Positions 1 through 41,568 of a DNA stretch of 41,568 nucleotides are shown one piece after another. This DNA is from Haliscomenobacter hydrossis DSM 1100. Lineage in GTDB: Bacteria > Bacteroidota > Bacteroidia > Chitinophagales > Saprospiraceae. The stretch spans positions 1-41,568 of the forward strand of contig CAMDWC010000002.1 of assembly GCA_945878825.1 (NCBI GenBank). Direction: 5' to 3'. The position numbers and the translations under genes are program-made. The notes under the pieces are model-generated. The model had not been told where the DNA came from. It saw only the letters and a program-made list of their open reading frames with translations, and searched no databases. How positions within the stretch are numbered: position 1 is the first letter of the stretch; each line of letters begins with the position of its first letter.

Positions 1-503
1 TATTCCTTTTGATAAAACTGGTAATCCTTAACCAAAGAAATTGCTTTTGAAAAATATGCTTCAGCGGAATTATATTCTGAATATTTTTGAAATAATAAGC
101 CTAAATTATTAATGGATTTTGATGTTTCTGGGTGGTTTTCACCAAAATAGAGAAATCTATCCTGATATGCCATTTTGTGATAAATTAAGGCTGAGTCAGG
201 TTGATTCATATCTTCAAAATAAAATCCCATTAGTGTGTTAGGTAAACCTATCAAAGTAGAATCAATATCTCGTGGTGGGGTAGGGAAAAATTTGGTAATT
301 ATCAACAAATAATAATAGGCTGAATCAAGCTGATTATTATCATAATATTTTTCAGCCAAATCCACATAACTTACATAATTTTCTGGAAATTCTTCTTTAT
401 TCAATAGCTTTTTTTTACAGCTGTAAGAAATGCATACTAAATTTAAAAGAAGGATTAGGCTTATCCAAAGATTTTTATCAAAATTAAGAAAACATCTATT
501 CAT
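1..503 (-). CDS. Tetratricopeptide-repeat protein, N-terminal part (runs off the left edge)
   Basis: My own minus-strand translation from ATG at 503: MNRCFLNFDKNLWISLILLLNLVCISYSCKKK...NNLGLLFQKYSEYNSAEAYFSKAISLVKDYQ. N-terminal hydrophobic segment followed by TPR-like NLGLLFQKYSEYNSAEAYFSKAI. Open to position 1, so absent from the ORF track. Confidence 0.75.
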   Translation of the reverse strand, partial: MNRCFLNFDKNLWISLILLLNLVCISYSCKKKLLNKEEFPENYVSYVDLAEKYYDNNQLDSAYYYLLIITKFFPTPPRDIDSTLIGLPNTLMGFYFEDMNQPDSALIYHKMAYQDRFLYFGENHPETSKSINNLGLLFQKYSEYNSAEAYFSKAISLVKDYQFYQKE

Positions 504-643
504 GTCAAGGAATTCAATCCTATAAATTTAAAAGGAATAACCATTTAAAAGTTAACATAAATGTATCAAAAAAAGATTAACAGAATTATTATATTTTTGT
601 AATATAAAACGGAACATTATTTGGTCTTTAAAACATATTAACT

Positions 644-1240
644 ATGAATAGTAGTTTAGAAACAATGGATTTAGCTGCGGCAATTCGTTCTGGCGGTTTA
701 AAAAGAGAGCAAGCATTGTCAAGCCTGTATAATGTTACAGGATTGTTTTTTAAGATTAAGCAAATGGTTACTAATCATGGCGGTAATGAGGAAGATGCCA
801 GGGATGTGTTTCACGAAGGAATTATAACGATCGATCGAAAAATTCGACAAGATGAATATGAAGACCGTGGAACCATTGAAAGTTATCTTTTTGGTGTTTG
901 CCGATTCATTTGGTCAAACCAGCAAAGGAAAAATAAACGGGTGGAATTAAAGGAAGATTTTACCCCTTATGACCGATCTACCGGAGAAAACCCTTTAGAT
1001 ACCATGCTTGATAACGAAGGACAAAATATGGTTGCGACCTTATTCGGTCAGTTAGGCGAAAATTGCAGTAAAATATTATCCTTATGGAAATTATCCTACT
1101 CCATGAATGAAATAGCGGAGGAAATGGGACTTCCATCAGGCGATAATGCCAGAAAGCATAAATTTCGTTGTTATCAAAAATTACTTGGACTTATTGATAA
1201 TTCGCCGGAATTGGCAAACAACTTAAAAAATTTAGGATAA
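644..1240 (+). CDS. ECF-type RNA polymerase sigma factor (sigma-70 family)
   Basis: 198 aa; region-2-like segment (EEDARDVFHEGIITIDRKI...YLFGVCRFIWSNQQRK) and C-terminal region-4-like HTH (CSKILSLWKLSYSMNEIAEEMGLPSGDNARKHKFRCYQKL). Confidence 0.85.
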   Translation: MNSSLETMDLAAAIRSGGLKREQALSSLYNVTGLFFKIKQMVTNHGGNEEDARDVFHEGIITIDRKIRQDEYEDRGTIESYLFGVCRFIWSNQQRKNKRVELKEDFTPYDRSTGENPLDTMLDNEGQNMVATLFGQLGENCSKILSLWKLSYSMNEIAEEMGLPSGDNARKHKFRCYQKLLGLIDNSPELANNLKNLG

Positions 1241-2013
1241 TGAATACTTCTGAGTACACAGAAAAACTGATGGTATTGGCCAATAAAGAATTATTTGGCG
1301 ACGAAAAAATGCAATTTGAAAAGGAAATTCAAGAAAATCCAGCTTTAACGGAGGAATTTAATAAACATCTCCTTGCTCAAGATCTTTTGGAGGCTTTTAT
1401 TTCGCAGGATTTGAAAAAGAAATTAAGCGTTTTTCCATTGCCTCAAGAAAAACCTGAATCTTCCAGCGCATTTATTAGGAAATTAAATCCTTCCAGGTAC
1501 AAATTGGCTATTGCCGCTTCCGTTTCTTTAATTTTAGGGGTATCTACCTTTTTATTTATAGGAAATGAATTTTCATATCAGCATCTGGCCGATAATTATG
1601 TTCTGCAAATGCAGGAAGTTCGTGGAACGAATATGGAAGCTAATGATATTATAAAGAAAGCTTCTTCCTATATCTCAAATAACAAAAGTGAAATGGCCAT
1701 TACATTATTAACCTCTATTACACCAGACGATGATCGTTTTTTTCTAGGGCAACTTTTACTTGGAAATACATATTACCATACGGGTAAATTTTCAGCTGCT
1801 TCCTATGCGTTTATTCAAAGTTCAAAGTCAGCAGACGATGAGGTTAAATACCAAGGACAATATGGTTTCTTGTTATGTGAATTAAAGTTGAAATCTTGGT
1901 CGGAAGAAAACCAACGTTTGTTACTGGAACTATCTGAAAATGAACATTTTATAAACAAAAATGAAGCTGCAGATCTTTTACAAAAATTAAAGATTGCAAA
2001 ATATTTTAATTAA
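1240..2013 (+). CDS. Putative anti-sigma factor / single-TM protein with TPR-like C-terminus
   Basis: Start overlaps the sigma factor stop (TAATG). Soluble N-terminus, one TM (LAIAASVSLILGVSTFLFI), then TPR-like helices (LLLGNTYYHTGKFSAASYAFIQS). Confidence 0.6.
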   Translation: MNTSEYTEKLMVLANKELFGDEKMQFEKEIQENPALTEEFNKHLLAQDLLEAFISQDLKKKLSVFPLPQEKPESSSAFIRKLNPSRYKLAIAASVSLILGVSTFLFIGNEFSYQHLADNYVLQMQEVRGTNMEANDIIKKASSYISNNKSEMAITLLTSITPDDDRFFLGQLLLGNTYYHTGKFSAASYAFIQSSKSADDEVKYQGQYGFLLCELKLKSWSEENQRLLLELSENEHFINKNEAADLLQKLKIAKYFN

Positions 2014-2031
2014 TTTTTAAACGCAACCATT

Positions 2032-2634
2032 ATGAAAAAGGTAATATCCTACACCATACCCATTTTTATTTTTTTATTGACGTATCCATTTGTTGGATTT
2101 ACTCAGAAAAAGGAAAAAATGGACGGAGCTTTAAGGGCATTTATTGAAACTCCTTTTATGCAAAAATTTAAAGAATTACGATTAGAATCTGAAAATTTGG
2201 TGCTTACTTTCAAGGAGAACAAGCAAAATTATTCTGCTGCAGATATTAATAGGGTTAAAACAGCCTATCAAAAAACAGTAGATAAATTCAACACCCAACT
2301 ACTTGATATTAAAGCTGATTTCATGAATGAAAGAAAGCTTCAATATATACAGGATTTTCCAGAGGATTATACTAGTGGATTAACTTCAGATATCAATGAT
2401 TTGACCTCATTCTATCAAAGTAACCTTCAATTGACCATTCAGGATGTGACGGATGCCACTGTTGATGGAAATTCTTTACTTTCTCTTGTTGCAGAACTTG
2501 CCAAATTAGTTCCTGGTATGGTAACGAGTATCTCGGAATTAAGATCATCGGTCAAAAAATTTGGAGATACTTATTTGGAGGAAAAGTTAATTGTACCCTA
2601 CAAGTTTAAAACCTGGGAAGACATCAATTATTAA
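2032..2634 (+). CDS. Secreted hypothetical protein, paralog 1 of a tandem pair
   Basis: Signal peptide (MKKVISYTIPIFIFLLTYPFVGFTQ); aligns along its length with the next ORF (ALRAFI..MQKFKELRLESENLVLTFK / ALRKFV..MIKFKDLKREAENSVSTFK). Confidence 0.8.
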   Translation: MKKVISYTIPIFIFLLTYPFVGFTQKKEKMDGALRAFIETPFMQKFKELRLESENLVLTFKENKQNYSAADINRVKTAYQKTVDKFNTQLLDIKADFMNERKLQYIQDFPEDYTSGLTSDINDLTSFYQSNLQLTIQDVTDATVDGNSLLSLVAELAKLVPGMVTSISELRSSVKKFGDTYLEEKLIVPYKFKTWEDINY

Positions 2635-2655
2635 TCAATTTAATTTTCAAGCACT

Positions 2656-3609
2656 ATGAAAATGTTTATTTTTAGTCTCTTTGTTTTATTGAGCATCATA
2701 AATCATTCTAATGTAATAGCACAAGGAACCGCTGCTTCCAATAAGCAACTGGATCCCGCTCTGAGAAAATTTGTTCAATCTGAAATTATGATAAAATTTA
2801 AAGATTTGAAAAGAGAGGCAGAAAATAGTGTTTCTACCTTTAAATCGGAATTGAATAATTATAAGCCTGATCAAATTCAAAAAGTCAAAACTGGCTACGA
2901 AAAAACGGCCGATAGATTTAATCAGGAGCTAGAAAACATGAAGTTGGATTTTGTAAATAAGAAAAAACTTAAATATATTCTAGAATTTCCAAAAGATTAT
3001 GCTCGTTCTCTTGAATTGAATTTTAGAGAATTAGCTCAATATTATGCGGAAAACTTTCAACAACCTTTGCAGGATGTAAGACAATCCAAAGAAGACGGCG
3101 GTATTGTAATTGCTCTTTTCATGGAATTATTCAAATTAGTTCCAGAAGTTATCAACCATTTTAATGAAATGAAAGAAATGGCAGCCAAATATGATGATGC
3201 TTATCTTGAAAAATGGTTGGTTACCCCTTTTAAGTTTTTAACCTGGACAGAAATTCAGGCTGAATCTGGGTATATAAACATGAACAATAATAATAATAAT
3301 TTGTATAATAATGGGTTAAATACAAATCCATATCCTTATCCTGCTGCACAAGATCAGAATGCCACATTTCCTCCTGTTGCCAATCAGCCTGCAACCTCTG
3401 GTGCTGATACTGTCAAAACGAATGCACAAAATTGGTGGGAAACAAATAACACTTTGACTGTACCTACCAATGTAGATGGCTCTGGTTCCGTAAAAAATAA
3501 TAATGTAAAATCTGAGCCTGTTAAAACCAAAGCGCCCGATCCTTTTGCACCTGCTCCTGTTCAAAAAGATACCACAAAGATAAAATCATCCTCAGTCAAG
3601 GTAAATTAA
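2656..3609 (+). CDS. Secreted hypothetical protein, paralog 2, with Asn-rich/low-complexity C-terminal tail
   Basis: Signal peptide; homologous to 2032-2634; extra tail of about 115 aa beginning NMNNNNNNLYNNGLNTNPYPYP. Confidence 0.8.
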   Translation: MKMFIFSLFVLLSIINHSNVIAQGTAASNKQLDPALRKFVQSEIMIKFKDLKREAENSVSTFKSELNNYKPDQIQKVKTGYEKTADRFNQELENMKLDFVNKKKLKYILEFPKDYARSLELNFRELAQYYAENFQQPLQDVRQSKEDGGIVIALFMELFKLVPEVINHFNEMKEMAAKYDDAYLEKWLVTPFKFLTWTEIQAESGYINMNNNNNNLYNNGLNTNPYPYPAAQDQNATFPPVANQPATSGADTVKTNAQNWWETNNTLTVPTNVDGSGSVKNNNVKSEPVKTKAPDPFAPAPVQKDTTKIKSSSVKVN

Positions 3610-3616
3610 TGGGATT

Positions 3617-5149
3617 ATGTTAAGGTCTATTATTTTCATTATATTTATTTTATCCTTTAATGCATTCCTAAAAGCTCAGGATTATCCTACAGGACTTGAA
3701 TTTGAAGATGATCGCTATCAAAAGCAACCTTTGGTTTCTATGCAAAATGGTGGAAAATCAATTCCATCTTCTATAGATTTGTCAGTTTATGCTCCTTTTC
3801 CCAGACATCAGGGAAGTATTTTTAGTTGTGTCGGTTGGTCAGTGGGATACGGTGCATTAACTATAGAAAGAGCCATTCAAAATGGATGGACAGATCGCAT
3901 TAAAATTACAAATGAATCCTCTTCAGCGCTATTTCTTTACAACCAAATTAAAATTGGAAATTGTACCAGAGGTGCCAGAATATCCGATGCATTGAATTTT
4001 TTACAAGAAAAAGGAGATTGTTTGGCAAAATATTATGATAAAAATCTGGATGATTGTGAACAACCAACCACACCAGAATTGTTGAAAAATGCAAGTAATT
4101 TTAAAATTACAGATTATGCTGCGCTTTTCGATGGTGAACTTGATCAAAATGAAAAAATAAGTAGAATTAAAAGAGTACTCGCTCAAAATAAACCTGTCGT
4201 AATCGGTCTTCGAATTAAAAATAATTTTTACAAATTAGAGGATGCTGCTTTCTGGCATCCTGATTTGGGTGATACGACTTATGCTGGAGGACATGCGTTG
4301 GTCGTTGTGGGTTATGATGATAATTTAGCATCATTCCGGATTTTTAACAGCTGGGGTCCGAAATGGGGTAAAAATGGTATGATTTGGGTTAAATATAATG
4401 AATTTGCAAAGTATTGTAAATACGCTTATATCATTTATGTAGGACAAAATAAACCGATTCAAAATTTTGCTAATCTGTCTATCAAATCTTCGCCCGTAGT
4501 TGCTTCATCCAATGAAACATTTCCTGAGAGTAATTTGAAGGAGATACCCCTTAGAGAAATATCTGGAAAATTTAATTTCTTACGATTTACAGGACAATTT
4601 AATGGCTATAGTGAACCTGTTTTTGAAGAGGCAAAGGTCTTGGGTGAAAAGAATATTTATACCTTGTCCAATAGATTATGGAAAGTTGGAGACAAATTTC
4701 AATTACAGATAGTACCGACCTTTTCAAATGGTTATATCTATGTGTTAAGTGTTGATCCAACCAATAAAAAGGAAGTTCACTGGCCCAAAAATGAAATGTT
4801 TAATGAAAAATTTAGGGGTGATTATCAAACAGGGCTTTCTCCTTTTTCAGAAGGCGTAATATACATTCCAGATGCCCAAAGTGTATTAAAATTGGCATAT
4901 CCTGGCTCAGAACATTTGATTATTTTATTTTCAGAAAAGAAAATAAATCCTCCCTTTATGGAATATTTGTTAAAAAATCTTAATTTCAAGGAATCAGAAA
5001 ATGTATACCAATCCTTAACAGAAATATTGGGAGAACATCAAATTCCAAGATCCGATGTGCATTTTGATAAAGAATTGATGCAATTTAAGGCTATTACGAG
5101 AAATCCTGGAGCAATAATTCCTGTTGTATTAAAAATTTCAGTAAATTAG
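3617..5149 (+). CDS. Secreted papain-like (C1 family) cysteine protease with C-terminal DUF4384-like region
   Basis: Signal peptide; RHQGSIFSCVGW (candidate catalytic Cys71), GGHALVVVGYDD (His), FRIFNSWGPKWGKNGMIWVKY (Asn). C-terminal KFQLQIVPTFSNGYIYVLSVDP...PGSEHLIILFSEKKI resembles DUF4384. Confidence 0.85.
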   Translation: MLRSIIFIIFILSFNAFLKAQDYPTGLEFEDDRYQKQPLVSMQNGGKSIPSSIDLSVYAPFPRHQGSIFSCVGWSVGYGALTIERAIQNGWTDRIKITNESSSALFLYNQIKIGNCTRGARISDALNFLQEKGDCLAKYYDKNLDDCEQPTTPELLKNASNFKITDYAALFDGELDQNEKISRIKRVLAQNKPVVIGLRIKNNFYKLEDAAFWHPDLGDTTYAGGHALVVVGYDDNLASFRIFNSWGPKWGKNGMIWVKYNEFAKYCKYAYIIYVGQNKPIQNFANLSIKSSPVVASSNETFPESNLKEIPLREISGKFNFLRFTGQFNGYSEPVFEEAKVLGEKNIYTLSNRLWKVGDKFQLQIVPTFSNGYIYVLSVDPTNKKEVHWPKNEMFNEKFRGDYQTGLSPFSEGVIYIPDAQSVLKLAYPGSEHLIILFSEKKINPPFMEYLLKNLNFKESENVYQSLTEILGEHQIPRSDVHFDKELMQFKAITRNPGAIIPVVLKISVN

Positions 5150-5150
5150 A

Positions 5151-8100
5151 ATGCTCTTTCGCAAAATTATACTTGTTATGAAAAATTATTTTCTTTTTAC
5201 CTTCTTACTTTTTTTAAATACTTTATATGCACAACCAGCCCTTATAAGCTGGGAAGTAAAAGAAGGAAATAAAGGAGAGGATATTTTTACCAAATCCATT
5301 CAACTTTCGAATGGTAACCTTGCAGTCATTGGAAATCTTACCTCTCCTGATGGACTAAAAAGTTATGGCATCTTATCTCTCATTGATTTCAGTACGGGTA
5401 AAATTATTAAAAAAGCTACTTTCGGAAATCAAAATGATATTCACATTCATGATCTTTTAGAATTACCTGATGGAAATATTTTTGTGGTGGGTTATTCCAA
5501 TTTTAATAAAACTAATTATCCATGGCTAATAAAGTTAGATGCGTCAGGTAATAAAATACTGGAGAAAGTATTACCCCTGCCAGAGGGCTCTATTTTAACA
5601 TCCATACATTCAGATGTTGAAGCTGGATTTTATTTGACTGCAAAAATTACTAATGATGAAATTTTGCTGATTCATCTTAATAAAGATGTTGAGATTAATT
5701 GGAAAAAAGTAATTTCTTCAGGAACTTATGGTGATTTAAAGAAAGTATCTATTGGCCTGAATGGTTACATTTATCTTGGGGGTAATTCAATAAAAGGGGA
5801 TGGACAAAATGTAGGAGATGTTTGGATCACCTCTCTTGATAAAAATGGAAATGAATTATGGCATAAATTTTTTGGAGGCAAATTATGGGAAGAATTAAAT
5901 GATCTTATATTTCTACAAGATGGGTCTATTCTTTTTTGTGGTGAAACCAATTCCTTAGGAAATGGAAAACAAGATTTTTGGCTTGTAAAGTTAAGTCATA
6001 CTGGTTTTTTACAATGGGAAAGAACCTATGGTGGCAGAGAAGCTGATGTTGCCAAAACTATTTTACCTCTTTTTAATGGCAATATTTGGTTGGCGGGGTC
6101 AAGCTTGTCTTTATTAAATAAAAAAGGGGCTACAAAATTTGCAGCAAGAATTATTGAAATTGATGGCAGTGGAAACTTACAATGGGAAGCAGATTATGGA
6201 GGTGATAACAATGAGGATATTAATCATTTATTTCAAATTCATGATGGAAGTGTATTATTTTCAGGATGGACTGAATCAAATGTCCAAAGTCAAAAAGATG
6301 CCTGGATGGTTCGTTTTCCTGCTCCGGAAATGAACAGATTATTGGCAAAAGGTAATTTAAGGATAAATGAATCCAAAATATGGTTAAATACGCCCGACGG
6401 ACTTTTAAAGCCTAATAATCAATCGTATATTTCTTTTCAACTCAATAATCAGGAGGCTAATCAAGTGGAAAATATACGTGTTGATATCAAAATGATAGAT
6501 GGGCAAAAAGGTATTAATATTAATCAATCTGTATTTGTTCAACCGCTACAACCAAATATCAATAAGCAAATTAACATCCCAATTATGTCAGATGTTAATA
6601 TTGAATCAAAAGATAATTTACTCGAAATTAAGGTTTATTCTGGTTCAGACCTAATAAAGACGGTCACTGGGGCAGTGAAATCTTTGAATCCAAAGGCTGC
6701 AACGCTCCGATTTGTTAATACGAATACGGAAAAAGAGGGAGTGGATGAATTTAGCCCTCAAACGCTCTTCGTTGACATTCAAAATGATGGGGACATGATA
6801 GCTGCTGAGGTTCAAATTAATTTTATGCTACCAAAAGGAATCTTAGCTTTAACTTCTACTGAAGTCAAACTGGGTACAATCAATTCAAAGTCTCTTAAGA
6901 AAGCATCCTTTAGATTTCAAAAAACAGTTCAATTTGAAGGAAATGAAGTAGCCATTCAAATGAATGCAGTTGATAATCAATTTACCAGAATTTCTAAAAC
7001 GGTTACTTCCCGGTTTGATGTCATTACGGCTAGTCAATCCTCAAATATTATTGTTTTTAATAATCCCAAAGCTTCTCAGAAAAGGACAGATTGGAGTAAT
7101 CCAACCTTTAAACTTGAAGCTATGTTTGGAACCAGCAGTAATAATCTTAAACTTGGTGATGCCGTAGTTAAAATTAATGGAGTCATTCCTGAACGTTCTA
7201 AAATGGATGAGGAAAAACTAACTCCTCCAGCTTCAAACACTCAAGGAAATGCTATGAATTTTTATGATTATGAAAATGTAATCTCTCTGATTGAAGGAGA
7301 AAATAGGGTGTTGATTGAATTAGTTACACCTAATGGCGTCATTCAATCAAATGAAATGATTATCAACTATAAACCTAAACAACCTAATCTACATGTCTTA
7401 AGTATTGGTATTCCTCACAGAGATTTAAAATTTACTACCGTAGATGCTGAAAATTTTGCTAACGCCTTTCAAAATCAAACGGGTATGGATAAGGTATTTA
7501 ATAAGATTTATGTTGAAAAAAAGAATTCCAGGGAAAATACAAGGAACCTTGATATTCGTGCTGCCATGGAAGATCTTAAAAGAAGGTATAATACAGATTT
7601 GATTGGTGGAAAAATTAATAGGGAGGATGTTTTGATTCTTTTTATTTCGTCACATGGTAAGACAGATGATAATAACGACTTCAAAATATTAGCATCAGAT
7701 TACGATACTTATGGAGATGTTTCAAATATTGATTATAAAAGGGATATACTGGATATTTTAAATCAAATTGATTGTAAAAAATTTGTCTTTATTGACGCTT
7801 GTCATAGTGGTTCCGCTCAAGGAGCAAGATTAATTAACCAGGCCAGATTTGCACTTGAAGAAATTAATTCCTCATATACTGGCCTTAATGTGTTGACCAG
7901 TAGTCAGGTGGACGAATTGTCTTACGAGGACGATTCCTGGGGAAATGGCGCTTTTACAAAAGCTATTCTGGAAGCGTTTTCCGGAAAAACTTTAGCAAAC
8001 GGACTAAATCCTGATCCAGATGGGGATAAAATTATTCGTTTTGGAGAGTTATATGATTTTCTTCAAAAACGGGTTCCTGCCATGGTTATGGAAAAAAAGA

Positions 8101-8171
8101 AAAGTAAGCAAATGCCTGCAAAAATGTCTAAAGGATTGGGTGATAATATCCCGTTATTTATCCTTTATTAA
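5151..8171 (+). CDS. Secreted caspase-family (peptidase C14) protein with N-terminal beta-propeller-like repeats
   Basis: Signal peptide (possibly from the internal Met MKNYFLFTFLLFLNTLYAQ); repeats such as LPDGNIFVVGYSN..WLIKLDASGN and LQDGSILFCGETN..FWLVKLSHTG; C-terminal LILFISSHGKTDD (His835) and KFVFIDACHSGSAQG (Cys884). Confidence 0.88.
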   Translation: MLFRKIILVMKNYFLFTFLLFLNTLYAQPALISWEVKEGNKGEDIFTKSIQLSNGNLAVIGNLTSPDGLKSYGILSLIDFSTGKIIKKATFGNQNDIHIHDLLELPDGNIFVVGYSNFNKTNYPWLIKLDASGNKILEKVLPLPEGSILTSIHSDVEAGFYLTAKITNDEILLIHLNKDVEINWKKVISSGTYGDLKKVSIGLNGYIYLGGNSIKGDGQNVGDVWITSLDKNGNELWHKFFGGKLWEELNDLIFLQDGSILFCGETNSLGNGKQDFWLVKLSHTGFLQWERTYGGREADVAKTILPLFNGNIWLAGSSLSLLNKKGATKFAARIIEIDGSGNLQWEADYGGDNNEDINHLFQIHDGSVLFSGWTESNVQSQKDAWMVRFPAPEMNRLLAKGNLRINESKIWLNTPDGLLKPNNQSYISFQLNNQEANQVENIRVDIKMIDGQKGININQSVFVQPLQPNINKQINIPIMSDVNIESKDNLLEIKVYSGSDLIKTVTGAVKSLNPKAATLRFVNTNTEKEGVDEFSPQTLFVDIQNDGDMIAAEVQINFMLPKGILALTSTEVKLGTINSKSLKKASFRFQKTVQFEGNEVAIQMNAVDNQFTRISKTVTSRFDVITASQSSNIIVFNNPKASQKRTDWSNPTFKLEAMFGTSSNNLKLGDAVVKINGVIPERSKMDEEKLTPPASNTQGNAMNFYDYENVISLIEGENRVLIELVTPNGVIQSNEMIINYKPKQPNLHVLSIGIPHRDLKFTTVDAENFANAFQNQTGMDKVFNKIYVEKKNSRENTRNLDIRAAMEDLKRRYNTDLIGGKINREDVLILFISSHGKTDDNNDFKILASDYDTYGDVSNIDYKRDILDILNQIDCKKFVFIDACHSGSAQGARLINQARFALEEINSSYTGLNVLTSSQVDELSYEDDSWGNGAFTKAILEAFSGKTLANGLNPDPDGDKIIRFGELYDFLQKRVPAMVMEKKKSKQMPAKMSKGLGDNIPLFILY

Positions 8172-8183
8172 AATTATAGGAAG

Positions 8184-11100
8184 ATGAGATGTTTGAAATG
8201 GGTTTTAATTGGATTTATTTCTTTTTTAGGATTAAATTTATTTAGTCAAACTACTTCTTGTTTTTCTGTTACACCTATTACTAATCCAACTTGTCCTGGA
8301 TTAAACACAGGTAGCATATCTTTAAATATTTCTGGAGGCTCCGGCTCTTATTCTATTTTTTTTAACGGAAGTACCATAGCAATTACCCAAACTACCATTT
8401 CAAATTTGTCAGCAGGAGCTTATTCCATTAGAATTTTAGATACGAAGAACATAAATTGCGCCCAAACAATTTCTGCAACTATAAATAATTATATCGTTCC
8501 AACTGTCAGAATTACTGGAAACTATTTCTTTTGTTCGGGTCAAAATATTTCTTTAACAGCAACGTTAGATAAATTTTATTCATCCACTTATTCTTATGCC
8601 TGGAGTAATGGTAATTCAGGTTCAGCCATAAATATTTTTCCAACTTCAACGAGTACCTTTTCAGTTACAGTAACTGATGCCGCTGGTTGTGCGGTTACCT
8701 CTTCTAAATTAATTACTCAGCTTTCAAGTCCAGTCGTCAGTTTTTCTGAAAGTTACGTTAATTGTTCAGGTAAACCGGTGACGCTTGTCCCAATAATTAA
8801 TGGAGGAACGAGCCCTTATACTTATTCTTGGGATGGCGTTATTTCATCTACCGCAACTAAGACTGTTAATCCATCATCACCTCAAACTTATTGTCTTTCC
8901 GTAAGAGATGCCAATAATTGCACAGTCCCAGCCTGTGTTGCTGTAAATCAAAGGTCAATAAATGTGAACTTACCTACAGGTATTTCAAGGTGTCAGGGAG
9001 AAAGTTATACTATAGTACCAACGGTTTCCAATTTTTCAGGTGCCTTAAGTTATCAATGGAGTAATGGTGCTACTAGTTCAAACAATACAGTGTCCATTAA
9101 TGCAACGCAGGTTTATGCTGTTACGGTTTCAGATGCAACGGGTTGTATTGGTTCCGCTTCTACTTCCATAGAAATGAACGCAAATCCTTCGGTTAATTTA
9201 CCAACTGCTTTAGATGTTTGCCAATTTAATGCGGTAACGCTTGATACAAAATTAAGTACTACATCAAATATCTTTATATGGAGTACCGGAAGCACCACTT
9301 CAGCTATTACCTTAACCCCATCTAATTCGTCGAATGTGTCAGTAACTGTTACTAATGCTAATAAGTGTAAAGGGGTGGCAACGGTTAGTTTAAATGTGAA
9401 ATCTAATCCGTCGGTCTTTTTACCTAACTCTCAAATCACTTGTGCAAATACCCCATTTACATTATCTCCATTGGTTAGTGGTGGAACGCCTGGATATGCG
9501 TATTTATGGAATAATGGCTCAACAAATGCTACGTTAACCACCTCTTTATCCAGGTCTAGTGCCATTTCCCTCAGAGTGACAGATCAAAATGGGTGTGCTG
9601 CAAATTTGACGACTTCCATAACTGTTCGAAATAGTCCGACAGTGAGTATTTCCGGAACAACCCTAATTTGTCCCGGACAAACGATTTCTTTAAATACCAA
9701 TACAACAGGGGGAACCAGTCCTTATACTTACCAATGGAATACAAATTCCAATAATCAAAATATATCAGTTTCTCCAACATCCGTAACTACTTACACTGTT
9801 ACGGTAACTGACAATCTGGGTTGCAGCAATTCTTCAAGTATATCTATTTCTCCAACCAAATCCTTAAACGTTAACCTACCAACAGGCATATCAAAATGTC
9901 AGGGAGAAAGTTATACTATAGTACCAACGGTTTCCAATTTTTTCGGGGCCTTAAGTTATCAGTGGAGCAATGGGACTACAAGTTCAACAAATCCTGTGAC
10001 CATTAATGCCACACAGTCTTATGCTTTGACTGTTTCAGATGCAACGGGTTGTATTGGTACAGCATCTACCTCTATAGGAATGAATGCTAATCCTTCGGTT
10101 AATTTGCCAGCTACTTTAGATGTGTGTCAATTGAATGCAGTGACGCTTGATACAAAATTAAGTACTACATCAAATACCTTTATATGGAGTACCGGAAGCA
10201 CCGCTTCAGCAATTACCTTAACACCAACTACCTCAACGAACATTTCAGTAATTGTTACTAATGCCAATAACTGTAAAGCGGCGGCTGCCGTTAATATCAA
10301 TGTGAGATCTAATCCATCAGTTTCCTTGCCTACCTCCCAAATTACTTGTGCAAATACATCATTTACTTTAACGCCTGCAGTTAGAGGTGGAACGCCTGGA
10401 TATTCGTATTTATGGAGTAATGGCTCAACAAATGCTACGTTAACCACCTCTTTATCTGTGTCTAGTGCCATTTCCCTCAGAGTGACAGATCAAAATGGTT
10501 GTGCTGCAACAGCATTATCAGGTATAACACTGATTCCTAATCCAACCATTTCTATATCAGGTATTTTTGAAATTTGTCCTGGTCAATCAACCACCTTAAC
10601 AGCACTGCCTTCAGGCGGAACCTTACCCTATTCATATAAATGGAATACGGGTGACACCAGCAAATTAATTAAAACAATGCCATTAATACCAACTACTTAT
10701 AAAATAATATTGACAGATAAAAATAATTGCGTTGGCGAAGGATTGATTCTGGTATCAACAACAAAAAATATATCAGTCACAATACCTTCCGATGTAAGTA
10801 TTTGTCTAGGTGATTCCATTATTTTAAAATCCATCATTGGAACGAATGGTGGAGATTTAAACTATTTATGGAACAATGGAACCAGTGCAGAATCATTATT
10901 AGTGAAGCCATTAAGTAAATCTAAATTTTCCTTACTCGTAAAAGATAAACTCGGATGCTCAGGCTTTGCTGAAACAACGGTAAATGTAAATATGCCACCC
11001 AAAGCAACCTTACCTGCCATCATTAATGCTTGTTTGGCTGATAGCGTAAAAGTAAATTTAAGTGATATTTCAGGGTCAGGTCCTTTTAATTACAACTGGT

Positions 11101-14012
11101 CAAATGGAAAAACAACTGCTGAATCAACCTATTTTGTTGATTCAGATAAAATTATTATTACAACAATTACAGATATAAATCAATGTAAAGCCATTATTTC
11201 TGCTAAAATTAAAGCGAATGAAAAACCCATTTTAGAACTTAATCCTAAGCATACCTTTTGTGTAAATGAATCTGTCAGAATAACTCCAAAAGTAACAGGT
11301 GGCTTGACTCCTTACTCCTATTTATGGAGTAACGGCAATACATCCGCAGAATTTAATACTCTTTTAATTGATAATACTAACTTAACGTTGGTTGTTTCAG
11401 ATAAAACGGGTTGTTCAGATAAAAAATCTACTTTTATTGAATTAAAAAAAGAGATTCCCCAAATATTTCTTCCAGATACTATTCGTAGTTGTATAGGTAC
11501 CGAAATATTAATTAATCCTGGTTTTCAGGATAAAGTGGGAATAAGTAGCTATCAATGGTCGGATGGACAGACCAAATCACAGATAATTAAAAAGGTACTT
11601 AATGCTATTACTATGAGATTGAAAGTAATGAATCTGATAGGTTGCATGGCAGTAGATAGTTTATTAATCTTGCCATTTAATAAACCAATTATTGTTTTGC
11701 CTTCTTTATTTGAGTTATGTAAATCAGATAAAGTATTCATAGAAATTCCTTCAGACGCTAATAATAGAACGACTTATCAATGGGATACTGGAGAAAAATC
11801 TAATAGAATTGAAGTTTTTGCGAATGAATCAAAATTATTAAAAGTATGGGCTACTAATTTGGAAGGATGTAAGGATTCAGCCACCACTCAATTAAAAATT
11901 TATGAAAATCCGGCAATTAATATAATTGGGAAAAAGGAAAATTGTAGTAATACGCCTTCGTCATTTACAGTGGATATTTTATCAGGAATTTCACCGTACC
12001 AAATAAAATGGGCGAGTGGTGAGTCTACAGTCAGGGTAGATTATCCTGCAGTGGATTCTATTCAAAAAGTGGGTGTTGAAGTTACTGATGTTAAAGGTTG
12101 TCGAACTTTTTCTACTTTACCTCTTACGTTGTTAAAAAGTCCTGATATTCAAATTCTCAATGAGTTTTTTGTATGTGAAAATGAAAAAAAAGCTTTAAAC
12201 CCAATGGTGACTTTGGGAAAAAAACCATATATCTATAGATGGAGTACCAATGAAAGTGGTCCAGGCATCATCGTAAAAAATGGCTTTTATACCTTTTCTG
12301 TTACGGATGCTAATGGATGTTCGAATCAGAAAAATATTAAAGTAACTCCGATAAAACCTCCGGAATTATATGTTTCTTCATTAAACCAACCCTCTTGTAA
12401 TCTTCCAAATGGAAAAATTTTACTTCAGGTTAAAGGTACTTCTCCAACAGAAGTAACATGGTCTAATGGGCAAAAGGGATTATTACTTGAAAATGCTTAT
12501 CCGGGTAAATATGTAGCTGCAGCCATTGACAGTAATAACTGTTTTGGTGAATTATCCCAAAATCTGGTATGTAATTGTGAAGCTAAAGTAGGGGTTATGG
12601 ATGTGAATTTGGTTTCTATATGTAAAAATGAGGTCAGACAATCTAAATACGATGCAAGCAATCAGAAATTAGGTCTTAATAATGGTCGTTGGTTTATTTT
12701 ACATAATAGTCCGGGTATAAATTTAGGGAATCAGATTTTAAGTTTGGATACCACTGGAAATATAAAATATTATCCAGGAATGATAGCAGGAGAAACTTAT
12801 TATATTTCAGCTGCTATAGGTAGAAAGTTATCAGATGGTTCATTAGATTTAAATGATCCATGTCTTTCTATTGCTCCAGGCACTCCTGTTAAATTGCTGG
12901 CAACACCTGAAACACCCATTAAAATAGCCGTATCTGACACCTTGGTTTGTCCCGGTAGCAGTATTACATTGCAAACAAATAAACAGGATAATGGCTTCAT
13001 TTATATTTGGCAAACGCCTAAGGGATTTATTAATACCTTAACTCCTTCCCTTACTATTCCTAAATTTGAAAAAAAGGATATTGGTAATTATTATGTGCGT
13101 TTAAATAGTGAAAAGTGCACGTCAGATGCTTTTGGACCTATACCAATAAATTTTTCTAAAGATATAAATGAAATTTATACAGAACCTGATAAATCAGTTT
13201 GTGGTAAAGATTCCGTTTTTATCAGAGCCAATATGCCTTCAAATGCCATTGGAAAATGGTTAACAAGTAGCTCAGCAATTATTGGTTCCCCTCAAGACGA
13301 ATATACCATGGTTAAAGGTTTGGTTCCGGGGAGGAATAACTTTTTATGGACCGTCGTTACAAGAAATTGTATTATAACAGATTCTCTTTTAGTTTATTAT
13401 GTTCCAAAGCCAATATTAAAGAACGATACGGTAAATTTAGATGATGTAAAAAATACGGCATTGTTTGATTTTCTTGAGAATGATGATTTGAATGGTATTC
13501 CTCCCTCATTTTTAAAAATTAATTTAATATCAAAACCATCCGCTGGAAACCTGATTATTAACAAAGAAGGTTTTTTTACTTATTCCCGCGATCCAAATAT
13601 TTCGGAAGATCAATCTTTTAAATTTGTATACGAAGTATGCAATACAGATACCACGGGGAATTGCTCCAATAATTGTGATCGCGCGGAAGTTATATTAAAT
13701 GTAACTTATAATTTAAGGACATTAATTTATCCTACGATTGGATTAAGGCCAAATTATAATAATCCTGTATGGAAGTTTGAAGCTGCAAGACCTATGTACA
13801 GTGCTAAATTAAATATTTTCGATAGGTGGGGTAAAGTAGTTTTTAAAGAAGAATTCTTACAATTACAAAAAGGAGAAATTGTTGGAAATTGGAATGGTTT
13901 ATCTAAAAATCAACTTAAATTACCTGCAGGTGCTTACTATTTTTCTTTAATTGGAGAAATTGAAAATAATGAAAAAGTAGTACAAAATGGTATCATTTAT
14001 TTGATGGAATAA
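8184..14012 (+). CDS. Giant SprB-like repeat adhesin with gliding-motility-associated / T9SS type B C-terminal domain
   Basis: 1942 aa; signal peptide; N-terminal SprB-like repeat (CPGLNTGSISLNISGGSGSYSI...LSAGAYSIRILDTKNINC); many about 75-aa Ig-like repeats (C..x..YxWSNG..DxxGC); FDFLENDDLNG cadherin/Ig-like domain; C-terminal LNIFDRWGKVVFKEEF...WNGLSKNQLKLPAGAYYFSLIGEIENNEKVVQNGIIYLM. Confidence 0.9.
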   Translation: MRCLKWVLIGFISFLGLNLFSQTTSCFSVTPITNPTCPGLNTGSISLNISGGSGSYSIFFNGSTIAITQTTISNLSAGAYSIRILDTKNINCAQTISATINNYIVPTVRITGNYFFCSGQNISLTATLDKFYSSTYSYAWSNGNSGSAINIFPTSTSTFSVTVTDAAGCAVTSSKLITQLSSPVVSFSESYVNCSGKPVTLVPIINGGTSPYTYSWDGVISSTATKTVNPSSPQTYCLSVRDANNCTVPACVAVNQRSINVNLPTGISRCQGESYTIVPTVSNFSGALSYQWSNGATSSNNTVSINATQVYAVTVSDATGCIGSASTSIEMNANPSVNLPTALDVCQFNAVTLDTKLSTTSNIFIWSTGSTTSAITLTPSNSSNVSVTVTNANKCKGVATVSLNVKSNPSVFLPNSQITCANTPFTLSPLVSGGTPGYAYLWNNGSTNATLTTSLSRSSAISLRVTDQNGCAANLTTSITVRNSPTVSISGTTLICPGQTISLNTNTTGGTSPYTYQWNTNSNNQNISVSPTSVTTYTVTVTDNLGCSNSSSISISPTKSLNVNLPTGISKCQGESYTIVPTVSNFFGALSYQWSNGTTSSTNPVTINATQSYALTVSDATGCIGTASTSIGMNANPSVNLPATLDVCQLNAVTLDTKLSTTSNTFIWSTGSTASAITLTPTTSTNISVIVTNANNCKAAAAVNINVRSNPSVSLPTSQITCANTSFTLTPAVRGGTPGYSYLWSNGSTNATLTTSLSVSSAISLRVTDQNGCAATALSGITLIPNPTISISGIFEICPGQSTTLTALPSGGTLPYSYKWNTGDTSKLIKTMPLIPTTYKIILTDKNNCVGEGLILVSTTKNISVTIPSDVSICLGDSIILKSIIGTNGGDLNYLWNNGTSAESLLVKPLSKSKFSLLVKDKLGCSGFAETTVNVNMPPKATLPAIINACLADSVKVNLSDISGSGPFNYNWSNGKTTAESTYFVDSDKIIITTITDINQCKAIISAKIKANEKPILELNPKHTFCVNESVRITPKVTGGLTPYSYLWSNGNTSAEFNTLLIDNTNLTLVVSDKTGCSDKKSTFIELKKEIPQIFLPDTIRSCIGTEILINPGFQDKVGISSYQWSDGQTKSQIIKKVLNAITMRLKVMNLIGCMAVDSLLILPFNKPIIVLPSLFELCKSDKVFIEIPSDANNRTTYQWDTGEKSNRIEVFANESKLLKVWATNLEGCKDSATTQLKIYENPAINIIGKKENCSNTPSSFTVDILSGISPYQIKWASGESTVRVDYPAVDSIQKVGVEVTDVKGCRTFSTLPLTLLKSPDIQILNEFFVCENEKKALNPMVTLGKKPYIYRWSTNESGPGIIVKNGFYTFSVTDANGCSNQKNIKVTPIKPPELYVSSLNQPSCNLPNGKILLQVKGTSPTEVTWSNGQKGLLLENAYPGKYVAAAIDSNNCFGELSQNLVCNCEAKVGVMDVNLVSICKNEVRQSKYDASNQKLGLNNGRWFILHNSPGINLGNQILSLDTTGNIKYYPGMIAGETYYISAAIGRKLSDGSLDLNDPCLSIAPGTPVKLLATPETPIKIAVSDTLVCPGSSITLQTNKQDNGFIYIWQTPKGFINTLTPSLTIPKFEKKDIGNYYVRLNSEKCTSDAFGPIPINFSKDINEIYTEPDKSVCGKDSVFIRANMPSNAIGKWLTSSSAIIGSPQDEYTMVKGLVPGRNNFLWTVVTRNCIITDSLLVYYVPKPILKNDTVNLDDVKNTALFDFLENDDLNGIPPSFLKINLISKPSAGNLIINKEGFFTYSRDPNISEDQSFKFVYEVCNTDTTGNCSNNCDRAEVILNVTYNLRTLIYPTIGLRPNYNNPVWKFEAARPMYSAKLNIFDRWGKVVFKEEFLQLQKGEIVGNWNGLSKNQLKLPAGAYYFSLIGEIENNEKVVQNGIIYLME
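8991..11708 (+). repeat. Higher-order tandem repeat within adhesin gene: about 3 units, period exactly 906 bp (302 aa = 4 x about 75.5 aa)
   Basis: Anchors: tgtcagggag at 8991 and 9897, and tgt of aligned ICLGD codon at 10803 (spacing 906, 906); cctggatat at 9489 and 10395 (906). Long identical tracts between units 1 and 2, e.g. tgtcagggagaaagttatactatagtaccaacggtttccaatttt. Confidence 0.85.
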
Positions 14013-14017
14013 TTAGT

Positions 14018-14998
14018 ATGATAAAGGAATTATCAAACAGGTATGCGCGCATACTTTTCATCTTTTTTTTATTCTTGGCATCTGAAATAGATGGTCAACA
14101 ACTTACGCCATTCACATTATATAGAGACCATTGGAACCTTATAAATCCTGCGGCAGTTTCAAATAACAATATTCTGGCTGAATATCCCTTTACAGTTTCA
14201 GCTAGTTCTCGATTTCAATATCTTGGCATTGGACTAAATATAAAGGATGCTCCAAATACTAATGTTCTGAATGCTGAATGGGTAAATGATAATTTAAACA
14301 GCACTTTTGGACTACAACTGGTTTCTGATAAAATAGGTTTATTAGGTAATAATGGGGTTTATCTGCAATATGCCTATAAACTTAGGTTGAGTAGAAGAGA
14401 AGAGAAATTTTTAAGTTTTGGGATTTCTGCCGGTGCGATAAACTATTTTTCAAAAATAAATGGCGCTGATTTTCCCATCGCAGAACCTGACATCATTCCT
14501 ACCTCCACCTATTTACCTGATATGAATATTGGGATTTATTACAGAAATGAAGATAAATATTATTTAGGACTTTCTTTTCCCCAATTTATGAATTTAACTG
14601 CAAAGTTTAAATCAATGGATTCGGGGAAGGAATTATTTTTCATCAAGAGATTCAGACATGTTTATGCTGTTGGCGGGTTATACCTACCTTTTGATTTTTT
14701 TGGATTAGGTGATGAATCAGCCATTTTGGACCTATCCGCATGGATTCGATATTTGCCTGGTCAACTTCCTGTAATGGATGGGAATTTAAGGTATCAGCAC
14801 AATCAAACTTTTTGGTTCGGTGCAGGTGTTTCATCTAGTGCAACTTCTCATTTTGAGGTTGGATTTCTTGCGGGAAAAACGATAGGATTGTTTGATAATC
14901 AAATTAAAATTTCCATTGCTTACGATGTCCCCTTTGGTAAATCGATATATCAATTGGGAAGTTCCATAGAGGCATCTTTATCTTATAGTTGGTATTGA
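14018..14998 (+). CDS. PorP/SprF family type IX secretion system outer-membrane protein
   Basis: QQLTPFTLYRDHWNLINPAAVSNNN start, beta-rich outer-membrane pattern, adjacent to a T9SS type B-tagged giant protein. Confidence 0.88.
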   Translation: MIKELSNRYARILFIFFLFLASEIDGQQLTPFTLYRDHWNLINPAAVSNNNILAEYPFTVSASSRFQYLGIGLNIKDAPNTNVLNAEWVNDNLNSTFGLQLVSDKIGLLGNNGVYLQYAYKLRLSRREEKFLSFGISAGAINYFSKINGADFPIAEPDIIPTSTYLPDMNIGIYYRNEDKYYLGLSFPQFMNLTAKFKSMDSGKELFFIKRFRHVYAVGGLYLPFDFFGLGDESAILDLSAWIRYLPGQLPVMDGNLRYQHNQTFWFGAGVSSSATSHFEVGFLAGKTIGLFDNQIKISIAYDVPFGKSIYQLGSSIEASLSYSWY

Positions 14999-15040
14999 AA
15001 ATCTGGAGATGATAAATAATTTTATCACCTTCAGATTTTC
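14997..15040. terminator. Bidirectional hairpin terminator between convergent genes
   Basis: gaaaatctggagatgataaa-taat-tttatcaccttcagattttc: 20-bp arms, 18/20 Watson-Crick, 4-nt loop. Confidence 0.75.
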
Positions 15041-15054
15041 TCTTAAAGTACCAA

Positions 15055-16743
15055 TTACCAAAAAACAGTATAAATAAAGGCTAAGATTAATAGAATAATG
15101 GCTGAACTAATATTAAAAGATTCAGAGGTCTTAAATATGCCAGGCTTTAAAATAATCTGCTTTTCATCTGGTTGACCTTTTCCTTCAATTTCACTTGAGA
15201 TAACTATTACAGCTATAGAAGCCAAACAAGTTATCATCATTTGATGCATGAAAGGTAAAATCACAAAAATAGGTAGATCAGACCAACTATTGGGACCAAC
15301 TTTAAAAAACATAGCGATTGGAATAGAGGCCATCACACCTAAAATAGCGGATTTATTTTTGGTTTTCTTCCAAAATAACCCTGTTACAAAAACAGCAAGG
15401 ATACCCGGACTTACAATACCTGTATATTCTTGAATAAATTGAAAGGCTTGACCTAAGTTTCCCAACATAGGTGCAATTAAGATGGCTATAACTAATGCAA
15501 TGGCGGCAGAAAGCCGACCAACATTAACCATTTGTTTTTCTGAGGCCATCTTATTAATAATAGGTTTATATATGTCCATCGTAAAAATGGTGGCGGTAGA
15601 ATTTAACATAGATGCCAATGATGATACAATGGCAGCAGCTAAAGCGGCTAAAACCAGCCCTTTTAAGCCTGCTGGTACATATTTTTGGATTAACCAGGGT
15701 GCTGCATTGTCATTTATAATGGATCCATCAGGTCTTTTAAACGAAGGATCCAACATGTCAGGAAGAAGAACACCTTCAGGACTGGCATTCAAAACAAAAG
15801 CGATGATACCTGGTAAAACAACAATAAAAGGAAGAATCATTTTTAAAAAAGCGGCGAAAGCAATTCCTTTTTGTGCCTCTTTTAATGATTTTGCAGCAAA
15901 AGTTCTTTGAATGATATATTGGTTAAAGCCCCAATAATATAAGTTAGCTACCCACATTCCGCCCACTAAAACAGCAATGCCTGGTAAATCCCACCACGCA
16001 TCTTTTCCATCAGGTGTTATTATTTCACCTTTAGTAATAATCATGGAGAATTTCTCAGGAGCGACGGTAACTAAATGGTTAAAGCCATCTAATATTCCAC
16101 CATCTGGTGTAAGTTGTTGTAATCCTATAATTGAAGTTATTGCTCCGCCAATGATAAGCAAAACTACCTGAACTACGTCAGTCCATGCAACAGCGGATAG
16201 TCCTCCCCAAAGGGAATAGGAAGCTGCAAATAATCCCAGACCAATGATACTGATCATGAATAAGGAACCATCGCCATTACCCATAATGGTATCTAATGCT
16301 TTTGCGCCTAAAAATAATACAGCGGTGAGATTAACAAATACAAATAAAGCAAGCCAAAACAGAGCAAGAATAGTTTTTAGCTGTGTGCTGAATCGTTTTT
16401 CAATAAATTGTGGAATAGTATAAAGACCTTTTTCGATAAAAATAGGAAGAAAGTATTTTCCAACTATTAATAATGTTAGGGCAGCCATCCATTCATAAGA
16501 AGCAATGGCTAAACCTATGGCAAAACCTGAACCTGACATTCCTATAAACTGTTCAGCAGAAATATTTGCTGCAATTAAACTGGAACCAATAGCCCACCAT
16601 GGAAGCGATTTACCCGCCAAAAAATAATCTTCAGAATTCTTTTCATGTCCCTTTTTGTCTCTCGATACCCATAATCCAATGGACATTATTAGTACACCGT
16701 AGGACGCGAAAATTATCCAATCCAATAAGGTTAATTCGTTCAT
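15055..16743 (-). CDS. Sodium:solute symporter (SSS/SGLT family)
   Basis: 562 aa, multi-TM; DYFLAGKSLPWWAIGSSLIAANISAEQFIGMSGSGFAIGLA is typical of SSS transporters. Confidence 0.9.
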   Translation of the reverse strand: MNELTLLDWIIFASYGVLIMSIGLWVSRDKKGHEKNSEDYFLAGKSLPWWAIGSSLIAANISAEQFIGMSGSGFAIGLAIASYEWMAALTLLIVGKYFLPIFIEKGLYTIPQFIEKRFSTQLKTILALFWLALFVFVNLTAVLFLGAKALDTIMGNGDGSLFMISIIGLGLFAASYSLWGGLSAVAWTDVVQVVLLIIGGAITSIIGLQQLTPDGGILDGFNHLVTVAPEKFSMIITKGEIITPDGKDAWWDLPGIAVLVGGMWVANLYYWGFNQYIIQRTFAAKSLKEAQKGIAFAAFLKMILPFIVVLPGIIAFVLNASPEGVLLPDMLDPSFKRPDGSIINDNAAPWLIQKYVPAGLKGLVLAALAAAIVSSLASMLNSTATIFTMDIYKPIINKMASEKQMVNVGRLSAAIALVIAILIAPMLGNLGQAFQFIQEYTGIVSPGILAVFVTGLFWKKTKNKSAILGVMASIPIAMFFKVGPNSWSDLPIFVILPFMHQMMITCLASIAVIVISSEIEGKGQPDEKQIILKPGIFKTSESFNISSAIILLILAFIYTVFW

Positions 16744-16803
16744 ACATTGTAATGGTTAGAATTTAATAAATAATTACTATCAATAGTAAGGAATTTTTAT
16801 TGA

Positions 16804-16843
16804 AAAAAGAAACGCTTTGACAGTTATCAAAGCGTTTCTTTTT
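16804..16843. terminator. Rho-independent terminator downstream of lpdA
   Basis: Perfect 17-bp inverted repeat AAAAAGAAACGCTTTGA-CAGTTA-TCAAAGCGTTTCTTTTT, T-rich on either strand. Confidence 0.88.
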
Positions 16844-16863
16844 ATAAATAACAAATTAATAGA

Positions 16864-18261
16864 TTATAGGTGAATTACCTCACCATAGGCGGCCGCGGCG
16901 GCTTCCATAATTGCCTCACTCATGGTAGGGTGTGGATGAATGGTTTTAATAATTTCATGACCCGTTGTCTCCAATTTCCTTATGGAAACAAGCTCGGCTA
17001 TCATCTCAGTGACATTTTGTCCTATTAAATGGGCACCCAAAAGTTCCCCGTATTTTTCGTCAAAAATAAGTTTAACAAATCCACTTTTATCTCCAGCAGC
17101 AGAGGCTTTACCCGATGCAGAGAAAGGAAATTTACCAATCTTAAGCTGGTAACCTGCTTCTTTGGCCGCCTCTTCGGTCATTCCCACTGAGGCTACTTCA
17201 GGTACACAATAGGTACAAGAAGGAATATTATGGTAATCTATCGGTTCTGGATGATGCCCAGCCATTTTTTCAACGCAGGTGATTCCCTCGGCACTTGCCA
17301 CATGGGCCAGTGCCGGACCTCCGGTTATGTCGCCAATAGCAAATACGCCGGGTATATTCGTTCGATAAAATTCATCTACTTTTACTAAACCCTTATCAAG
17401 GATAACACCAACCTTTTCTAAGCCAATATTCTCAATATTGGGCATTACCCCAGCTGCGGAAAGAACAATGTCACAGGCAATGTCAGATAAGTTTCCTGTT
17501 TTTCTATCTTTAACTTTTACTAAAACTTCTTTTCCTTTGATATCTACTGACTCTACAGAGGTATTTCCAAGTACTTTTATTCCTTTTTTGGAATAAATTT
17601 TAGTCATTTCCTTTGAAATTTCAACATCCTCACGTGGCAGCATTCCTTGTTCAAGAAATTCAACTATGGTGACTTCAGTGCCAATAGTTTGATAGAAATA
17701 AGCGAATTCAACACCAATGGCACCACCGCCTATAACAACTAATCTTTTTGGTTGAGTTGGTAACGTCATAGCTTTCCTGTATTCTATTACTTTTTCTCCG
17801 TCAATAGGTACATTAGGCAATGCTTTAGCTCTGCCACCAGTTGCCAGGATAATGTTTTTTGCCTCATACATAGTAGCTTTTCCGTTTGAATCAGTTACAT
17901 TGACCGTGTTAGCTGAATCTAAACTTCCCTCACCAGTTAATACAGTAATTTTGTTCTTCTTTAGTAAGAATTGTATTCCTTTGCTCATGCCATCTGCAAC
18001 GCTTCTTGATCTTTTGATCATAGCAGGAAAGTCGGCTTTTGCCTCGCTTAGTTGGATGCCATAGTCTGAAGCATGTTTTACATATTCAAATACTTGAGCA
18101 CTCTTTAATAAAGCTTTTGTAGGAATACATCCCCAGTTTAAACAGATACCACCAAGGTTTTCTCGTTCAACTACAGCAACGTTCATGCCAAGTTGTGACG
18201 CTCTTATAGCAGCAACGTAGCCGCCTGGACCTGTACCAATGATAATTAAATCGTACTTCAT
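16864..18261 (-). CDS. lpdA: Dihydrolipoyl dehydrogenase
   Basis: MKYDLIIIGTGPGGYVAAIRASQLG, GGICLNWGCIPTKALL, dimerisation-domain HPHPTMSEAIMEA. Start placed at the internal Met (18261); the ORF track opens at 18300. Confidence 0.93.
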   Translation of the reverse strand: MKYDLIIIGTGPGGYVAAIRASQLGMNVAVVERENLGGICLNWGCIPTKALLKSAQVFEYVKHASDYGIQLSEAKADFPAMIKRSRSVADGMSKGIQFLLKKNKITVLTGEGSLDSANTVNVTDSNGKATMYEAKNIILATGGRAKALPNVPIDGEKVIEYRKAMTLPTQPKRLVVIGGGAIGVEFAYFYQTIGTEVTIVEFLEQGMLPREDVEISKEMTKIYSKKGIKVLGNTSVESVDIKGKEVLVKVKDRKTGNLSDIACDIVLSAAGVMPNIENIGLEKVGVILDKGLVKVDEFYRTNIPGVFAIGDITGGPALAHVASAEGITCVEKMAGHHPEPIDYHNIPSCTYCVPEVASVGMTEEAAKEAGYQLKIGKFPFSASGKASAAGDKSGFVKLIFDEKYGELLGAHLIGQNVTEMIAELVSIRKLETTGHEIIKTIHPHPTMSEAIMEAAAAAYGEVIHL

Positions 18262-18406
18262 TAACCTGTTTTTGAGATTTTTATTCTTAAAAATTTTCAC
18301 AAATATAAGGACTCTAGTTTAATAATCTAAGTTTCCTTTCATTACATTATGAACCTTTATAAGAAGTGAGCGTTTTCTATTTTTATCATTTCTTAAAAGT
18401 CCAAAA

Positions 18407-19138
18407 ATGATCGATCAGGAGTTAAAAAATCTGAATGAACCTCTAAAGAAAAATGGAACAAACCATCCTTACCTCGTTGATGAGAATAATTGGTTAGATG
18501 AATTGGGTGATTCCCATCAAACTACTTCGATAGAAACACCTGTAAATACTGAATATTTAAATAAATCAGATGCTGAAAAGTTGGTGAAGATTCAACACCA
18601 TTTTAAAGAAATTATGGAAACTTTAGGTATGGATCTGTCAGATGATTCTCTTAAAGGTACTCCGGGTAGGGTAGCTAAAATGTTCGTTAAGGAAATTTTT
18701 AGTGGTTTAAGCCCTAGAAACATGCCGGATATGTCTCTATTTGAGAATAAATTTGGCTACAAAGAGGTTTTGCTGGAAAAAAATATAACCGTTCAATCAT
18801 TTTGTGAACATCATTTTTTACCCATTATAGGTAAAGCCCATATCGCTTACAAACCAGGGGATAAAGTCATCGGTTTATCTAAGTTAAATAGAATTGTGGA
18901 TTATTATAGCAGACGTCCTCAGGTTCAGGAAAGATTAACCAGACAAATTGCTGAAACATTAAGGCAAGTTCTCGAAACTGATAGTGTGGCGGTTTACATT
19001 GAGGCTGTCCATTTTTGTGTTCAGGCAAGAGGTATAGAGCATCAGGGATGTACCACTGTAACATCTGATTTTGGTGGTGATTTCAAGAAAGAAAATGTTA
19101 GACATTCTTTTTACCAATCTATTCAAACAAATATTTAA
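18407..19138 (+). CDS. folE: GTP cyclohydrolase I
   Basis: [55 protein letters not shown] ... [12 protein letters not shown]. Confidence 0.92.
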
Positions 19139-19858
19139 ATGGAAACTTTATTAAATAAAATTGTTCTTGTCGTTGGTGGTACTGGTGGTATAGGAGCAGA
19201 AACATGTAAACTTTTGCATCAATCTGGAGCAAAAGTTTTTGTTACTGGAAGAAATAAAGAAAGTTTAAATGATATTTGTAATTCAATAGGTATTCCTGTC
19301 AATAATAGATTCGTTGTTGATTTAAAAGTTACAGAAAGTATTCATCAAATGGTGGAAAATATTCAGTCTATGACAGGATCAGCCATAGATATACTCATCA
19401 ATGCAGCGGGTATTGGTATCATAAAATCTTTTGAATCATTAAGTATTCAAGATTTTAAAGATTCACTTGATGTAAATCTTGTAGGGGCTTTCAGTTTGGT
19501 TCAAGCAGTTTTACCAAAAATGAAAGAACAAAAGAAAGGACTTATTATAAATATCCCAGGTGTATTAGGTAAAACACCCATGGCTGGAGCAGCCGCTTAT
19601 GCAGCTTCAAAATATGGTTTAAATGGTATGATGAAATCTCTGAGAGAGGAGTTAAAAAGAACTGAAATAAGGATAACTAATATCTATATGGGGGGCGTTG
19701 ACTCTCCATTTTGGGATAACATTGACTTAAAAGTTCAAAGAGATAAAATGATAGCAGTTAAAGAAGCAGCAAAAACCATTTGGTTTTTATGCCAACAACC
19801 TTCTTCTGCGGTAGTCTCTGAAATGGTTATTCAACCATTCAATCATCAAGCTATTTAA
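19139..19858 (+). CDS. Short-chain dehydrogenase/reductase (SDR) family oxidoreductase
   Basis: VLVVGGTGGIGAETCKLL, NAAGIG, YAASKYG; start immediately follows the folE stop. Confidence 0.88.
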   Translation: METLLNKIVLVVGGTGGIGAETCKLLHQSGAKVFVTGRNKESLNDICNSIGIPVNNRFVVDLKVTESIHQMVENIQSMTGSAIDILINAAGIGIIKSFESLSIQDFKDSLDVNLVGAFSLVQAVLPKMKEQKKGLIINIPGVLGKTPMAGAAAYAASKYGLNGMMKSLREELKRTEIRITNIYMGGVDSPFWDNIDLKVQRDKMIAVKEAAKTIWFLCQQPSSAVVSEMVIQPFNHQAI

Positions 19859-19934
19859 TACAACAGTCAGTTTTAAATTTTTTAACGAAGGTTAATAAAT
19901 CATTATTATAAAGTGGCATGGTCCAACCATTAAA

Positions 19935-20465
19935 TTATGGTCTACTTCTTTGTAATTTAGCTGCAATAAATTTTTCTAAAGCAACAGGGGTACTTTCATC
20001 CTGCCATTGTAGGTATATGTAATCAGCCTGCTCATAGAATTTTTCCCTTTCAGAAAGTTTAATTGAAATAAAATTTTTAAGGTCATCATCTGACATACTA
20101 CTTATTAATGGTCGTCCTTCTTTTTGGTTATTTAATCTTTCAAATAATACTTCTTCTGATGTTTTTAAATAAATGGATATTCCGTGGTTTTTAATCCAAT
20201 TCATATTTTCTTGGAAACATGGGGTACCTCCTCCACAGGATATTATATATTGTCTAAAATCAACCGTTTTCCTTAATAAATTTGCTTCATTTTCCCTAAA
20301 TTTTTCTTCGCCAATGCTACTAAAAATATCTAGTATACTCAAATTCAAAGTATCTTCTATAAACTTATCCAGATCTAAGAAATTCAAATTAAACTTTTCT
20401 GATAAATATCTTCCTAAAAAGGATTTTCCAGAACCCATGAAACCTAAGAGGTAAATATTTTCCAT
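19935..20465 (-). CDS. aroK: Shikimate kinase
   Basis: LLGFMGSGKSFLGRYLS (P-loop), FLDLDKFIE, EKFRENEANLLR, SCGGGTPCF, EGRPL. Confidence 0.92.
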   Translation of the reverse strand: MENIYLLGFMGSGKSFLGRYLSEKFNLNFLDLDKFIEDTLNLSILDIFSSIGEEKFRENEANLLRKTVDFRQYIISCGGGTPCFQENMNWIKNHGISIYLKTSEEVLFERLNNQKEGRPLISSMSDDDLKNFISIKLSEREKFYEQADYIYLQWQDESTPVALEKFIAAKLQRSRP

Positions 20466-20553
20466 AATCAGGTGAGTATATGTATTTTTTCCTAAAGATT
20501 ATAAAAAAATATAGTAATTAATAAGGAACTGAAATTCATTGTTGAAAAATCGT

Positions 20554-20561
20554 TATTTTTG
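20554..20561 (+). promoter_or_regulatory. Possible Bacteroidota -7 element (TAnnTTTG) upstream of the DUF1573 gene
   Basis: TATTTTTG matches TAnnTTTG; no properly spaced -33 TTG seen. Confidence 0.3.
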
Positions 20562-20579
20562 CCAAATTAAATAAGAAGA

Positions 20580-21076
20580 ATGAGTAAAATTTGGTTGTAT
20601 TTATCGCTTTTACTGGTTTTATCCATAGTTGGATGCCATAAAAATGAGGAAAATGAGAAGCATAGAAAAAGGGTCGAAGAAATAAGGATGGGCAGGGAAT
20701 TGACTCCTTCTGAAATTATAAGAAATCCACTCGGTGAGCAAGGATTAAATACATCAAAAGTAGCAAAAATTACATTTGAAGAGACCGTTACTTCATTCGG
20801 CAGCATAATTGAAGGGGAAATAGTAAAAAATCTTATCGATTTTTGAATACAGGAAAATATCCACTATATATATTTGATGTTTATGGTACCTGCGGATGTA
20901 TTGTTCATGAATGGCCAAAGGGTATGATTGAACAAGGTAGGGGAGGGTGGATAAGGGTTAAATTTAATAGTGAGGGTAAAATAAATAAACAGAGAAAACT
21001 AATTACTGTGGTAGCCAATACATTTCCTGTGGAAACATTACTATATTTAGAGGGTATTGTCAAATCAAAAAACTAA
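20580..21076 (+). CDS. DUF1573 domain lipoprotein, split into two reading frames (20580-20846 and 20843-21076)
   Basis: Frame 1: lipoprotein signal ..VLSIVGC and KITFEETVTSFGSIIEGEIVK; frame 2 (-1): SYRFLNTGKYPLYIFDVYGTCGCIVHEWPKG...FNSEGKINKQRKLITVVANTFP. Joined at 20825-20831 they give a continuous DUF1573-like domain. Confidence 0.8.
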
Positions 21077-21094
21077 ATTATAAATCATAAAGCT

Positions 21095-21412
21095 ATGTTT
21101 TTTTTACTTCAAGCCAGTACAACAGGTTCATCGTCATGGATAAACCTCATTTTTATTGTTTCTATGTTTTTAGTATTTTGGTTGTTAATGATACGACCAC
21201 AAGCAAAACGCCAGAAAGAACAAAAATTATTTCAAGAAAGTTTAGACAAGAACAAAGATGTGGTAACAAGTAGTGGAATACTTGGTAGAATATCTAAGAT
21301 TGAGGACAGTATTGTAACTTTAGAGGTTTCACCTAAGGTTTATATACGCGTCACTAAGAATGCCATTTCGAAGGAACTTACAGAAAATATTAACGCGACG
21401 ATAGAAAGTTAA
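21095..21412 (+). CDS. yajC: Preprotein translocase subunit YajC
   Basis: Small protein, one TM, WLLMIRPQAKRQKEQKLFQESL, VVTSSGILGRISKIEDSIVTLEV. Confidence 0.92.
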   Translation: MFFLLQASTTGSSSWINLIFIVSMFLVFWLLMIRPQAKRQKEQKLFQESLDKNKDVVTSSGILGRISKIEDSIVTLEVSPKVYIRVTKNAISKELTENINATIES

Positions 21413-21444
21413 TATTTCTGAAATGGTAAGCTGAAAAAGCAAAG

Positions 21445-21480
21445 AATCCTCCGGGGATATTTAATACCGGAGGATTTTTT
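21445..21480 (+). terminator. Rho-independent terminator downstream of yajC
   Basis: AATCCTCCGG-GGATATTTAATA-CCGGAGGATT followed by TTTT. Confidence 0.88.
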
Positions 21481-21534
21481 ATTATCTTAAATCAGATAAT
21501 TTACATTATGTTAAGTAATTTTTCTCAACATCAT

Positions 21535-22809
21535 TTAGAATAATCGCTGAATGAATCTTTTATTCTGTGTGATAATTCTCGCCGTACCTGAAAGTTCCTT
21601 TTTTGTCGATACTTTAAAACCAGTTGATGTAACCAGTCCATTTCTAAAATAAACGGTTACCGGAGAAACTAACTTTTTATTTTCCTCTAAAGCTATACTT
21701 GAACTCGTTGCCACTTTTCCTTGTATGATGCCATATTTTGAAGATGGATAACTATTTAATTTGACTAAAACCGTTTGATTCTTTCGGATGTTCCCACTTT
21801 CAGTAAATGGTATATTCATGATTCCTTTCATTTTATTGGATTGCGGAGGAATAACCATCAATAAGGGTTCGTCTTTATTAACATATTGGCCTGATTTAAG
21901 AAATTTGTTCGTAACCTGAACGGTACCATTTGAGGGTGAATTGATTAAATGTAAGGAAATCCATTGGGATGCGTTAGATTTAAGTTGCACAAATGCTGCA
22001 TTCATTTCTAAAAGTGCAACCTCCCTACCCTTTTCACTTCCAGCTTTTAAGTTAATTAAATCTGACTTTAAATTACTAATTTTAAATTGTTTATCTTTAA
22101 TTTCGGCTTCTGTTGCGTTTAAATTAGTAGCAAGAACGGTTAATTTATCTTTTGTTTTGTTTAATTCAGATTGCGATAATTTATCCATTTTCACCATGGC
22201 TTCTTCATTTTTCATCTGAATCTGTATATTTTCAATCTGAGTTGACAAATTTTCTTTAAGATTCAATGAATATTGAATCCCATTTTCTAAAGATATGATT
22301 TGCCTTTTTTTTTCTGTTTTATTTGCTATTTCTACCCCTTCATTTGTCCTTAAATTATATTGTTTTTGTTTATCTAAAAATTGAAATAAATATTTTTGGA
22401 GTTCACCGATACTATAGTTTTCAGTCAATGAAAAGGATATAATAGAGCTCTGATTTGTGAGTTTAATCCTTTGTAATTTTTCATAAAGAGACAGAACATC
22501 TAAATAATCAGCTTCAGAATTATAAGAAATTAATAATTGTCCTTTCCTTACCCTTTGATTGTGCTTGGTATGCAACTCATTTATATAGCCTGATTTGGGT
22601 GATATTAGTTTTGTTGGTGGGTCATTAAATGACACAATGATTTCATTTTCAACAACATCAGGGTATTGAATCCAGTAGGACAGCCAGATTAAAAGGACGA
22701 TAACAATTAAAAAAATTAAGGTACCAAATCTTAGTATCCATCCAGGAGGAGTTCCTAAAATTTCCTGAATTTCTTCATTTCGATAGTCTTTATTTTTTTC
22801 ACTTTTCAT
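21535..22809 (-). CDS. HlyD family secretion protein (membrane fusion/adaptor protein)
   Basis: N-terminal TM, LISPKSGYINELHTKHNQRVRKGQLLISY (biotinyl-like motif), coiled coil, SPSNGTVQV...VNKDEPLLMVIPP. Confidence 0.88.
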   Translation of the reverse strand: MKSEKNKDYRNEEIQEILGTPPGWILRFGTLIFLIVIVLLIWLSYWIQYPDVVENEIIVSFNDPPTKLISPKSGYINELHTKHNQRVRKGQLLISYNSEADYLDVLSLYEKLQRIKLTNQSSIISFSLTENYSIGELQKYLFQFLDKQKQYNLRTNEGVEIANKTEKKRQIISLENGIQYSLNLKENLSTQIENIQIQMKNEEAMVKMDKLSQSELNKTKDKLTVLATNLNATEAEIKDKQFKISNLKSDLINLKAGSEKGREVALLEMNAAFVQLKSNASQWISLHLINSPSNGTVQVTNKFLKSGQYVNKDEPLLMVIPPQSNKMKGIMNIPFTESGNIRKNQTVLVKLNSYPSSKYGIIQGKVATSSSIALEENKKLVSPVTVYFRNGLVTSTGFKVSTKKELSGTARIITQNKRFIQRLF

Positions 22810-24999
22810 TTAAAATCCTAGTTCCAAAGTATTTTTAACTAATTGATAATAGGCGCCTCTGACAAAAGTCAGTTCTTCATGTGATCCGCATTCAAGCATT
22901 TCCCCATCCTCCATAACAACAATTTGGTCAGCTTTTAAAACGGTGCTTAAGCGATGTGAAACGATAATAATGGTTTTATTTTTAAAAGCAGCCTTTATAT
23001 TTTCCAAAATTAACATTTCATTGTAGGTATCAAGAGATGAGGTAGCCTCATCAAAGAAGAGAATATCGGGTTCCTTATAAACTGCTCTGGCTATAAGAAT
23101 TCTCTGCTTCTGCCCTTGACTAAGGCCCTGTCCCTCGGGGCCAATAATAGTGTTATAACCCAGAGGTAAATTCTCAATATAAGATTGTAAGTTAGCTAAT
23201 TTTGCAGAAAATTGAAGTTTGCTCTTATCAATAATTTCTTCGCCCAGAGCAATATTTTTGGCAATGCTATCACTAAAAAGATGACCATCTTGCATAACCA
23301 CGCCAATACTACTACGCCACAATCTGGGATTTATAGATAATAAATTTATTTCACCTAATTTTATATTTCCTTCGGTTGGCTTATAAAGATTAAGTAAAAT
23401 TTTTAATAACGTAGTTTTTCCACTACCACTTGGACCAAGGATAGCTGTTATTTTACCTTTAGGAATTACTAGATTTATATTCTTAATATTTGGCGAAGCA
23501 TTGACACCAGCATAGCTAAAATTTACATTCTCCAAAACGATATTTCCTTCAAAAGGAAGGGTATTAGTATTTTCCTCAATAATTGTTTCATTATCTTTAA
23601 GGTGTATCTCACCAATTCTTTCCAGGCTGATTTTAGCATCTTGCATAGATTTTAAAAATTCTGTTAATTGATTAATTTGAGTATTCAGTTGACCAATGAT
23701 ATACTGAATAGCTACTAACATGCCTAAAGTCAATGTTGCATTCAGAACTCCCTTTGCAACCAAATAAATAATAAATAGATTTTTTGTTTCATTAAAAAAT
23801 AAGGCGCCAGCTCTCTGAACTTGTTCAAGTTTTAGATTTTCTGCTTCTGTATTAAATAATTTTGCTTGAATTTTTTCCCAAGACCATCTTTTTAACTTTT
23901 CAGCATTAAATAACTTAATATCCTGCATTCCCGAAATCATTTCATTGATGCTATTTTGATTATCGCTGTTGTATTCAAATCTTTTTATGTCTAGGCTTTT
24001 TCTCCATTTCATGAAGCCTAAAACCCAAACAATATTTAGTAATGATCCTATGATAAAAATAGTGAAAATAGCTTTATTCCAAAACAAAAGTACCACTCCA
24101 AAAGCCAAGAGATTTAGCAATGAAAAGATAGAAATCAAAGAAGTAGAACTTAAAAACTTTTGTACTCTTTCGTGGTCATTAAAACGTTGAATTAAATCTC
24201 CAGGCAATTTTGTATCAAAAAACCTAAATGGAAGTTTTGTTAACTTTATAAGAAAATCAGATAATAAACTAATATTTACTCTACTACCTACATGTAAAAT
24301 ATTCCAGTTTCTAATAAATTCAACAGATATCTGGCTGATAAATAAAATAAGTTGAGCAATAAGTACTAATGAAATAAAAGATAAATCGTTATTATTGATA
24401 CCTATATCTACAACACTTTTTATAAAAAACGGAAACAGTAGTTGGAGGGTGCTTCCTAAGAATAGTCCTATAATTATCTGAAAAATAAGTGCCTTGTATT
24501 GGTAAAAATAATTTAGCACATATTGCCAGCTACCCTTTTTAGGTTCCTTTCCATTGAAAATATAAAAATTTGGCGTACTCTGACAGATTAAAACGATGCC
24601 TGAATTTTCAACCGTTGCATCCGCCCCAATCCATTTGGTCAGAAATTCGTCATTATTTAGTTTATACTTTCCTTTTGCTGGGTCTGCAATCCACACATTA
24701 GTTGAATCCTGGTGATAAACGACAACAAAATGATTACTTCCCCAGTTTATTATACAGGGTTTAGGTATAACATCTTGTAATTGAATAATATCTGCTTCGA
24801 CAGCTAAGGTTTTAAGGCCTATTAATTCAGCAGCTTCGCTGAGGTCTAAAAGTGAAACACCATCTTTTCCTGTATTACTTATCTCCCTTAAATAATCTAA
24901 TGAATAGTACCGTCCATAAAACCTTGCAATCATGCGCAAGCAAGTTGATCCGCAATCCATTGCCTCAAGTTGTGGATAGAATGGAAACCGTTTCGGCAT
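22810..24999 (-). CDS. Peptidase C39-containing ABC transporter (bacteriocin/RiPP exporter type)
   Basis: N-terminal C39: FPFYPQLEAMDCGSTCLRMIARFYG and NHFVVVYHQ; TM domain; ABC domain GPSGSGKTTLLK, LSQGQKQRILIARA, DILFFDEATSSLD. Confidence 0.92.
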   Translation of the reverse strand: MPKRFPFYPQLEAMDCGSTCLRMIARFYGRYYSLDYLREISNTGKDGVSLLDLSEAAELIGLKTLAVEADIIQLQDVIPKPCIINWGSNHFVVVYHQDSTNVWIADPAKGKYKLNNDEFLTKWIGADATVENSGIVLICQSTPNFYIFNGKEPKKGSWQYVLNYFYQYKALIFQIIIGLFLGSTLQLLFPFFIKSVVDIGINNNDLSFISLVLIAQLILFISQISVEFIRNWNILHVGSRVNISLLSDFLIKLTKLPFRFFDTKLPGDLIQRFNDHERVQKFLSSTSLISIFSLLNLLAFGVVLLFWNKAIFTIFIIGSLLNIVWVLGFMKWRKSLDIKRFEYNSDNQNSINEMISGMQDIKLFNAEKLKRWSWEKIQAKLFNTEAENLKLEQVQRAGALFFNETKNLFIIYLVAKGVLNATLTLGMLVAIQYIIGQLNTQINQLTEFLKSMQDAKISLERIGEIHLKDNETIIEENTNTLPFEGNIVLENVNFSYAGVNASPNIKNINLVIPKGKITAILGPSGSGKTTLLKILLNLYKPTEGNIKLGEINLLSINPRLWRSSIGVVMQDGHLFSDSIAKNIALGEEIIDKSKLQFSAKLANLQSYIENLPLGYNTIIGPEGQGLSQGQKQRILIARAVYKEPDILFFDEATSSLDTYNEMLILENIKAAFKNKTIIIVSHRLSTVLKADQIVVMEDGEMLECGSHEELTFVRGAYYQLVKNTLELGF

Positions 25000-25003
25000 G
25001 ATA

Positions 25004-25822
25004 CTATAACTCGTTTTTATTTAACCAATTACAAATATAATTAAATATTTCTATTTGTTCCGGTTCATTGTGTAACTCATGGTAAAGTCTTTCTGCACCG
25101 TAATATTCAATGCCTGTTCTTGAAGCAAAAGCTTTACTGGCGGTGGCATCAGTTATTTTATCACCAAGACCATGAATGATTAATATTTTATCACTTATTT
25201 GCTTACTGTATTTATCTAATATTTCTGCCCGTTGAAAAAGGATATTTGCTGCCGAAAGGGTAATTTTATTATGAACTAAAGGGTCATTAATATAACGTTC
25301 AACAACCATTTTATCTCTGGACAGCCAATCTGGATCTAATTCATTCCCTTGACTTAATGCTGGCAGTATACCACTAAGCCATTTCATCAAAGATATTTTC
25401 CATGGAGGGGGAACCAGTTTTAGTTTAATCCATGGGGCTGAAACGATGACATAATCTACGGATTTTTCATGTTCAATAATCCAATGAAGAACAATATTTC
25501 CACCTAAGCTATGTCCATATAACAGAAGTGGTAATTTATCAGCTCGCTCATCAAGCATCTTCTTTAATACCTGAATTTCATTTAAATAAAAGGCGTAATT
25601 TGGTATATGTCCTCTCGCACCCGGGCTGTTTCCATGTCCATAATGATCTACGCCGTAAACATTTATTTGTTGATCATTAAATAATTTGGCCCAATGATCG
25701 TACCTTCCGACATGTTCTCCGGCTCCATGAACAAGCATTAAATTTGCTTTTGGGTTATCTACTTCCCATTTTAAGCCAGATAAAGTAATTTCGTTTGTCA
25801 GTGGTAAGTTGAATTTTTCCAT
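25004..25822 (-). CDS. Alpha/beta hydrolase (monoacylglycerol lipase / lysophospholipase-like)
   Basis: LMLVHGAGEHVGRYDHWAKLF, GVDHYGHGNSPGARGH, LYGHSLGGNIVLHW nucleophile elbow. Confidence 0.88.
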   Translation of the reverse strand: MEKFNLPLTNEITLSGLKWEVDNPKANLMLVHGAGEHVGRYDHWAKLFNDQQINVYGVDHYGHGNSPGARGHIPNYAFYLNEIQVLKKMLDERADKLPLLLYGHSLGGNIVLHWIIEHEKSVDYVIVSAPWIKLKLVPPPWKISLMKWLSGILPALSQGNELDPDWLSRDKMVVERYINDPLVHNKITLSAANILFQRAEILDKYSKQISDKILIIHGLGDKITDATASKAFASRTGIEYYGAERLYHELHNEPEQIEIFNYICNWLNKNEL

Positions 25823-25897
25823 TTTTATCGTAATATAAGAAAGAGTATAGAACTAAAATTTATTAGCTTCGTTAAATTATTAAATTTAGTCTAAAAA

Positions 25898-26818
25898 ATG
25901 CGTATTATATTCATGGGCACTCCGGCATTTGCTGTCCCTACCCTTTTGAAACTCAATGATTCAGGTTTTACTATCCCAGCAGTAATTACAGCACCAGATA
26001 AACTTGGTGGAAGAGGAAAAAAAGAATGGTTGATTTCAGCCGTTAAAGATGCTGCTTTAGCCTTGAATATCCCGGTTTTACAGCCTGTAAATCTTAAAAG
26101 TGAAGCTTTTTTACATACGGTAAAAGATTTAAAACCGGATCTGTTTATTGTAGTAGCTTTTAGGATGCTTCCTGAAGTACTTTGGAGTCTACCTCATTTG
26201 GGGACAATTAATTTACATGCTTCTCTGTTACCTGATTATCGTGGTGCTGCACCCATTAACTGGGCCTTAATAAATGGGGAAACTACGTCGGGCGTAACTA
26301 CTTTCTTTATAAGAAAAGATATTGATACAGGTCCTATTATTCTGTCTAAATCCATATACATTTTGCCTGAAGATAATGCTGGTTCTTTGCACGATCATTT
26401 AATGTTGTTAGGAGCAAATCTTGTGATTGATTCTTTAAAAAATCTTATGGATTCCTCCTTTGTCCCTATTCCTCAAGGAAAGGGTTCTAGTAAAATGGCT
26501 CCTAAATTACAGCATGAAACAGGCAGGATTGATTTATCAAATTCAACATTAGATGTAATTAATTTAATCCGTGGATTAAGTCCGTTTCCGGGCGCATGGG
26601 TAGCATCAACATTGGGTGAAATAAAAATTCTAGCTGCTCATGTGGAGGAACTTAAGATAGATTTTAAAGATAAACTCTATCTTAGTGATGACAAGACATT
26701 TATTTATTTAAGAACTGGAGATGGTTACATTTCTCTCGACAAGATTCAAATTCCTGGTAAGAAGCCAATAGATGTGAAATCATATCTTAATGGCAATAAA
26801 GCGGATAACTGGTTCTAA
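25898..26818 (+). CDS. fmt: Methionyl-tRNA formyltransferase
   Basis: MRIIFMGTPAFAVPTLLKL, INLHASLLPDYRGAAPINWALINGETTSGVTTFFI, DTGPII. Confidence 0.93.
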   Translation: MRIIFMGTPAFAVPTLLKLNDSGFTIPAVITAPDKLGGRGKKEWLISAVKDAALALNIPVLQPVNLKSEAFLHTVKDLKPDLFIVVAFRMLPEVLWSLPHLGTINLHASLLPDYRGAAPINWALINGETTSGVTTFFIRKDIDTGPIILSKSIYILPEDNAGSLHDHLMLLGANLVIDSLKNLMDSSFVPIPQGKGSSKMAPKLQHETGRIDLSNSTLDVINLIRGLSPFPGAWVASTLGEIKILAAHVEELKIDFKDKLYLSDDKTFIYLRTGDGYISLDKIQIPGKKPIDVKSYLNGNKADNWF

Positions 26819-26828
26819 ATAATTTTAT

Positions 26829-27728
26829 ATGGTTCATATTATTGATTTAAAATTTCAAGGCTTCTCAGAGTCAATTGCTGCATTTATTTTGGAATCTGAC
26901 ATAGGTCCCATTTTATTTGAAACCGGTCCTTATTCTACCTTTCATACACTCAAAATGGAAATAGAGAAAATAGGTTATGTTATTTCGGACATTAAGCATG
27001 TTTTTATTTCTCATATTCATTTTGATCATGCTGGTGCAGCCTGGAAATTTGCAGAACATGGAGCTATTATCTATGTTCATCCAGCTGGTTTGCCTCATTT
27101 AAATAATCCTGAAAAATTATGGGGATCTGCCGTTAGAATTTACGGTGCTTCTATGGAGATATTATGGGGCGTTATGGAACCTATTCCATCAGATAAACTT
27201 GTTCCCCTTATGCATTTAGCGTGTATACAATTAGGGGAATTTGAAATTAAAGCCATCCATACTCCGGGGCATGCTGTTCATCATATCGCTTTTTCTTTGA
27301 ATGATATCGTTTTTGGAGGTGATGTGGCAGGAGTTTGCATAGGAGATGGTCCTGTGGTTCCACCTTGTCCTCCGCCTGATATTCATATTGAAGATTGGTG
27401 CTCATCTATTGGGTTGATTAAAAAGGTTAATCCTAAATTTCTTTATCTAACCCATTTTGGCTTAGTGAAAAAGCCTGTTCAAGAACATCTGACTATCCTT
27501 GAAAATACTCTGTTAAAATATTCAGAATGGGTTTTGAAGGAAATGGAAACTCATTCGGATATAAGTATAATTATTGACTCCTTTCAGGCTATGGTTGAAA
27601 AATTATGGATAGAAAACAAATTGGATGAAATGGTAATTACGAGATACGGCCTGGCTAATCCAAGTTTCATGACAGTGAGCGGACTCATCAGATATTGGAC
27701 AAAAGTAAAAGGGGTTAAATGGAATTAA
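26829..27728 (+). CDS. MBL-fold metallo-hydrolase
   Basis: VFISHIHFDHAGAAWKFAEHG metal-binding motif; HTPGHAVHHIAFSL; FGGDVAG; LTHFG. Confidence 0.87.
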   Translation: MVHIIDLKFQGFSESIAAFILESDIGPILFETGPYSTFHTLKMEIEKIGYVISDIKHVFISHIHFDHAGAAWKFAEHGAIIYVHPAGLPHLNNPEKLWGSAVRIYGASMEILWGVMEPIPSDKLVPLMHLACIQLGEFEIKAIHTPGHAVHHIAFSLNDIVFGGDVAGVCIGDGPVVPPCPPPDIHIEDWCSSIGLIKKVNPKFLYLTHFGLVKKPVQEHLTILENTLLKYSEWVLKEMETHSDISIIIDSFQAMVEKLWIENKLDEMVITRYGLANPSFMTVSGLIRYWTKVKGVKWN

Positions 27729-27970
27729 TTAACAGGTAGCCACTCTTTGATAATTTCAATTGATTTTTTAATAAATTTTTGATCAATAAAATCAACTGAT
27801 TTAGATATATTATTGTCTTTGTCCTCCACTTTCAAAGTTAAATCTATTTTGTTTTTAAGTTGCGTATTATCCAGGTATGGTTTATTTTCATGTAAATACC
27901 AATAACTAAGACTACTTAATATTATTAGTATTATTAGCAATGAGGTTTCACCATTAAACTCCTTTTTCAT
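27725..27970 (-). CDS. Small single-TM protein of unknown function
   Basis: 81 aa, N-terminal TM TSLLIILIILSSLSYWYL, charged C-terminus; fills the gap convergent with the MBL gene. Confidence 0.5.
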   Translation of the reverse strand: MKKEFNGETSLLIILIILSSLSYWYLHENKPYLDNTQLKNKIDLTLKVEDKDNNISKSVDFIDQKFIKKSIEIIKEWLPVN

Positions 27971-28043
27971 TTTATTATGCTTTATTTTTCATAAATATAC
28001 AATCAAAGACTAATTAATTTTTAAAAAGGTTGCAAGTTAAAAG

Positions 28044-29522
28044 CTATAAATGTGATAGAAGTCTTTTTGTAATTTCAGATTTTGGGTATTTCCTAAGCTC
28101 TTTAGTTTTTCCTGATTCTACAACATTCCCTGAAGACAAAACATAAATATATTCACACACTGCCATAACCATATTTATATCGTGAGATATAAACAGCATT
28201 GAAATATTTGTTTTACTTCGAATTTCTGTTAGCAAATTTACAATAGATACTTGTCTTTCTATATCTAAACTTGCCAGCGATTCATCTAATATTAATAAAC
28301 TTGGATTCACACAAATGGCTCTGGCAATGGCTATCCGCTGCTGTTCACCACCGGAACATTCATGAGGGAATTTGGATAAAAATGATTCATCCAAACCAAC
28401 TAAATCTAACATTTCAATAAGGTTTTTCCTGGCTAACAAACTTTTATTTTTTAAAGTCTTCAGGGACGAATTCAAGGTGTCGACTAAGCGAAATTTAGGA
28501 TTTAAGGAGAATAATGGATTCTGAAAAATCATTTGTACCCTATTCTGTTGATTATTAAAAACAATGTTTCCCTCGTAATGAGGAATAAGTCCGCAGATTG
28601 ATTTAGCCAAAGTGCTTTTTCCAGAACCAGAAATTCCTATGACTCCTACGCTTTCTCCTTTTTTGATAGTAAGTGAAATATTTGACAGAGCAGTAAAAAA
28701 AGTAGGACGGAGCCAACCTTTTTTGTATTTAACGGTCAAATTTTTGATGCTTAATAATATTTCTTTGCTATCATCTTCTTTAATTTGTTCTGCGGGTTTT
28801 AACTGATATGGAGGGATAAAATCAACTTTTTTTCCCTTATCTAAATAAATCAAAGTATTTGTCCATTTTGATATAAGATGAACATCGTGGCTTATAATTA
28901 GAACACCTGCCTTAATACTATCTGCCAAGGTAAAGAGTAATGTAAGAACTTGTTGCTGAAGGATTGGATCGAGTGCTGTGGTAGGTTCATCCGCTAATAT
29001 TAAGGATGGCTTTTGAATTAAGGCCATAGCAATTGTTATTCGCTGTAATTGACCACCAGATAATTCATGTGGATATGAATCAAAAATTCTTTTGACATCA
29101 TTTAAACCAACTTTTTTAAGCCATTCTTTACATTGATCGTATTTTCCCTTTTTTGTAGATAATTTACTTACCAAATCTACCGATTCTAATAATTGATTTC
29201 CAATAGTTATAAGAGGATTCAGGTTTAATTGAGCATTTTGTGGAATAAAAGAAACTACATTTTTATGTTCATCTTTGTGAAAATGAATTGGATTATTTTG
29301 TGAAATAAAAAGGTTTTCTGGCAGTATATCAAGAATAGCTTTCATGGTAATACTCTTCCCAGATCCAGAATGACCAACCAGTCCTATTCTTTCATTTTTT
29401 GAAATGGTGAAAGACAATTGGTTTAAAAGGGGTATATCTTCTTTATCAATCTTATGGTATATAGATAAATTATCGATGGTTAAAATGGGGGAAACTGCTA
29501 CATCTTTCACATTAAGCCCCAT
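28044..29522 (-). CDS. ABC transporter ATP-binding protein with two ATPase domains (dipeptide/oligopeptide type)
   Basis: Two Walker A motifs (GHSGSGKS, GISGSGKS), two signatures (LSGGQLQRITIAMAL, CSGGEQQRIAIARAI), two Walker B motifs (LILADEPTTALD, LLILDESLASLD). Confidence 0.9.
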   Translation of the reverse strand: MGLNVKDVAVSPILTIDNLSIYHKIDKEDIPLLNQLSFTISKNERIGLVGHSGSGKSITMKAILDILPENLFISQNNPIHFHKDEHKNVVSFIPQNAQLNLNPLITIGNQLLESVDLVSKLSTKKGKYDQCKEWLKKVGLNDVKRIFDSYPHELSGGQLQRITIAMALIQKPSLILADEPTTALDPILQQQVLTLLFTLADSIKAGVLIISHDVHLISKWTNTLIYLDKGKKVDFIPPYQLKPAEQIKEDDSKEILLSIKNLTVKYKKGWLRPTFFTALSNISLTIKKGESVGVIGISGSGKSTLAKSICGLIPHYEGNIVFNNQQNRVQMIFQNPLFSLNPKFRLVDTLNSSLKTLKNKSLLARKNLIEMLDLVGLDESFLSKFPHECSGGEQQRIAIARAICVNPSLLILDESLASLDIERQVSIVNLLTEIRSKTNISMLFISHDINMVMAVCEYIYVLSSGNVVESGKTKELRKYPKSEITKRLLSHL

Positions 29523-29524
29523 GT

Positions 29525-30736
29525 TTATTCTATGATTATTTTACCATTCTTAAAAATGACATTAACTGACTTCTTCTGTGTAAGCATTTCGTTAAATTCA
29601 ATACCAAAGAAATTCGATCTCCACCCACCTGAAAAATTAACATGTAAATCGTCATTTTGTCGCATAAGTTTTAACATATTTTTAGGAAATGCAATGGAGG
29701 ATGAAATACCATTTTCCATACAGTAATATTTAATAACCCCATAAATTAAATCTATTATAGCCTCCTCTCTTAAATCCTCTTCTGGTTCCTTTCCAATGTT
29801 GGAAAGTATTAAAGTTTCGTTTTCCTTAGGCCTTTCCTTGTAAAAATCATCAAATAATTTCCAATATTCATTAGAGATATTGATGGGAAATCTTCTATTA
29901 TCCTTAAAATAGTTTTTACCAGATTTAATACCTTTAATCAGGGTATGAATATATTTTGCCGGTATGATCATATCTTTATTCACATTCCTTTCTTTCGCTA
30001 CATTTTCCCGCCAAACCATTAATCTGAGATAAAATATTCTTTCATTGTGAGATAGAGAATAAATTATAGGATTGCTTACCACCTCATTTTCAACCAATTT
30101 AGCATAAGTACTGACCAATTCAAGTTGTTTAAATTCTTCTTGTGCCCAAGTTATTCTGCCATTTTTTGTTAACCTTTCAGTCATTCTTTCATATAGCTCG
30201 ATGAGAGGTAAAACATCATCTAATGCATATTGCAACTGATCTCTTGTCAATGGTCTGTTATCCCATTGAGTTACTGTATGAGATTTGTCTAAATGATAAT
30301 TAAATTCTGTTTCCACTAATTTTTTAAAGGAAATGGGATATTTGAAATCTAAAAAAGCAGACGCTATTTGAGTATCAAAGGTATTTTTGGGTAGGATACC
30401 GAAATTTTGATAGAAACCCCGATAATCATTATCGCCAGCATGGGTGATTTTTAGAATATCTGGATTTTCAATCATACGAAGAAAAGGAGTCAAATCTGAT
30501 ATTGCCAGTGGATCAATAATATAATTTCCGACATCAGATGCTGTTTGTATCAGACAAATCAAAGGTTTATACCTTTTTTCACCAACAAATTCAGTATCTA
30601 TGCCTATTTGTTTTACCTGCTGATGGGCATCAGCAAATGACTTTAAATCTTTGTCATTCTCTATTAGAATGAAATTGTTATTTTCTTTCACGTTTGGCTT
30701 TGGCACAAGTTTTAATAATTTAGTAAAGATACACAT
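29525..30736 (-). CDS. rnd: Ribonuclease D-like 3'-5' exonuclease
   Basis: IGIDTEFVGEKRYKPLICLIQTAS (DxE), KITHAGDNDYRGFYQNFGILPKNTFDTQIASAFL, QLQYALDDVLPLIELYERM. Confidence 0.88.
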   Translation of the reverse strand: MCIFTKLLKLVPKPNVKENNNFILIENDKDLKSFADAHQQVKQIGIDTEFVGEKRYKPLICLIQTASDVGNYIIDPLAISDLTPFLRMIENPDILKITHAGDNDYRGFYQNFGILPKNTFDTQIASAFLDFKYPISFKKLVETEFNYHLDKSHTVTQWDNRPLTRDQLQYALDDVLPLIELYERMTERLTKNGRITWAQEEFKQLELVSTYAKLVENEVVSNPIIYSLSHNERIFYLRLMVWRENVAKERNVNKDMIIPAKYIHTLIKGIKSGKNYFKDNRRFPINISNEYWKLFDDFYKERPKENETLILSNIGKEPEEDLREEAIIDLIYGVIKYYCMENGISSSIAFPKNMLKLMRQNDDLHVNFSGGWRSNFFGIEFNEMLTQKKSVNVIFKNGKIIIE

Positions 30737-30787
30737 GAAAATGTGTATACTAAACTAACTCTTAAAAATTATCGTTAGTTAATTATT

Positions 30788-33700
30788 ATGAAGTCAATTA
30801 TAACCCTTCTTAAGGTACAATTTGTCTATTTTAAAGATATCGCAAAAGCATGGATAAAGCTAAAATGGGGTATCACCTATTATAGATATTCTGCTATGGC
30901 CTTTTTGTTTTTCATCCTTTTAAGTTTTACGCTTCCTATCTTATTTAGAAAACCTTTGGCGCTTCGAGTAATTAACTCTATAGATATTAATATTATTGAA
31001 CAAGTTAATTTCTCCAGTGTCGATTTTTCCTTGTTTAGGTCTTTTCCTTTTCTAAACGTGAGATTTTCAAATTTCACTACACTGGGCAGTAAAGCATTGG
31101 GGAGTTCAGAATTGTTAAGGGTTAAATATATAGATATTGCAGTGGATATATGGTCTGTTATTGATAAATCAAGACCTATTTATATTAGATCCATTAGATT
31201 CTATGAACCGAAACTGACCATTCTTATTTCCTCATCCGGTCAAAAAAATTACGAAGTTCCTCTTGCTGACGAATTTAATGAATCAGGGGATAGTTTATCT
31301 AATGACAAGATGAATTTTAATCTTGCTTTGCAATCTATAGAAATCATCAATGGCTTCTTATTTTTAGAAGACGAAAATGCTAAAGTTAATATTAAGGCAG
31401 ATGGTATATCTCATATAGGCTCAGGTGATTTGAGTACTGGTTTTTATAACTTAAAGACTAAAACCAGGGCTAGCGAAGTTAGTATTTCCATTGGTTCATC
31501 GAAAATAATGGATAAAGCTAAATTATTATTTGATATAGATTTTAATATTGATAATTTGAATAAAATATATGTTATTAAGGAAAATGATATTAAGATTAAT
31601 CAACTTTCTTTGCAGATTAAGGGGTTAATAAAGAAAAATCCAACAGACTATTATTACGATTTAAATCTCTATGCACCTGATAACAAATTCAGTGAGTTAG
31701 TTCAATTACTACCTTCGCTGGAGAAAACTTCCTTTATTCAGTTAAAGCAAATTAAGGGAGATTTTAATCTAGGTCTGAATATTGAAGGCCCATTTCAAGT
31801 TTCACCCAGAACCTATCCTAATTTTAATGGTTTTCTACAAATTAATAACGGAAGTATTTTAGATTACTTTAATGATGAAGGAATTTCAGATATTCAATCT
31901 TACATGTCAATTTGTAATGATTCAAATGATCTGAAAAACCTTGAATTACATATACCAAAAATGGAGGCTTGTGTCGAAGGGAAGGATTTTAAATTAGCTC
32001 TTTATCTAAAAAATCCCTTTTTGGATCCTTATGTAAATGGGTTTGTTCAAGGGGAATTAAATCTAAGTTCTCTACAAAAATATCTTCCTGTTTTTTCTGG
32101 TAACGATTTAAAAGGTTTACTTACAGCAAATCTTTTTATGCAAGGCAAAATGTCTGATATTGATGATAAAATGTATGAAAATGTAAAAATGAATGGAATA
32201 TTGGGATTAAAAGACTTTAAATGGACAGAATCAAATAAATGGGTATCCATCAAAACTTTAAGTGCTATTTTAACAAAAGAAGGTCTGACATTGCCTTTAA
32301 TTAAAGGCAACTATAATGGTAATCCTTTGAGTATTTCTGGAAATATTTCAAATATCCTGGCTATTTTTAGTCCGTTAAAAACCCTGAAAGGTTCTTTTAA
32401 TGTATCTGCTTATAAAACTAATATTGATTATTGGATAGTGTCCAGCGATCTGCAACGGGAAAAATTAATATTAAAACAGAATAATTTGACTAATGACGTT
32501 CAAAAAAAAGCAGAAATAAGATCTCCCAAGATTATTCCTTATGATGTGAATATAATTTTTAAAACATCAAAACTCTTGTATAAAGGTGCATCTGTTGACT
32601 TATTTCACCTAAATGGAAATTATAAATCTAATAGTTTGTTAATTAATAATCTACGGTTTAAATACCAGAATATAAATCTAAGTACAAAAGGCAAATTAAA
32701 TAATTTAGATAATTATTTATTTGAAAACGGCATTTTGAAAGGTACATTGAATATTAGAGCTTCTCAGTTTCCATTTATCTTACCGTCATCAGATTTATTA
32801 GCGCAAAGTTCCTTAAAAGTTATACCAGAGGATACAAAAACTGGTTTAATAGATAAAATCATTCCGATTATAGGAAAAAAGGCAGTTCCCCCAATTCAAT
32901 CAATTATACCTGATAGATTGGAAGTGACTGGTAAAGTATTTATGGATAGTATCAAAAGTGCTGATCAGAATTTTAATAATATTAATTTTCAGGTAAGTTT
33001 AAAAAAGGATATTATTGAATTGAAAAATGGCATTGCTTACCATAAAAATATGCCTATTTTCTGGCAAGGAAATTTAAACAAACTAAATAATTTTGTTGTA
33101 AAATTTGATTTTAGTAGGTTTGAAATGAATCTCTTTTCTATGCCAAATCAATCTCCGCTTCAAATCTTTAATTTTACATCGGCAGATAAAAAGAACAAAC
33201 CTGCTGGTTTAAAATTAACGGGTAAAATTGTTAATTCTCCGGAATACATTTTTTCATCATTAAAGTATTTATTTTTTTTCAATATGAATGACATTATTGG
33301 GGGAACTCAAATAAAACCTTTTCATGGTTTTAATGCTAAAGAAAATGTAAGTGTCAAGAATGAATTATATTGGTGGATAAGTTATGAAGACAAAAAATTT
33401 ATATTCTGGCCCATTTTTCTTTCTTTTAAAGACATACCATTTTATTTTACTGGGTTTCAGCGTGGCGATAAGGATTGTTATTTTAGGGTAAAAGGATTAA
33501 TCCCCCTGTCTTATTTTAAAATGCAAGAATTTTCTACTTCAAATATTTTAAATAATTTTCCCAAAGTGATAGAAGTAACTATTGATATAGAAGATTGTAT
33601 ATCTAAGAATTTTATTATGACACTGCAGGTTCAAAATAACTTAAATGAACCCTTAAAACTTAAATTGGAGAAATATTTAAGGTACGAATTAAATAAAGAG

Positions 33701-33880
33701 TTGAGGAGGATTTATTCCGAAGATAAGTTTAAAAATACTTCAATGAAAACTACAAAAGCTAAGTATAATTATCTTCCCTCTGTGTACGAAAGTAACAAAC
33801 AATCACTTTGGTCAGAATTTAACAAATTAAATGATAGTTTACAATTATCGTTCAAGACTATGAAACCATTATTGAAATAA
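30788..33880 (+). CDS. AsmA-like family protein
   Basis: 1030 aa; N-terminal TM; SVDFSLFRSFPFLNVRFSNFTT and beta-rich AsmA-like organisation. Confidence 0.7.
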   Translation: MKSIITLLKVQFVYFKDIAKAWIKLKWGITYYRYSAMAFLFFILLSFTLPILFRKPLALRVINSIDINIIEQVNFSSVDFSLFRSFPFLNVRFSNFTTLGSKALGSSELLRVKYIDIAVDIWSVIDKSRPIYIRSIRFYEPKLTILISSSGQKNYEVPLADEFNESGDSLSNDKMNFNLALQSIEIINGFLFLEDENAKVNIKADGISHIGSGDLSTGFYNLKTKTRASEVSISIGSSKIMDKAKLLFDIDFNIDNLNKIYVIKENDIKINQLSLQIKGLIKKNPTDYYYDLNLYAPDNKFSELVQLLPSLEKTSFIQLKQIKGDFNLGLNIEGPFQVSPRTYPNFNGFLQINNGSILDYFNDEGISDIQSYMSICNDSNDLKNLELHIPKMEACVEGKDFKLALYLKNPFLDPYVNGFVQGELNLSSLQKYLPVFSGNDLKGLLTANLFMQGKMSDIDDKMYENVKMNGILGLKDFKWTESNKWVSIKTLSAILTKEGLTLPLIKGNYNGNPLSISGNISNILAIFSPLKTLKGSFNVSAYKTNIDYWIVSSDLQREKLILKQNNLTNDVQKKAEIRSPKIIPYDVNIIFKTSKLLYKGASVDLFHLNGNYKSNSLLINNLRFKYQNINLSTKGKLNNLDNYLFENGILKGTLNIRASQFPFILPSSDLLAQSSLKVIPEDTKTGLIDKIIPIIGKKAVPPIQSIIPDRLEVTGKVFMDSIKSADQNFNNINFQVSLKKDIIELKNGIAYHKNMPIFWQGNLNKLNNFVVKFDFSRFEMNLFSMPNQSPLQIFNFTSADKKNKPAGLKLTGKIVNSPEYIFSSLKYLFFFNMNDIIGGTQIKPFHGFNAKENVSVKNELYWWISYEDKKFIFWPIFLSFKDIPFYFTGFQRGDKDCYFRVKGLIPLSYFKMQEFSTSNILNNFPKVIEVTIDIEDCISKNFIMTLQVQNNLNEPLKLKLEKYLRYELNKELRRIYSEDKFKNTSMKTTKAKYNYLPSVYESNKQSLWSEFNKLNDSLQLSFKTMKPLLK

Positions 33881-33884
33881 AATT

Positions 33885-36800
33885 TTAGACCACAGTTTCT
33901 TGAATTTGATATTCTCTTAAATCAACGGGTGCTATACCAGATACGCCTTGTTCCTCCATATAAACACCATAAATGGTTTGTACTGAAGCCATAGTAAGTT
34001 TATTATGTGTCACAATAATGAATTGTGATTCTCCTGAAAACTTTTTGATAATTTTATTAAATTTTGAAATATTTGAATCGTCTAAAGGAGCATCCACCTC
34101 ATCAAAAATACAAAATGGCGCAGGTTTCAAAAGATACAAGGAAAATAATAAGGCAATCGCTGTTAGCGTTTTTTCTCCTCCTGATAGTTGGCTGATGGAT
34201 TGTGGTTTTTTACCTTTAGGTTTTGCAATAATTTCAATTTTTGAATCAAGTGGATTATGGGGGTCTACGAGAATTAAATCACAATTATCGTCATCAGTAA
34301 ATAAATTTCTAAAAACCTCAATAAAATGACTTCTCACTTGGGAGAAGGCTTCTAAAAACCTAATAGTAGCCGTTTGTTCAATTTCATTTAACGTTTTTTC
34401 TAAAGACAATTTTGCGTCTAATATATCGTTCTTATGGGTAAGAATATTGGTGTATCTTTCTTGCATTTCATCAAATGCTTCAATAGCTAATGGATTTACC
34501 TCGCCATAGGTATCCAATTTTGCTTTCAATTTTTCTACTTGGGGGATAAGTTCCTCCATCGACCCTAATCCTTTAGGTTCAATATTAAGAATATCATTTA
34601 CATTAACTTCAAATTCAATTCTAAGTCTTTGAGAAAGAGAACTAATTTCAAATTTAGTATCATTAAATGATTCCTTCAGCATATTTACTGAAATCTGTTT
34701 AGCTTGTCTATCTTTATTTTGCTTTCGAAGAAGATCTTCAAAGGAAACGATTTGATTTCTTTCTTCAAAAAACTGAGTTTCAGCTTCAGTAATATTTAGT
34801 TGTCTTGATGATTTTAATGTTAATATTTCTTGAATTTGATTAGTAAATTTTGTAAGATTTGCCGTCAGATAATCATTTTCCTGCATTGACTTTTGCAAAA
34901 TGTTTTTATTTGAAGAAATCGTATTTTGTCTTTCAATAATTAGCTTTTCCTTATTGTTTAACTCTCGTTGAAACCCTTCTACTTTATTTTCCTGGCGCAA
35001 AAATTGTATATTTTTATCGTTATAAAGAGTAGATACGTTACTCAATCTTTCTGCTAAACCCCTAAAATTTCCGTCTGTCAAGGCTATTTTTTCTTTAGCC
35101 TGATCAAGAAAGCGACGATCAATTTCAAGAGAACTTATTATTTTTTCTAATTGGCTGGTTGCTGTTTCGATTTGATTCTGGGTTCCCTCCATTTTAATTC
35201 TCAAGTCTTGTACAAACTGGGTAATACCCTCTTTTCTTGATTGAGTGCTTATTCTTTGTTGAATAATTTTTTGAAGTTTTTGTTTTTCTTCAGACAACTC
35301 CACTTGATTATTAAGGGCAAGAATCGCACTGATTTCATTTTTTACCTGATGAATAATATTGACCGCTCTGTCTTCATCTTTTTCTTTTTTACTAATTGAT
35401 TCTTCAAGGAAAACTAAATTCTTTTTTCTTCCAATTTTTTTACCTTCAAATAAGCCTATCGAACCTCCTGAAAGACTATGTTTTCTATTTGTTAATTGTC
35501 CATTGGTATGTAGGAAAATTAAATTACTTTCAGGAAGTTGAGATATTGATTGATTAGGTTCTACCATGTAGACCCCCTCAAGAAGATAATTACATAATTT
35601 GAAATAGGGTTCATCAACTTGCACTAAATCAATGGCTCTTTGATATGATATTTGGGGAATTAATGGTAAGATGTACGTTTCAAAAGAAGAAAGAACGAAA
35701 AAATTAGCCTTTCCTTTTTGTGCTTTTATAAGTGTGTCAACAGCTTGAAGGGCGGTTGGATAATCATTTACGACAAAATAGTTTAAAAAAGGTTCCAGAA
35801 AATTTTCAATTGCCACTCTATATTTTTCGTCAACATATATAATATCTGTAAGGAGAGGAATTTTGTTGTTCCATTCCTTTTGTTTTGTTAGAAAATGAAT
35901 AGATTCAGGGAAACCTTCTAAGTTATCCACCATACTTTTAGTTAACTTTAATTCATTTCGACTGGCATCTAACTCCCTTCTAATTTCAACTAAATCTTGG
36001 TTATGATTTTCTTTTTGAATCTCAAGTTGAGCTAACTTTTCCAATCTAATTTGTTCTTTATTATCTATTCCTTTAATAAACTCTTGTTGCTTTAATTCGT
36101 CTACAAGTAGTTTATCTACTTCGGAGGATAATGAATCCATTGAGATCATTATCTGATTTAGTTCATTTTGGTGTGTTTCATTAGCTTTAGATAAATTATC
36201 AATTTGAGATTGATTTACGGCTTTTAATTTTTCAAGATCTACAACTGATTTCTCAAATTTATTTTGCTCTAAAAGGATGTTGTCCATCAAGCTTTTAGCT
36301 TCAGCATGATTATCTTTAATTTCATCCAGTTCCTTTTGTGCTGCATCCAATTCTTGTTCCAACCTGATAGAAACTCTTTTTTCCAAATTTAATTCAATAT
36401 TCACCTCAACAATTTCCTTTTTAAGACTTGAGAGTAAATCTTCTGCGTGTAAAATTTCTTCTTCTAATTTTTTTTCATTTTCACTGATAAACTGTTGTCT
36501 TTGAATGGTTAATTTTTTTTCATTTTCCAGATTTCTTAGATTTGAAATAATTTCATTTAAATTTTTCTGGTGTTCAGATATCCAGATTTCTTTATCTAAA
36601 TGAGTTTTTTTCAATAATTCTAATGCTGCTTCTTCCTTTTGAATGGAAAAATCGAGGGATTTATAATCATCTTGAAGAGCGTCAATATCTTTTTTTAAAT
36701 GAACATATTGTTTTTTCAATACACTAACTTTGAGTAAAGAAAGTTCAATACTTAACTCTTTATATTCATTTTTAAGGTCAAAATATTTTTTTGTTCGTTT

Positions 36801-37427
36801 AGCTTGTTTTTCAAGACTTTTTAAGTTCCCGTCAATTTCATGCAATAGGTCCTCCACCCTATCCAAATCTTCCGAAGCAGACTTTAGTTTTGAAAGAGCT
36901 TCTCTTTTCCTGATTTTATATTTAGAGACACCAGCCGCCTGTTCAAACATTTTTCTTCTTGAATCTTCCTTATCATCAAGAATATCATCGACCATTCCTA
37001 GGGCAATGATTGCGTAAGAATTTGAACCAATTCCTGTATCCAAAAAAAGATTGGTAATATCTTTTAGTCTGCAATTTACGCCATTCAACTGATATTCACT
37101 TTCCCCACTTCTATATAACAAACGGGAGATGGCGACGGTATTATAGGCTGTAGGGAGCAAGTTTTTTGTATTTTCAAAAGTTAGCGTAACTTGAGCTATA
37201 CCTGCTTGTTTTCTTTTTTTTGTTCCATTAAAAATAACATCTTGCATTTGTTCTAATCGCAACTCTCTACTTTTCTGCTCCCCTAAAACCCATCGAATGG
37301 CATCAACGATATTAGACTTTCCTGACCCATTAGGGCCTACAATACCAATAACTTCTTCATTAAAGTTAATAATAGTTTGATTGGCAAAGCTTTTGAAGCC
37401 TTTAATTTCTAAAGTTTTCAGTTTCAT
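33885..37427 (-). CDS. smc: Chromosome segregation protein SMC
   Basis: MKLKTLEIKGFKSFA, GPNGSGKSNIVDAIRWVLGEQKSRELR, long coiled coils, hinge, LSGGEKTLTAIALLFSLY, CIFDEVDAPLDDSN. Start placed at Met4 of the tracked ORF (which opens at 37436). Confidence 0.95.
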   Translation of the reverse strand: MKLKTLEIKGFKSFANQTIINFNEEVIGIVGPNGSGKSNIVDAIRWVLGEQKSRELRLEQMQDVIFNGTKKRKQAGIAQVTLTFENTKNLLPTAYNTVAISRLLYRSGESEYQLNGVNCRLKDITNLFLDTGIGSNSYAIIALGMVDDILDDKEDSRRKMFEQAAGVSKYKIRKREALSKLKSASEDLDRVEDLLHEIDGNLKSLEKQAKRTKKYFDLKNEYKELSIELSLLKVSVLKKQYVHLKKDIDALQDDYKSLDFSIQKEEAALELLKKTHLDKEIWISEHQKNLNEIISNLRNLENEKKLTIQRQQFISENEKKLEEEILHAEDLLSSLKKEIVEVNIELNLEKRVSIRLEQELDAAQKELDEIKDNHAEAKSLMDNILLEQNKFEKSVVDLEKLKAVNQSQIDNLSKANETHQNELNQIMISMDSLSSEVDKLLVDELKQQEFIKGIDNKEQIRLEKLAQLEIQKENHNQDLVEIRRELDASRNELKLTKSMVDNLEGFPESIHFLTKQKEWNNKIPLLTDIIYVDEKYRVAIENFLEPFLNYFVVNDYPTALQAVDTLIKAQKGKANFFVLSSFETYILPLIPQISYQRAIDLVQVDEPYFKLCNYLLEGVYMVEPNQSISQLPESNLIFLHTNGQLTNRKHSLSGGSIGLFEGKKIGRKKNLVFLEESISKKEKDEDRAVNIIHQVKNEISAILALNNQVELSEEKQKLQKIIQQRISTQSRKEGITQFVQDLRIKMEGTQNQIETATSQLEKIISSLEIDRRFLDQAKEKIALTDGNFRGLAERLSNVSTLYNDKNIQFLRQENKVEGFQRELNNKEKLIIERQNTISSNKNILQKSMQENDYLTANLTKFTNQIQEILTLKSSRQLNITEAETQFFEERNQIVSFEDLLRKQNKDRQAKQISVNMLKESFNDTKFEISSLSQRLRIEFEVNVNDILNIEPKGLGSMEELIPQVEKLKAKLDTYGEVNPLAIEAFDEMQERYTNILTHKNDILDAKLSLEKTLNEIEQTATIRFLEAFSQVRSHFIEVFRNLFTDDDNCDLILVDPHNPLDSKIEIIAKPKGKKPQSISQLSGGEKTLTAIALLFSLYLLKPAPFCIFDEVDAPLDDSNISKFNKIIKKFSGESQFIIVTHNKLTMASVQTIYGVYMEEQGVSGIAPVDLREYQIQETVV

Positions 37428-37480
37428 AGCCTGCAAAAATATAAAATCAATGTTAAAGAAAGACGTATTTCAATAAAATT

Positions 37481-38632
37481 CTACTGTACCTGTTGAAAGC
37501 AAAATACTAAGGCTTCCATATCGGCGGCAGAGTTGTACAAGTGGATTGAAATTCTAAAAGCATTTCCCCTTCGTGAAATAAAAACATTATTTTGTTGAAG
37601 TAGAGATTGGATGGGTTTATTCAACATGTAATCAGGCAAGTGTAAACCAAAAAGATGGGAGGCACGCCATTTTTCATTTTCAATAAATATTCCCATAGAC
37701 TTCAATTCATCTAAGTAAGGCGCATTTAATCGATAGCAATAATTTTGAATCTCCTTAGGATCCCAGGCAATTAATTGTTCAATGGCTTTTGTTAGCATGG
37801 GGACTAGTTGAAAATTACTATGTTCACCAACAGAATATCTGGATGCTCCTGATTGATAGTTTTCTTGATAATTGACTAAGGTGCTGAAATCCTCGCTCCC
37901 ATATCTATTAATCCAATTTTCTTCCAACGGAATACCATGATCCAAAACTGGTGAAAAGTAGGCCATTCCAAGAGAATAGGGACCTAACAACCATTTGTAT
38001 CCTCCGCAAACTAAGGCTTCAGGTTTAAGTTCCTCTACATCAATCGGGAGAGCTCCCACCGATTGTGTTCCATCAATTACTAACCAGGCACCATACTGAT
38101 TAGTTATTTTTCTTATTTCAAGTAAGTCAAATTTTGTTCCATCAGCCCAATGAATATTGCCTAATGCAACAGCTGCGGTATTTTCATTAATGGCTTCTAA
38201 TATTTTAGTATTCCAATTTTCGCCTCTGTTATCACCCTTTGGTGCGGAGATAATTTTCAAGTGAGCGCCCTTTGCGTCAGCCTCTCTTTTCCATGGATAG
38301 ACATTACTGGGAAATTGCCCCTCTACAACAATAATTTCTTGTCCTGCTCTTAATGGTAAATTTCTTGCAACGGTACTCAATCCATAAGAGGCAGATGGAA
38401 TAATTGCAATTCTATTTGCATCCTTTGCATTAACTAATCTGGCAAACAGAGACTTTAATTTTTCTACAGGTTCAAAGAAATCCATGATTTGCATTTCCCA
38501 GGGAGAATTTTTCCTCTTTAGTGAGGAATGTCCAATGTCCTCCACCGTTTTTAGTTGCGGTGACATATAGGCACAATTTAAATAGTGAATTGAATCAGGT
38601 ATGGAAAATAAATTTCTTTGACAGTTTAACAT
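37481..38632 (-). CDS. Class V aminotransferase-fold PLP enzyme
   Basis: LVIDGTQSVGALPIDVEELKPEALVCGGYKWLLGPYSLGM (PLP-lysine context). Start placed at internal MLNCQRN; the ORF track opens at 38674. Confidence 0.87.
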   Translation of the reverse strand: MLNCQRNLFSIPDSIHYLNCAYMSPQLKTVEDIGHSSLKRKNSPWEMQIMDFFEPVEKLKSLFARLVNAKDANRIAIIPSASYGLSTVARNLPLRAGQEIIVVEGQFPSNVYPWKREADAKGAHLKIISAPKGDNRGENWNTKILEAINENTAAVALGNIHWADGTKFDLLEIRKITNQYGAWLVIDGTQSVGALPIDVEELKPEALVCGGYKWLLGPYSLGMAYFSPVLDHGIPLEENWINRYGSEDFSTLVNYQENYQSGASRYSVGEHSNFQLVPMLTKAIEQLIAWDPKEIQNYCYRLNAPYLDELKSMGIFIENEKWRASHLFGLHLPDYMLNKPIQSLLQQNNVFISRRGNAFRISIHLYNSAADMEALVFCFQQVQ

Positions 38633-38657
38633 ATCTTTCTTATAAATATACAGTAAT

Positions 38658-40316
38658 TTAATCTTTAAATTCAAGCACAGAATCCAGTAAATGGTCTAAC
38701 TTCATCCTTTCCGAAGATATTTTTTTTTCGTCCCATTTAAATTCAAGAGCAAAAATATCAATAATAAAATTTTTCTTCAAAATACATAAAGGCCTGTTAA
38801 ACCATAACATACCTGTTTGCCTTTGAATAAAATCAGTTGGAAAATAAATCATTTCGTGGTAAATTCCATACTTTATTTCCGCTTCAAGGAGCCATTCTAT
38901 TTCATCAACCATGTTAAGATTAACATCTAATAACCCAGTTATAATATCCATTTTATCGCCATATCTTTTCATAAAAATGGCTGCTAATTCAGGTTCAAAG
39001 CCGAGCTGGCTAAATTGCTCCTTTAGGTTAATTAAATATTGAGAAAGTTCCGACTCTGATTTGAATGAATTACCATCAAGCAATGTATTTTTAGTAATTC
39101 CACGCTCTTTCAATCCAACTTTATATTTAAAATGAGATTTAACTAATAGATTTACTACCTTTTCAGCCATTTTTCTAAAGCCAGTTAATTTGCCACCGGC
39201 GATAGAAATAAGTCCTGAAGGGGAAACAAAAATTTCATCTTTTCTCGATACCTCTGTAGATTCTTTTCCAGGCTCTTTTATTAAGGGTCTAACCCCCACC
39301 CAAGAGGATATAATATCTGAGACGTCGATGGTAAGCTGGGGAAATACTGACTGTAATGTTTTTATTAAATAGTTGATTTCAGACCTGGATGAATATATAT
39401 TATTCTTATCACCCGTATATTCTAAATCGGTCGTTCCTACATAAGTGGTATTACCTTTTGGAATAGCAAAAATCATTCTTTTTTTCTCAAAATCATCATA
39501 ATAAAGTGCCTGTTGTAGAGGAAACTTAGTATGAGATATAACAATATGTGTGCCTTTACTTAAGAGTAATTGTTTATGTGGAGGAAATGCATCTAATGAA
39601 ATAACATCCAATACCCAGGGTCCGGCGGCATTTACAACCACCAATGATTTTACTTCAAAAGTCTCACCTGAAATGGTATCTTCAAAAATAATAGCACTTA
39701 CAGAACGGTTTTCATCTGTCTTAATTTGATTAACTTTTCCATAATTCAGACAAATCGCCCCTTTTTTCATAGCTGATTGCATGAGAGTCCATGTCAACCT
39801 ATGATCATCCGTTTGGTATTCTGCATATAAAAATGAGCCTAACAAATGTTTCTTTGTTAACAAGGGCTCAAGGATTATTGATTTTTCTTTAGAATGATAA
39901 GTAAAAGAATCTAATTTGCCGACTCCTGCAAGCGTATCATACACTTTTAAGGCTAAAGCAGCCATTATTCTGCTTAGCGAACCGTTTTCGTAGATAGGTA
40001 GTAACATTTTTTCAGGTCTTACAAGGAATCTGGCTATTTTATGAACGATAGCTCTTTCTCTGCCTACCTCAAAAACCTGTTTAAATTTTAATTGCTTTAA
40101 ATACCTTAATCCTCCATGTATTAACTTAGTACTTTTACTACTTGTACCGGAGGCGAAGTCATTTTGTTCCAATAATAACACCTTCAAACCTCTAAGCGTG
40201 GCGTCCCAGGCAATCCCTGCGCCCGTAATTCCCCCTCCAATAACTACTAAATCAAATGGACTGGTTTGTATTTGACTTAAATATTCTTTTCTATTTTTAT
40301 TGGAAGAAATTAGCAT
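38658..40316 (-). CDS. glpD: FAD-dependent glycerol-3-phosphate dehydrogenase/oxidase
   Basis: FDLVVIGGGITGAGIAWDATLRGLKVLLLEQNDFASGTSSKSTKLIHGGLRYLKQ; next to an aquaglyceroporin gene. Confidence 0.9.
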   Translation of the reverse strand: MLISSNKNRKEYLSQIQTSPFDLVVIGGGITGAGIAWDATLRGLKVLLLEQNDFASGTSSKSTKLIHGGLRYLKQLKFKQVFEVGRERAIVHKIARFLVRPEKMLLPIYENGSLSRIMAALALKVYDTLAGVGKLDSFTYHSKEKSIILEPLLTKKHLLGSFLYAEYQTDDHRLTWTLMQSAMKKGAICLNYGKVNQIKTDENRSVSAIIFEDTISGETFEVKSLVVVNAAGPWVLDVISLDAFPPHKQLLLSKGTHIVISHTKFPLQQALYYDDFEKKRMIFAIPKGNTTYVGTTDLEYTGDKNNIYSSRSEINYLIKTLQSVFPQLTIDVSDIISSWVGVRPLIKEPGKESTEVSRKDEIFVSPSGLISIAGGKLTGFRKMAEKVVNLLVKSHFKYKVGLKERGITKNTLLDGNSFKSESELSQYLINLKEQFSQLGFEPELAAIFMKRYGDKMDIITGLLDVNLNMVDEIEWLLEAEIKYGIYHEMIYFPTDFIQRQTGMLWFNRPLCILKKNFIIDIFALEFKWDEKKISSERMKLDHLLDSVLEFKD

Positions 40317-40319
40317 ATT

Positions 40320-41024
40320 TTAAAAAATAAAACTATAAAAGGATACCGCAATAATGGATCCAATAACTGGACCTAAAATAGGTATCCATGCATAAGACCA
40401 ATCTGAGTGACCTTTACCTGGAATAGGTAATAAAAAATGAGCTAATCTTGGGCCAAAATCTCTGGCTGGATTAATGGCAAAGCCTGTTGTACCTCCAAAT
40501 GAAAGGCCAATAGCAACGATTAATCCTCCAACAGCAAAAGGTTTTAGACCTTGAGTAAACTCATTAGCTCCAATATATAACAAACCTAAAATCAAGAAAA
40601 AAGTACCTATTATCTCACTTATAAGATTGGGGATGGTTGCCTTTATAGCAGGTCCTGTGCAAAAAACACCTTTTATACTATCAGGTGATTCAGTTACTTT
40701 CCAATGAGGCCAATAGTGAATAACAACCATACAAGCTCCGGTAAAACACCCTAAAACCTGGGCTAAAATATAGCCTGGTACATCGGACCATGGGAAACTT
40801 CCCTGAATGGCTAAAGCAATCGTAACTGTAGGATTAAGGTGAGCACCACTGATATCGCCTACTGCATAAATTCCTAAGGTCACTGCCAATCCCCAGGCCA
40901 GACAAATAATTAACCAATTGGAACCGTTGGAAATAGTTGACTTTAAACTTGAACCGGCACATACTCCGGCACCAAAACTAATTACAATGGCAGATCCAAT
41001 AAATTCAGCTAAAAAAGGTGTCAT
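40320..41024 (-). CDS. glpF: MIP family channel (glycerol facilitator / aquaglyceroporin)
   Basis: SGAHLNPTVTIALAI and GFAINPARDFGPRLAHFLLP (second NPA followed by RD, a glyceroporin-type signature). Confidence 0.88.
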   Translation of the reverse strand: MTPFLAEFIGSAIVISFGAGVCAGSSLKSTISNGSNWLIICLAWGLAVTLGIYAVGDISGAHLNPTVTIALAIQGSFPWSDVPGYILAQVLGCFTGACMVVIHYWPHWKVTESPDSIKGVFCTGPAIKATIPNLISEIIGTFFLILGLLYIGANEFTQGLKPFAVGGLIVAIGLSFGGTTGFAINPARDFGPRLAHFLLPIPGKGHSDWSYAWIPILGPVIGSIIAVSFYSFIF

Positions 41025-41080
41025 AAAATTAATTTTTAAGAATAATATTCTAAAAATAATAAATTTAACCTACATAAAGA

Positions 41081-41568
41081 TTATAATTTATGCTTTTTGT
41101 AAAATGAAATTAATCCTGCAGTTGAACCGTCATGATCAGATATCTTATCAGCAGCTGTTAATTCAGGAAGAATATTGTTTGCTAATTGTTTTCCAAGTTC
41201 AACTCCCCATTGATCAAAGCTAAAAACATTCCAAATAATGCCTTGAACAAAAATTTTGTGTTCGTAAAGAGCTATTAATTTACCAAGGTTGTATGGGGTT
41301 AATTCGTCCATTAAGATGGTATTTGAGGGCTTATTTCCTTCAAACACCTTATAGGGTAATAATTTACTAATTTCGCCGATAGTTAATCCGGCTTTTTGTA
41401 ATTCCATTTCAGCTTGTTCAGATGATTTTCCATTCATTAAAGCTTCCGTTTGAGCGAAAAAATTACTCATTAATTTTTCATGATGGTCACCTAAATGATG
41501 TTTGGGCTTTGCGGCGGCAATAAAATCACAAGGAATAAAACCAGTACCCTGATGTAAAAGTTGATAAA
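41081..41568 (-). CDS. pgi: Glucose-6-phosphate isomerase, C-terminal part (runs off the right edge)
   Basis: Frame stays open past the tracked Met at 41470: [47 protein letters not shown]...[36 protein letters not shown]. Confidence 0.93.

Follow-up and report, generated by a model that had tools for sequence, protein, structure and literature searches.

Comparison of gene neighbourhoods across genomes shows that an ECF sigma factor, a transmembrane anti-sigma, a papain-like (C1) protease and a caspase homologue (C14), the last two predicted to be exported, are inherited together as a unit, with a family of helical proteins, a SprB-like surface protein and a PorP protein as optional members. 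A second association was also systematic: putatively exported TPR-CHAT proteins, one of which is encoded divergently from the sigma factor in the Haliscomenobacter hydrossis sequence studied here, are linked to this subfamily of sigma/anti-sigma pairs. We propose, with moderate confidence, that these genes form an ECF-controlled exported protease system that is switched by TPR-CHAT cleavage of the anti-sigma.

Organization of the operon and its products

The window, meaning the whole 41,568-nt stretch that was analyzed, is one entire contig (G000:C2), the start of which falls inside the divergent gene. Eight successive + strand ORFs span positions 644-14998, with junctions of -1, 18, 21, 7, 1, 12 and 5 bp, and the block is closed by a hairpin that folds far more stably than shuffled sequences. 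These features confirm the eight-gene run with short gaps and a strong final hairpin that was described in the initial annotation of this DNA, and profile searches upheld its domain assignments (ECF sigma, C1, C14, SprB repeats with CHU_C, and PorP/SprF). The features are as follows:

<1-503, -, TPR-CHAT lipoprotein gene, 5' end (167 aa); the CHAT domain lies past the contig end
611-632, +, conserved element GGAACATT-N10-TAAA, 12-33 nt 5' of the sigma start codon
644-1240, +, ECF sigma factor (TIGR02937)
1240-2013, +, transmembrane anti-sigma: ~85 aa cytoplasmic part, one transmembrane segment (TM; 87-109), TPR-like periplasmic part
2032-2634, +, all-helical protein, family A, predicted exported; no known family
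2656-3609, +, paralogue of 2032-2634 (~41% identity over 177 aa) with a low-complexity C-terminal tail
3617-5149, +, papain-like (C1) protease, predicted exported, with a DUF4384-like C-terminal region (PF00112, PF14326)
5151-8171, +, caspase homologue (C14), predicted exported: propeller-like N-terminal part, C-terminal caspase domain
8184-14012, +, SprB-repeat surface protein, 1942 aa, with a T9SS type B (CHU_C) C-terminus (PF13573, PF13585)
14018-14998, +, PorP/SprF family outer-membrane protein (TIGR03519)
14992-15050, +, terminator hairpin that ends the operon and also faces a convergent transporter gene (-22.2 kcal/mol, z = -5.85)

The sigma factor matched the ECF sigma-70 profile TIGR02937 at 45.5 bits (cut-off 42.9, E 6e-12) and shares 43-44% identity with its counterpart in another genus that has the same locus type. 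Its neighbour has the layout of a DegS-RseA-type anti-sigma, a single-pass protein with a periplasmic domain encoded next to its sigma factor, and hydropathy placed the single TM at about the same position in all 16 homologues inspected, including that of the window. An AF2 model of the anti-sigma contains helical hairpins at residues 134-232, a block with pLDDT mostly 70-87, and has low confidence overall (pLDDT 61), the putative sigma-binding region included.

Just upstream of the sigma start codon, the GGAACATT-N10-TAAA element is nearly invariant in genus mates. A related form, GGACATT-N(7-9)-TAAAnnCA, occurs 25-31 nt before the sigma gene at eight loci in other genera; in all, ten sigma loci, window included, carry a GGACATT-type or GGAACATT..TAAA form 25-33 nt before the ATG; GGGACATT alone occupies the same position at one further locus of another genus. 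The strict form had one other match in 597 kb of locus sequence, and this was not upstream of any gene. Apart from sigma genes, the motif occurred genome-wide at about control or background level, with no enrichment, and so gave no basis for defining a regulon. The element could be an autoregulatory promoter and could equally be a leader or operator element; it lies so near the ATG that the promoter reading implies a very short leader, being too close for an ordinary promoter with a leader. The self-regulation proposed in the initial annotation is thus compatible with the element, which falls short of proof.

Both proteases appear to be catalytically intact. The C1 protein matched PF00112 (1.2e-9) and, weakly, PF14326 (0.011) in Pfam, retains its Cys/His/Asn triad (QGSIFSCVGW, GHAL and NSWG) and had 3ois as its best PDB match (5e-15). 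Only ~50 aa separate its signal peptide from the catalytic cysteine, which leaves no room for a full propeptide. The caspase matched PF00656 at 758-994 (5.1e-11), has an intact His/Cys dyad (FISSHG and IDACHSG) as expected of the C14 p20 domain, and its N-terminal region matched the CylK propeller (7e-9). Hydropathy indicated Sec signal peptides on both proteins, and Pfam and NCBIfam scans found a T9SS C-terminal sorting domain on neither. Export is therefore indicated only as far as the periplasm, and secretion of the two proteases by T9SS is not.

The proteins encoded at 2032-2634 and 2656-3609 matched nothing in Pfam or NCBIfam above the cut-offs, and their paralogy, as first described, holds. 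An AF2 model of the former is all helix (pLDDT 78), and searches of the PDB by sequence and by fold gave nothing significant (best fold E 0.24). At the end of the operon, the 1942 aa protein matched PF13573 in six stretches (5.5e-17) and PF13585 over its cut-off (CHU_C, 3.9e-9), a T9SS cargo sorting domain; its identity as a SprB-like adhesin stands, with its length in place of the earlier label of giant. The adjoining protein belongs to the PorP/SprF family (TIGR03519, 6.9e-32, 111.1 bits against a cut-off of 90.55; domain match 1.5e-29).

Conservation and recurrence of the gene set

In all six genus mates the genes, 72-96% identical, follow one another as in the window up to the contig ends; the contigs extended to the SprB-like gene in five and to PorP in four, and the divergent gene was seen in five. 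Outside the genus, five genomes from four genera (loci L116-L120) share the order sigma > anti-sigma > C1 > caspase > PorP, with no helical protein and no adjoining CHAT gene. An ABC-transporter-like gene follows PorP, with a 237 aa hypothetical gene or similar sometimes intervening at the contig edge. Divergent to sigma in all five is a 270 aa gene, the products of which are 38-59% identical among these loci and almost without annotation, and a SprB-like gene comes next in four (the L120 locus ends there). The combination of genes seen in the window is thus recurrent. Their PorP is only ~28% identical to that of the window, and the recurrence may reflect either shared descent or repeated assembly. 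The L116-L120 loci (for example, L117:470-10260) represent a second, possibly complete version of the system.

Another genus (G020) has a divergent TPR-CHAT gene followed by sigma, anti-sigma, a helical protein, a subtilase, a Kazal-like protein, a trypsin-like protein with a T9SS tail and C1; next comes a counterpart of the first 700 residues of the window caspase, the caspase domain of which follows at C8:16145. Between its helical protein and C1 (L026:6977-12323), where the trypsin-like protein also carries a P-domain, this sigma-headed locus brings together several protease classes and a putative inhibitor.

Conservation of the block in the whole genus, and the presence of its core outside the genus as well, go beyond chance. 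This agrees with the initial annotation in so far as it had proposed an extracytoplasmic module; the module is conserved and is not an accidental gene run. That annotation had named rare co-occurrence of the orthologues in other genomes as what would speak against it. Co-occurrence was instead found both for sigma, anti-sigma, C1, caspase and PorP with a divergent SprB-like gene in other genera and for the C1 type, which was present in 27 of the 30 genomes with the helical family versus 15 of the 168 without it (p = 2e-19).

Among 198 genomes of the bacterial family, those 30 alone had the helical family, which was absent from all 397 other genomes of a phylum-wide sample. Of 36 helical-protein loci, 17 had a caspase gene no more than 12 kb away, on the same strand in 17/17, and 21 had C1 within 6 kb, on the same strand in 19; contig ends truncate several of these loci, and the G020 C1 lies just past the 6 kb limit. 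The helical gene often sits <300 bp before C1 on the same strand, and, beyond the same-genus copies and the L116-L120 loci, ~30 loci connect the family with C1 and caspases of the types found in the window. This tight placement, together with the ~50-residue stretch before the catalytic cysteine of C1, suggests that the helical proteins are a dedicated chaperone, inhibitor or substrate of C1.

C1 and caspase were on the same strand at 18/18 loci where both were recognized, with further cases besides, and many C1/caspase loci had no nearby sigma. Matches to the C1 type at L093 and L094 were rejected as they correspond to the DUF4384-like region of proteins without the C1 triad. These two loci (L094:8107-13066 and L093:5758-12125) are fused or swapped variants, with a caspase-FISUMP fusion and DUF4384-like C-termini lacking that triad; one of the DUF4384-like proteins weakly resembles an M43 metallopeptidase.

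A rival explanation, close to the initial annotation in having the proteases act on or with a surface adhesin, is a T9SS surface-maturation operon. The SprB-like adhesin, exported with PorP, would be matured or shed by C1 and the caspase, sigma would be an ordinary envelope-stress regulator and the CHAT gene would be incidental. The SprB-like and PorP genes do lie inside the operon in the window and in one other genome (G164), and other genera have PorP inside and a SprB-like gene beside it. However, the pair is optional across loci rather than a fixed component: among 27 C1/caspase loci with at least 12 kb of context, SprB was nearby in 7 and PorP in 5. Given also that neither protease has a T9SS signal and that CHAT is linked far beyond chance (see below), we regard this explanation as improbable; we obtained no support for the two proteases acting on the adhesin, and the initial interpretation as a whole was partly supported.

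The TPR-CHAT gene and its link to the anti-sigma

The N-terminus of the window TPR-CHAT protein, MNRCFLNFDKNLWISLILLLNLVCISYSC-, resembles a lipoprotein signal. Full copies of the divergent gene in genus mates encode a 916 aa TPR-CHAT protein with a lipoprotein-like signal, and one copy that was scanned contained a CHAT domain (PF12770, 4.8e-49) with an intact dyad (HLATH/VVLSAC). Every same-genus copy long enough to judge is predicted to be an exported TPR-CHAT protease, and there was no second CHAT gene in either of two genus mates searched (G001 and G005). The gene had first been recorded as a divergent TPR gene, which was right as to repeats and orientation and missed the protease domain because the contig end cuts the gene.

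Across 12 related genomes, a CHAT gene lay within 6 kb of 37 of the 57 sigma genes of the subfamily (matches of at least 50 bits), compared with 1.36 expected from CHAT density. Gene order in 25 sigma/anti-sigma/CHAT sets was divergent in 9, codirectional in 8 and convergent in 8; such near-equal proportions indicate that the link has been kept through rearrangement and is not a single inherited arrangement. By hydropathy, 27 of 32 CHAT proteins had a signal-like N-terminus and at least 16 had a C-terminal TM directly after the CHAT domain; the dyad pattern was detected in only 24. Most sigma-linked CHAT proteins therefore look periplasmic, so that the protease and the TPR-like part of the anti-sigma would share the same compartment.

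We also compared raw distances among 23 non-redundant modules using Mantel tests. Distances between CHAT proteins correlated with distances between the periplasmic parts of the anti-sigmas (r = 0.49, p = 0.0002), and the partial correlation was 0.42 given sigma and 0.39 given the anti-sigma N-terminal part; between CHAT and sigma, no correlation was left once the periplasmic part was taken into account (-0.09). This correlational pattern is what would be expected if CHAT acts directly on the periplasmic part of the anti-sigma, and it could partly reflect linkage and differences in noise between short and long domains. Together, these results suggest that the divergent CHAT protease probably belongs to the control system.

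Four genomes (G155, G020, G182 and G022) each contain ~20-30 CHAT genes and 11-21 subfamily sigma genes; candidate protease/anti-sigma/sigma pairs have expanded there into large sets of paralogues.

Beyond the co-inheritance described above, we infer the cleavage, the regulon, its substrates and the signal along the following lines. The cytoplasmic part of the anti-sigma would hold sigma at the inner membrane, and the TPR superhelix of the TPR-CHAT protein, probably a lipoprotein in the genus of the window and often C-terminally membrane-anchored in relatives, would sense an envelope or surface cue. The CHAT domain would then cleave the anti-sigma within its TPR-like periplasmic part, much as RseA is cut by DegS, and the freed sigma would act at its own promoter to transcribe the operon. 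C1 and the caspase would be exported, with the helical proteins as likely dedicated C1 partners, and these proteases would process surface proteins; the SprB-like/PorP pair would be the surface-displayed output in the lineage of the window.

Alternatively, activation might take another route, via a general site-1 protease or a ligand on the periplasmic TPR-like domain, with CHAT as a co-regulated effector that forms an exported proteolytic cascade with caspase and C1, still within one regulon. All three are cysteine proteases that occur together, S8, S1 and Kazal-like proteins join them at the same locus in another genus, and the sigma > anti-sigma > C1 > caspase > PorP loci manage without an adjoining CHAT. 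On the other hand, CHAT accompanies sigma/anti-sigma even in modules that lack a neighbouring C1 or caspase gene and tracks the periplasmic part of the anti-sigma best, and we consider this alternative rather unlikely. The main weakness of the preferred reading of CHAT as the switch lies in the L116-L120 loci, which mean that it is not the sole activator; there, the exported caspase or another protease might activate sigma.

Comparison with known systems

The closest parallel is the type III-E Craspase/CASP system (Cas7-11, Csx29 TPR-CHAT, Csx30 and CASP-sigma), in which a TPR-CHAT protein cuts an ECF-sigma inhibitor in the cytoplasm with a guide RNA, a cleavage proposed to relieve sigma inhibition (PMC10028731). 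As in that system, a TPR-CHAT protein with an intact dyad is encoded beside an ECF sigma and its inhibitor, the full CHAT domain here being that of genus mates and not of the window. In contrast to Craspase, CHAT is predicted to be exported and the inhibitor is a single-pass membrane anti-sigma; the window contains no CRISPR-like array, the scanned neighbours no Cas gene, and the CHAT proteins carry predicted signal peptides. Activation by a cytoplasmic guide RNA is therefore impossible here. DegS-RseA-RpoE and RsiW-type systems likewise combine a membrane anti-sigma that has a periplasmic domain with a membrane-tied, periplasm-facing candidate for the first cut. The DegS-type enzyme, however, is a PDZ serine protease, whereas the candidate here is a CHAT protease of caspase-like type in which the TPR region would act as sensor, and relatives of the window organism have many paralogous pairs per genome.

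Other systems share parts of the operon. Metacaspase operons with sigma-70 genes are noted in Myxococcus and others in a survey of metacaspases and orthocaspases (PMC3501461), the accessible part of which describes no arrangement with C1/DUF4384, a transmembrane anti-sigma, CHAT, SprB or PorP. EACC2/caspase systems have ECF sigma and TPR genes alongside (PMC8195603), and caspases do occur with these in some EACC1/EACC2 neighbourhoods. There, caspase is paired with EACC components, whereas here caspase, C1 and CHAT are predicted to be exported, and the window caspase scored 45 bits against an EACC1-type model (cut-off 140). The SprB repeats, CHU_C signal and adjoining PorP/SprF gene recall the T9SS gliding pair SprB/SprF, except that the 1942 aa protein ends a sigma-headed protease operon.

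Caspase domains also occur in conflict systems (PMC8195603), and these bacteria are rich in caspases, with 28 metacaspases counted for Haliscomenobacter hydrossis in the same metacaspase survey (PMC3501461). A conflict or programmed-death function against phage, predators or kin is nevertheless very improbable: PADLOC matched no known anti-phage defence system, there was no recognized NTPase switch or intracellular effector, the proteases have signal peptides and the window lacks a CRISPR-like array.

More broadly, we tentatively suggest that exported TPR-CHAT proteins are a widespread, CRISPR-independent class of proteases dedicated to the first cut of membrane anti-sigmas in Saprospiraceae-type bacteria, that a genome may contain many insulated protease/anti-sigma/sigma pairs, each in control of a separate surface or protease programme, and that the Craspase triad of TPR-CHAT, Csx30 and sigma is a cytoplasmic relative recruited to CRISPR. 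If so, CHAT, known to regulate sigma via Craspase, would represent a common envelope-to-transcription signal route, and the signal-specific pairs, of which some genomes have around ten or more, would be amenable to study in a cultured organism. Exported bacterial caspases, the role of which is largely unknown, would also gain a natural context through their ties to one type of C1 protease, to a helical partner specific to the system and to surface adhesins. Within an incomplete coverage of the literature, we found no published link of an exported CHAT to a membrane anti-sigma, or of C1 to caspase, in these bacteria.

Elsewhere in the window, positions 21535-24999 (-) encode two proteins that typically pair in peptide export, a C39-peptidase ABC exporter and an HlyD-like membrane-fusion protein, and the ORF at positions 30788-33880 (+), 1030 aa long, matched nothing in Pfam at 1e-5; Rfam gave no matches in the window. 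A few short repeat runs were found outside it, besides a likely CRISPR array (22-mers with a ~73 nt period) at ~12.9-13.6 kb of L088, a CHAT-less helical-protein locus.
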